Assembly: GCA_030248295.1 (NCBI GenBank)
Contig: JASANH010001652.1
Coordinates: forward strand, 682,001 to 746,000
DNA from: Mesodorylaimus sp. YZB2_4
Taxonomy: Eukaryota > Nematoda > Enoplea > Dorylaimida > Dorylaimidae
Length of the DNA: 64,000 nt
Direction: 5' to 3'
In this document: piece after piece, positions 1 through 64,000 of the stretch
Layout: each line of letters opens with the position of its first letter
Numbering within the stretch: the first letter of the stretch is position 1
Made by a program: the position numbers and the translations under genes
Notes under the pieces: model-generated
What the model was told of the DNA's origin: nothing
What the model saw: the letters and a program-made list of their open reading frames with translations, nothing else
The model's database searches: none

Positions 1-550
1 TTATGAGCCAGTTACAGGCCTAAACCTGATAATGTCAATGTTCTGTCTGTCAGACGTGTTTTTAGCCATCGACATAGCCAATCAAGCAAGGTTCGTAGAG
101 ATGCTAAAAAATTCCCGCTTTTCGACATCTCGCAACAGGAACTACGAAATTATACTCTTCCTGAAGCATGGAGTGCAATTTTCTTTTATATCTTTTCACT
201 TCTAGACGGATTCCGATGAAGAGGAATGGAATAATTTTACGAGTAAGGCGCCATTGAAAAGTGACGTGGGGCCTTTTCTTTTAATTGCCTCCCGCTCATT
301 GAATTGGTCTTCGAAGAGTTATTGGGCAACTACGCGCAAGGGTGGACCATTCTTGACTTCACTGCTCCCATACGTCCTAAACATGAACTGGTACGCCCAC
401 ACTTGTGTGTAAAACGTCTCACGGAGGTCCGGTTTCCATTTTCGGGCATTGCCTTCGCCAACACTCCTTTTTATTTCTTCCAAGGTGTGTGCCTATAGTC
501 GGTGCCAGAGGCTGGGAAAAACATGAGCTCGATTCGTAGTCAACAGTAAA

Positions 551-596
551 AGGCACGTGTGGTACGGTTTGATAAGGTGGCATGTGTGGTACGGTT
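551..596. repeat. Imperfect direct repeat upstream of the PTR gene
   Basis: Two copies of an 18-nt word (GCACGTGTGGTACGGTTT, second copy with one change) are separated by nine bases. The first copy contains a CACGTG E-box. It lies about 175 bp upstream of the PTR start. A regulatory role is only a guess. Confidence 0.4.
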
Positions 597-695
597 TTCC
601 TTCTCCTTTAGTCACTTTGTTATGTTTGTATCGGAAATTTTCTTTTTACGACCAGAACAATTTTAATTTATGGATTTTGTTTCCCGTTGTTGTTG

Positions 696-702
696 TATAA
701 AT
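696..702 (+). promoter_or_regulatory. Candidate TATA box of the PTR gene
   Basis: TATAAAT lies 75 bp before the ATG at 771. A TTTCCCAG acceptor-like sequence follows, ending at 736. It could instead be a trans-splice or 5' UTR acceptor, so the transcript start is not fixed. Bases 1-695 hold no recognisable gene. Confidence 0.35.
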
Positions 703-770
703 CGCACAAACTAAATATAATTTCATAATTTCCCAGCCAAACTCGTTGACCGTCGGTTCCCCGCCTGAAC

Positions 771-3584
771 ATGGGTTGTGCATGGATTGAGAGACATTTG
801 GTGATCGCCTTCGATGGCTATGGTCGCTTTGTATGCCGCCATCCGGCCGCCTTCTTCTTTCTTCCTCTCATATTCGGTGCCATGGTGGCCGCTGGGTTGC
901 TGCTGATTAAAATGGAAGTGGGTGTGGTCATGCTTTTCACACCAACCACAGCCCCGTCCAGACGCGAGCAGATCATAGCCAGGGAATTCATTAGTGTTCA
1001 TCCCATACCTGACGGCCCGCACGTGGCACCCATCGACCGCTTGCCTTTCACGGCCGACGACGATTACGTGGACTTGTGGTTCAATGTGCAAGTGGCTTAC
1101 AAGGATCGACGCAATCTGATGAGTCCCGAAACTTGGTCCAAGCTTTCTGATTTAATGCATTTTATATATCGTAATTTTACGTGCACTATTTCGGACGACC
1201 CCAATTCGCAACGACTGAGATATAATCCGGATTTCTGTAATCCTATGCGAGGATGTTTACAAATGGAAGATTACGTAACTCGTGTGGCTGATATTCTCAA
1301 CACGAGTTTATACGATCAAAAAATGACTGATCGGATAAGACTGTCTTATCCAGTCATGTACGTCTTCAATAAACCATTCAATTGGGCCCCTCTCATTTAT
1401 GGTGTGACCAGAAACGAGACGACTGGAATCTTGGAATCGGCTCGCGTCATTTCCTTATTTTTTCAATTCCAATACGCCCGTCGTCGAGTTAATATGCCAG
1501 CCTACGCTCAAAGGTGCATGGCCCAAATGACCGACTATTTAAGTCAACTACGACGTGCTAATTGGGGCGATGGTTTGGAATGCTATTCGTTAAGCGAACG
1601 ATTAATGGACGTGGAAGTTATGAAAACTAAATCCTACGCTTTGCCTTATTTGGCATTGACGATTGGTCTAATCACCGCATTTACAGTATTTTCTTCTTTG
1701 CAACCCGGATTCATCCTCGGCAGTGCATTAGAGGCGTTCATGGGCGTATGCACGATTGGCTTGTCACTTTTAGCCAGTTTCGGCTTCTTATTTGTATGCG
1801 GTCGATTCTTCAACGCCATTGTAATAATCGCACCGTTTTTGGTCATGTGCGTTGGCATAGACAATGATTTTCTTTTAATGGCTGCCTACAGGCATACCAA
1901 TCCGAACTGGTCCCCTGAACGTCGCTTAGGCGCGGCCTTCTCCGCCGCGGGACCATCGCTAACGATCACTTCGATCACGGATATTCTCTGTTTTGGCATA
2001 GGATTCATTTCAGATACGCCGTCCGTGGCTAATTTCTGTCTTTATACAGCTGTTTCGTTGACATTCAGATACGTTTATCAATTGACATTTTTCGCTGCCA
2101 TTATGGCCTACGTTGGAAGAATGGAAGCTCGCATGGTCCACACTCAAACCACGCCCACCGATAGCCGCCTGAGGGCCTGCTTGGCCGAATGTGTTCGCTG
2201 TTTGACTTCGGAGCACAAACAGATTCAAAAATCGCCTGTGGCTATGGAAAATTCAAGAGTCGAAAAAGGTCATGAAGAACAAATATTTTATTTATCTACT
2301 GATCATTTAGCGCATAATTTCTTTCACAATTATTACGCCCCATTTTTAACTCTAAAACCAATTCGAATTTTAACCATTATCGTTTATTTCATTTATATTG
2401 TAGTAATTGTTTTTTGCGCGTCGAGAATGCGAGTCAATATTTCGCCACATAAATTAGTGGTTGACGACTCACCATTATTAGAATATTTCAATTTAGCCGA
2501 ACACTATTCTTGGTCCGATTCCGTTTTGGCGCATGTTTTTGTAACAAGAGCACCCGATTTTAAAAATCGATCAGAAATCGATCGATTTATGACATTTGTT
2601 GACAAAATTGGGAATATGAGCGAATTCGTTGACAAAACTGCGAATCCATTGGATACAGCTAGTTTATGGCTAAACGATTATATGCCATATTTGGAATACG
2701 TTGCTCATTTGAACGACGAATATAACGAGGATTTCTACGATTATATGCCAGATTTCTTAAACGCACCTGATTATAATAAATATTGGCTGGATTTAAGATT
2801 CAAACCGCAAATAGCAAATAGTACAAAACTCGAACTGGATAAATTCAAATTTACCGCCTTTTATCGAGGTGTGAGCACGTGGGAGAAACATGTGGAATTG
2901 ATGAAATATTGGCGAGGTGTTTGCGCCGAATACGAAGACTACGACGCCGTGGTTTATGACCACCATCATTTGAATATTTATTTAGATCAACGGGCCACTT
3001 TGGAACCAACAACTTTGCAGACATCGGGTATCGCCATTTTGTCCATGGCCTTTATAACAGCTATATTCATGCCCGACTTGGCCAGCGTGTTTTACATTTG
3101 TATGAGTTTCCTTTCGGTCGATCTGGGGGTGATTGGATTCCTGAGTTTGTGGGGCACCGATTTGGACCCAGTCACCATGGTATGTGTGTTAATGACCATC
3201 GGGTTCTCGGTGTATTACACTGCTCGAATATGTTATTGCTACCGAACATTGGAACCGAATTTGGAACCGTCTAAAAAACTGGCATTTACAATGGGTGCAG
3301 TCGGATGGCCAATAACGCAAGGCGGGCTGGCCACGCTGTTAGGCATCCTACCTCTGGCCCTAGTGCCATCGCACATGGTCAGAGTATTCTTCAGGACGAT
3401 CACACTCATGGTACTCCTGGGACTACTGCACGGCTTGGTTGTCATGCCCGTCATTATGAGTGCCTTCGATCAGTGGAGGCCGTCGAGGAGGAGTTTAATC
3501 TTGGAGAAATCATCAGAAACATCGGCTGAAACAGGCAGCGGATCTACCAAAATTGACTCGGACTCGGGTTTTCATACAGGCTAA
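771..3584 (+). CDS. Patched-related (PTR) protein, sterol-sensing-domain RND-type membrane protein
   Basis: Single open frame of 937 residues. The order is that of PTR/PTCHD proteins: a short N-terminal tail; TM1 near residues 23-46; a large ectodomain; a sterol-sensing block of five helices near 288-450; a second ectodomain; and a second six-helix block near 765-910. TM4 carries G362-I-D-N-D366-F, matching the RND/patched proton-relay GxxxD motif. The equivalent TM10 motif reads G811-F-S-V-Y815-Y-T-A-R, where PTR proteins normally have GFSVDFxAH, so the acidic residue is missing. Family members handle lipids or sterols at the plasma membrane and affect cuticle and moulting in nematodes; the substrate here is unknown. 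The ATG at 771 is followed by the typical PTR N-terminal hydrophobic segment. No intron is seen, unlike the neighbouring genes, so a retrocopy origin is possible, but the frame is intact over its full length. Confidence 0.93.
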   Translation: MGCAWIERHLVIAFDGYGRFVCRHPAAFFFLPLIFGAMVAAGLLLIKMEVGVVMLFTPTTAPSRREQIIAREFISVHPIPDGPHVAPIDRLPFTADDDYVDLWFNVQVAYKDRRNLMSPETWSKLSDLMHFIYRNFTCTISDDPNSQRLRYNPDFCNPMRGCLQMEDYVTRVADILNTSLYDQKMTDRIRLSYPVMYVFNKPFNWAPLIYGVTRNETTGILESARVISLFFQFQYARRRVNMPAYAQRCMAQMTDYLSQLRRANWGDGLECYSLSERLMDVEVMKTKSYALPYLALTIGLITAFTVFSSLQPGFILGSALEAFMGVCTIGLSLLASFGFLFVCGRFFNAIVIIAPFLVMCVGIDNDFLLMAAYRHTNPNWSPERRLGAAFSAAGPSLTITSITDILCFGIGFISDTPSVANFCLYTAVSLTFRYVYQLTFFAAIMAYVGRMEARMVHTQTTPTDSRLRACLAECVRCLTSEHKQIQKSPVAMENSRVEKGHEEQIFYLSTDHLAHNFFHNYYAPFLTLKPIRILTIIVYFIYIVVIVFCASRMRVNISPHKLVVDDSPLLEYFNLAEHYSWSDSVLAHVFVTRAPDFKNRSEIDRFMTFVDKIGNMSEFVDKTANPLDTASLWLNDYMPYLEYVAHLNDEYNEDFYDYMPDFLNAPDYNKYWLDLRFKPQIANSTKLELDKFKFTAFYRGVSTWEKHVELMKYWRGVCAEYEDYDAVVYDHHHLNIYLDQRATLEPTTLQTSGIAILSMAFITAIFMPDLASVFYICMSFLSVDLGVIGFLSLWGTDLDPVTMVCVLMTIGFSVYYTARICYCYRTLEPNLEPSKKLAFTMGAVGWPITQGGLATLLGILPLALVPSHMVRVFFRTITLMVLLGLLHGLVVMPVIMSAFDQWRPSRRSLILEKSSETSAETGSGSTKIDSDSGFHTG

Positions 3585-4554
3585 TGGTGATTGGAATAGT
3601 GTGTGCACTGGAATGTTCTGCTTGCTAGCTTTACATATTGCTTTTATAAGAGTAGTTGGGAAGGGCTTGCATTGTCATGCCATGTTTTTCAGTTGCCCAA
3701 ATTTTGGTTTTGTTGTAATTCAAGTGTGTATATTCCTAGATTACTTATGGGGGAATTCGTGCGTGCGTCGAGCGGATTGGGTAATACTGGTACTTATACT
3801 GGATAATACTTTTTGGGATGTGAACTTTAGATCAGGCTGCAATGACACAGCAACTGTGAGTGAAAAACGGCTCTCCAAACGGTAAAAAACGGTGAAAAAA
3901 CGATGCTGTACTCATCACTTCAGCAAGAATTCCGACGGTCAAGGCGCACAGTGTACGAGGTCGGACAAACCGCGCAGAGAAGTTCCACTTTTTGCGAAAG
4001 CTGACTGCCAGTATCGCGAACAGATATTCGCCTCGTCTTGCATTCTTTTGCCAGAGCTATGACCTGTACCGCCGGTGCGATATCTTATCAGTGAACAGAC
4101 ACCAAAAGGAAAGGTATTTTATGAATCGCTGAAGTCAGCAGAGTCCAAATATGTAGCTGGTTTTCGTTTACTTCACCTATTTTGCGGTACCCACGTTAAA
4201 TGCAGGTTTTTGGAACGGCAGTGATGCAAGAGGTGTCATCTGCGGCAAGATGGATACTCGTACGACGCATGAATATGTGGGCTGGTGTGACTGGTTTAAA
4301 ACGTTGATAGGAAGAATGGCATTTGTGTGTTTTCCGCCACCTTGCCTCCCCTCATGCCTGTCGTCATTTGTTATATGTGTATCTCGAGGACAGAAAAGTT
4401 TATTTGATGACAAACTGGGGAATCTTATGCCTAAGGGACTTTTCTGTGCCTAAAATACAACAGTGCAGTACGAAAGGGTTTGCTTTATGGTGACAGAATT
4501 AGAACTCAAGGTCAAATTGCAGGTGGTGCCAAAGAAAATGGGCTAGTATTCCAA

Positions 4555-4645
4555 TGACCTTGATTTTGCTCTGTCTGACTTGACCCTGACCTTGACCTGC
4601 GAGGAATTTTAAATTTTCTGGCTCTGACTTTGACATTGATCGGAC
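4555..4645 (-). repeat. D-family dispersed repeat fragment (TCAAAGTCAA words)
   Basis: Read on the minus strand it is a run of TCAAGGTCA/TCAAAGTCA words. The same word pattern occurs in three other places in the window (6815-7060, 58195-58345, 59385-59562). This is a partial, diverged copy. Confidence 0.5.
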
Positions 4646-5145
4646 AAAACAATTTGCCCATGATCGGCACCAGCAACAAAGCTGTGTTTGCTCTTTTTCC
4701 AAGAAATTTTACTACAACTGACAATTTCCTGACATTACGTGAAATTAAGAAACCCGCCCAGCCCAAGAAACTGATGTAAAGCTGTTTTTGACGGCTTTGG
4801 GAAAACTAGAGAAGCTGACACCCATTGAAATCAAAACTAGATCTCATTCGTTATAACGTATTCCTTTTCCAAGTGCCTTCCGCATGATCGATTTCTTTTC
4901 CCGCCAAAGCATTGGCTTGAGAGAAAAGGCGCCTTACCAAGCTGAAAGCGCTTTGGGCCCGAATGTCTTGCGCCAATAAAGCCAAGTTTGGATTTGGACA
5001 AATGGGAAGAGATAGGGATGGCTAGGCCACGGATGGATGGCGTACGCAAGTGCACACTAGGCTGGCACACAGTAGTCTATGCAACTGGGTTGGTAGGGAA
5101 CTGGACGAGTAAGACAGCTGCAATAGCACAAGACTCACAATCAGT

Positions 5146-5544
5146 GGGGGCCAGTTTCACAGTGCGATCCTAATTTCAGGACAGGTACGAATTTAGGGCA
5201 CTATTTAGGACAGCAACTTAAGACAACGCTGAGGCGCCAATTTAGGACGTTTCACAATAGCTGTCCTGCAGGTGCCATCCGTAGATTTGGGCATCTTGTT
5301 TCACAAAAAGAAAGGTCAGCTCAAAATTGGCCTAGATCAAGGGCGATTGCCTTGCGCCTGACAGCCGCGACAATATGGCAGTGCTGCAAGGATATGAAAA
5401 CACCAGACCTTGGACATGGTCGAGATCGTCCTAGACAAGACAGCTTGGTGTCCTGGGGTGGGACACCAAGCTGATTGTGAAATGACTCAGGACTGTCCTT
5501 GAATTTAGGACATGCCTTGGGATTTAGAACTGTGAAACTGCCCC
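5146..5544. mobile_element. Non-autonomous DNA transposon (MITE) with AGTTTCACAGT ends
   Basis: The left end reads GGGGGCCAGTTTCACAGT. The reverse complement of the right end reads GGGGCAGTTTCACAGT. Just inside both ends are repeated TTTAGGAC and AGGACA words. Length is about 400 bp with no transposase frame. The exact ends and target duplication are unclear, so the superfamily is not assigned. Confidence 0.65.
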
Positions 5545-6189
5545 TATACAGGATGGCAGAGCTTGAAAATTTTTTCGCCAACATTTCACTAAATTTACTT
5601 TCTTTCGCTGTCAGAATACTCTGACCAGGTGCAAGAAACTCTGACCCGACCCTGACCTTGACCGATCCCGCTTTAGGTGCAGGGTAGTTCTCCTGAGTTT
5701 TTGGAGTGGTTTGGTGGACAGTTACGGCGAGGAAAGGAAATATAGGGGAGGCTGCTTGGGACTCATCCCCATAAAAATTTCTTATTTCTTGAACGGATCA
5801 GCAAGATCGAGATCGCGATTCACGTCGGATCAGTCGATGCTATAACTGTCCAGCATCTCTGACATCCCAATAATAGCCCCGAGTCGCCTGGAGCATCTCT
5901 GACATCCCAATAGCCCCTAGGCGCCTGGAATCTATCGCCCTGGATGGGCAGTTTATGTTTCAGCCACAGATATAGTCGCTCGCTATCATATTCAGAGTAC
6001 TTGCCCAGGAAATCTCCTCTTCTACGCCTGCAGGTCTTGGTTTTTTTTTCCAATTTTTGTGGGCCGAAGCCCGTTTTTGCCTCTAGTTGGCCAGTAGTCA
6101 AACTTTCTATAAGCAGGGCTGTGCGGGGACCGGCACACATAGCAGCTTCCCTCTGAGTGTCTCCACTAGGAGCACCTCGACGCGAGGGC

Positions 6190-6445
6190 ATCCTGGACAG
6201 GACACCGACTTCCTCGGACGATGGCGGGCGGGCTTTGAACCCTGTCGGTGTTGGACAGCCGAGACTGTCTCCTCGTTTGGCTTCCGTCTCTCCACTCGGA
6301 GCACCCCGGCGGCACCGGGTGAGTCACCCACGGCCTGGCGTGCAAGGTCAGCGAGGGTTTATGGTTCGCAAACCAACCTCCGTTACGGGGGATCGAACCC
6401 AGGACGAGTCCAGGTACTCGCTCCCAAACAATACGGAAAGACGAA
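6190..6445 (-). repeat. tRNA-derived SINE-like repeat, copy 1
   Basis: It is the inverted counterpart of 22830-23060, with long matching stretches across about 230 bp. In its own orientation it carries a pol III B-box (GGGTTCGATCCCC, + positions 6388-6400) preceded by a diverged A-box-like region. No tRNA cloverleaf is intact, which suggests a tRNA-headed SINE. Confidence 0.65.
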
Positions 6446-6814
6446 TGCTGCATCAACGCGGCCGCCTGCAGGTCTTGGTTACCAAGGCACTTGATTGAGC
6501 GACAAAGCCACTGGCAGCACCACTAAAAAATCGTTTTATCCGCCTCAGAAAAAGAGAAGCCAAAAGGGCGAAAATTGTTTGGGAATATACTCGATCTGAG
6601 TCCTTTGATAGTCGTTTGATGATTTAAATATTAGTAATTTTACTCGTATATCTAGCATTAATACTATGATGATTGCGATAATTTTCCGAGATAACCCGCC
6701 GATTCTGTAACGTGTACGTCCACTTGGCGGCAGCCTACCCCCTTCCCCATCCACTGCCGTCCACTTTCCGCTCACCCCCACCCGCCCGCCTTGGGTGGAC
6801 GTCCTTTATGGATG

Positions 6815-7060
6815 GCCCCATGCGTGCTCGAGCTACCTGGTGGGACAAGAGGCGTGTCCACAGAGGTTTTTTGAAATTTTTGCGAAAGGACAATTTTGAG
6901 TCAATGTCAATGTCAAAATTAAGCATTTTTGCCCCGTCAAAGTCAAAGTCAAAATCAAAAAAATTTTTAACCTCATGTCAAAGTCAATGTCAAAGTCAAG
7001 AACTTTTCGAGACCCCTGTCAAAGTCAATGTCAAAGTCAAATTGTAAAACCGACGTCATT
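6815..7060 (+). repeat. D-family dispersed repeat, full copy
   Basis: It shares order and sequence with 59385-59562: a CGAGCTACCTGG-like start, a GGCGTGTC segment, a TCAATGTCAATGTC word block, GCATTTTTGCCCCGTCAAAG, more TCAAAG words, and the tail GACGTCATTTGCAACACTA. The TCAAAGTCAA words form a degenerate tandem array. No coding sequence is visible. Confidence 0.7.
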
Positions 7061-8477
7061 TGCAACACTAACTCGAACTTGGACTTTGGAATTATGGGCT
7101 AGTCAAAGCATAGCGAAGCACCTCATATCGCATCCTCTTGTCACTTCACTTCGACAAAAGGGTTCTGTTTCAGGCATTTTACTTCTTCTTACAACACTCC
7201 TAAGGTCACTTCTTAGAGCCAAGTTACAAAATATTTGCTAAATTTAACTGAAGTCTTGGGGTTTTTAAACATCGGGTCAGGCGAATCAGAGAAAATTAGA
7301 AAAAAGTGGCTGGTGTAATAGGCATGCCAAGGATTTCACTAAGTTCGGCAAGTGTTGCGCATTTCGACGAGGAAGAGGATGATTAAATCAGCAGTTCGAG
7401 TGGTCCTGGTCAGCCATTGATTATTGCAAAATCACTGGCTGAATGGGTGGGTGGCTGGAATTATCGCTAGAGCAGTTTAGCTAAAATTATCGGTATTTTA
7501 AGTAAAACCACAGAGCGCCAGCCAGTCAGCAATGGGATTAGGAAATCATGAGCTGCCCCTAAAATAGAGCACAGTCACCCCAGCATGACGGTACTAGTTT
7601 TCAAAATGTATTACTTACATGATTCGTGTTTTCAGTTTTTAGAAGTGATTTGGGTTTTCTGTCGACAATTTTCAATTCTAGGTTGTTGCCTCATTCCTGC
7701 GTAAAAAAGGAGCATCTCAAAGTTACTCAGCGGACAATTACCCGTGATTCAAACGGGTTTCCTAAACTGAAGCTCCAAGCCAAAAAAATAAATGCGCCCT
7801 CCAAGTCAGGGTTGTTGGGCCAAGCAACACTGTACTGGGCCAGAGGCTATTATCTGAGCCACCACGTGCAACAGGCTGAATAGCCGTACGTTGGAGAAGG
7901 CTTCGCTCGTGGAAGCTTCTAATCTGGTGGGCTGTGTGAGCACTGATGCGTCTGTGCAATACTGTACAGGCGAGCGGGCAAAATATCGATAGGATAACCA
8001 TAAATATAGCTAATAAACATACTGTATTTGATCGTCCAGATTGGCTATTACCTGAAATTATTGATCAGCTTTGGCTAAAATTGCCTAAATGGGGTTCAGT
8101 TATCTCACATGTGCACAATAATCCATGGTCGTAGGGTGAAATTTCGAGCTGTTTTGTGATATAGTGACCCTAGGCTACTATTTTATTGAAAAAAATAGGG
8201 TTGGACTGTTTTAATGATTTTCCCATAATCGATTATGTGACTGATCACGGCTGATCACGAACGGTTTTTTGAATATCTCATGAACGGTTACAGCTACGCT
8301 AATTTTAAGAAACGATCCGGATTACTTGAAATGTAGCCGTCATTTCTATATTTTTAAAATTGTTCTCGGCCCCAAAAAATAAGCAAGTTATGATTTTTTG
8401 ACCAAAAGTGACCACTTTTCACCTTTCAAGTGCTATACATATTTCCATATAAAGGCATTTCAAAAAACTTTTACTTT

Positions 8478-8592
8478 GGCCAAGACAATCAGTTTTTGTG
8501 AGTACTTTCGACGGAGCATATAAAGGGGGGGGGTCAAAAAAGTCGATTGGCCAAGTATATTTCATATGGGTCGAGTCTCTCAGAAACTCTCT
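8478..8592. repeat. Dispersed repeat, inverted partner of 22662-22783
   Basis: About 115 bp match the reverse complement of 22662-22783. Shared landmarks include GCCAAGACAATCA, GAGTACTTTCGAC and GGGTCGAGTCTCTCAGAAAC. Function is unknown; it is probably part of a transposable element. Confidence 0.6.
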
Positions 8593-10279
8593 CGAGTTTC
8601 GCGATTTTCGCGAATGGTTTCACCTTGTTCGCAGCCACCCGCTCACAACATCAACTTGAGCTAACCCAAATCAGTTTCCATAAACGTTTAACATTACCTT
8701 ATCAAAGACTGCGGGCACGAGTCACATTATCAATATAGGGATGCTCTGACCAGCATCTTCAACAGCACTAAAAATGCCAGTCTTTGCTCAACCTGCGACT
8801 GTCAAGTTTTGACCAAAAGCGATCCAGCGCCTTCAGAACCTACTAAGCATGCCATGGGTTGGACCGCCTAAGATCCACTTTTGACAGTCGCTTGCAATGT
8901 TTAAAATGTCTTCGGAATTTCTTGCGATTAACAGTGAGTAAACTCATCTTTCAATGCCCAGCTACTGTATTTCCATTCACAGTTCCTTCCACACCAAATT
9001 TTTTCGCCCATCCTGGTTGGTCCAGGCGAGGGTCGATTTTTGGCCCTTTTCCCGCCCGGGCTCGGGGCTTGTTGGCTGACCTTATCTTGCCATCGACTAG
9101 GGTCAATCCGGGATGCAGGCCAGGCAAGAGCGCGTGTTGATCTCTATTCCGCGATGTCGGCGGTGACCCTGAGGGCTAAGCATACCCAGCCCGTGCCCCG
9201 TGAGCGCAGGATTTGAGAGGATCTCGCTCCATAAGGCCTCTCCTCGTTTATCGACCCTAGATGGATGAAGAGTGAGTCACCGCCGGGCGTGCAAGGCGCA
9301 GAGAGGTTCTACCAGGTTCTCAGACTGCCAGAGTTGAACTCGCGGCCGACCGGTCTCCAGCTCTGCCAAGCAAACTGTGAATGACAGACGCCTTTCACCG
9401 CCACATCACCCAGGCGGCTCCGTACGTGTCTATAATGGTTGAAGGTCCTACGTGCAGGAAAGCAGGCACAACGGAAGCTGATATTGTGTTCTTTGAAAAG
9501 ATCGAACATTCCCGCATGGCAGGAGTATCAGCGGGCGATTCATCATATGCATAACTAGTACTGATGACTGACGGTCAGACAGAAACCGCGAAAATTAGCA
9601 CCCGCGAAATTTTCCGAAAGTCCAGAACCGCAATAATTGGGTACCGCGAAATTAAAGTGATATACAGCAGTAGATGTTTCGGTAATGAAACCGTGTTCAG
9701 TCATAATTTAAAATGTTTCCGACAAATTTGTCGTTACTGCCACCACCCAACCAAGAAACGCCGCCTCAGGAATTTCCGCCCAATTGGTTTCCGAAACATC
9801 CGATAGCCTCTTCGCATGGTGTGTCCTGCAGGTAGGTCCAGTCGTGTGCCTACTGGCTACTGGTGTGGCGGCTCACGATCAGCAGATGGTAAGACGAAGT
9901 ACACTGTAGAATCGATGTCGGAATATAGAAAAGAGAATGTGATAACGTTATGGTCAGCGAAAGTTTCAGTTGCGCGCGAACGCCACAGTCAAACGTAGAA
10001 TGCTTTTGTTGACTGCTTTTCCAAGCACACAAAACCAAAACCCAAATATTTCAGATAATAAGCAGACTAAATGAAAGAAAGTATCGTCATCCTAATCCAG
10101 GAGATCCTTGACACAAAATTCATGATCCAAAAACCAGCACATACTCGCTATATGTTTGCCCACTTGTATTGGAAATAAACATAACCTACAGTACTTGATT
10201 TATCTCAAAAAAATGATCATGAAACGAAAACAGAAAAAAGAAAAATCATTATTATAATTTCGAGAACTCTGCAATGCCG

Positions 10280-13200
10280 TTACTGACTCGGCGCAGTTGC
10301 CAATGAGTCGGAGTCGGATGGCGCTTCAGCTGGAGTGGGCGGCCGATTCCCGCAAAAAATACATGGCTGGGTTCCCGCAAAATTCGGCGTGTGGAATATA
10401 CGAGTACGGGGAAATATGATTTCTATGACCGGGGTCGAATCCACTGGTGGCTTCTCTTTTGCTTCTTCCGGACCATCGGCTTCTTTGGCGGCGCCAGAAG
10501 CGGCTTCCTGCGATGCAAACTGCCACTAAACTCAAATGCACCACCAGAACATAACACTATATAGCCATCCCTCAGTGCACCCTCCCAAAGCCCACAATCC
10601 AATAATCACGTACCTGCAAGGATTTCTTCAAAGGCGCTTGCTTATTTGGTGGCAAACCATCAGAATGTTTGGCATTGTCATCAGCTCCTTCTTGACCCGG
10701 GACAACATCAGCTGATGACGTATCCCGCCGCGGCGCTGGAACAGCCACGTCGTCCTGCGAAAAACTCTTCTGGCAAAGAACTTAACACCGACAGACACCA
10801 AGTCTTACGTCGGACCAGAAGCAGTACAATATGGAAATAACCAAGAGTGGAACCAATATAAACAATAAATACACCTCCCACAGCCAAATCCTCTTGTTTG
10901 CCGCCTCCAATAGACGATAGAATAAAAACGATTTCTATAACAAAACCAAGAACCGATTGTTTAGCTGGCCTCTCAGGTTACTGCGGACCGATTACAGTCC
11001 AGTTACTGTATACCACCAGCCTAGCCGATCGTGTGTGTTCATATCGTAATACGACTGGCTCCATATTACTGCTGGAGTGCCCAGACCAGTGGAGCTTTTA
11101 GCAACAGGCCCAAAAAACGCCAGAGCAGCCAAGCAAGTGTTTCAACCTGTGGATGGTACTTAGTCCGTGGCTGAAACATCAGGAACGGTCTCTGCCATAC
11201 CATTTGCGCACTCATCACTCACCGCACTCTTATCCCCCACTTGCTTCCCTAACCGTACGGCTTGCAGGGCTTCAATCAAGTCTGACTCAAGGCTCTGTGT
11301 AAGGGGGAACATGAGATCTAGTTCGAGCACTATGATGATCGTGTCGTATGCGTCCCTATTACCTTTGCTCTGTTAGGCCTATGTCAGTATCGGGTACAGG
11401 TTATGCTGACTGGTTCCGTCTTCTTTTGTTTTCGTGAGTTGCATGATAACCTGTTGGTATCCTAGTCAGTCTCAGCTATGTGCCTCGTACGGTACGGTCG
11501 AATAAACCATATTCATCTATCTCTTTGTTGTGAGACATAACGTCTTACATCTGGGCCGTAAATAATCATTCAGCTTAGCCTCGAGTAGTGTCCCCTCCTA
11601 GAACCCAGCTGCTTTACTAATCCCCCCCGGGACCAAGTACTACGACAAGTACGGAGGAGAGCAGCCCTTGGAGATCCAGCTGATGTTTCATGCGGAAAAG
11701 AGAATACAGAATGTGAGTCATCAAACGCATCGAGTAAAGTCCATTTTATTCTTCAACGGTGTTTCCCGCTCTACGTTAAAGAGTACACATGCAAAACATA
11801 CGCCCACCCCACCCCCCCCCCCCCCCCATGGTCTCCTCAAATAATTTCCTCGCACCAAACTGATTTGAAATAATCACTTAAACCAGATATTAATTGAGTA
11901 TTTACAGTAAGTAGAGGGCTCGTAGAATTTTTAAAAGGGCTAGGTTATACGTTCCTGTAAAAAAAATACCTACTTTCAGACCTCACCCTGGTATACAGGC
12001 CCTAATTCTGTGAAGCACAATTTTGTAGTTACGGCAAAGAAGATAATAAGGAGGGCAGAAGTGAAACGAAAAACTAAGACTACGCTTTACAATACAGTAG
12101 CTTACAATGCGACTACCCCCCCCCCCCCCCCCCCGAGATACGTACAAGTGCAGACCTGCTATAATTTTAGCCCTAATTTAGTGTAAGAACGACAGAAACA
12201 TAAAAACCTGGCTGGTTGCTTGGCATATGGTTTTTGGTACAGTACAGTTCAAAGTCTTACGTTGACCGAATGAGTATCGGTTGATTGCTTGATGCCCCAC
12301 GTAGCAGCTGCGTACGAATCAGCCACGAGTTTATCGTCCGTTATGATAAAATTATCGAAAATGATTCCATCGTTTGTCGTCCACAAGTCCAATCCAATTG
12401 CGCCCTAAAAACAGAACGTCCGAGTCATACAACGCCGTTTAACAAGGCCCTGCCACCAGCATACGATCGCCTCCAAGTTCCTAAACGGATTCGGATCTTC
12501 GAAATAGTCCGGATTTTCCATCATACGCGGTTTCCAATTTCGCTGGAAAAAAATATTAATCAAATTACCTCAAGACCAAAGTTCCAGGACACCAGGCTAG
12601 CCTTTTTTTCAGTCATGGAAGGTCAGGGTAGACACCTACAGTATCTCATTTTGCTTTGCCTGATGACGCTTGACTACTACTTTGATCTTAAAACCTGTAA
12701 CTTATGTTTTCTACTTTTTCCTGCCCCATAACCTTCTATTCTTGTGCGCTGGGAGTTCCACGTCGCCTCGTCAAGCCTAACGAGCACTCAAGCTCCTGAA
12801 GGCGGAGTTCATTGTTTTCCCGCCGCCAGTTTGGAGAAGCGATGGAAGCACCCAAAAAACAGGGTTTGTGACGACTTTTCATTCTTTAGGAAAAGCAGTC
12901 CGCGTGATACTGTGGCATGACATTCAGGTCAGCGTTTGCTCCTCCCTGTGCAAGCCCTTACCACGCTCAGGATTGGCAGGAATCTGTCCTTAGTTTAATT
13001 TTTAATTCACTCATCTGATCCCTTTTATGCTAAGAGCTTGAACACACAGCGGGTGCGCAAAAACAAGGGAACAGCCTGAACCTCGAATTTAAAAATTTGA
13101 TATCGGAACAACCGCCAAAATGAAGGCATTATCAATTGAATGCATCGTAAAGCTCTATTGGTTTAGGTCATACAATAATCATGTATGGCTATGCGATCAG

Positions 13201-16200
13201 CACACGGTTACATGATCAAAGCAGGCATTTGACTTGGGGCTTCAAGGGACTGCCATTCGCCGCAGATGCCTAGCCATTCCTGACCCCATCCCATGACCAG
13301 AAGCGGTTGACACTTTACACTACAGCCATTTGCACATTTTTGCCTGGTCCTGATACTGAAAGGCGAGCAGCTCCATTGCGATGTGGTGCGTTTGGATCAG
13401 CAGTTCTCTGCATCGCACACTGAACAACCGAGCATACCTTATAGTTCGGATTAGCAATCAATGGAGCCTCCCATTTTCCCTTGTAAGCGGGGTTTTTGAT
13501 CTTTGGTGGCAACCACTCGCCACATCCAGAGACGCCTTCGCACTTCGGGTTTTCTAAAAGAATCAGAATTCATTTTACAAAACGTTAAAAATGCTAGTGC
13601 ACACCGGGAAAAGTTCAAAAAAGTCTTGTTGCAACCCCCCCGCCTGGTAGGCCATGGCGAGTGGGAGAAAGTAATCGATACTCTCCCCTGGCCGGGAGAC
13701 GTCAACCTCTCGGGTTGATGTTCAGCCGTAGGTATGGTCGCGAGGCTTGCCCGCCGGAGTTTTTGTCCCGCCGACTTCGGTCGGCCGCCTCCCTCCTACG
13801 CCTGACAAGCTTGGTTACATTGTCGCGCAGGAATTAAAATTTTTTGACTCTCCTGACTTGACATTAGAAGATTTTTTCGAGTGTTCAAGCGAATCTGATT
13901 CGTGACTGGGACATATGCAAATGCTGGGCGATAATTCTCCACCATCCACCTGGACGGAGAGGAGACCGCTTTGGCAGCATCGCTATCTTGACGAGTGTGA
14001 CAAAGACGGGGCACACGATAAGCCATGCTGGTCAGCCTGCATGGAACGCGTCACCCTCCGAGGATGTTGCGTTGTAAACAAAATTTTCTGCATTTTAACC
14101 CACTCCTACCTACTACAGCCAGCAAGCATGGAGGAGTTGAAAGAAAAATTGATTGAATCACATCGGATGACTGTAAAAAAATGCATGTCCATGTCGCGTC
14201 GTGTGAAAAAGTGCATTTTGCGTAAAGAATGGCATTTCGGCTATCGATTCGATTCGGAACGGTTATGAGTAAAATTTTTTGTTTCATTCTTTTCCGATGT
14301 GGCCCTGATATATCCTACTCAAGCGAAACTTCCCTAGAAGCGAGCGCTGAATTTTTACGGATGAAAAAGGCTAAAATGAGAGGATATCATTTTGACAGGC
14401 ACTGCAGCTCTCGAATATCAGATGCCGATTGATTTCAAATCATTTTTGATTCTTATCCACTGCATGCCACACCAGTTCTCTGATCTTAGCATCACATTTG
14501 AGGCTGCCCATGCATCAAGAATGATTTTGTAGAATTCACTCTGTCAAACGATTCAGCGTCTTAGCTTTTACCTTTTTTCGGAGTGATTTTTTGGATGTCG
14601 CATTTTTTACTTTCGGTGGGGCCTGTGCCGCAACCATCGGGTAAAATACCAAGCAAGCTACTGTTTGGAGGCCCGCCAGGTAGCAATTTAGCACAAAAGT
14701 TCAGACATGGTCGTTGTCTCAAAACTGGCAATCCCATGGTTGCGTCTACAGAACGCGCCTATTCCCACAAAAGAGGTAGCTTCAAAGCACTTACTAACGA
14801 GTGGCGGTTCCCATTTCCCTTCCATTTCTTCGTCCCTGAAAATATAAATCCATTACAATGGTGCTATAATAATACATGCGACAGCACCTACCAGTCTTCC
14901 GGTTTTATAGCTCGATCATCAGGAATAAATTCGTTTTCTTCTTCCAACCAATCTTTTGGCTTTTGTGCTGTTTCGTCATCGATCATTTCCGGAGCCGTCT
15001 CGTCCCTAAATCGGTACCTGGTACCACACGCTTCTCGAGCCCTCTACAATACCACTCACCAGTCATCTGGTTTCGTTGCTTCTGGATCAGGAATCCTGAA
15101 AAACAAGGACGTAGTCATCGACTGTCATCAACGCAAATAAACCAATACGGTACCTTTCGCGTTCGTCTTCTGGCTGCTTATCATTCGGATCTGCGATTTG
15201 TTTTGGCGGAATAATAGCCGGTCTGAAAAAACCAGCGTCAAATGGGCACAAAATGAAAATTGTCTTGAATTTACTCGAAGGTTTCGGTCAGTTTTCCGCG
15301 CGACAACAATTTTTTATCAACATACGTACGATATGAGCCGTCGGGATTCAATACTAAAAGGCAGACCATATGGTACGGTAGACAGTAAGTTCCAGGAAAA
15401 AGGCATCCGTACCCAGAGTAAATAAATGAGATTTCTTATCGCCAAACACCTTTTTGATGCTTTTGTCGACCGTTTTTGCGTGATGTTCCTGAAAAACAAG
15501 AATGCATGACGGGGCATTGAGAGGAACTAAAGACGACAACGTACTCTGATCGTGCCAGTTTTGGGATTCTTGTAGCGAATAATAAATTGTAATTTCGCTT
15601 TAGAATCGCACTTATCTGGTCCAAACATGATCGTGTACGGAGTTTTATCGTCGAACGTTTTCTAGAGATGCATTATCGAAAAAAACCGGCGCGACTGATA
15701 AGCGCAGCCGAATATCTTACCAGATCGAAATCTTTGGCATAGGTCAACAATTTCACGTAGGCACCACAGCATTCGTTATCATTCTGGAACAGGACTTCGT
15801 ATCTGAAACGAAAGAGTTGGAGCCTATCGGCAGAAATGCAAGATAAGTGAGCTGACTGGACGATCAACGGTTTCGAAGCGAATTCGAATGGTTTGCTAAG
15901 ATTAGCAGCAATAGCATGATGGCGAGCCTTAGTCTGGAAATAAAAGAGGAAAATACGACGTATCGTTCGAATAAAAACAAGAAAAATGTGCCTTGACTAT
16001 CAAACCGAAATCATTTTTTAATACGGCTGTCTTCGGCTGGCCTATTTCCCATTCGCCTATAACGACACAAAATTATGTTTTGTTTGTCAACAATGAATTC
16101 GAGGTCACATCGAAACTATTGTACTTACCACTATATTTGGCAGTATCGACGCCATCTTGCTTCGCTTGCGATAAGACCCACCTAAATAGTGAGATTGAGG

Positions 16201-16771
16201 AGATTTCAGAAGGCGTTCGGGAGCAAAACCAGGCAATTTATGGTTTCATTAAAACGGTTGCCGTCAACGTTAATAAAATGTTGACAAAACATTGTTTTTT
16301 TTAAAACTTTACCCTCCTTGCCGATCCCGGTAAAATCCCACATACTGTAGGCAGGTCTACAACCGAGTAGCATACCGCCTAATCCTAGACTTCGAAATGA
16401 AGGGGAGGGGCAAACCGCTAACAGGTCAAGACAGTATGAAAAATAAAAGTTTGTTCCGTGAAGAAAACATTATCAACCGCATACCGCTTCCCGATTCCGT
16501 CCTTATCCTTGAATCCATCGGCGAAATAATAATTCCCCTGGGGATCAGGAGTTACGAGATCTTGTTGGTTGAGCTAAAAAATATAAAACTTTTTATCCCG
16601 AATTTCAAAGACCCAAAAAAAAGGAAAAAATTTTCTTACTGTAGTCGAATTACTGTCATTCGCATTTTCTTGTGGTTTTCCGCTGCTGCTTTTGGAATCA
16701 CCTTTCTTCCGACCCCAACTTCCAAGCACGAGAAAAAAGCATAAAAACACAAAAAATAGATGATTTCCCAT
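10280..16771 (-). CDS. cnx: Calnexin, ER lectin chaperone (19 exons)
   Basis: Calnexin binds monoglucosylated N-glycoproteins in the ER and retains them for folding. Exons in transcription order: 16771-16640, 16573-16485, 16181-16129, 16056-15992, 15933-15857, 15802-15721, 15661-15545, 15488-15413, 15353-15275, 15222-15154, 15095-15060, 15005-14892, 14835-14795, 13553-13438, 12542-12465, 12404-12261, 10904-10809, 10754-10614, 10519-10280. Frames join without a break to give 614 residues. The product has a signal peptide (first 20 residues), lectin-domain motifs (CGGAYVKLL-type reading [21 protein letters not shown]), P-domain repeats ([33 protein letters not shown]), an IGLDLW segment, one TM helix (about 460-485) and an acidic or proline-rich cytosolic tail. 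Intron 4 appears to start with GC. The tail ends in APSQ with no dibasic ER signal, so the last exon or its end is the least certain part. Confidence 0.93.
11040..11200 (+). repeat. Dispersed repeat (GGCTGAAACATCA family), copy in calnexin intron 16
   Basis: It shares a GTGGAGCTTTT-like start and a TGGCTGAAACATCA core with 31680-31815 and 38640-38745, all in the same orientation. It lies within the 1.36-kb intron between the IGLDLW exon and the TM exon. No coding potential is seen. Confidence 0.5.
11808..12134. repeat. Two long poly-C runs in a calnexin intron
   Basis: Homopolymer C tracts of roughly 20 bases occur near 11808-11827 and 12115-12134 inside intron 16 of calnexin. They are G-rich on the transcribed strand. 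They may be unstable in length and are poor places for assembly accuracy. Confidence 0.7.
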
Positions 16772-18069
16772 CTAAGAAGGTTACTGTAACTTTTTCGGAT
16801 TTTTAAAGACAAAACGCGCTGTAGATAATTTAGGTTCGTTATGTTTGTTCTTCAACGCAACGTATCGAATCGAATCGACTGCAAAAAAGTGTTACACTGC
16901 CGCGAGCATGAATCGGAGGCGGAGCAACGAAAATGAACCAATCAGGTGCGGCCTCAGTTTCAGCGCACACAAAATTGATTCTCAGGTAGACAACCTATTG
17001 CAAAAGCGCGAGTGTTTCAAAGTCTTTCTGCTGGTTTGATATAGGACGTTTGGTCGCAATGTGGATGGCTTCTTTGATCTGCAGAAGTTTGTCGGAATTT
17101 GCACGATCGATGATGCGAAAATCATCACAGCCAGCGTTATGTCCAGCTTGAAGCATGTGATCCAAGATAGACGAATCCGCTGTGGCTCGAACACGTTTCC
17201 CCTCAGTCTAGGCGCTTGAACCAATCGCTGAGCGCAGCATTTTAGTAGAAATCCAGTATGCTTCGGAATTATACGTGCGTGTTACTTATTAAAGACAGAC
17301 CCCAGCTTCTTTCTCAAAACCACGAATATTTTGGGAATGCCAGCTGATGGCGAAGATAGATAAAAATAAAGTTTCATTTATATGAACCGTTGTTCGCACC
17401 TGACAACACCTGGATTTTTCAGTCAAAATGTATAGACTGACAGACAACGAGCTTGTAAGAAAATTAACTAAATTTGTATGAATTATCGAGTGTGTCGTCG
17501 ACAACGTTCTACATTTCTGCTACCACCGATCATCTAGCAGCAGAGAAAATCAGTTAAACGAGTTATTCTTCTAGCTGTATATCTGTTCAGGTTAGTGCAC
17601 TAGCTTCTGGATGTTGGCATAGTGAGTAGCCATCATTTTTACAAGCCCTGCGATTTATAGGCTGCACAGACTGGTCACTGGGCAAACAACTCTCGATTGG
17701 ATCAGTTTTTACAGAGATATTTCTACTGCATGGGTCCCATCCTTTGATAAATGGATTGATCCTTTCGTTATAGAGCTGGATTTTGAAACCTGTTGTTCTA
17801 TGACAAACTTCATGAGTCGAAAATCCAAGTGGGTGACTTTTCTGCAAACGCTAGGTAACTGAACTGGCGGCCTGTGCATAATATCTTTGTACTCTCACTT
17901 CAATCTCAGTTCAGGTTCTACTGACTTAGGAATTTGGGTCACCTGTGATGATGATAATGGAACTGGACCAGCCCCAGGCCATGTGGGGTGCTCTTTTATC
18001 TGGGTTCTCTGTTTCGCCTAGTGGCACTAAACGTTAGTAAACTTTTGACCTAGGCTTTGATTATGTTTG
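16772..18069. other. Intergenic 1.3 kb, no gene recognised
   Basis: It lies between the calnexin start and a MITE. Short open frames exist on both strands, for example around 17587-17847 on the minus strand, but none resembles a known family or has supporting splice or start context. It presumably includes the calnexin promoter just above 16771. Confidence 0.5.
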
Positions 18070-18592
18070 AAGGCTCTTGTATACTGCGTCAAGCGTCAAA
18101 ATCGCACAGCCAGGACCATTTTGCAAAACGTTGAACCTGAGCATAAAAATGACGCTTACAGTAAGAAAAGTATTCATCTGTCGGCGTCAAAATACCATTC
18201 CCGTTTTTATTTTGACGCCGGGCGTCAAATGGAATTTCGGGTCTTTCCATTTGACGCCGGCGTCAACCGGGAATACCAAGAATTTTTATTGTCTTTAAAA
18301 ATCTGAAATGCGGCTAGAAAGGAAGAGGTGTTAAAATTTTTTGGTTTTCAACTATGCTCTATCCATTCGTGAAGTTTATTTTTGTTCTCGATTAGCTATT
18401 GAAACTATTATTTTTTAGTAAAAGGTGAGAAATACTGCACACTTTTGCCAGTCAAGGCGCACTGGCAAAACTTTTTGATCTACAGTATGCCTAGAGAGCA
18501 ACACACCGAGGTCACGTGATAATTACATTTGACGCCGACGTTTTTTGGCCGGCGTCAAAAATTTGACGCTTGACGCAGTATACAAGAGCCTT
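18070..18592. mobile_element. MITE with 31-bp perfect terminal inverted repeats
   Basis: Both ends carry AAGGCTCTTGTATACTGCGT, continuing to 31 identical bases in inverted orientation. Inside are palindromic TTTGACGCCGGCGTCAAA-type words, both near the left end (18215-18265) and beside the right end (18530-18557). The element is 523 bp and non-coding. No clear target duplication was found. Confidence 0.8.
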
Positions 18593-18795
18593 GAGAGTGT
18601 TGTCTTGGACAAAACCGGTTTTCCTAACTTTGTACCATAAAAATTTAGCATAACATGGAAGGATACTGAAAAGCTTTAGCGCCCCTAGAAGCAAAGAAGC
18701 TAAAAAAGACCAGCTCACGCAGAAAAGCGTCAGAAGATCAGCCATGTGCGCACATAGTATAGCAAAAATCTCACGTCAGAAAAGCGCACAAAAGA

Positions 18796-20434
18796 TCAGC
18801 CATGTGCGGACGCGTGGGAATAGACTGGTACACTTGTGTATAACTTTTCTTTATCTGTATAATGTTGATCAACAATAAACTGCATTTTACGAGCTTTCGC
18901 AGCTCGGGAACGTTTACCATTTCGACGTAAACGCAAATGTTTCTTCACATCTTCCTCTTCATTAGCGGGCAACGAAGCTCCATCGACTGCCTTCCGATCG
19001 CAAATATCCATCCTAGCTTTAGCCGTGGTTATAGATTTTTCAGCAACAGAAGCCCCTAAATCGGACCGCCAAATATAAGCTTTCATGAAAAAGCGCAAGA
19101 AAAGACAGAAGTAGCTGAAGTAAATAGCGAAACAGAAATATAGATTTTCCCAGCTCTGATGGCACGCATCATCGGCGTCCATGCCTGCTTGCCAAGCGGC
19201 AGCTTTAGTTTTGTAGACAGTGTACACAATAGCACAGCCAACGACCATTTGGGTAAGTTGTAAAGTAGTGACGGATATTGAGACTGGACGAGGCACGTGG
19301 TACCCGAGCGAGCGTACGGCGAAGTATGTGTACATGATCGAATGCACACCGTAGTTCATCCAACAGAACCAACGACCAGCCGCCGTCAATTCCTTGCCAC
19401 CATGCCAACAATAAATGAGCACAGTGACGTGGTGATAGCAGTGTAGGAAAGTCAGTGGACGACGTTTTAACACGATGAAAGCCGTGTCGAACAATTCCAC
19501 GATCTTCGAAGCCACGAATGACAACAACCAAAAGCCGAAAACAATATCTTGCGAGTAAGTGGTCTGGCAAACGCTGTGAACGAATCCGTGTTTGTTGAGC
19601 GTTCGAAAAAGTTCGGGCGACGTTCGTGCAAAACCAACGACACTAAATATGGCTAAAAGCGAATTCCATGTTGTCAACGCGCGACGCAATTCGAATGGTT
19701 TTTTGCATTGCATCAGACGTTGACCAATTAGAATAGCAGCAACATAAATGAGCGAAGCGTAAACGCAAAGGAGCCAATTTCGACGCACCCAATTATCGGC
19801 CGCACGACGATTCAGGGCCGCTTCGAAAGGGAACACGAAGGAATAGTTGCCAGTTGAGTCCACGTCGTACCAACCGGAAGGCACGTCCTGAAAATGGATT
19901 TCTGCGTGACAGAGGGTATGCATCGCTGCCTTTGTTTGGTGCATCCTTTTGGCACTGTCAAGCCAGCTTCCCCTTCCGCAGGCTCTGTTTTTACTCAGTT
20001 TTGGTTTTTTTGCTTGCCGTGCGGTTCACACGCGCCCGAACGGTCATCATGCAATCACGATACTACGCACTGCTAACGATATGTTTACTGCTGAACAATC
20101 CCCCCACGAAGAAAACTGACGTTTTTGTTTTTACCAACATCCATGCCTGTAACAGATTTTCCCTACCAGGGTCTAACCATTAATCTTTGTGATATTTATC
20201 TGAATAAGACTTGCATAACTGTTTTGTTTAGCTTTTACCGCTAAAAAGATCCGTTTAGCAGAAAAATTCGGCAGCGTATGAAATGCAGGGCATGGGGTAC
20301 TTGTCTATTATCTCCAAGTGTCCTCCTCTTTTGGACCTCTACGCGCAACTCCTGTCTTATCTTACCTTCAGAGGTTTTCCAATGCGCAGATGGTTTAAAA
20401 CGTTGTCCAGAATCGTAGGAATATTAGTGAACAT
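18796..20434 (-). CDS. ELOVL3/6-like very-long-chain fatty acid elongase (2 exons)
   Basis: It would catalyse the condensation step of acyl-CoA elongation with malonyl-CoA in the ER membrane. Exon 2 (19887-18796) holds the enzyme: the KIVELFDT motif, the catalytic HxxHH box as H172-C-Y-H-H176, MNYGVHSIMYTYFA, and about seven hydrophobic segments. These fit the ELOVL6 class. An in-frame ATG at 19942-19944 exists, but a strong acceptor (CCATTTTCAG) sits directly before GAC at 19887. A 23-codon upstream exon (20434-20366, beginning MFTNIPTILD) ends in AAG|GTAAG in matching phase 0, so I prefer the two-exon model of 386 residues. The C-terminus is a long basic extension (RLRRNGKRSRAAKARK) in place of the short KKxx ER tail. 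Confidence 0.9.
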
Positions 20435-21286
20435 GACAAGTCCGGTTTGGCGATAGCAACTTCTCTGAACTTGGTTTGTCGTCCGATTCCGAGTCAGTTC
20501 CCGCGAGCACCACAGTATTTACTTACGGGCCTTTTCAATCCGTATTATACATCATTTATGCACAGTGTCGATTTGCCATTCAGAACACATCTCATTGCGA
20601 AGCATCCTTTTTAAAAGTCGGCGTGTTTGCGACAGCTTGACCGTTCCCCGTTTCAGAATTGTGGCATCATAAATATGAATTCGATCGGGCACAATGCACT
20701 AACACTAGACGACCGCCACGATTGAGCGACGACACACAATGGTTTCGTTTTCATTCCGGATTCGTACATTTCTTCTCAACGACCGACTTCTACTTTCCAG
20801 CGGGTAGACTGCAGAGGTGGGTGGGAAGAAGGTCGTAGAATCTAGTTCTGTTGTAGGTGCGTTGAGTAATTGAAAACAATACTCCAGTCGGTCTAGCATT
20901 TGGGCGTTCACTACCAGTTGTCGAGACAGTCGCAGCCTCTAACCTGCCTCGTGAAATACTTGTGCATAATACTAATCATGGGCTGACAAACTCGGGCTCG
21001 CAATCACAGCGTTTGTCGCAAGATTAGTAGCTGCCATAGCAGTCAAACCTCTGTGCTACCACGACTAGATTAGATTCAAAATTGAGTTGAAAAGTTTAGT
21101 AGCGCAGGAATATTACTAAACTTGCTGCCTTTAGATCCCTACGCAACACTCCGATAGGTGGGCGTAGGAGAGGATGTAACCGGCTCAGTCAGTGGGGCAA
21201 ACGCTCCTACGAGAAGAGCGTGATACTAACGAAAGCTGGCGCTGAAATACCAACATGACGGGTTCAGGGGGAACCATAGTCTTCAC

Positions 21287-22451
21287 TAGACACCGGATCA
21301 GGTCGGGTTCAACCCGACCCGACCCGAAAGTCCCTGACCCGAAATTTCGCGTCGGGTTGACCCGAATTCGGTATAAGTAGTTGAAGTTCCTCGCCAAAAA
21401 ACCATGCACAAATCCTCAGAACGTGGTGGCGTTGGTGTAAAGGTGACTGTGAGAAAATATGAGATGGAGACATCTCGCGTACGCGAATCTTCTTCTTTTG
21501 TTATTCCCTATCCTTAGTAAATACTATAACGTTCCTTCATATTTCCCACAATAGTTGTCAAATAATTTTTTAAAAACCTTAGATCTAAAAGCGACTATGG
21601 TCTGTCCACTGGAGACAAGATTTAACCAATCCGAATAATTGGCGTGAATATTAGAGACAACTCTGGCACAACTTTCGGAGTCTGAGACAGCATATCCTTG
21701 GATAAACAAAGAAATACCTAAATATACATGAGCCCCACGCTGGAGTTGCATATAGTCTTCACAAAAGATATTGCTTACAAAGTCATATTGTGCTGGACAC
21801 CAGCTCCTGTCAGAACCTCCACTACTGATGGAGGGGTGTGAGGGCACCCATCACTTTTGAACACAGCTAACTGTTCTGCAATGGTGACATGGATGGCTGT
21901 CAAGGGGGCTATTATTGATACATATTTGGTGGTTGTCTAAAGACTATACTGCTCTTCCAGCCAGGTATACCCAGGAAGTTATGTCATATTCAGGAATCAA
22001 ATGTGATTGTAGATACCCCTACGACCTGCTAAAAGTTATCAATTCCTTCTTATGTTAGAGTATGGCTAGTCCCACTCATTCATCAGAGTTGAATGAGAAC
22101 TTCCACATATGGACCCTCCCCTTTGCAGAAATTACTCAGAAAAATTGGTCATTCTCACAGCTTACAATTTGTGTGACATTCTCGGAAGTTACGCAGAATG
22201 AGAACTGGAATAATAGACTTTGCGCATTCATTCATAAAGCATATACTGCAAATCCTGGAGTCGAACAACTACGAAAAGGTTTCTGTAGTTGCTAATAGTA
22301 CTAACTTGCAAAATTTCTGCATTTTTGACCCGTTTGACACGATCTTTAAAAAAAGTGACCCGACCCGATTTTGACCCGACCCGACCCGAAATTTTGCTGA
22401 CCCGACCCGACCCGACCCGACCCGAGAGTACCTGACCCGATCCGGGGTCTA
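21287..22451. mobile_element. hAT-like non-autonomous transposon with CCCGAC-word ends
   Basis: The ends are TAGACACCGGATCAGGTCGG on the left and TAGACCCCGGATCGGGTCAG on the reversed right, fitting the TAGNG start of hAT elements. It is flanked by near-identical 8-bp copies, GTCTTCAC at 21279-21286 and GTCTTCAA at 22452-22459. Just inside both ends are arrays of GACCCGACCCGA words. Length is 1165 bp with no intact transposase. Confidence 0.75.
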
Positions 22452-22604
22452 GTCTTCAACCACTATGGCATTGGTTTATATATCTGGGTACTGGTCAGTC
22501 AATGCTTGCAAGCTCAAACGTGATGTTTCAAGGCTATGTTTTTTCACTTATTGCGCGTCCCGACCTCTAAAGTTTCTCTATAAACTTCTCAGCAACTTTA
22601 CTCC

Positions 22605-22645
22605 TTGTGTGTGTGTGTGCATGTGTGTGTGTGTGTGTGTGTGTG
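22605..22645. repeat. TG dinucleotide microsatellite
   Basis: A nearly pure (TG)n tract of about 40 bp with one interruption. Confidence 0.9.
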
Positions 22646-22661
22646 GATAGTCTGGGTTTTA

Positions 22662-22783
22662 AGAGAGGGTTTCTGAGAGACTCGACCCATATGCAATATA
22701 CTTGGCCAGTTGACTTTTTTTTACCCCCTCTTTTATCTGCTCTGTCGAAAGTACTCGCAAAAGTGATTGTCTTGGCGGAAGTA
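22662..22783. repeat. Dispersed repeat, inverted partner of 8478-8592
   Basis: It is the reverse complement of the repeat at 8478-8592 over about 115 bp. It sits between the TG microsatellite and a SINE copy. Confidence 0.6.
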
Positions 22784-22829
22784 AAATTTTTCTATATGCA
22801 TCCATACAACGCGTGCAATAGGCCCTATT

Positions 22830-23060
22830 ATAGTATTGCTTGAGAGCGAGTGGCTGGGCGCGTCCCGGGTTCGATCCCCGGTTATGGAGGTCGGTTTGCG
22901 AACCATAAACCCTCGCTGACCTTGCACGCCAGGCCGTGGGTGACTCACCCGGTACCGTCGATGTGCTCAGATCGGAGAGACGGAAGCCAAACGAGGACAC
23001 AGTCTACACCGACAGGGTTTGAAGCCTACCCGCCGTCCTCCGACCGAGGAAGCCGATGTA
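22830..23060 (+). repeat. tRNA-derived SINE-like repeat, copy 2
   Basis: It carries the B-box GGTTCGATCCC at 22868-22878 and an A-box-like GAGCGAGTGGCTGG about 20 bp upstream. The body after the B-box matches the inverted copy at 6190-6445. No intact cloverleaf is present. Confidence 0.65.
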
Positions 23061-24019
23061 GTCTACATATAGGAAAAATGAGCTTCGTCGTCAAAAGTTT
23101 AAAAAGCTGCAAAACGCAGTAGGCCCTGATGACTTTTGTCAGTGATGACAAGGAATTCGAAGAGCGCGCAAAAATTGTGGAAAGAAAATCAAGACGTGGG
23201 CTCTCCATGAATATTCTGTGATGTTGGCGCTCTTTTTTCGCGTAATAGATGTGCTGATGTGACTGATCCGATCTGATCTAAAGCTTTACCACACTGCTCA
23301 TCATGGATTTACTGAAGAAATCTTAAGAAGAAAGCTGATGAAGAAAGTGAAGAAGATCAATATTGCTCATAAATGATTGCACTACCAAAACTTCAAATTT
23401 TTAAATCTATTTTAATATTTTAACCACGTTACCATTCCCCACTAATATTTCTGTCGTCTGATTATAAACGATTTGCAAAATCTGAGTTATCCATGTTTTC
23501 TCTGAGGCCGTATTCTCGAAGCGTTTTTCAGCGAGATCTTTCGCTCACAAAGCACTTTTCCGTTGAGGTGACTGGGATAGCTACTTCCGAATATATTTCT
23601 GTCACTACTTTCCTGTCTCACCGAGTCTAACGGTTAATTTACAGTCACTGAGCAAAGTTGGTACGAAGTCGCATGTTCAAAAAAATGTTCATGGGAAGAC
23701 TTTATTGAGAGAACGGGGTGACTAGGAAAAATTCCGAGGCGATCAAAACCTCCTCGAAAGCTTCTCCAGCGTGGTCTAATGAAGTAAGTTGATGTAAATG
23801 ATACACATGCATCAATATCAGCGGCCCTAAAATTCATGATTATGGTTGTTGGATGGCCAAGTTCTGCTAACGAAGCATTCGTGATTTGCGGGATGACATG
23901 GAGGGTGACTATCGATTATCGCATGCATAACTTGGGGGAAGACTAAAACATGTAAGAATTTCCTGGAGAAGATGTGCCCAAGGAATTTATGACAGCGGCT
24001 GTTATTATGCATGTGCTAC

Positions 24020-24345
24020 AATTGCTGATATTGATATTGATCTCATCACACTATAGAGTGGCGGAGAAAACAGGCGCAATAGTACTGTAGTTATAACCTG
24101 TTTTCTTTGGGAATATGCCACTTCCACACGCTGCGCATTTTGCCGCGTGCACATACATTCTCAAAGAAAACAGACAGCAGTTGTTTGGCAACGGTTTTTA
24201 CAAAGGCCAACGGCTTAAAATTTCGGATCGGATAGTTCAGATCAGATCGGATCGGACCAGATCGGATCAGATCGGATCAGATCGGATCGGATCAGATCGG
24301 ATCAGGTCAGATCAGATTGGATGATCCGTTCCTGTCCGGCCGTGA
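24020..24345 (+). repeat. E-family dispersed repeat with GATCGGATCA array, copy 1
   Basis: It shares ordered landmarks with 59092-59325: TGATATTGATAT-like words, CTCATCACACTA..GAGTGG, GGATAGTTCAGATCAG-like sequence, then a GATCGGATCA tandem array. The array here is about 100 bp long. Confidence 0.65.
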
Positions 24346-24893
24346 CTTATTTGCACCAATTTGTTCAGGGAACCGGTCTGCCTCGACTAATTGTAAGTCA
24401 AGACAGTCACGACACCGAGCCCTGCGACTGGTTTGGGGCTGGCCTTGAGGGTTTTGCTTTTAACTACTCCATGAAGTTCCTGCGGCTCGAGCCTCCCTCC
24501 TGGCGACCCCTAGCTAGCCCCGGGGCAAGCCTGCCTGACTTCCTGAAAGGATATATCCGATGTCCATTTTCCTCTTGCTTCGATTTTGAGCGAGATATGA
24601 TGACCTATGCCCTGCTGCAACATCAAATCGGCAATAATTATAGCAGCTGATAGATTTATTTCATGGATTCGGCACAAAATTGACCACTTTAGAGCTAAGG
24701 TCTCCGTACATTAATGGAGAATTATCAGGAAACCAGGAACGGCCCCTATCAGCCTGCTTTCATTTAGGGACACGTACCCCTCCAAACATAGTCGATCTCG
24801 GCTCTTCCGGCCAGTTTCGTGCTGCTATGTCCTTTATCTCGCTAATAAAATGTGGTCTATTTCCTCAGCGTGCACTAAAAATGCCAAAATTTT

Positions 24894-24966
24894 CGAGCTT
24901 GGCAGGAGTCGAACCTGCAATCTTCTGATCCGTAGTCAGACGCGTTATCCATTGCGCCACAAGCCC
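24894..24966 (-). tRNA. tRNA-Arg(ACG)
   Basis: The minus strand folds as a standard 73-nt tRNA with no intron. The acceptor stem pairs GGGCTTG with CAAGCTC (one G-U), the discriminator is G, and the anticodon loop CTACGGA gives anticodon ACG. A-box TGGCGCAATGG and B-box GGTTCGACTCC are intact. A pol III terminator TTTT follows four bases after the discriminator. The inosine-modified anticodon would read CGU, CGC and CGA. Confidence 0.97.
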
Positions 24967-26105
24967 GCATATATGAGAGTCATAATAACCTATTTTAAGG
25001 GACGCATTGTTTATCTGTCCTACGTTGTGTGGCACTGACGGTGAGCCAGTGCATCCCCACCCTTTTTGAAAAGTGTATATTTTCCAATGTTTCTACGGTA
25101 TGCTAGAATTTGTTAGTACACTCACACCTTCATCGCTGCCATCAGTGGATCTGCTGGACCTAATTTATGTATACCTGAGCCTTTCTGGAAAGGATCCCTT
25201 CTTGCCGAATATCAGTGGAATTAAACCTTCTTTGCCAGTGCCCTGGGACTATTCCTCCACAGGACGCATAAAGGCTGCTAACTTTGATCTTGCAAAATGC
25301 AGCGTGTTCTTACGTAGGTTATGGCTTCTAATGCTCACTGCACGCCCAACTGTTGGCCATCTCCACTTTTGTACATGCAAGTCAACATGGGGTGTGTTCG
25401 TTTCGGCATTGGGTCGTGTTGTTGTCCCAAACACGCTCGCATTTGGCTCCGTCCTCATTCCCATCCCACCGGCATGTTTAGATAGCTCCATTCGTTGCTT
25501 AGATCACGCAAAACGCTCCCCATTGATCGTGAGAAGCCTTAGCGAGCGCATTACACGGCCAGCATTCAGGTGGAAGACAAGCCGCCCGCTCTGGCCAATA
25601 CGTTTCCACCATCAGGCCGTGACCAGTTTTAGGAATTGCATATTCATTCAGCCGCTGCCTACGATGAATGCGTCTAACTAGAATTTTCCACTTTTTTTCT
25701 TCCTCCACCGCTCTCATTTCGTCAAAACGTCTCCTGTCTCATGTATCGCCCGGCCCGGTTCATTTGCTGTCAGCAGTGACAAAACTACTTCGCCTGCCAA
25801 CTTCAGCCGACGCTAAAAGTCGAGCATTGCTAGATTCGAGGTGTGTACTCGACATTTTCTCTGCGCCTGTTCAACTTGAGCTTGATCCACCCCAGCCCGT
25901 CAGTAATACACGTGTGCAGGCCGCTCGCTTACGTCACCTCAAATTGGTTGCTACTTGCAAGCTGCCGCCTGAAACCTTGCGCCACGCTATACATTGGTTT
26001 CTTCCTACGCTTCCGACTACTGGCACAAGTGTTTATCACCAGTTGTCATATCATTGTGGCAAGGCAGACAATCGCCTGAATCTAAACTCGCCTCTTGGAT
26101 GCGTG
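24967..26105. other. Region between tRNA and MICU-like gene
   Basis: Overlapping open frames run through 25073-26105 on the plus strand. One is continuous with the first MICU exon, and an upstream in-frame ATG exists at 25668. The predicted sequence from 25668 to 26105 does not look like a mitochondrial protein or any family I know, so I treat it as 5' flank or UTR. Confidence 0.45.
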
Positions 26106-29100
26106 ATGTTGGCACATTCGAAATGCCGTATTTGGACTGCCCAATTTTGTCAAGTAATCGTAAGACGCGTATTGTCCTTCTCGGCCACTCATTCTGATGG
26201 AACTGATGGAAAAAGATTTAAAATCGCAGCTGTTGGACTTGGAATTAGTGGGAGTTTGGTAATTTATTATGGTCTCGAACGGGAAGAAATAAAGCCATTA
26301 AGTCTTGTAAAACGGGTCATTGGAGAAAAATTTAGTTTATACGCTGCAGCTACAGCCAAAAAAGTAAGTTGCTCTAAATTTTCTGTCCATCCATTCCCGC
26401 CACGATGAGCATCTCGCAGTCGAGTTTGAGGCCGTATTCCAAAAAACTTGCTGGAAAATAGTGAAATGTCCAGGAAAATTCTGCAAATACCGCCTCTGAT
26501 CGTGAGTCCCGATGAAACCGCCTCGCATAGAATGTGTATTAGAATCAATGAGACTGCATTTAACGCATATACTGTAGACGCATAGAATCAATGAGACAAC
26601 ATTTTACTCACCCATGAAAGACTGGCGTTTTCAGTCCAGCCTGGTTAAGGCGAGATATCGAGCTGACTCTGTGGCATGTTCATTAGAGAGCGAAACTGTA
26701 CTCGAAATGCCACACACATTCGCGTGGTGCGTAAAGTATAGTTTCAGGTCGTGTAAATTCAAATAGGAGCCCTGATCTGCGTTATACTTGACCACAGGCC
26801 ACCCTCTAAGATACCGCATGCACAACTCGATCATTCTACTTATTTTTTTCGCAGGATCGCATAAAACGTGTCAAGTACGCCACAGCTGTCGTCGGCGCCG
26901 CTGCTTCCGAAGCATTGTCCGTAGTTACTCCGACTCCCATATCGACCAGAGAAAAAAGGTTCTTGGAATTCGCTTCAGTCGAGTATCAGGGACAAGCTTT
27001 TATGACTGCGGCAGATTTCCTGGAAGCTGTCGTGCACGATTCACCAGCCGTTGAACGTAAGCAGAGGCCATTGTCTTCTAAGCTAGTGATTTATGGGTGA
27101 TATGTTTAAAGGTGTCGAAAGGCGATTACTGAGTGACGACGAAGCCAAGCAAATTGTGAACACACGTGGGAAGCCGACAAAGGATTACTTTAGATCTATG
27201 GGCGATGCTGGCTTGATATCTTACACAGAATACTTATTTCTGTTGTGCATTTTAACAAGTAAGAAAATCAAATAAATTAATCTGATAATGATAATTTTAT
27301 TTTCTAGAACCGCATGCGAATTTTCGTGTGGCATTCAATATGTTAGACGCTGATGGTAATCAGAGGGTCGATAAGAAAGAGTTCTTAGTGGTAAGTACTT
27401 TGGTATTGAGGCTGCAGAGGGTCTGAAGGGGCTCGATGAGTAGAATTCGTCGAACGAGGCGCCAGGTGGGCGTAATTGTGACACATCGTATGAGTAATGT
27501 CAAAACTAAGAATTGCAGGTCAGCTGCTGTGGCACCTTTGAGTTACTGGGACTTATGTGGTAGTTGGATATCATTGGTGCTCATATCTGAAACCATATTT
27601 TACGCAGCTTGCAAAGATTTCCACCAGAATTCATCATACGGCTGACCTGTTTCTTGTGCCAGACCCGATTGTGTTCGTCCAATGTACCTTCATTGGACCA
27701 GAAGTGCCGCATTCTTGAGGAGCTGCATCTTGGCCCAGCATGTGATTGCCATTCATTGGTGCATCTGTCTTGGCCGGCTTCTGCTTCCTTATCTGGGAGA
27801 GGGCCGTCGCTGCCGACTGTATCGGGCTGTACTACACGCTCTAAGTTTTCCTATGTTACTGTCACTCTAGCGGCAATGCGGCTACATTTCATAAGACAGA
27901 AAAAGATTTTTTTGTGCCCAGCGGCGATTTTTTATCCTGGTGCCTTCTATTTTAGATGGAAAGAATATTCGCGAACACCAAATTCAGTAAGAAATTATTG
28001 CAAGGGCGGCAATCTGAGAGAAGAGCCAACTCTGAAAACGGATCTGCAGCGTCTGTTGACGAGGTAAGAGATCGTTGTGGGCGAAGTTGTGTGAGTGCCT
28101 GTGCATGTGCTAATGAGACCGCCTGGATAAAATTTGATTTCTGCGTGAACTTATGATTTTATATGAGTGCACACTGCGATGCAATGCACATGGGCTGGAG
28201 CTCGCGAATGTGCATTGCATGCAGTTGTCTTTAAGCGAGAGACGTTCAAAACATCTGTTATCCCAGGCCAGTGCGAACGACAAATTTTGGGCACTCGTCA
28301 TTCCCTGTCCCTCCGACCGTCTCTTTGACTTTCCTCTTCCTTCCAACATTTGGCAACAGAACCATCTCAACCAATCTAACGCATCCCGACCTGTCGCCAG
28401 TCTCTGCATGCTCTGATGTTGCTGTTGTTTGATGTGTTCAGTGCATGCTCATTTTGTTTTGCTCTCCTGCCAGGTACCATCAACATCAGCATTGCATGAA
28501 CATCCCCACATTCCATTGATCGAAGTACGGTGGGCCAGTGATAACCTCCAATACAAAATAGAAATATTATAAAAGGGTTATTTTTTCAGAGAAACAAATT
28601 AACCGAAGAAGAGAAGCAATGCGATACAACGTTGATGAGGAGATTCTTTGGTCGCCGGGGAAGACATGTATTGACATACGAGGAATTCTACCAGTACCAC
28701 GCTTCAATTATTACCATGCCTTTTAGAAAAAATCAGGTTATAATTTCTAGATTTATGGTTGATCTGCAAAGGGAGATTTTGGAAATAGAATTCCATGAAT
28801 TCTCTCACGGACAGGATACGATCAAGGAGACTGATTTTGCCCGACTTCTACTGCGGTACGCCTTCGCTCATCGTGATCAGTACTTGGCTTATATGAAGAG
28901 GATTGAGGAGAAGATCAAGGACAACGTGGTAAGCCGTAGAACTTTTGTCGTCCTAATTATCTGACATCGTAATTCCTCAGGGGAGGGCCACTTATTTTAG
29001 GGACAAAAATCATCATGGGCGCGGGCTCGATTCTTACAGGACTCAAGTTTTTATTCCGTCTTTTTTGGTCCGTCAAATTTAACATAAGAACTCGAATTAC

Positions 29101-31138
29101 ATACCAGTTTTCTGATTCTGGCTGGGCGATTTCTGGGGGCACGCACCAAGTTTCAATGGACCTTTCTTGATTCTAGAGCAAAGCGAGGGGATGGCTTACT
29201 ATGGTCATGGTCAAGCTTACATACTTACCCTAGCAGCAGTAGTGTACATCGGCAGGATTGTCTTGGCGCCTCGCAAAAGAACTCAAATATGTCAGACACA
29301 GGCGGTGGGGGGGGGGGGGCAAGGGGGAAAGGAGAGATAGATACCGGAACCACGAACTAGCGAGTAACTCAGTGATGCGTCTTCAAGGACTAGGAAAATA
29401 CGTTTTTTGTCAAGTTTCGTTTGGGTGTTAAATTTGTAAAAATAAGACCATTTTCTCTTCAGTGATTGTGAGTGACCAGTTTTCGTAGCCATAATTTGTC
29501 CCACAGTGCCCCCTATCAGTACTTCTTCTCCATTTGATACTTGGAAGTTATAAAACTTGATTTATGGTACAGTTCCCGTTTATACAAAAAAAAACAGATT
29601 ATCATTGTGCATTTCAGGGTATTACATTTGACCAGTATCAACAGTTCTGCCTCTTCCTGACAAATCTTGACGACTTCGCCATGGCTGTCAAGTTGTACAC
29701 TTATCGTGATCTGCCTGTAACTCAAGGTAAGTCGCAGTAACAGTCCTGGGCGCATGGTAAAGCATAGTCTTGTCCCTGCCAGATACGCCATTGTGGGATT
29801 GTTGCAGTGTGATGTGCAGATATCCTCAGCTGACCACGTGGAGTGCCAGCCTCCGGCCTCGGGGCTTGACGTCGGCCTCACTCCATGTGCGCAGTTACCG
29901 GCGAGGGTTGGACTCGCGGTTGGGTGAATCATTTTGGTTGTCATGTGCCCCTTTACCGTCGAGTGCGCATACAGGCCTTTGGTGATAGTAAACCGGGAAC
30001 AGGGTCATTGATGTGATCAAAGTGCAGCAAAATTGAAAACCGTTCTTGCACCAAATCATCTGGTCAATTTTGTTCATAGGTGAATTCTCCAGAGCAGCTA
30101 AAGTATCAACGGGATTTGCGTTGGATGCTCACCTCGTGGACACTGTATTCCAGATCTTCGATATCAATGAGGACGGGCGACTGAGCTATGGAGAATTCAT
30201 AAGTGTCATGCGGGGGCGATTGAACAGAGGCGCTAAGGTAAGAAGCCCCTTTTTGATGGTCACATGTGTTGGCCAACAAACTCAACTCAGCGGCTGCTTG
30301 TGTTATAGCCGGGGCTGGGTTCGTAGCTGGTGTGGGATAGGGATTCTTCGGTTTTTGTTTCGATTCGACTCAACATTTTCTAAATGCCTTTTACCTGACC
30401 ATGTGGGCACCCCAGCAGGGAACAAAATGGCAGTATCCCATCCCTTTTTTGGGCTACCGTCACCACCTGCTGTCTTTTGTACCCCACCCCACTAGTGTTC
30501 GGCCGAGGCCTCGACGTCGAGGAAAAACGGCCGAGGTTCGAGGTTCACAAGCAAGATGCAATCAATAAGCTGTTTCCCAGTTTGAAGACTGGACGCACAA
30601 GTGTGCCCGTGCCTGGCACGCAAAAATTTGCGCAATTTAGCTGCTAGCTTAATTAAATCACTGTGTAGGACTGCTTCGTCCATATCCCTTGCCTTTTTAT
30701 GCCAGTGGGTGAGTTGTCTCTTGAAGATACAATCAGAAAAGGATGGAAATTCACACAAACTTGCAGGAAGCATTACAAATTTAAGTTAGGGACTGTTAGC
30801 AAAAACCTCGAGCATCGACCTCGACCTCGACCTAACCTCGACTGCCAACCCCGACCTCGACCTCGGGTCGAAAGAATCGGACCTCGACCTCGAAAAAAGT
30901 CATCCTCGGCCGAACACTACACCCCACTGCTTTTTTGATTCCTCAGGCCGCTGTGCCTGCGCCTGGCGGGACGACTTGTGTTGTGTTTTCAGCGAATCGG
31001 GCACCGAACCGAGTGGCAACAGTTCAAAAAGTGCGTACGGGAAGAACTAAGAAGATACTAGATTGGCTGTACGACGACATCGTACTTGATACCGTTACTC
31101 GCCCATTGGCAAAAGATAAACCCCGCCTTCCACTCTGA
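26106..31138 (+). CDS. MICU2/3-like mitochondrial calcium uptake regulator (10 exons)
   Basis: Family members are EF-hand proteins of the intermembrane space that gate the calcium uniporter. Exons: 26106-26363, 26855-27056, 27112-27258, 27308-27390, 27956-28063, 28590-28693, 28751-28928, 29618-29726, 30080-30237, 30947-31138. All phases join and give 512 residues. Visible are a basic mitochondrial presequence, a TM helix near 39-57, FASVEYQGQAFMTAADF and ISYTEYLFLLCIL (close to MICU3), EF-hand 1 D216-A-D-G-N-..-E227, the LTYEEFYQFMVDLQREILEI block, and EF-hand 2 D424-I-N-E-D-G-..-E435. Calcium ligands are intact in both hands. The TM helix and FASVEY block favour MICU3 over MICU1. Intron 6 is only 57 nt and in frame. 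An earlier in-frame ATG at 25668 would add 146 unconvincing residues. Confidence 0.92.
29845..29990 (+). repeat. SINE-like repeat of the TGCGCAGTTAC family (copy in MICU intron 8)
   Basis: It shares TGCGCAGTTAC, GGACTCGCGG, AATCATTTTG, GTCGAGTGCGCATA and TTTGGTGAT with 62975-63125, and more weakly with 48625-48745 and 62385-62490. The family head resembles a degraded tRNA with a B-box-like GTTGGACTCGC. Confidence 0.55.
30493..30919. mobile_element. hAT-like MITE inserted in the last MICU intron
   Basis: It is 427 bp with 16-bp perfect terminal inverted repeats TAGTGTTCGGCCGAGG and an exact 8-bp target duplication CACCCCAC on both sides (30485-30492 and 30920-30927). Subterminal arrays of CTCGAC words lie inside the right end and partly the left. 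No transposase is present. The right end lies only 27 bp from the start of the last MICU exon. Confidence 0.92.
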
Positions 31139-32199
31139 AGTACACTTTTTTCAGTGATTCTCGAAGGACTGATTGAGAACTGATCTGTTTTTAAATGTTC
31201 TTGTTTGCCTTTTCTTGTGTGTTTGTTTGAGCATCAGTTACTTTTTTTACTTTGGTTCGTGTGGCATTACATTTGCTAGTATGATATCCAGGGTTCCCGC
31301 GGAAGCCTAAAAGCCTGATGAAAGTTTGAATTTCTGGATTTTCTGCCCCAAAGGCCAAAAAGCCTCAATTTGCATGGGATTTGCGTTGTCATAAATTCTT
31401 GCCTTGCATATACAATTTTTGAATTCCCGCGTTTATGCAATGGAATTTTACATCTCGAAGAACCTCTTGGCGCATGCTCTTTGTATCAGCCGATTGATGC
31501 CGACCGTGGGGTCAAGGGGTGGCAACCCACGTGACTGTCGGGGCTATGCTTCCATTTCTTTGCTATTTTACTGGAAGTTACTGGCGGTGAGCATTCCATA
31601 CAAGCTAAAGCGCGCAAATCACAAAGGCGGTCATGGAGAGGACATTGACGTATGTACAAACAGCACATGTCAGACACTGTCTAATACGCCTGGGCCTTAT
31701 CACTGGAGCGCGTGATCGATGGGCCTTTTCAACCACGCCATAAACCAAGTCTTCCAACGTACAGTAGTCCATGGCTGAAACATCACCCTTACGACGACGC
31801 TCCTATCTGCTGGCCAAGTCTGTCAGACAAGCCTGAATCTGACGCTCAGGTCCCGTAATATTGGCTCAACGTGTACACTTGTTGAAACTAAAGTAACTAG
31901 CTGCAATGCTTTGCTGGCTCTAAAGTTATAAATCGAATTCCCTTAATCTACTGTAGTTGCGGCCAGATTTTAATTTATCAGCCTCCAAATGTTTTTCAAA
32001 ATTTAATGTCTTAGATGTACAGTAAAATGACCCCAAAGTTCCCAGACACCTTTTTTACTGTGATACATCCGCGCTGTTGTTGATTCTTCACAACCTAGGC
32101 TGTAACCTATGTATGTACTGTATACACTAACCACCCACATCCCAACATTAGACAGTATACACAGGCGAAACACCAATCACTTCATTCTTGTATTTTGCT
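31139..32199. other. Intergenic 1 kb after the MICU gene
   Basis: No gene is recognised. It includes the dispersed repeat copy at 31680-31815. Short open frames on both strands around 31400-31715 lack support. Confidence 0.5.
31680..31815 (+). repeat. Dispersed repeat (GGCTGAAACATCA family), copy 2
   Basis: It matches 11040-11200 and 38640-38745 around CCACGCC, AAGTCTTCC and TGGCTGAAACATCACCCT. Confidence 0.5.
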
Positions 32200-32769
32200 T
32201 CACGGGACCAGCGATGGCCTGGGCTTCCAGGCGGGTATCCTGCTCAGAGTCAAGAATTTCCTTCTGAACCTGGCACCCTCTTCATGGCCCGAACAGTGTT
32301 CAGTCTTGGAATGACGTCTCGAGATGCGATACAAAATGAAGTTTAAAAGGGCGATGATGTCCATCATGTTCCGATAGAAATATTCCCAGTGTACGGATCT
32401 TCGAAAATACAAGTGCAGAAGTGTGTTGGCTGCGCCCGTCGATGCCGACAATAATTTGTCCAGGACGAGGGCATAAGTTAGCCAGTTGGCCTCGGTCAAA
32501 CGGGCTTCTTCGTTGGCGCAGGCGCATTGGGATAAAATAATGGCCTCGCTCATTTTACTCAAATGCTCGTCGATGATCGGAGGAATGCATTTTCTGGATT
32601 CTCGTAATTTTTGCAAAGCGTGAAGGCTTTCCGTTAAATTAAAATACAATGATTTATTTTCGCTCATCTTACGGGCCAGAATCCAGGCGATTTCTGGGCG
32701 AAATCGATCTTTGCAGTCTCCACTGACGTCAATGACTTTGCCAGAACTGGACCCCTTGATGATCGTTAC
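32200..32769 (-). CDS. Unassigned 3' exon, possibly a membrane receptor C-terminus
   Basis: A 190-codon open frame begins directly after a good acceptor (CTTTTCGGCAG, minus strand) and ends in a stop at 32200. It reads VTIIKGSSSGKVIDV at the start and contains EANWLTYALVLDKLL. The spacing of W and the V-L-D-K-L pattern recall the segment before and into TM4 of Cys-loop receptors, but the helix is only weakly hydrophobic and the tail after it is long. I could not join it to an upstream exon in a consistent phase. It may be a partial gene, a pseudogene fragment or an unknown family. Confidence 0.4.
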   Translation of the reverse strand, partial: VTIIKGSSSGKVIDVSGDCKDRFRPEIAWILARKMSENKSLYFNLTESLHALQKLRESRKCIPPIIDEHLSKMSEAIILSQCACANEEARLTEANWLTYALVLDKLLSASTGAANTLLHLYFRRSVHWEYFYRNMMDIIALLNFILYRISRRHSKTEHCSGHEEGARFRRKFLTLSRIPAWKPRPSLVP

Positions 32770-33260
32770 CTGCCGAAAAGGCAGCTTGTTCTTTTCTGGA
32801 AGCAGGAAATTTACAATGCTTTTTAAAAGGTGGGATTTTGTGTAAAGGGTTTAGGCAGAAGAATGCGTCCCTGTAAAAACTTTCCAATCTCGAGGCTCAC
32901 CTTCGAAAGTTATTCTTCGTTTGCTCCTGCTACAGAGTCAGCAGGAGAAGAAATATTTCGCAGCAATTTTCTTTAGTGAAAATGAACAATTAATAAACCA
33001 GTCACTTCAGTCTGTGAAGACTTACTTCTTTCTAGAAGCAGAAGCAGCCACACTGTGGTTGCCAACTCTGGCAACAGGCTCCCAACACAGTTGGCCCAAA
33101 ACCTGGGATGTGCGAGATATTTACAAAAGTTGTGCCGCTGCGTGTTTTTGCAGAGGCATCGCAGTGCAAACAAGGCCAGCCAACATTCGACTTACGGAGG
33201 CAGAGTAAGCAAGAGAGAGAGGTGAAAGTATGGCCAAGTCCTGCCGTCAATAATGAAACA

Positions 33261-33283
33261 CCACGTGGTATTAACCCACGTGG
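33261..33283. repeat. Palindrome pair CCACGTGG
   Basis: Two copies of the palindrome CCACGTGG (E-box) are separated by seven bases, immediately before the hairpin at 33281-33344. Confidence 0.6.
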
Positions 33284-33344
33284 TCGGAGGACATGATGTT
33301 GGCTAACCTAGTGGCCAGCTTAGCCAACATCATGTCCCCGACCA
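33281..33344. repeat. Near-perfect hairpin, 25 bp stem
   Basis: An 18-bp perfect arm (33289-33306 with 33320-33337) extends by seven more pairs after one bulged A at 33288. The loop is 13 nt. It could encode a small hairpin RNA or be the core of a foldback element. No expression evidence is available from sequence. Confidence 0.7.
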
Positions 33345-34001
33345 ATCTGCAAAATTTGCCTGAACCTTTCGTGACCTCAGTGGGGGGGAGGGGGGGAGGG
33401 GAAGCCAATATCATGCCCGACATGATGCCTTTTGGAAGGACTATTGGTAAACGACAAGAGCAAGCCTTCATTCACGTTTTATCTGATCATTTCAGCTGGC
33501 GCACAACTAGCTAACTTCTGGAGGATACAAGGGAGTCGAGTAAGCTTGGCACTCGCTGCTCTCAGTGAGTCATAGTCCTACGCTGGAGGAGCCATTGCCA
33601 TATGTAAATAGTCACTCGCCTAACGATAAGACAGCTCCCCTGCACAAGCATCCAGACAATGCAAACTACAAAGACCATCTTCTGGTCCGTCACCTCGCCG
33701 CCAGTGTGCACAGTGCGGAAACCAGACGATGAGGGGCAAGAAGGCCAATGTGCAAGTGGTGCTCTGCAATTTGACAAGAGTCGAGGCCCATCAGTTATGT
33801 AAGCAAGCAAAAATTTGATTTGGCGAAAGATGGGTTGATGAAAAAAGTAATGTGAGCCAACAAAATTTTTTAAGGCTATGTAAAGCAAAAACTGTCGTTT
33901 GACATGGCGAGGTTTGGCTGTTAGGATGAATGAGACCTGAAAGTAAAGGAATGGTGCTGAAGTACTGCAGCAGAGAAATTGAAGATATCGCGATAGGAAA
34001 T

Positions 34002-34875
34002 TTAGTGGCGTAGGGGAATCGTAAGGGATTTAGGCTCCGCTCCGAGCCCTGATTGATTTCCCATCGATCGGACCCGATCAGCCAATCACCGACCACCATT
34101 TCCTCCCACCCACCAACCAATCGACCGCCGACGGTTGCCCTTCAGCGAGAGAATCGTCTTCAAAGGCGTCGTTTACTCATGACTGACTTCTTAACTTTCA
34201 GGCCCGACTTCTGATGCTAGTGGCACATATCAGCCCAGAGAAGATGGTCTCGCTGGATTTATCTCCAACGATGACGTGGTCGACAATGAAGGACTCGGTA
34301 AGGTAAGTTTGGTCTCTTCCACTCACTCGTCGCTTCTAGCTATTCGAGCTTAATTTTCAGGTATCAAAGCTGTCCCTCAAGTTGTCGTCGTTGTCGTCAC
34401 GATAAGAGCCTGAGCAATCAAGCAGCGAGCACGGCCAAACCGAAAGATGTAACGAGCTCCAACACTGCCGTCGACCATTGACGAAGTTGCGATCGTCGAT
34501 GTGACATCCAGTGATCTCGATCGTGACAACTTGTGCTTGTATTGATCGTGGCCGCGCATAGTGTCTGTTGGGTTCCTAGAAGACGAGAGAACGATTCGGT
34601 GCCTTGAGAAGCGTGTTACCTCAGAAACGCACAGGGCCCTGGTGCCTACCCCTTCCGAGCGAAAAACCAAGGCGATCGAGGGCTGATTTTGCGGTGTTTA
34701 ATGGATGGGAATCTGGGGCCTTTGAGGGCGATTCTCTCGCTAGAGGGCACCGTCGGCGGTCGATCGGTTGGTGGGTGGGTGAAATGATGGTCAGTGATTG
34801 GCTGATCGGGTCCGATCGATGGGAAATAAATCAGGGGGCGGAGTCTAAATCCCTTATGACCCCCTACACTACTAA
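34002..34875. mobile_element. Large inverted-repeat element with 160-bp arms enclosing an exon-like segment
   Basis: The left arm (34002-34171) and right arm (34717-34875) are reverse complements with scattered changes, and the outer ends begin TTAGTGGCGTAGGGG and TTAGTAGTGTAGGGG. The ends resemble hAT TAGNG, but I find no matching target duplication. The 545-bp interior contains the two exon-like segments described separately. Confidence 0.65.
34202..34427 (+). CDS. Orphan 3' exon pair, unknown protein fragment
   Basis: A segment after a clean acceptor (TTAACTTTCAG, ends 34201) reads PTSDASGTYQPREDGLAGF in a phase-1 frame and ends at two overlapping donors (GTAAGGTAAG). Splicing to the next acceptor (TTAATTTTCAG) before GTATCAAAG gives either a short tail ending in VVVVVVTIRA (first donor, stop at 34425-34427) or another tail ending in KLSSLSSR (second donor). 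I recognise no family and find no upstream exons. It sits wholly inside the large inverted repeat, so it may be a captured gene fragment. Confidence 0.4.
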
Positions 34876-35792
34876 CTAGGTGCGGTTTATCAGTATATGC
34901 CAGAGGCGTCACCATTAGTAGCAGTCTACACAGACACCAGATTTTTGCAGTTCACATTGTCTCATATGAAAAACCCGTTTCTCGGCTTCCTCTCCTTTAC
35001 ACAAAAAGACTCCACACAGCATTAATTTCAGGCTAGAAATGACCCACATCTACTGCTTCGTCCGCATCTGCCTCTCGGAACGGTCATATTGCATCGGTAA
35101 TAATCCACAGTCAGTCGAGTGTACTCGAGTCAAAATTCGAAAACACATGGGATACATTTACCATTCTCCGTCGTTTTGGATCTCCCGATCTACTGTTGGC
35201 CATTACTAGGGACAAGGTGTCTTTACAAACACTGTTTTTGCACATCAAGATTTTAGAAAGCTGTCCCGACTTTTGCCTCGAACAAATGGTAAAAAATGGC
35301 CCCAGAATGCCTTTCGACGGAGTTTTGTAACATTCGCCCTCGGGGTTAATAATCACAGTGGGTAGATATATTGTTTCTTTTCCAATACCTGTGCATGGCA
35401 TCAATACTCTCGCGCTCTCTGACCTGCCCATAAAGAATGCGCTAATTAACTGACGAGTGCGGTCCTATGTCCTGTCTCATAAATCCATTCCACTTTTTCA
35501 TTCCAATCTAAGTTTCTTGTCCTATTGACCTGGATTTGGTCCTCTAATTGAGCCAGGGTCTGAAGAAACTGGCTCTCCGTCGAACGTAGCCTCGCTAAAT
35601 ATTAATTTTAACGTGTTGGCTTGCGGAATTTATTAACTGCCACCCAAACATTCCCTTGAGAGATTCACGGAAACTGTGACCTGAGTGGCCGGATACTTGA
35701 ACCTTGCCACATGGCCTTTAAGGGATTCCGTTGCACAAGCACAGTCACTCTGGTCAGAGAAGTTCCCAAGTGCTAGTGGCCCACTCATCGCC
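34876..35792. other. Flank between the inverted-repeat element and the IR-like gene
   Basis: No gene is recognised. An open frame continuous with the first exon of the IR-like gene extends upstream to 35685, but it has no ATG before 35793. Confidence 0.5.
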
Positions 35793-37693
35793 ATGAACGA
35801 TCCATGCTCAGAAATTCCTAGCACCGCGGTCAACTATGATGACTATCGACCAAATTCAGTCATTAGAACCGTGGCCAAAATGGACGAACCGTTTGTCTAC
35901 TCGTGCGTTTTCCCACACCCTAGTCTGGCTTGTACAAACGGGACTGGTATCAATTTTGAGATTTTCGAAATCGTTATGTCCACATTGGGATTGAATTACA
36001 CAGTGGAACAGGCAGATGAAGGGGAAACGGGATTTATTCGTGAAGGTATGCCTGTGGGCCAATAACAATACTACCCTCAGAAGGCACTACATTCCTTCTG
36101 GATGTTTTGAAGCGAAAGGCTGCAAACCTCTCACAGGTGGCATTCGACAGAAGCAGCAATGACAGCGCTATGTGAGCCCCCTGATCCCCTTATGGAGCTG
36201 TATGTGATCATTATCCATCACATTCACGTAACACTATGTCCACAGGCACTAGATGCCTGTGAGCTATACTGTACTAACCGCCAGATTCTATTTTAGGCAA
36301 GTGGCACGGCATGATCGGACAGCTACTTCGACACGAAGTGGACATGACAGCCACTTTGGTCTCCATCAACGAAGAGCGTCTTAGATGCGTCGATTTCAGT
36401 TCACCAGCCTCATTCTACTTTCGAGGGTTTCTCGTCCAACGTCCAAATGCCATGGACGCAGCTGCAGTGCCCACATTCTTGGCCACCCCGTTTTCACCCA
36501 CAGTCTGGGCCTGTTTCTCAGTTTCGTTGGTCGTCTACGTGTTTCTAGCATTCTTCGCTCGCCTGCTTCTCGACGCGCCAGGAGACATGCGTCCATTTAG
36601 ATACTTTCGCGACAGCGTTTTGGACGTCGTTCGCAGTCCGCTGGGACAAACGGAACCTAGACCATATTCGGACGCGCTTAGATTCACACTAAATTACTTG
36701 AACGTGCCAATGTTTTTTCTCATGAATTTCTACACGGCAGCCTTGACTGGCACTCTTATGTTCATGGCCAAAGCACCCGATCCATTCACAGGCTACGATG
36801 AACTGGCTCATTTGATTCATGACAAAAAGTTTACCATGGTCAGCACGGGCAGTATTGCCAAGTTCCTGCCCCCTTTGCCGAACGAGACTGTGGTAGAAAA
36901 TCATCCCGACACCATCATCCGGCGCGCATTCCCCTACAATCCGCCCGTAATGGTGGCCACTTTGGAACAAGCAGCTAAGGCCGTAGAAAAGAACAAAAGC
37001 TTGGTCTTCTGGGGGTCGTACAATCAGGTGTTAGAAGCGGCCTCCTATTCATGCGCATTGTACGTGATTGAAGATCGGTTCACTATGCCCACATGGCTCG
37101 CCTTCGCGTTCAGGAAGGGCGACCCACTGCAGGCCATCGTATCGAAGACCTTGTACACGGACACCTCGGTCGAGTCGTTCATGAAGCGCATGTACGTCAA
37201 GTACACAAGGCACAGACAGTGCCCAGATGACTTGAACGAGGACGACGCTTCTGGCACCTTCTTCCCCTTACGACTGGGCCACATGCAAGGCGCCTATTTC
37301 GTTTTACTCTACGGATTAGCCATAGCAACACCAGCTTTCCTAGCCGAGTACGTGGTGAGAAAAATGACAAAAAAGGTAAAGGCGCATAGGCAGTCTATCA
37401 TGATGACTTCACTAAGAAGTAGCAGCGTCAGTCAAACTACGAGTATTGGCATGCCCGTCAGAGCCAGAAGGACTCCCACTCCATTCCACGCGGACAGAGC
37501 ACAGAGTATCAAAGTGGAAGCAGCCAACACCGTGTCTCCGATTCCTAGAAGAGTGAATTCGAGCGAGCTGTACGGCAGGTCACGACTGGGCTTATCTGCA
37601 AATCATGCAACGAGCTTGAGCAGAGCAAGTACTGTCAGCGTCCACATGTCAACTCCGTCTCCGAAAAGATCGTATAGTTTTAGGGAAGCTTAA
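35793..37693 (+). CDS. Ionotropic-receptor-like / divergent ionotropic glutamate receptor, paralog 1 (2 exons)
   Basis: Exons are 35793-36045 and 36297-37693, joining in phase 1 to give 549 residues. The ligand-binding S1 half includes DEPFVYSCVF, an NGTGINFEIFEIVMSTLGL core and WHGMIGQLLRHEVDM. It continues to EERLRCVDFSSP, matching the glutamate-receptor SER..DFS.P motif. TM1 is near 152-176, the M3 helix with FYTAALTGTLM (compare SYTANLAAFL) near 220-242, then S2 and a last TM near 409-439. The segment between M1 and M3 is polar (SPLGQTEPRPY) and lacks a hydrophobic pore loop. No N-terminal signal peptide is seen from the chosen ATG, so an upstream exon is possible. It is probably a chemosensory or neuronal receptor; the ligand is unknown. 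Its paralog is at 59876-61448. Confidence 0.87.
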
Positions 37694-40429
37694 AATTGTG
37701 CCATGATATCATGATCTTGTTAGGGGGACCCCGAAGACATAAGAGATGGGTATCCTTGTGCTATTTTACTGTATTTGTGCTTAAAATGACAGACCGTCTG
37801 ACTCGATGCCTGTTTAAGCGAAGATGTCAACAGATTGCGCATAATTATGCAAAATATATGGTAGTCGTGGCCTAAAACATCCCGGCAAACTCAGTTAGTA
37901 ACCGAGTTCGATCCCCGCCACGGGCAAACCTTCTACAATGAACGGTACGCTGACTAGTTTTCTTTGCTGTGTGTTTGTCTGCATAGCTTGCTGATAACTT
38001 GATTTTGGTATCCCAGGTAGTCTAAGTGTTTGTTGCCTCTTGCGAATGAGTAACCTATCTGCAGTATACGTACAATCCATTGCTTGAGACTGGAGTCTTG
38101 TTAACAAGAATACAGACGAGCCTGGCGAGACGTAGTGTAAGTGGCAATAAGTTTGAGGGGCCTGTCCGTGGGCCTACAAACGAGGTGCATCCAACGGGCA
38201 GGATACGTACCTAAACTCAAGATCTACACCAAACCACCGAGGACTAAAAAACAGTTAAAAGCAATGATCAAAAATATTTTTCACAGCAAAGTTCCAAGCA
38301 GACTTTATGTTTCCATATTTGCCCAAGCATCAAAGTGCCAGTAAAGGCAACCGTGTAGAAACTCATACGAAAAAACATTGGCATGTGTATGTAAATAATA
38401 GATAATTATTCCGCATCCTTTTAATAATTAAGCGGTATTTCGTCACCCAGTAGATACTGATTTTTTCCGAAAAAATGAACTATGCTTCATAGCTTAGGAG
38501 TAATAATTCCCAGAAGATTTATCTGCATACGTCCAATATAATGTTTATCAGTTTCTTGCAGTCCGTTGTGCTTCTGTACTATGCTGCACCAGTTAATATG
38601 AAAAGCTCCTTCCTTAGTGTTAGTGCAATACACTGGGTCCGTATGACTGAAGGGAGTGAGCAGTGGAGCTTTTGCACCACGCCAAGTCCAAATCTTCCGA
38701 CCTAGTACACTGCTGAAACGTCACCCTGACGGATGACTCTCCCAGTTTCCGTCTCCGTGCAGAGTATCAATTGCCAGTCGAGCCTCTACATTAGTGCAGA
38801 GACTTGTGAGTAATGTGATTTTGGATATCCAGCCGCAAGGCGTCGACCTGATCATAACTGCAACAGTATAGCCAGCTGCTACGCCTGCTTTTTGAAGATG
38901 TCCAAATAAAGTGAGTTGTGGGCTTAGACGAATATTTACTGGCTCCGGCTCAAGATAGGACGACCCAATCAGATCTAGGCACAAACTAGTGCCGAAGATG
39001 CAAGCCACGAATTTACAATGTGCTTCTGCTTCCCATGAGCATGCGTCAAATGTGTGTGAGGGGGCCATAGCTCAGGGGGGCAAAAGGTGAAAAGTCTTCC
39101 AACTGAGCTAACCTCAGGTATGCACTAAAATTAATGGGAGTGTGTGAAATAAGGTAAGGCCACATTTTATAGGGCTGTTGGAAGGGTGCAGACAATGGTT
39201 AGATTTAAGTGGACGACAACAGGGTTTGCTGTAACTGTATTGAGGATTTATGTACATTTAGGATTCCTGTTTGGCTTGAAGTATGTCTTGTATTCCCCCG
39301 CCCCCCACACCCACGCCATGGTGTACTTCAACCTGGAGGTCAAGCTTTAGCGAGAAAGCTCAAATTTTACTGCTTGGCAGCTGTCAAGTATCGATTCGAG
39401 GGGTAAATAGTTGATCAGGGAGTGCATTCCGTTGAATGCGATATATTGTACTCTACCACAAGGCGTAGTTTCTCTTTGCACTACTGTGCAGAATTCATGT
39501 TTCCTTCGGCATCTTTACAAAACCATTTTATGAAAAAACACAGGAACTAAGCTGAATAAATAATTGTAGGTGCGTTGGGTTTATTAGTTTTGTTTCTTGT
39601 GTACAGAGTCAGCAGCATATTCAGGTACTTGTTGCATTTATCGTTAGTGTAGTTAAAGCAGTCACAGATGGCTGATGCTCGTCTGGTTTACCCGATATAA
39701 CGTTACAAAAGCAGGCGTTTCTTCTCGAGGCAGTTTCTACGGGCAGTCAGACAACGAGGCACGTAGACAGTCGTCTTAGTTTGGTATACAAGCGGGCAGT
39801 TAACAATAAGCCGCTCTGTCACAAAGAAACCAGTGAGACCGAGCCGTTTACTCTGGCTAATCCGGTCGGAGCAAGATGGTATAAGCACGCTGGGCCATGG
39901 TCAATTTGGTTGGCTATTGAATAGGCTTACAAAAGTGCCTGTTTGCCCTACGAAGCCTATTGTTCGATTTTTACAAATCTATAAATGCGCTCACGGAAGA
40001 GTGCGGAACGAGTGCTATGCGAGCAGTTAAGAAGTTGAGCGGCGGGGCGTTATTGAATCGAAAAGCGATCTATCTAACGTGCGTTGGCGTCCGAGAGTCA
40101 GAGTGGACTGGTGGCTGGTGGTTGGTGAGATGCGTGTTGGTCGAGCCCACGCGAATTGTAAAGAAGAGGGTGGGCAGTGCATAGCGAAGGAGACGAGAGT
40201 GTGATTCGCTCGATGCCATCCTTTTCCCCCAAGACGTCATGGAAATGTCAATGCGAGGGGGACGTAGGTACCTCTTCCATTTATATAAGTAATGCTTTGC
40301 GTCAACTTGGATAGGCGTGAGAATCGTACGCACCGCTATGCTCACCCTGGTGATTCAGTGATCAAGTTTGCTTTCACGTCATGCACGTGTCCCAAAAAAG
40401 CAATCTGATCTAATGTGGGATGGGGCGGC
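37694..40429. other. Intergenic 2.7 kb before the FGF gene
   Basis: No gene is recognised. It holds a dispersed repeat copy at 38640-38745. There are degraded tRNA-like words near 37868-37925 (B-box GAGTTCGATCCCC) and at 39063-39080 (GGGGCCATAGCTCAG). Confidence 0.5.
38640..38745 (+). repeat. Dispersed repeat (GGCTGAAACATCA family), copy 3
   Basis: It matches 11040-11200 and 31680-31815 around AGTGGAGCTTTTGCACCACGCC and GCTGAAACGTCACCCT. Confidence 0.45.
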
Positions 40430-40436
40430 TATAAAA
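40430..40436 (+). promoter_or_regulatory. TATA box, likely FGF promoter
   Basis: TATAAAA is preceded by a GC-rich GGGATGGGGCGGC. A start near 40461 would give a 5' UTR exon ending at the donor AAG|GTAAGA around 40581. This could splice to the acceptor GATTTTCAG just before 41376, upstream of the FGF coding exon. Confidence 0.5.
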
Positions 40437-41405
40437 TGCCCGGTGCGGAGATTACGCGCATTGTATCCTGTTGCTGGCTTTGTTTGAAGAACGTGCTGGT
40501 GAAACACATACGGGTATGGCGATGAAGAGCAGCCAGCGGGACGGCCTTTTATCTTGAAAAATTCTACGAAAATAAGTGGAAGGTAAGATGATAGGAGCGA
40601 AGAGAGTTATTGAAATGTGGACTATTGCTCTTGCCAGAGAAGTCGAGTTTCTGAGGTGGATAAAATCTCAGATGCAATAGACTATCCCTAAAGTTCAGAC
40701 GAAGCCTCAGGTTGATGGCGACTGCGCGTAGGCACTGTTTAGTGCGGCCCTTGGGCTAATCCGGAAAGTCCTAGATCGAACTTCCGCAAGTCCATTTCGA
40801 GAGTGGCCCAATCCAAAGTAACCAGAAACTTGCTACTGGCAGGCGGAAGTTACAAGCGGCGTCCAGGGGGCGTGCTTGTCGGAAGGGGCAGAAGATGAGG
40901 CCGTATGGCGCCCAATTTTCTAGACGGTCGGCGCCTTGGTCGTTCGCCTGGGCGGGTTATCCGTCTTTTATATCTTGCCTTGATGAGCTGCCGGCGCGCC
41001 TGTTGATGCTGTCTCTTCTTTAGTGGATGAAGCTGGCTGAAACGAGGCTGCCGATTTTCTTCTTCAACATCTAACTGGCCTATGTATTCTTCCCGCCAGA
41101 CTTCGAGCTGCAAACAAGCAACAAGCCGCGCCGTCCACAGAAGCACCAGGGCCGGGGCGGTCGACGGTCGGTGCTTTTGGTCCTTCTCGCTCGCGGGCCA
41201 GGTAGACGATGTGCCAGTCGGATAGGGCGGCCTAGGTGCCGGCTAGTGCACTCGCAACTGCCGGAACTTATCCAGACTCGAGAACGTCTGCTTCGCTTCC
41301 TTATTACCACTACACGGCCTGATTGCGAATCTTATCGCCAGGCCCAGGCACGAACTGAAGCGTTTTGATTTTCAGATCCCGAAGTGGAGCAGTGCGGAGG
41401 AGCGG

Positions 41406-41443
41406 ATGCCGCTCGAATGAGCGACCTTATCAGCGAGTACTAG
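41406..41443 (+). promoter_or_regulatory. Two overlapping upstream ORFs in the FGF leader
   Basis: ATGCCGCTCGAATGA (41406-41420) and a 9-codon ORF (41417-41443) overlap by four bases. Both precede the FGF start at 41505 within the same inferred exon. Such uORFs commonly lower translation of growth factors; this is inference. Confidence 0.45.
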
Positions 41444-41504
41444 GACCCTTATCATCGAAACAATCATCGGCAGTCGTTCAAGTGCGCATTGTTTCTGGGT
41501 GTTC

Positions 41505-44500
41505 ATGAGCCTATCATTAGCGCCCCCATCCTGGGCGTCGTTGGGGGCATTGGGAGGTGGTTCCTCGATTCTCTCCACATCCCCGTCAATATTAACTGGC
41601 GCTGGTTCGTCGTCAGTTTTGGGTTCGGGGGTGGCGAGGGCGTCCGGAGGTGGCGGCCCGGTGCTGGCACCCTATTATTCTTCAATCGGAGGTGGTGCAG
41701 CTCCGTTCGGACCAACATTCGATTTGAAAATGCTCGAAAAAGGAGCTTTACTCAAATCGTGCATGCGGCATATTAAACGGACACATCGAAAACGACGTCC
41801 ACAAACGAATCTCGGTGCTCAACGCTCGTCGAGGGAATTACTACATCCGCAAGACGATCCCAGCGCCGGCCTGTCTTTCTTATTCGGTGCCAACAGTGGT
41901 GGACACCAATCGCCGCCCGGCCATTCCGGGGCCTCGGCCGCCGCCTTCTATCATTACGAGGGCACGAATCGATTGGGAAAACTATACTGCCGCTCCGGCT
42001 ATCATCTTCAAATACACAACGACGGAAAGGTCAATGGAACACGCCAAGAAAATAGCAGATTCGGTAAGTCTGTCTTCATTGATTTCTGACGTCCAAAAGT
42101 GCACTTTACATTTCCTGGGCGTAGCTTTTTCTGACCACTGCAAATGATTGGGTGGTGGAATTCTGCCGTGACTTTGGGCTCGTCTCAACCTACTGTAACT
42201 GAATCGGCAGTCTGGACCTTGGATCGTGGATATTGGCGTTTGAAGTCAGAAAGCAGAAAATCTTGTGCTTTCTAATTTCATTAGGCAGTACCCGCCCTTC
42301 CTACTAAAAACATTTGCCCTCTTAAAACTTGATTAACGCAGTCTAATCAATAAAAAATCGTTTATCCTTACATTCTATTCAGATAATGCCTTTTTGAGGT
42401 CAGATCTAGCCTTGCTATTTATACCGTGATTAGATACATTTTATGCGCCCCGTCTAGACTGGATAAAATAAATTTTCCAGCAGCTCGATTTCGAGTGAGT
42501 ATGAAAGATTAGCATCCAAATTCAACAAGAGAACCAATTACACAATCCATTGCCTTTTCCTATTTCCGCGTACACATCGCTATGTTTTGACTGCTCATAT
42601 GTGCTTTGGTATTGTAGAACTTTTTTGGAGGAAGAAACCTAAATGGCAATGGTTTTTTCTATTTTGTGACAGAAATAGAATTTCCTAATTCGTTTCTCGT
42701 CCAATTGCGGGCCTCGGCGTTAGGAGGGGAGGGAGGACGTGGTAGACACGAGGGAGACGAGACTAAAGAGAGCAGACGGCTGGGCGAGGCCGACTTCCGA
42801 AAACGGCGCCGATTCGGACAAATTGGGTATGCGGGACGATTTCAACAAGGCAGCTTTTTCCAATAAGCCTTTTGCCGGTCTCGGACTTATTTGCTTCTAA
42901 ACAAGGCCGAGACAACAATCCGCGCAGTCTCGAATTATGTAATAGGAACCTGAGCATGGGCTTATTTTATTGCTTGCACCGCCTGGCACCCTTTTAGCTC
43001 GCCTCTATTTCTTGCCCACAACTTGCTACGCAGTTTCGAGTTTAGCACAGAAAGAAAAAACTAGCGACAACACATAACGAAGTGCCGAGTCAAAGTATCT
43101 ATGCAGTGGTTTTTCTTGTTTTTCGCGCTTTGTTTACACCACTTGCGCCATTATCGTAGACTAAATAAGGAATCGGGAAAGCCATGAAAATGAGAGAAAA
43201 AAACAAGTCTCAAGTGGAGAGCTAGCGACGGAATAAGTCAATTTTCTCACGCCTAAAAGTGTTTATAAACAACCATAATTCTTAACTAGTTTTAAAAATG
43301 TTCACTCGCAGTTGGGTGGTCTCACGACTCAGTCTGCGTTGTGCTGAAAATTGAAATGTCACTTGAACACATTTTCCCAGCTAAGTACGTTCATGAAGGA
43401 CGTATTGAATGAGGCAAAGAAAATTGAAAAACATCATAGCTAAATGTTTTGGCTGATCGTCTTGTCCGTACAGATGGCCCTGTCGTTGGCCAGAACATAT
43501 CGCAGACTTTGGGGTGGTATCTCGATGATTTTTGAAAGGAACGGTTTTCAGCATGTGGGCATAGGAAACTAAAAACCAGTTGATTTTATTAGCAGATACA
43601 AGCATAGGAGCACCTGGGAGCATTTCTTGATTCGTCATTAGCTTACGAACTCGCAAAAAATGCCTGCCTAACCGAGGCAGAGCCATTGAAGAGATAGGAG
43701 CATGTAGATGGTTTTTTGTATTCAGTTCACTGGTTTAATTCTCACGCGATACAATCGAGAAACAGGGGTTTTGGTTGTGCGAAGGTGCAGGCGGATGTTT
43801 TGACTTGGGGTCTGGTTTGTGGAGTCAGTAGAATGGGTTGCTATCCAGACAGAGGGGCCTGATTTCGAATACAGTACCTAAGGGCATTCCAGAGACAATA
43901 GAACTCCATGAAATCCTACATGCGAGTTTGTAACAATATTTGCGCCTCAAATCGGCACCTCCGCTTATACGGGGTAGCATTACTGACGATACTTCCATGC
44001 TGGCGTCATCACGCTGATTTGGACGAGAAATGACCTCCTTGAAGGAGCCTGGGGAGTCTCGCCTCTCGTTTACCGCGCGGAGTGGGTCCTCTCGTCAGCT
44101 TGGAGGTGCAACTAAAAAACTTATGCCGACATCCAAGATGCAGTAGGCCGACATCCATCAGTCGTAGCACCTCAAACTGACTGCTTGCAGCGGGTCACTT
44201 TCAATGCCTTTGTTTTGATTTTCCAACTGTAATTGCTGGCCTTTCATCGCGCTAATCAGCGGTGGTTTAATTAGGCGCTCTTGCTTTACTGCCCGCTTAC
44301 CGTATGACCCGCGTGTTCTTCGGGCAGGCCTAGACGCTCCATGATAATAGCGCTTCGCTCGAAGCCTAAACAGTTTTAAAAGATGCACTCGAGTCGTGCA
44401 AATCTGAATGATAAGTGACGTCCAGCCGTGGTCGTTTCTCATTAACCAGCGTCTATATTGCAGCTTTTGTCTTTGCTGATGAAAAAAATGACATGCCCGC

Positions 44501-47491
44501 GCGAAAACGACGCCTGCTGGCCTCATCGCGTCTTCGAGGGCGCCTCCTTTTCCGTCACAAGGTACCAACTTTTCCGCAGTTCCATCAACCTGGCTGTCTT
44601 ATCTCGGCTGTTCTCATTACTCTCGCAGGTATTGGCAAAACTAAGCTTGTCTAGCTCGAGTCGCTTTTCGTTTCCGTATTTTTATTGACAGCACAGCCGC
44701 TCCAACATCCGAGACCAATTGCCGTTAGGACTCGTACGTTTACCCATTGGCTCGTCTTGATAATACACAAGCTGTAAAGAGGGTCTCGAGTCAGCGAATG
44801 TATTCGACTAGTCGTGCGAACTGATCAAAGTTGACAAACTGCGCGCGCCTGCTCCAGGTATACTCACTCAGCTTTGACTGAACGCAACCTGACGCGTGTA
44901 GGCGTTCATACAATTACAGTAGACCTCGATGGGCGCCTGGTGCCGGGTTGACAAATGGTACTGATCAGTCAAATTGGTCTAGAAACACTTTTGCCGAATT
45001 TTGTATCTCTAGGCGTTTTCGTTTTGATGAGGTAAATAAAAACTACTATCGAGCTGCACAGCGAAAGTGCAGACTTCCAGGCGGCAGCTGCGCTGAACTA
45101 GCAAGACAAAACGACGTCAGAGACTGAATGTCATCAGCAATAAAACGTAAAGTGCTTGCAAGTTGGTACACAGCTTTATGACTCTGGGAGGGAACAATAA
45201 GCAAACAGAATGGGGAGGGGTAACGATAAGCTGCTGGCCATGTTGCATAAACATTGCTCCAACACCAGGCTGGAACAACAAATTGCAAAATGCGAACGGA
45301 CCATTCTAAAACGAACAATTCTTTTTCAAGTGATTTACAGATTCTCCCCGTTAGGATTTAATGCAATACAAGTGTGTCTTGGATGCAATGTCTCCCTTGT
45401 CTCCAATTTCATGCATGCCTATTTTGGAAGTGTCCTTTTTCAAAGCAGGCCTAAAGTAAAGAGTGACGAATTTTTTCTTTTTATGCGGATTTTGTCGCAA
45501 AACTTGAGTGCATTATTCCACTTCAGAATAGCGTGCTTTCTTGGCCGAATTATGTACTCATATTGTAAAAATCTGACAATCGAAGTTTTGGCTGAGATTA
45601 ATGCAATTTAAGTTCCAAAAGATATTTTACGTAATCTTATTGGTTTTGATGCCTCTTCTCTGAATTGATGCATTATTTGTAAAGCTAAAGCACAAAGGAT
45701 CAAGAAGCATAGGACCTACTGTACCTTTACAGGGGCTAGATCAAAAATCTATGTGCCATTAAAATTGATTTTATTCTGTTCTGCTTTTCTGACTGTTTCT
45801 CACTGGCTGGAAGTCATGGATTCTACTCACCTTTACTTGGCTGCAGTCCAACCCTTTTTCAACTTCTCAGCGTTTTTCTTCGTCGCTTATTTCAGAGGCT
45901 GCTTTTTTCGAAAATCTCGTTGCGGAGTATTTTGGCTGATCTTCACGGAGCAAGCAGTGTTGGTTTTTCCCGCAATACATCTATCCGACGTTGGTCATGC
46001 TGATTTTCATGCATGGGCACTAACGAAGGTTTTATGTTCGTTTAAGTTCTTTTATAGAATCTATCCGATGAGACACGGGGAGGCTGACGGCAGTTGTTGC
46101 GAAGCTATCTCTGGAAAAGTTTTCCAGGCGAATTTGAGAAGGGTAGTGTGCCGGAAGAGTTGGCGAAAACAGACTTCTTTGCATCTAGTTTTCGCTTTGA
46201 TGTACGACCGACGCGGATGTATGACGGTAGCTGAGCGACGTCGGGCGATCAGTTAAACCATCAAAGACAAACGCGCTTTTTCGTCACTAAATGGCATCTA
46301 AAAGAAGAAGAAGATTGTAGAAATGAGCTTTAGGCCCATTCGCCTCAAGATTTTGAATAGTTGGCCATTTGAGAAAGGAGACAAGAAACTGAGCCCCAGA
46401 CTCACTCATAAATAATACCAGCCTGTGTTAGGGGAAGACGAGCTGGAGAAAGTTTTGTTTTAGAAATCATAAAGGCACGAGTTCACCCAAAGACAAGGTT
46501 ACGTAAGCAGTGCGCTCTAAAGAAACGGCTATGAAAAATGTTTACTGTACTCGTAAAGCATATTCTGAAGTTGCATTTTAAAGAAACCCTAAATTTATGC
46601 GTCTGAGAAAAGGGTCAATGGTGATCGTTAAGATTTATAAATTGTTGCATAAATTTTACTGGAGTTCTGGAAAAACTAAAACAAAAACTCACATGTCTGA
46701 CTACATTTTGTTTTGGTAATGGGTTCCTTTTTCATATTTTAGGTGTACTGGAATTCTTGTCAGTGGCATTTGGTTTGGTCAGTATTAAAGGCAAGGAAAG
46801 TAATCGCTATTTGTGTATGAATAGGCGTGGACGCCTTTATGGATCGGTAAGTGAGTGCTGTCTTCAAGATTATGATTAGATATATCAGCGCACAGTAGGT
46901 ACAGTGCGACTAAAGCAACCCCCGTGTAAGCAGAGCTCTGCAAATGTCTTCTCATATGAGAGATGTAAGCCTAATCGTGAGGGTACTAAACTCAATCACA
47001 GAATGCGACTGTATTTTCAGGAAACGCACAGCGAAGAGTGCATATTTATGGAAAAAATGTTGGAGAATTACTATAATACGTATACATCCTGTAAGTACGG
47101 TCGAGGTCGCCACAGTAAAAAGAAATGGTATGTTGCGCTAAATAAACGCGGTCGACCGAAACGTGGTAATCAATCAAAGAAGAAGCAAAAATTCACTCAA
47201 TTTCTTGTTCTACATTTGGACGATGAGGAATATAAATGGACACGTCGGAAATTCGTTTTCGCTAATCGTGATACTTATTTTGGCATAAATAGTTTCACGC
47301 AAGAATGGCGCCGAAGGCAAACTCCTTGGGAGCGAATTCGGACCATGCAACATCAACGTTCTGCATCCTCTTCATCTTCTGTTATCAATATTCCACTAAT
47401 CGCTCCCGGCAGCAGTACATCGACTCCCAACCGTCGCGCGAGAGTTCGGCTTCGGAGGCCCGATTCGTCGAATTCGCCTGAGAGAACCTGA
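41505..47491 (+). CDS. Fibroblast growth factor, FGF9/16/20 (LET-756) type (3 exons)
   Basis: A secreted ligand for an FGF receptor tyrosine kinase. Coding exons are 41505-42063, 46743-46846 and 47021-47491 (phases 1 and 0), giving 377 residues. The beta-trefoil core starts at about residue 159: LYCRSGYHLQIHNDGKVNGT, then GVLEFLSVAFGLVSIKG, YLCMNRRGRLYGS, ETHSEECIFMEKMLENYYNT and KKWYVALNKRGRPKRG, ending QKFTQFL. The exon breaks match those of vertebrate FGFs. As in FGF9 relatives there is no cleavable signal peptide; the N-terminus is Gly/Ser/Pro-rich. A basic and serine-rich C-terminal tail of about 90 residues (RRARVRLRRPDSS) recalls LET-756, where such a tail acts in the nucleus. An in-frame stop at 41418 rules out a start further upstream in this exon. 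Intron 1 is 4.7 kb and holds only unsupported open frames. Confidence 0.93.
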
Positions 47492-48217
47492 TTTATCCGT
47501 CCGTAAGAGTATGGTACAAGACTGAGTGGTGCGGTGGTATTGGTTAGTCAAGACAATGGGACGATATTCGCTGCGTATGTGATGGGTTCCTGAAAAGGCG
47601 AGACGCAAATTCTGTGATTTCAATTTTTTAAGGTATTTGAAATTTCTCGGACTCTTCAAAGGACAAAGCCATAAATGGCGAAATAATCTGAGGGACATTC
47701 TTACGACAGCATTTTGACAGTTTTTGGTCTGCATTGAATTTGCTTTATGCATTCAATAATAACTAATGTATAGTTTATGCATTTTGCAAACGCTGATGAA
47801 TTTTAATGGCGGGTTTTTTTTAAAGTTTGATCACATTTTGCTTAATTTTGAAGCAAAATTGAAAATGTTTTAGCATAGCTTTACTTATGCACTTGCACTG
47901 GCGTACTGTGTTTTTAGAATTTTTTATCCGGCAAGCAGCATAATTTATTGAAATCTTACATCTGGTCTGGTCCATGACAGCGCTTTAGGTGGGCGGGAGA
48001 CGAAGTGGCCATTGCAGTATGCAGTGATTGTAGGGCTATGCTAAGGACTGTTGCATCCGAGTATAAACATTCCGAGTGTACGGTATGGCCTTCATGTGCG
48101 GCATTTTTTGTGTGAAGCGTTCATGCCTTTGTGCCGTCAATGTGAATATGTTCTGTTTATTGTATGCTCGCATGGTTTGTAGGAGAAGAATGGGTAAATA
48201 TAAATTCGTTTGTGCTG

Positions 48218-48223
48218 AATAAA
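48218..48223 (+). other. Polyadenylation signal AATAAA, probably FGF
   Basis: It is the AATAAA 727 bp after the FGF stop. The 3' UTR length is plausible but unproven. Confidence 0.4.
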
Positions 48224-48624
48224 ACTGGCAGTTTGGCGAGTTAATTACAAATATATATCATGGCACTGGGGGTCCTGCACGGGTATGAAAATCGTACCCT
48301 ACCCGTACCCGCTGGACGACTTTCGTACCCGTACCCGGTTTTTCGATGAATGTTCGAATAGAGCACAAAAAACAGAAAATTCATGAAAATAATTCCAGAA
48401 AACCAGAGTTGTCAACGAAACTCGATCAATTTCCATAAAAGACTTTCTTAAAGCAGTAATCAGAGCCAAATGCTTTAGCGCTAAAAGCCTAAATAATGTC
48501 TATTTTTAGTAGTGTATTGGTTTTCTTGTTCCTCTGGAAATAGACATCTTAATCTAAACTTCAGTGCCTGAAGCTGACAACGAGACAATCTGAAACCCTG
48601 AATGAAACTGCGTTCATATTGGAG

Positions 48625-48745
48625 AGAGTGATGAATTTGAAGGGTTCGACTCCCGCCTCGGTACAAAATGATTGTCGTTTATTGTGTTCCTTAGCCCTCG
48701 AGTGCGCTGTATAGTGCTTGGCTATGGATAAAATATGACATGACA
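48625..48745 (+). repeat. SINE-like repeat, TGCGCAGTTAC family, diverged copy
   Basis: It has GGGTTCGACTCCCGCC (B-box-like), AAAATGATTG, CCCTCGAGTGCGC and a final TATGGATAAAATATGACATG, matching the order of 62975-63125. It ends in the (TGACA)n tract. Confidence 0.5.
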
Positions 48746-48762
48746 TGACATGACATGACAAC
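48735..48762. repeat. (ATGAC)n microsatellite
   Basis: Five near-perfect copies of ATGAC. Confidence 0.85.
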
Positions 48763-49537
48763 CGCTGACCTAAGAGTGAAAGTGACTAGGATCCTGCAAA
48801 GGGTCAGGATTGCTGCACTGGTGCATATCTGTCATATACAAGTATGCACTCCTAGCGCCACACCCTAATTTTCCTCGGCCCCTCTTAGAAGCTCGAAATA
48901 CTCGTTCATCTTTCCTTCTACCTTGTTTCAAAGTTTTCTAACTGATGATGCTCTATGTATACTGCAGTTTCCCAGAAATATCCACTCAAATCCAGCTTTT
49001 ATAGCATCCTTTTATCCCTATTTTTTAAAATATTTTTGACGCTGCTTTTATAGGAGCTTGGGCAGATAATCATGAAGCCAATCAGTCAGTCGTGTCCCAC
49101 CACAAGGGGTCATGAAGTCCCCCACGGATTGCGCCATAGCGACAAAAAACCAGGTTTTTTTGAAGTAAACAGCCATTTTCAAATCTCAAAAACGCTTCAA
49201 TATCTTTTTATCGATATATTGGCTGTCAAAACATATAATGTTTTCATATAACACGTTTTCTTTGAGGCGTCCTATGCGGTACGTGGAGGGCGTGTATATT
49301 CCCATAAAAAAAACTGGTTATACTGTAGTAAAAACTAGCCTCGAAATAGCAGACATGAACTGCTTCGCTAAAAACAGTCACACAATGCGTAAGGATCCAA
49401 ATTTGCAGCGCTGTCATGAATATCAAAAAAAATTAACAAGAGCGAATACCCGTACCCGTCGCCTCTTACCCAAACCCGTACCCATACCCGCCGGGTACGG
49501 GTATGGGTACGGGTATGGGTACCCATGCAGGACTCTG

Positions 49538-50463
49538 GGCTGTGCAAGGCGGTGTCTATTCTTGCAGTAGAGGCGAGGCTTTTGGGACTGGTGTTCCTAG
49601 TGACTTGTACGTCATAGAGATAAAGACCAGCGGTAACACCTGGGGCATGTACATTAATAGCGGTCTACAGCACTGCTGAGCAAATTCTGGCAACAGCAAC
49701 AGCAACAGCGACAGGCGACAGTTCATTTCTTACGAGTCTTTTCAAGCAGCATTTTCGCCTCAAACAACAAGGCCCGTGTCGAGTCAAAAGACCGCGGTTA
49801 CAGGTCGCGTGCAATACGACCGCATGTGGATATGACCGAGTGCCAAAAAAACCGCCCGTACAATTGACCGCATGAATGAAGTATCACGGTAAGAAATCTG
49901 CTACTTTATGACCGGAATATAAACTATGTCCAGTCAATTTAGTAGATAGGATGATCTGATAGAGCAGCTATCCCCGAAGCAGCGGACCCAACCTGCATCG
50001 GAGACGCGCCCTGAGGTTGCTAGGGGTCTTACAGTTTTCTGATTAGTTCTTTGACAGCGCCTACGAAAGCTTAGAGGCCAAATATAGGCTATCGTAGGCA
50101 AGCAATAGGTATAATCTATAATAGTCTCTTTCCTTCATTTTGAAAAATTTCCCCTATAGCGAATCAGGGTAGGAAGGCAGCTGCGCTATCAATGCGTCAG
50201 TTTACTTGCACCTCAGCAAAGACTGGAGGAAGCTTCTTCGTAAGGAGCCAAGACGCACAAGGGAGTTTAAAGTACGCTGAAAAACATTGCAAATAATCTT
50301 TTCAATCTTTTTTGAATGAAGGAGCCTGAGCAAAGTGTACCAGTCAGTGGCGGCACCCTTTGCGATAATCTGAATATTTAGGGCCGCAATAGAGCATCTC
50401 GTAATCACGGCACCAAGAGCAGCTTGCTATTGGTGCTACCAAGCTGACTGTGAGTAGTCGAGG
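49538..50463. other. Upstream flank of the modular gene
   Basis: No gene is recognised. Short CAACAG words occur near 49690. It presumably includes the promoter of the gene starting at 50464, but I see no clear core element. Confidence 0.5.
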
Positions 50464-53400
50464 ATGAAGTTGACCGTCTTCCTTATCGCCGTCCTGTTCA
50501 CCTGGTGCGCTGTAGCTGAAGAATCAGAGAATCGAACGCGTGCCAAGCGCCTTCAAGCCCAGCCAGCTTCTCAGCCCGCAAGGCCAGCTCCTGCTCCTGC
50601 TAGACCGGCTCCTGCTCCTGCTAGACCGGCTCCCGCTCCTGCTAGACCGGCTCCTGCTCCAGCTAGACCGGCTCCTGCTCCAGCTAGACCGGCTCCTGCC
50701 CCAGCTAGACCGGCTCCTGCTCCAGCTAGACCGGCTCCTGCTCCAGCTAAACCGGCTCCAGCTCCAGCTAAACCGGCTCCAGCTCCAGCTAAACCGGCTC
50801 CTGCTCCAGCTAAACCGGCTCCTGCTCCAGCTAGACCGGCTCCTGCTCCAGCTAAACCGGCTCCTGCTCCAGCTAGACCGGCTCCTGCTCCAGCTAAACC
50901 GGCTCCTGCTCCAGCTAGACCGGCTCCTGCTCCAGCTAGACCGGCTCCTGCTCAAGCAAAACCGGCTCCTGCTCCAGCAAAACCAGCTCCAGCCCCCGCC
51001 AGACCAGCTCAGGCTCCTAACAACACCCCCAATAAAGCTCCTAACCAAGTTAAACCAGCTGTGGTGCTGCCATCTCGCGTAGGTGCTGCAGGCAAAGGAC
51101 CTCAAAATGTACTCAAGGTGGTGAAGCCAGGAATAAAAAAAGGCCAACGCGTTCCCGTTAAGGGCAAACCCACCAAAGGTAAACCAGTCAAAGGAAGGCC
51201 CGGCAGACCACCTGTACGGAAGCCAATTCGCCCAAAGGTTCCTGGTTTGGTGGTTAACGCTCGCGTTCAAGTCGGTCCGCGTGGATTTGGCATTGTTCAT
51301 CGTCGTAACGTCCGTTTGCCAGTCTGGGCTAACAAGGCCATAATCATCTTGCCAGCAGGCGCTCGCCAACGACCTGCTGTTCAAAAGCCCGGTGTCGTGA
51401 AGACAGGCTCCAAATTGTACTACGTGGTCCGCATTGTTGAAGTCCAATCGCAGCCGCGCTTGGAACAGCTCGTTCAACACCTACTCGATATCCTGGTTCA
51501 AAAACGACTAATCAATGTTCGACTCGGCGCCTCGATTCATCAGACTTTTGGTAAGTGCAGTTGGCTTTGAAGGAAAAGGTCTCTAAAAGGATGTCGTTGT
51601 ATGTATGTTAGGCATCGCAACGGTCGGTCGCTTCGCTAAACAACCTGTTCAAAAACTTCAGTCCAAGAATTCCAAAACACTGGTTATAAAAGGTTTTATC
51701 AAGGCACGCACCCGATTCACTCACAGCCTTAAACAGCTCATAGATCGTCGCGATGGTCAACCAGCCAAGGTCAGAGTGCTGGCTCGGCTACTATTGGAAC
51801 TGCTGCTGGATAATGAGCATTTCAGCATTCCTAGGGCTATACCAGCAGCCGCCCAATTTGGTAAGTCGTGGTAGTCAATGTAGGGATCGAAATGGAAAAT
51901 GTTACAGTACTTTAAATGTAATTCTTTTTCTGATCATACACGTTTCAGGCGTCAAAATCACAATACTGGCCAAGGCTCGCGATGTCAGTGTAGTGCACAA
52001 ACCTGGTCTGGCTCGATTCATAAGTATCGTGAAAATCACACGTGGCACGCCTCAGAACTTGAACAGATTTGTCGTGCGACTTGTAAACATCTTGGTTAAA
52101 CGCAGAGTATTTACTGTTGACATTGCTCGCAGACTTTTCCCTACTTTCTGTGAGTTCAGGGTCAAGATTTCAAAAAAGATAACACTAACTTCTCAGCTTT
52201 TAGCAATCCCCGGAGAAGGACAATACAAAGGCAACTACCAACCGTTGACTACCCAGGAAGTGACCACACTTGTCATCAAAGGTCGTGCTCTGCCTCGCCG
52301 CCGATTCTTGCATGAATTAGTGTCGTTGGTGGGCACTATACGCGGAAAGACACCTCAACAACGGTCGGAAGAATTCGTAAAACTGTTGGCGCAATTGACA
52401 CTGGGATCTGGAGTCAGAACGGCTAAGCAGATCGAGAGACTGGCATGTAAACGATTTGGTAAGATCCAAATTCAAGGTAGTGCGTATTTTATGGATAGAT
52501 ACAGTGAATTCTTGCAATTCAGATCTACACCTAACAATTATTCGAGCGGTACCTAATTTTACGGATCATCCTTGGTTGCGTCCTGCCAAACCAGTCCGTC
52601 CAGCACCAGTTCACAGTTTGATCTACTTCCACAACGTCATCTTCAACAACCCAGTCCCAAAAGACAAGGCTCCAGCTTACATAATCAAACTACTCGAACT
52701 ATTGATTCAGCGCAGAATTATTGAAATAAATATTGCTCGAATCTTGTTGATCACCTTCGGTAAGTGGGCATATGGGATAAAAGGGCCTTCAGATGTGCGG
52801 TATACTATCGCTCGCTCAAACCAGGAATTCGGGTATCTGGACAATTCGCACCAACGCCAGATGTCAAGCCATGGACTCCAGAAACCCTGAACAGCTTCAA
52901 GCTCACCGGCAATCCATTCGCAAAAGGCAAACTGCTAAAAATAATCTTGCAATTCTTGCTCAACAAAGAACGGCCTGATGAAGAAGAAATTGGTTGCCTT
53001 GTCTCTCGAATTCTTCTCGAGTTAAGTTTAGACAACGACGTAGTCAACACAAAAATTGCGAATGAAATAGCCCAAACATTTGGTAAGTTATACTTTTTAA
53101 GAAAATTCCTAAAAGCGGCTTAATATTTTTTACTTTTTATACACTAGGCATCAAAGTGACAGTACAAAAACTGCCAGCTCCACAGCCTGAACCAAACAAA
53201 TCTGCGGAGAAGGACGATGAAGACGAAAATGATCAGGATAATGAGGACGACGAAGAAAACAATCAAGCAAATACACATCCAAACAAACCAGGACAGCCAC
53301 AGCGACCAAATCAACAAGCACAGCCACAACAACCCAATCAACCTGCACAGCCACAACAACCCAATCAACCTGCACAGCCACAACAACCCAATCAACCTGC

Positions 53401-56400
53401 ACAGCCACTACAGCCCAATCAACCTGCACAGCCACAACAGCCCAATCAACCTGCACAGCCACAACAGCTCAATCAACCAGCACAGCCACTACAGCCCAAT
53501 CAACCTGCACAGCCACAACAGCCCAATCAACCTGCACAGCCACAACAACCCAATCAACCTGCACAGCCACAACAACCCAATCAACCTGCACAGCCACTAC
53601 AGCCCAATCAACCTGCACAGCCACAACAGCCAAATCAACCTGCACAGCCACAACAGCCCAATCAACCTGCACAGCCACAACAGCCCAATCAACCAGCACA
53701 GCCAGGTGTTCAGGAAGGAGAAGACGCCGCGAAGGTGCCAAGAACTCGTGAAGATGATCAGGCAGAAGCACCTGGGCAGCCAGAAAACCCTGCACTCCCA
53801 CAACAACCTGAGAAGCCTGCATTCCCGCAACAACCTTGGCAGCCTGCGTTCCCGCAACAACCAGATCAACCTGCATTCCCACAACAACCAGACCAGCCTG
53901 CGTTCCCACAACAACCAGACCAACCTGCATTCCCACAACAACCTGGGCAGCCTGCATTCCCACAACAACCTGAGCAGCCTGCATTCCCACAACAACCAGA
54001 CCAACCTGCATTCCCACAACAACCTGGGCAGCCTGCATTCCCACAACAACCTGGGCAGCCAGCATTCCCACAACAAGCAGACCAACCTGCATTCCCACAA
54101 CAACCTGGGCAGCCAGCATTCCCACAACAAGCAGACCAACCAGCATTCCCACAACAACCTGAGCAGCCAGCATTCCCACAACAAGCAGACCAACCTGCAT
54201 TCCCACAACAACCTGGGCAGCCAGCATTCCCACAACAAGCAGACCAACCTGCATTCCCACAACAACCTGAGCAGCCTGCATTCCCACAACAACCAGACCA
54301 ACCTGCATTCCCACAACAACCTGGGCAGCCAGCATTCCCACAACAACCAGACCAACCTGCATTCCCACAACAACCTGGGCAGCCAGCATTCCCACAACAA
54401 GCAGACCAATCTGCATTCCCACAACAACCTGAGCAGCCTGCATTCCCACAACAACCAGACCAACCTGCATTCCCACAACAACCTGGGCAGCCAGCATTCC
54501 CACAACAACCTGTGCAGCCAGCATTCCCACAACAACCTGGGCAGCCAGCATTCCCACAACAAGCAGACCAACCTGCATTCCCACAACAACCTGGGCAGCC
54601 AGCATTCCCACAACAACCAGACCAACCTGCATTCCCACAACAACCTGGGCAGCCAGCATTCCCACAACAAGCAGACCAACCTGCATTCCCACAACAACCT
54701 GGGCAGCCAGCATTCCCACAACAAGCAGACCAATCTGCATTCCCACAACAACCTGGGCAGCCAGCATTCCCACAACAAGCAGACCAACCTGCATTCCCAC
54801 AACAACCTGGGCAGCCAGCATTCCCACAACAAGCAGACCAACCTGCATTCCCACAACAACCTGGGCAGCCAGCATTCCCACAACAAGCAGACCAACCTGC
54901 ATTCCCACAACAACCTGGGCAGCCAGCATTCCCACAACAAGCAGACCAACCTGCATTCCCACAACAACCTGGGCAGCCAGCATTCCCACAACAAGCAGAC
55001 CAACCTGCATTCCCACAACAACCTGGGCAGCCAGCATTCCCACAACAACCAGACCAATCTGCATTCCCACAACAACCTGGGCAGCCAGCATTCCCACAAC
55101 AAGCAGACCAACCTGCATTCCCACAACAACCTGGGCAGCCAGCATTCCCACAACAAGCAGACCAACCTGCATTCCCACAACAACCTGAGCAGCCAGCATT
55201 CCCACAACAAGCAGACCAATCTGCATTCCCACAACAACCTGGGCAGCCAGCATTCCCACAACAAGCAGACCAATCTGCATTCCCACAACAACCCAGCCGC
55301 TTCCCACACAAACCAACCTGCATTCCCACAACAACCTGTGCAGCCAGCATTCCCACAACAAGCAGACCAACCTGCATTCCCACAACAACCTGGGCAGCCA
55401 GCATTCCCACAACAAGCAGACCAACCTGCATTCCCACAACAACCTGGGCAGCCAGCATTCCCACAACAAGCAGACCAACCTGCATTCCCACAACAACCTG
55501 GGCAGCCAGCATTCCCACAACAAGCAGACCAACCTGCATTCCCACAACAACCTGGGCAGCCAGCATTCCCACAACAAGCAGACCAACCTGCATTCCCACA
55601 ACAACCTGGGCAGCCAGCATTCCCACAACAAGCAGACCAACCTGCATTCCCACAACAACCTGAGCAGCCTGCATTCCCACAACAACCAGACCAACCTGCA
55701 TTCCCACAACAACCTGAGCAGCCTGCATTCCCACAACAACCAGACCAACCTGCATTCCCACAACAACCAGACCAACCTGCATTCCCACAACAACCAGACC
55801 AACCTGCATTCCCACAACAACCTGGGCAGCCAGCATTCCCACAACAAGCAGACCAACCTGCATTCCCACAACAACCTGAGCAGCCTGCATTCCCACAACA
55901 ACCTGACAAACCTGGAGCACAAGAGCCTGCTTTCCCACAGCCTCCAGGCCAACCAGACCAACCTGCAGTCGAGCCACAACAGTCTCAGCCAAACCAGCCA
56001 GTTTTGCCAGTACAAAATGAACAAGAGGGAGCCAATGAAGAAGACAACAGCAGTGAAGAAGTGAAGGGTGATAGCAGTGAGAGCGAAGAGGAGCAGCCTG
56101 AGCAGGCAACTTCAGTGGCTGCAACGACAGTTAAACCAGGGCAAGCTGAGCCAAATCCTTCGAACATGGATCAGTCTGCCTCGTTGATACCAAACCCAGA
56201 TGAAGGCGCGCAGGAAGAAAATGACGACGAGGAGGAAGACAAAGAAGATGCAGAAAACGCCAAACCAGTCAGGGTTATCAGTTCAGAAGTGTCGATCGGG
56301 AGCCAGTCGCCGGAAAAGCGCAATCCATTTATTATCTATATCCTCACTTTGCTGATCGAGAAGGAAATCATTGACGTTAATGTTGCCAGCTGTATTTTAT

Positions 56401-57962
56401 TTAGCTTTGGTAAGTTTTCACCCTCAAATTTTTTGAGCTAGTTCAAGTTATTCCAACTTTCAGGCATCGATGGTGGCGCCCAGTTCCCCAGTAGACCAAA
56501 CCAAACACCAGTCAATGAGGATACGATCGATGACTTGAATATTGATGGCACTGAAAACGCCAAAGAGAAATTCACTCAGGCTTTGATCGAGATCAGCAAG
56601 CAGTCGAATAACCCTGACCGTCTGAACATCTTACTCACCATACTTTTGGAATTCGCCATCGACAACTTGATTATTGTCCAAAATGATGCTACCCAGCTAG
56701 CCGCAACTTATGGTAGGTCGAGTATTATCCGCTGATTATCACACTTTACTTAGCGTGATTCTAGGCTTTACGATTACTATTGAAATCAAGAAAGTGCATG
56801 TCGAAGTCGATCATAATATCAATCTTGGTCAAACAGGCAGTTTTGGTACCAAATACCTTAGCGAAGTGGAGATCGGATATTCGATTGCCGATGACAACCT
56901 GCCCTTCGCTGACAATGTTCTCTCAGCCCTCGTCGAAAACAAACTGATCGATGAAGAACTCGCCCTGAACTTGCTCTTCACCTTTGGTCTGTCTACATTG
57001 GGTTCCAATGCATGACACTGATTAATTGATCAGTTTACTGTAGGTTTCAGTGGTACATCGAAGGTCGGAATCATCAAATTGGGGAAGAAGATTAGTGCAG
57101 GTGGTGTGAGCAGTCTTCAAGTCGTCAGCGATGCTGATGCCAAGAAAAAGTTCTTTGATCATCTGATACAACTTCTGGCTTCTAACACACCTGATCAAGT
57201 TGGATTGATCGATGCGCTCTTGGAATTCGCCCTTGACAATGCCGTACTGGACATCCAGGGTGCTGGACTGCTGGCTGTCACATACGGTGAGGCGTATTGC
57301 CCGTATCCGTACATGTTACTTCGAAAAACATTCTTTTTAGGCTACAGTATCTCGATCAAGGTCGTTAAAATCAGCAGGCAACAAACAAGTCAAATTTTGC
57401 CACAGCTCACTGGTACAAAACGCGTTAGTGAAGTTACCATTACTGGCTGCTATGCTGACGATCTTGGACCTTTCTTGAACCAACTGGCGGGCAACTTGGC
57501 AAATGCAAATTTGCTGGCATCAGCATCTTCTCAAAATATCTTTAGCACCTTTGGTAAAGTTACTGCGCTCTCCCTCACACAGAATTCTGGTAATGGTTAG
57601 CTGTGTAATTACAGACGTGACTGGTGCTAGCGGCAAGGCGATCGCGATTGGTGACATCCCCAAGCTTGACGTCAAGGGTGATTCGGACGCGAAGGCTAAA
57701 TTCTTATCAGCGCTGAGCGCTCTGGCTAATGCTAAGCAAGCTGCTGGAAATGAGGAGTTCAGCTTGACTGGTTTGCTGAAAGTGTATTTGGAGCTGTTGT
57801 TGGATAACCAAGGAATCCAAGCCCAAGATGCGGCGCAGCTGGCTGTCACATATGGTAAGTGTGCTCTTTGCACTGAATATTCAGCGTAAAACGTAATGTT
57901 CGAGTTCTCTTTTAGGTGTCAGCGTTTCTATCCAAGAGACCTCAATAACATTGGGTAGCTGA
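50464..57962 (+). CDS. Secreted modular protein with six alternating A/B modules and proline-rich arrays (13 exons)
   Basis: Family not recognised. Exons: 50464-51550, 51612-51860, 51949-52149, 52204-52458, 52523-52759, 52825-53082, 53148-56409, 56464-56712, 56765-56986, 57044-57286, 57341-57553, 57615-57854, 57916-57962. Every intron is phase 1 (52-93 nt). Exons 1-12 each end in a TFG/TYG-like tripeptide split by the intron (QFG, RFG and SFG occur; exon 3 ends PTF plus a serine), and most following exons start G-(I/V/F/Y). Odd exons end with an A motif such as LLELLIQRRIIEINIARILL. Even exons carry a B motif such as LLEFALDNAVLDIQGAGLLAVTYG, usually led by KF(L/F/T)..L. The start is a signal peptide (MKLTVFLIAVLFTWCAVA), NRT glycosylation site and RAKR furin-like site. 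Exons 1 and 7 carry proline-rich arrays, and an acidic tract follows in exon 7. Total is about 2250 residues, but exon 7 has a frame break near 55290. A structural, adhesive or gland role is only a guess. Confidence 0.85.
50581..51010 (+). repeat. 21-bp coding tandem repeat (PAPAPAR/K)
   Basis: About twenty copies of a 21-nt unit encode PAPAPAR or PAPAPAK in exon 1 of the modular gene. The array lies between the signal peptide and a basic Gly/Lys/Pro stretch, ahead of the A motif. Copies differ mainly at third positions and at the R/K codon. Confidence 0.92.
53310..53704 (+). repeat. 27-bp coding tandem repeat (QQPNQPAQP)
   Basis: About fourteen or fifteen copies encode a 9-residue unit QQPNQPAQP in exon 7, after an Asp/Glu-rich stretch. 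Some copies read LQP in place of QQP. Confidence 0.92.
53810..55910 (+). repeat. 27/54-bp coding tandem repeat (QPAFPQQPD type)
   Basis: Roughly 75 copies of a 27-nt unit encode QPAFPQQPx, organised mostly as 54-nt pairs alternating PGQ and ADQ. The DNA is free of stops in several frames on both strands, so spurious open frames of 750-1070 codons overlap here. An interruption near 55285-55325 changes the frame. Confidence 0.93.
55285..55325 (+). other. Frame break inside the exon 7 array
   Basis: After QSAFPQQP the unit reads CCCAGCCGCTTCCCACACAA and rejoins the repeat 11 nt short of a full unit. The frame coming from exon 6 reads QPAFPQQ up to here. Only the +1-shifted frame gives QPAFPQQ and the A motif afterwards. 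Exon 7 is 3262 nt, one nt out of phase, consistent with this single event. It may be an assembly error, a true mutation or an unseen intron. Confidence 0.85.
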
Positions 57963-58046
57963 GCGATCAACAGCAGAGAAAGGAGAGGCGATACGCGATG
58001 AGAGATATAAACTAAGCCTCAAATATTGAGCAGTCATATCTTCTGA

Positions 58047-58052
58047 AATAAA
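58047..58052 (+). other. Polyadenylation signal AATAAA of the modular gene
   Basis: AATAAA lies 85 bp after the TGA that ends exon 13. Confidence 0.6.
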
Positions 58053-58194
58053 CGTATGATGATGATCACTCGCCATGACACACACCTTAGTTGCACATTC
58101 ATGCGTACAAGCGCTATGAACAAATCAAACCTGACACTGAAGCAAAAACCCCATATCAGCAAGATATCACCAATCGAAGCAGCTCTGGTGGCAC

Positions 58195-58345
58195 CAGTGT
58201 TGCAATTGACGTCAATGTCAAAGTCAAAATCGTATGTTTTTAAAATTCCGTCAAAGTCAATATCAATGTCAAAAAAATTTTTGGCCTCAGTCAAAGTCAA
58301 TGTCAAAGTCAGAAATCTCGCGAAGAGTCAAAAAAATTTTGACAT
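58195..58345 (+). repeat. D-family dispersed repeat, partial copy
   Basis: It carries TCAATGTCAAAGTCAAAATC arrays and AAAAAATTTTTGGCCTCA, matching the inner part of the copies at 6815-7060 and 59385-59562. It begins about 140 bp after the modular gene's polyadenylation signal. Confidence 0.6.
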
Positions 58346-59091
58346 TTTGTGCACGCATTATTTAAATCCATGAGCCAAGACCAAGAGTTCACGTAGTAAG
58401 GTTTTCCTATCAATTTCTGTATATCGTTTCAAATCGTTCGTTCTGATGTCGTTTTAAAACATGCTTAGCCACTTCCTCACGGTTTTTTAAAAGATTTCAG
58501 TTCCAGTTTGTGTTAACTGTATATAACTGTACTAAGGCGGGCTTAACTTTCGCTGAATCCTTTTAAGAAGATTAAGTTCTGCTTTTTCCTGCGCCATTCA
58601 GATAAGAATCAAACCAAAACCACGTGCCAAAAAGAAGTAGGACATAACTGACGTTTCAATGAATATGGAAGAAGCGGAAATAAAACGTCAATATTAGAAA
58701 GATTTTGTATAGGCTTTTGGTAAGATTAGTAAAGCAAGATGGTCCACCCAGTGTTCTGGTAATATGAAAAAGAATTACAATAAGGACAGTGCTTGACGCT
58801 TGATTTTCCTATTTGAACAAAACAACTTTCTACTCAAGATTAAGTTAGCTCCGCAATTTGAAAGCGGGGCTCTGCATGTTTTTCTCAACGCTCAGGCTCC
58901 TTACCATACAAGAGTTCAAAAATTCTCATGACTTTTGGGCCACTGCTGATCAGTTGGCCAGACGCCCCTGATATTTTGCAGAAAGCTTTCTTTTGCACCC
59001 AGGAACGGATTTTCAAATTTTTTATCTGGTCTCAAATAATAATAATGAGAAGTTGACTTGTAATCCTTATTATGAGCAGACAAAAGAAAGC
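58346..59091. other. Intergenic, nothing recognised
   Basis: An AT-rich stretch without coding frames or clear repeats. Confidence 0.5.
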
Positions 59092-59325
59092 ATCTACCGA
59101 TACTGATACTGATATCTACTGATATCATCTCCCTCATCACACTAGAGTGGTTAGAGAGAAACTGCGCAACAGTTAGTTGTTAGCCAACGGTCATTGCAAA
59201 CACCATCAGCTAAGAATGTCGGATCAGATAGTTCAGATCAGGTGATCGGATGGTGATTTTTCTGATCGGATCGGATATCCAATCCGGGCAGATGGAATCC
59301 GATCCGATCCGGACGTGACACCCAG
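59092..59325 (+). repeat. E-family dispersed repeat, copy 2
   Basis: It is the counterpart of 24020-24345: GATACTGATAT words, CTCATCACACTAGAGTGG, GGATCAGATAGTTCAGATCA, then a short GATCGGATCGG array. It has a shorter array than copy 1. Confidence 0.6.
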
Positions 59326-59384
59326 AGAGACTCGGCCGTAGCCAGCCTCGAGACTTTGGCGAAAGCTAAGGAAAGGAAGGGCGG

Positions 59385-59562
59385 CATACGAGCTACCTAC
59401 AGTACCTGGTTTGACAAAGGGCGTGTCTACGGAACCCTTTTGGAATTTTTGCAAAGGTCAATTTTCAATCAATGTCAATGTCGAAATTAAGGATTTTTGC
59501 CCCGTCAAAGTCAAGGTCAAAGTCAAATTGAAAAACCGACGTCATTTGCAACACTATGTGGC
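59385..59562 (+). repeat. D-family dispersed repeat, copy 2
   Basis: It matches 6815-7060 from CGAGCTACC through GGCGTGTCTACG, AATGTCAATGTC, GATTTTTGCCCCGTCAAAG to GACGTCATTTGCAACACTA. It is shorter within the TCAAAG array, and it follows the E-family copy by about 60 bp. Confidence 0.7.
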
Positions 59563-59875
59563 ACTAGGACGTTGGGTCCCAGAATCCCCCGCCAACACTT
59601 TCTCCTGTTCCCCCATTGTAAATTCTGCCACTTGAGCGACAGTTAGAGCTGCCTGCACACAGACAAGGAATAACCAGGAGGAATGCTAGGAGCAAGGTCG
59701 TCTTCAAAGAACTACTACAGAGTGCGTAAGACGCTTAATAAAAAGTGTCAATATACCATATCAGGCAGTGGGCACCTACTAATGATACGAATATTTAGGA
59801 GTGCAAGTTAATTACGTGAGGAAAACATAAACAGTACAGCACAACTCTCAAGCCAGAAATTAAATAATCACTTTC

Positions 59876-61448
59876 TTACGCCATGGCGCCCGGAGTCCTT
59901 GAAATGACAAAATTTGACATGTTGCTCCCCCTACGTGTGCTGAATTTACCATGCATATTTGGCGATAAATTATTCGAATCACATAAAAAACTAACATCGA
60001 CACTGGCACTCTTTGCTGTCCTTCTTTGACGTAAGGACAGTGATCGGAGTCTTGGTGGTTGAGGCGTTGACGCTCTGCTCGATTTTGACAATACGCGATT
60101 CACTAACTTGCAAATATGATTTGAGAAATATTCTAATAGAAAGATTGGAATTGCAGCCAGAAATCCAAAACATAATAATAGATAGCCGTATTGTAACTGG
60201 TGTAATCCGAGTGCAAAAAATTTTGGTTTTCGAACCACTTCATCGTCACATTCACGTTTTTTCAAATATCTTCTGTATGAACTTTTCAAAAATCTATCCA
60301 CAGTAACACTATCATAGAGCGCTTGGGAAACTCTGACCATAAGTGGATTATCTTTTCGAAGTGCAAATGCGAACCAAGTGGGAAATGTATCCTTATCTTC
60401 GATAATCTTCGTTCTACATGAGAACGCCGATGCGTGCATCAATTGCTGGTACGAGCCTCTAAGAACCAAGGACCTGTTATTGGCCACCATATCGACAGCT
60501 TCGGATATGCTCGAGGCAAGAATGGGTGGATTCCAAGCCGAGGCCAATTTGATCATGTCTTCGGGATCTGTGGAATTGGGGTTCGGAAAAGAGGAAAGCT
60601 TGAGCACGTTACTATATTTTACAAGTGTGTATTTGTTGTTGTGAACTAATTTGGCCAATTCGTGCACCCCATCGAACGGATCATCAGGTTGGCCCAAAAT
60701 CATCAAACTGCCCGTTAGGTAAGCTGTATAAAAATTCATAAGAATGAAAATCGGTACGTTTAGATAATTCAAGGTGAGTCTTAGAGGGGTGATATAGGGC
60801 CATGGTTCCATTTGGCTGAGTGGATTTCGAATCACATCGATAACACTATCGCTCAGGTATTGCCAAGTATCGCGTCGTTGTTTTGAGACAGCGAGCATGC
60901 GCGCACCAAAAATAAGGAATACATAGATGACTAAAACTGAGAGAAAACATAACCAAACCAAGGGGGTGAACGTGGTGGCGAGAAACCACGGGGATACTGT
61001 ATCCTCGTTGGGGTCGGGCTGCTTGATCAGGAATGCTCGAACGTAGTATGTCGCTGGGGCGCTGAAAGTGATGTTGTTCATGCTAGAATCGGGTTCCATG
61101 GGCAATAGGCTGGCTGACATGTCGATTTCTCCTCGTTGGAGTTGACCAATTAACCCGTGCCAGGTGCCTGGAAAATACACGCGATTCTACCTGCGTTAAA
61201 ACTGATTGTCACCATCCTAATACCACAAGCCAACGATCGTACTCACCATTTTTATCCTGATACCCACTATCGTTCTCTTCAGCTGGCACCAATTTATACT
61301 CAAGACCCGCAGTGTCCATGACAGCTTGGAACAGTTCAAAATTCACTCCAGTCCCATTGACACAGTTTGCAAGAGTTTGTTCAAAAACACAAGGAAATAG
61401 AAATGGTTCGTCGATTTTTGCGCCAGCGATGACTGTTCGTTCGTTCAT
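59876..61448 (-). CDS. Ionotropic-receptor-like / divergent ionotropic glutamate receptor, paralog 2 (2 exons)
   Basis: Exons are 61448-61247 and 61167-59876, phase 1, 497 residues. The intron position and phase are the same as in the gene at 35793-37693, and the same landmarks occur: DEPFLFPCVF, NGTGVNFELFQAVMDTAGL, GTWHGLIGQLQRGEIDM, FYTAYLTGSLMI. It differs at the ligand-binding motif, where the paralog has EERLRCVDFSSP and this one has DSSMNNITFSAP, so the glutamate-contacting arginine is absent. The M1-M3 link (NPLSQMEPWPY) is again polar. It probably binds another ligand or serves as an auxiliary subunit. The start MNERT has no signal peptide, so a 5' exon may be missing. Confidence 0.87.
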
Positions 61449-62126
61449 TTTTGCAGAAATGACACAGCGGAATCAGAAAACAGATGGCTGCTGGCCTTGC
61501 AGTCACACAGTCGTGTCTTGGGAAATCCTCTTCGTTCTCCTGGATTGGCATGGCTAGAATTGGATTTTCTTATCTTTGATCGAAGCCACGTCGCCCTTTT
61601 CGCGGTCATGCTTGAATAAATATTGGATGAGGCATCGAAACAAATAGAGCTTATGCGCAGGAAAGGTATGACCCAGTGACACCAGTACTTTTACATGAGG
61701 AATATGAGAAACTAGGGCACGCTATAACCTGCCAAGTATGCACGAATGACCAAAGAGGGCGCGAGCGAACATAATTTATGCAAACTAGATTGGATTAACT
61801 CAGGTCAGGTCGGGAAATAATTCTCTAAATGTGCTCCATCCATGCAATTTGACAGATAATCCAAAGAAAAGGTGAGGGCGCAGGAAAGGTACTCGCACGC
61901 ACAGTATCACTGTGTGTTTTAGGGATCATCCATGTTCGAACAAAGTTAGTTGGGATAGATTTCGAATGGGGAATCGAAACTTTGAACAAGGGTTTTATCA
62001 AGGGATACTTTAAAACCCAGCTAACCTTGGAAACGGTTAAGCGTCCTGAATTTTTTCAAATAAAAAGTTGAGCTCGCGAAGAAAAGGCTTAGTTACAACG
62101 TGGCAGTGCAGCATGGCAACAAAATA

Positions 62127-62865
62127 ATTATTTCAAAAAAGTCCGTTATGACAGACTCGAAACTTTCAGACCAGCCAATGCACACAGTGGAACCAGGGCC
62201 TAGGATGGCTGGTCTACTCGGCCACTGCTTAGCGCAATCACGGTTTAGGAAAAGTGTCTGAGCAGAAGCTGCTTTTTCTGCATGAATATCAAGAGGACGA
62301 CTGATCGTGGCAACCTGCAGAGGATCGTGTAATCCTGTGCTCGTGGTGCTCAAAGTGGACTAGGAGTGTCTAATTCTCGGGCTATGCGTAGTAGCGCTTG
62401 CTCTTATTGTTAGTAGCGAGTGTGACTCGCGGCAAAGATAAATCATTTTGTCCCTTTATCCTCGAGCGGTTTATCACTGATATGATAAACCATGAGCAAG
62501 AACATCAAGCTGGAAGAAGGGGAGGGGAAGATTTTTCAGTGTCGCTCAAGGCTTAGGCATCTAACGATAAGCGATATAGCTTTACTCGCAGCGCTACAGC
62601 TTTGGCGTATTGAGGTTGCTCATGTGAAACAGCAGCAGTACACAAAACACAAGCTATGAGGCTTTGATGCTCACCTCTCAATGCATACATACAGTATATG
62701 TGTGCGAGCGATTACACGCTGTGTGCAGTGCCCAGCATGTTGGGCCATCTCTCTTTTTTCTTGTGGCCGAGTTGACCAGCCAGCCATCCAAAGCCCTGGT
62801 TCCACTGTGTGCATTGGCTGGTCTAAAAGTTTCGTGTCTGCCATAACGGACTTTTTGGAAATAAT
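62127..62865. repeat. Foldback element with 100-bp inverted arms
   Basis: The left arm 62127-62225 is the reverse complement, with a few changes, of 62763-62865. Shared parts include GGACTTTTTTGAAATAAT-like ends and GACCAGCCAATGCACAC with GTGTGCATTGGCTGGTC. The spacer of about 540 bp holds a SINE-like copy. Ends and target duplication are not resolved. Confidence 0.75.
62385..62490 (+). repeat. SINE-like repeat, TGCGCAGTTAC family, short copy
   Basis: It has GTGACTCGCGG, AATCATTTTGTCCCTTTATCC, CTCGAGCGG and a TGATATGATAAACCATGA end, in the same order as 62975-63125. It lies inside the foldback spacer. Confidence 0.45.
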
Positions 62866-62974
62866 CCGTTTTCGTTTTTTGCTTCAAGCTAGTTTGGTTC
62901 AAAATACCGCATGTCCCTACATGCATACATGGATAAAGTGAGAGAATTGGGTGACATGACTACAGTACGCCTCG

Positions 62975-63125
62975 TGGCCTGGTGGGTTAGGCGTCTGCCT
63001 CTCACGCAAGGTGCGCAGTTACGGGCCAGTGTTCAACTCGCGGACCGGTAAATCATTTCGTGTAAAATGTGTCCCTTCACCCTCTAGTGCGCATAAGCGT
63101 TTGGTGATGTGGTAAAACATGAAGA
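62975..63125 (+). repeat. SINE-like repeat, TGCGCAGTTAC family, best copy
   Basis: The head resembles a tRNA: GTGGCCTGGTGGGTTAGGCG as A-box region and GTGTTCAACTCGC as a degraded B-box. A body with AAATCATTTCGTG, CCCTCTAGTGCGCATA and GTTTGGTGATGTGGTAAAAC follows. It is the best preserved of four copies. Confidence 0.6.
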
Positions 63126-64000
63126 TGAACATGAACGCCTTCTTCCAACCCTCTGAAAAACAGAAACATAAAACGGAACGTGAACCCGCAACTTCCCCCC
63201 CCCCCCCCTTCCATGAAATTACTCGTAAAGACCACCTACAGGTCGACCATTTCATAGTCAGACAGTCTTACCACACTACCGCGCCTGCTGATGAAATGCG
63301 CAGATTTTTCGAATATGTACTAGATATACAGGCGGCAGGAAAAACAACAAAAATACTTCTTTGATGCCTCTATCATACCCGATACCATCTTTGAGTAGGC
63401 AAAAAGTCCAATAGTAAGACCGATCATATTCCTTGTTCACAAAACATGCTCTATGGCACAAATATGCTGACAGTACTGACCTTACGAGAATGCAAGCAGA
63501 CACAGGGAACAAATGGAACTAAAAGTGACAACCTATCGAAGCCGAAGCCAGCCTAAGGAGAACTAGCTCATGCTAGGGGTGGTCTTAACTTCTTTATCGT
63601 AAGACCATTCTGGCGCATTAGGCGTCTGGTTGGCTGGTCTAATCGTAAGCAGTGCCTGCTGATGACACGAAATCTTGGTGCAAGTAAATAAATATCTGAG
63701 ACATTTTTCTCACTTTTTTTCAGTGTTGACGATTTGTGCACCTGTTGACTTTTGCGCTATCACTAACAAGTAATTTCAATGTTTGAAATGCCACAATTTC
63801 CCAACACTGACGGTGAGAGTGGGCCAATTATCGCGTGTCTGAGAGGGTCGATACCCCACCGTGCCAGTAGAGGGAATGGACCCTCTGACTGATCGATCTG
63901 ATCTTCTAAGTGGCGGGGGACGTCACGTCGATTATGACATATGTACAGTAAAGCATCTGCAATCCAACATGTTTATTTTCTTCATAAACCCGAAAGCCTT

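Follow-up and report, generated by a model that had tools for sequence, protein, structure and literature searches.

The gene at positions 50464 to 57962 of the 64,000-nucleotide stretch of DNA analysed here, hereafter called the window, codes for a protein with a signal peptide-like start and twelve modules of two classes, A and B, which alternate on exons flanked by phase-1 introns. The layout recurs in close paralogues, and the modules are under purifying selection. We put at about an even chance that the product is a secreted extracellular structural protein, belonging to a family shaped by the multiplication of a two-exon unit, A-B, of small helical modules, and that it assembles through these arrays. 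The more far-reaching reading, to which we give somewhat less than an even chance, is that of an undescribed all-helical class 1-1 family whose evolving unit is a strictly alternating pair of unlike exons, present as 1, 3, 6 and 12 pairs in the secreted proteins of one lineage, the six-pair genes coding for a basic-acidic two-block extracellular polymer with assembly set by charge and with slippage-prone linkers as tunable spacers.

Exon structure of the window gene

The window gene consists of 13 exons on the + strand, from the ATG at 50464 to the stop codon ending at 57962, with one module at the end of each of exons 1 to 12. All 12 introns are of the GT-AG type, 52 to 88 nt long and in phase 1, the phase that the earlier note had given. 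Exon 1 (50464-51550) begins with the signal peptide-like MKLTVFLIAVLFTWCAVA (50464-50517, end judged by eye), followed by the furin-type motif R-A-K-R (50539-50550), a basic PAPA(R/K) linker built of 20.5 copies of a 21-nt tandem repeat (50587-51017) and, at the 3' end, module A1 (about 51376-51550). Modules B1, A2, B2, A3 and B3 are found on exons 2 (51612-51860), 3 (51949-52149), 4 (52204-52458), 5 (52523-52759) and 6 (52825-53082), respectively. Exon 7 (53148-56409) contains an A-type first strand, an acidic start, P/Q-rich linkers and, at its 3' end, module A4 (about 56268-56409). Exons 8 (56464-56712), 9 (56765-56986), 10 (57044-57286), 11 (57341-57553) and 12 (57615-57854) carry modules B4, A5, B5, A6 and B6. 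The twelve module exons are followed by exon 13 (57916-57962), 14 codons and the stop, the sequence of which, VSVSIQETSITLGS, resembles the first strand of an A exon; similar tails were seen by eye in the close paralogues L057, L058 and L059. An AATAAA is located 85 nt past the stop codon (58047-58052).

The alternation of A and B over twelve consecutive exons, proposed in the earlier note, was confirmed by a permutation test on the classes (p = 0.0028) and by the same layout in the three close paralogues, and so were the symmetric phase-1 introns of the module exons. Other parts of that description stood with exceptions. The codon split by the intron is for Gly at nine of the 12 junctions, Asp at two and Ser at one, so the proposed TFG/TYG ending of nearly every exon is a rule with exceptions, among them QF, RF, SF and non-Gly ends. 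The DN of the B motif is present in five of the six B modules, whereas exon 4, the most divergent B, has GS. Two of the module exons also contain much more than a module: the bulk of exon 1 is signal peptide and PAPA linker, and that of exon 7 (3262 nt) is P/Q repeat. Ten of the 11 internal exons are multiples of three in length, exon 7 being the exception.

Module classes, relatives and array growth

A and B are separable yet related classes. The permutation test separated them also in a twelve-pair gene on another contig, C630 (p = 0.0002), but the two are not unrelated to each other. When a profile made from 35 distant modules was scored on the modules of the window gene, L057 and L058, together with 180 shuffled sequences, all 18 B modules scored 25-50 bits and 16 of the 18 A modules 8.5-22.5, above the best shuffle (7.4). 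The two that did not beat the shuffles were exon 11 of the window gene (1.2) and of L058 (0.4). In a tree of the modules of these three genes, 11 of the 12 positions clustered by position and position 11 of all three scattered; with exon 11 failing on both counts, the membership of A6 is judged from where it stands, from its exon borders and from how similar it is among paralogues. Within one gene the modules have diverged strongly from each other.

Module B6 (exon 12) was modelled as three helices with a pLDDT of 81.5. The earlier note had proposed a structure prediction for an A-B pair; the single B module gave this result, but the model of the pair, for which exons 10 and 11 were read through an in-frame 54-nt intron, was poor (mean pLDDT 55.9) and was not used. 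In line with the earlier view of the family as undescribed, no relatives were found in Pfam, NCBIfam, PDB sequences or PDB folds, nor was a description of the A-B module family found in a small sample of literature searched by titles and beginnings of abstracts. PF01060 gave 27 matches, all over the cut-off, and PF00379 gave none, which by itself is no proof that the family is missing. Searches with three copies of GATGGGTTTT, five copies of TTAGG, the nematode SL1 and a CAHS fragment (the last without a positive control) gave 0 matches each. The animal is perhaps a non-arthropod ecdysozoan.

With L057, L058 and L059, four close genes have twelve modules. Ten internal module exons (2-6 and 8-12) were searched one by one in the three paralogues, and in each all ten were found in the same order, with matches that were full-length or a few residues short of it; all ten have AG and GT where phase 1 would place them. 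Exon 7 aside, the ten internal exons of each of the four genes have lengths divisible by three. The pN/pS ratio was 0.229 over 883 codons between the window gene and L057 and 0.377 between the window gene and L058; selection is purifying on average.

Distant relatives were found on five further contigs (C28, C101, C2, C27 and C630), and include arrays of 1, 3 and 12 pairs. In C630, C2 and C27 phase-1 sites alone were sought, so that these genes are no test of the phase-1 rule. A single module was found on C126 (38.2 bits), and fragment matches on C89, C213, C910 and C123 had E values of 2-10. Beside the modules, the stretches read contain mainly low-complexity linkers, as judged by eye. The secretion proposed in the earlier note is supported by signal peptide-like starts, assessed by eye and by hydrophobic count, in the window gene, its three close paralogues and the five distant genes; those of L057, L058, L059 and C2 are similar to that of the window gene. 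An R-X-K-R motif is found past the signal peptide as RAKR, REKR and RSKR at residues 26, 23 and 21 of the window gene, L057 and L058, respectively. The exact motif was not found in the five distant genes read; C101 has RRLNKR.

Leaving out C27, there is one pair in C28 and in C101, three in C2, six in each of the four close genes and 12 in C630. These pair numbers, and the correlation between A and B similarities in the twelve-pair gene (r = 0.43, p = 0.0026), support the earlier suggestion that the array grew by duplication of a two-exon unit, although A-B pairing was not distinguished from B-A pairing, for which the test gave r = 0.37 (p = 0.019). In the six-pair genes the A-B pairing test was weak (p = 0.12, 0.046 and 0.21).

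Charge, linkers and proposed function

Comparison of the window gene, L057 and L058 shows a basic block of modules 1-6 and an acidic block of modules 7-12. The net charges of the two halves are +42 and -18 in the window gene, +46 and -12 in L057, and +44 and -16 in L058, with pI values of 10.9 and 4.6, 11.5 and 4.9, and 11.0 and 4.6, respectively; the linkers of the window gene have pI values of 12.0 and 4.1. In C630 the first 12 scored modules have a net charge of +1 and the last 11 scored +8, and since the split is seen in the six-pair genes only, it is not a general mechanism of the family. Its conservation could be explained by shared descent alone.

Inside exon 7 lie about 2.5 kb of P/Q-rich repeats, which the earlier note did not mention: one with a period of 27, 54 or 81 nt (QPNQPAQPQ, 53286-53704) and one of 39.5 copies with a period of 54 nt (PAFPQQ, 53792-55914). 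The linkers of the paralogues differ grossly, and the modules are kept. The counterpart of exon 7 in L057 is short and open throughout, and both L057 linkers differ in composition from the P/Q-rich ones. The first exons of C28 and C101 are rich in P and Q (0.41 and 0.51), but this is not general in the family (C27 0.06, C2 0.17, C630 0.19).

On the structural reading, the signal peptide would be removed and the protein then cleaved at its R-X-K-R motif. The helical modules may serve as domains of multivalent association, and the low-complexity linkers as flexible spacers, free to change in length and composition. In the products of the six-pair genes the basic N-terminal half would attract the acidic C-terminal half of another molecule. 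The outcome would be a fibre, gel or condensate with head-to-tail contacts, which may be deposited in cuticle, eggshell, gland secretion or some other outer matrix.

Alternatively, the protein could belong to a silk- or glue-like secretion of a gland and not to the body matrix, its helical domains storing the repetitive protein and triggering its assembly as in spidroins. Like spidroins (PMC9237525), it is of a secreted type and combines helical domains with long low-complexity repeats, and its charge split could be switched by pH or salt. However, the modules form the main folded mass, in place of a single domain at each end, and are many three-helix units as opposed to the five-helix domain at one end described for spidroins; the exon 7 linker of L057 is short, and among the Pfam and PDB hits there was neither a spidroin sequence match nor a convincing fold match. 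We regard this reading as unlikely.

Less likely still is a tandem polyprotein of carrier units, cut into small helical binders of lipids or other ligands. Nematode polyprotein allergens such as ABA-1 likewise consist of helical units repeated in tandem within a precursor that is secreted (PMC3079579), and the window gene appears to code for a secreted array of small helical units. Their cutting motif, K/R-X-K/R-R, is however found in none of the 36 modules of the three genes and in one of 35 distant modules (at residue 17 of 74), and by eye at none of the eight directly joined junctions in each of the three. The allergen units have a conserved disulphide according to the same source, whereas cysteines are few here (4, 2 and 1 in the twelve-module arrays of the window gene, L057 and L058, of about 880 module residues); the units lie on separate phase-1 exons, differ widely in sequence and have no Pfam or PDB match.

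The strong divergence of modules within a gene, while 11 of 12 positions group across three genes, would suit a multidomain recognition protein, immune or adhesive, in which each kind of module would have its own binding partner, the number of pairs varying as it does in arrays of lectin or Ig domains; we consider this improbable, as selection is purifying on average and linkers of hundreds of residues and a charge split would be unusual in such arrays. As assembled, the reading frame of the window gene is broken, exon 7 not being a multiple of three and one repeat unit (55286-55324) being 11 nt short, but a pseudogene in which this change cuts off modules A4 to B6 is very improbable: the break sits within the 39.5-copy repeat, the small differences in the odd unit are clustered as might be expected of unpolished long reads, constraint against L057 is about equal past the break (pN/pS 0.13-0.35 in exons 7-12 vs 0.15-0.27 in exons 1-6), and every splice site 3' of it is intact.

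Comparison with known systems

Much of what animals use outside their cells was built from exon-shuffled phase-1 modules, the best-known being for the most part beta folds. A helical module multiplying by two-exon pairs and present in a single genome as arrays of 1, 3, 6 and 12 pairs allows the growth of an array to be traced directly. Should the charge-split array assemble in the proposed way, it would also be a new kind of protein material, combining constrained modules with freely varying linkers.

The family resembles class 1-1 exon-shuffled modules such as Ig and FN3 (PMC8001218) in that phase-1 introns flank each module, mostly splitting Gly codons, in that the protein is of a secreted type and in its tandem multiplication; the ten internal module exons checked in each of the four genes are multiples of three, whereas exon 7 of the window gene, as assembled, is not. 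According to the same source, mainly-beta folds predominate among the class 1-1 modules in greatest use, and the mainly-alpha fraction is negligible. The A/B module, by contrast, is predicted to be all-helical, and its repeat unit joins two exons of different kinds.

Apparent secretion and the P/Q-rich low-complexity stretches of the window gene are points of likeness to the APPG/PQN and IDPA-C cuticle proteins of nematodes, which are thought to assemble by phase separation (PMC9629831). The pharyngeal cuticle of C. elegans is described there as built by secreted proteins of low complexity, with a peak of P- and Q-rich ones, and by analogy these proteins lend support to the matrix reading. Compared by description, the APPG/PQN and IDPA-C proteins are largely disordered, whereas in the present family helical modules are conserved and the low-complexity parts are spacer-like.

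Structure of the six-pair gene and its neighbours

The gene on the forward strand of the window reads as thirteen exons, with an AATAAA 85 nt 3' of the stop; its limits, the ATG at 50464 and a stop codon ending at 57962, are those that the earlier note had proposed. All twelve introns are GT-AG introns of 52-88 nt, and every one interrupts its codon after the first base, which bears out the phase 1 assignment of that note; the split codons encode Gly (9 of 12), Asp (2) or Ser (1). The predicted protein starts with a signal peptide-like stretch followed by R-A-K-R. Each of exons 1-12 ends with one module, A and B in turn as the earlier note described, and exon 13 codes for 14 residues and the stop. 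The linkers were absent from the earlier description: that of exon 1 contains a 21-nt repeat coding for PAPA(R/K), and exon 7 contains approximately 2.5 kb of 27/54-nt repeats with P/Q-rich coding.

The length of exon 7, 3262 nt, is not a multiple of 3. The PAFPQQ reading switches frame at repeat unit 55286-55324, which is 11 nt short and has a repeat-word spacing of 34 instead of the usual 45 nt, and in the gene as assembled modules A4 to B6 do not share the reading frame of the start. We think that this break is an assembly error within the long repeat, because the odd unit shows several small differences together, because constraint is about equal in the exons before and after the break and because the paralogue L057 has an uninterrupted reading frame in its short corresponding exon.

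Other putative genes in the window code for a patched-type sterol-sensing protein (750-3584, forward strand, one 944-codon open frame), a fatty-acid elongase of the ELO family (18796-20025, reverse strand, 409-codon open frame) and a protein with an FGF domain (46880-47491, forward strand, one 203-codon open frame upstream of the module gene), and these predictions indicate animal DNA. A tRNA-Arg (ACG) is located at 24893-24967 on the reverse strand. A stretch that matches EF-hand models (30037-30495, within 28545-30495) and one that matches none (28545-28964), both on the forward strand, look like parts of a mitochondrial calcium uptake protein. The module gene is flanked by two ionotropic-receptor-like open frames with weak to moderate ligand-gated ion channel matches, one at 36278-37693 (forward strand) and one, whose match is below the curated cut-off, at 59876-61186 (reverse strand). 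A degenerate GGGTAC/GGGTAT tandem stretch, a near-palindrome, lies at about 49470-49530, approximately 1 kb 5' of the module gene.

Close and distant relatives in the same genome

Searches of the genome identified three close paralogues, all on contig C19: L057 (on the reverse strand), L058 and L059. L058 and L059, about 15 kb apart, share 99.4 % identity over 7.2 kb and either arose very recently by tandem duplication or represent an artefactual duplicate in the assembly. The order of modules 1-12 is identical in all three and in the window gene, the internal exon lengths equal those of the window gene within one or two codons (exon 7 excluded), and the C-terminal tails are similar as judged by eye. 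The exon 7 linker of L058 appears, also by eye, to contain an extra phase-1 intron, without which this exon does not read through. Comparison of the window gene with L057 gave pS 0.738 and pN 0.169 (883 aligned codons), and with L058 a pN/pS of 0.377 (879 codons). In a tree of 71 modules, from the window gene, L057, L058 (L059 omitted) and 35 distant modules, 11 of the 12 positions clustered by position across the three genes, position 11 being the exception, with no such grouping. Since the modules group by position, the twelve-module array predates the duplications which gave rise to these genes.

A first pass with a B-module profile found 32 further modules scoring at least 14 bits in the fetched loci (best reversed-sequence decoy 6.0, best opposite-strand match 9.2). 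The iterated profile found 35 distant modules at 39.7-75.2 bits (best decoy 5.2, best opposite strand 4.7), scores which are inflated because the matches themselves had been added to the profile. These were on contigs C630 (23), C27 (5), C2 (3), C101 (2) and C28 (2). Three short A modules on C2 were found with an A profile, the first A module of C630 was identified by reading its first exon, and C126 has one module. Relatives with a readable start have a signal peptide-like start, a variable stretch, an A module and then a B module. C28 and C101 each have a single A-B pair, C2 has three, the four close genes have six each and C630 has twelve; in C27, A-B follows a start and B-A-B lies 2.6 kb further on, in one gene or two. 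Exon ends in C630, C2 and C27 were looked for as phase-1 sites only, so that these contigs provide no independent proof of phase 1. The three-pair gene on C2 (L062) seems to run on past the usual tail, after the sixth module, into an open stretch.

Two module classes and their predicted fold

The profile consensus of 71 residues has L-x-I-x-G at its centre, a helix containing A-x-x-x-F-x-x-x-L, a second helix that closes with D-N and a last one with A-x-x-L-A-x-T-F at its end, the helices being assigned from a model of exon 12. An independent test used a profile built from the 35 distant modules alone. With it, the 18 B modules of the window gene, L057 and L058 all scored 25-50 bits and 16 of the 18 A modules of these genes 8.5-22.5 bits, compared with a maximum of 7.4 bits among 180 shuffled modules; in the window gene and in L058, exon 11 stayed below this maximum. 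In alignments, A modules from the window gene and C2 look like B modules minus the first helix. All the same, A and B form separate classes, because similarity within classes exceeded that between classes in permutation tests, both in C630 (24 modules, p = 0.0002, the smallest value possible with 5000 shuffles) and in each of three 12-module genes (p = 0.0026-0.0030). T or S occupies the second-last position in 10 of 11 A modules of C630 and in none of its 12 B modules (Fisher p = 1e-5; a feature picked after inspection, with module ends set by the chosen donors and the first A excluded).

The best model of exon 12, predicted from an alignment of the twelve window modules, has three helices (residues 22-42, 49-62 and 68-77 of 78 modelled), with a mean pLDDT of 81.5 and pTM of 0.64 (other four models, pLDDT 68-79); the model of an A-B pair was of poor quality. 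A search of the PDB gave no convincing match to the module fold among solved structures. The five window A exons which follow a B have a strand-like beginning, e.g. YSISIKVVKI, and the last exon is such a stretch alone, VSVSIQETSITLGS. We infer that the strand opening each following exon completes the fold of the preceding B module.

Charge, array growth and known systems

Modules 1-6 are basic in the window gene, L057 and L058 (net charge +42, +46 and +44; pI 10.9, 11.5 and 11.0, respectively) and modules 7-12 acidic (-18, -12 and -16; pI 4.6, 4.9 and 4.6), and the window linkers have the same trend (exon 1 pI 12.0, exon 7 pI 4.1). All three proteins have R-X-K-R after the secreted-type start, and they have constrained modules, changing linkers and few cysteines. 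The most serious rival reading was a tandem polyprotein like the nematode polyprotein allergens; the cutting motif of these allergens, as described in PMC3079579, is missing from all 36 modules checked. In the proposed assembly of the six-pair proteins, a short propeptide would be cut off and the remaining two-block polymer could then associate between molecules, in an outer matrix or a secretion. Charge pairing would be peculiar to the six-pair genes, because no basic/acidic half split was found by module charge in the C630 gene and linkers are P/Q-rich in some members of the family, not all.

In C630, similarity among A modules tracks that among the following B modules (r = 0.43, p = 0.0026), and the other pairing, B-A, is more weakly correlated (r = 0.37, p = 0.019); one of six such tests in the six-pair genes was below 0.05. 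The case for growth of the array by duplication of a two-exon pair therefore lies chiefly in copy numbers and alternation.

Nothing in the Pfam, NCBIfam and PDB libraries searched matched the helical module family, the way its pairs alternate or the layout of the protein. Class 1-1 (phase-1) modules are the standard exon-shuffling units of animal extracellular proteins, the most used being mainly beta according to a review (PMC8001218), and domain arrays often expand by several domains at once, two being the commonest unit overall (PMC1553488). The mode of array growth is thus already known in kind. The latter source also suggests that exon-shuffled arrays may add domains singly, and to this the A-B pair unit would be an exception.
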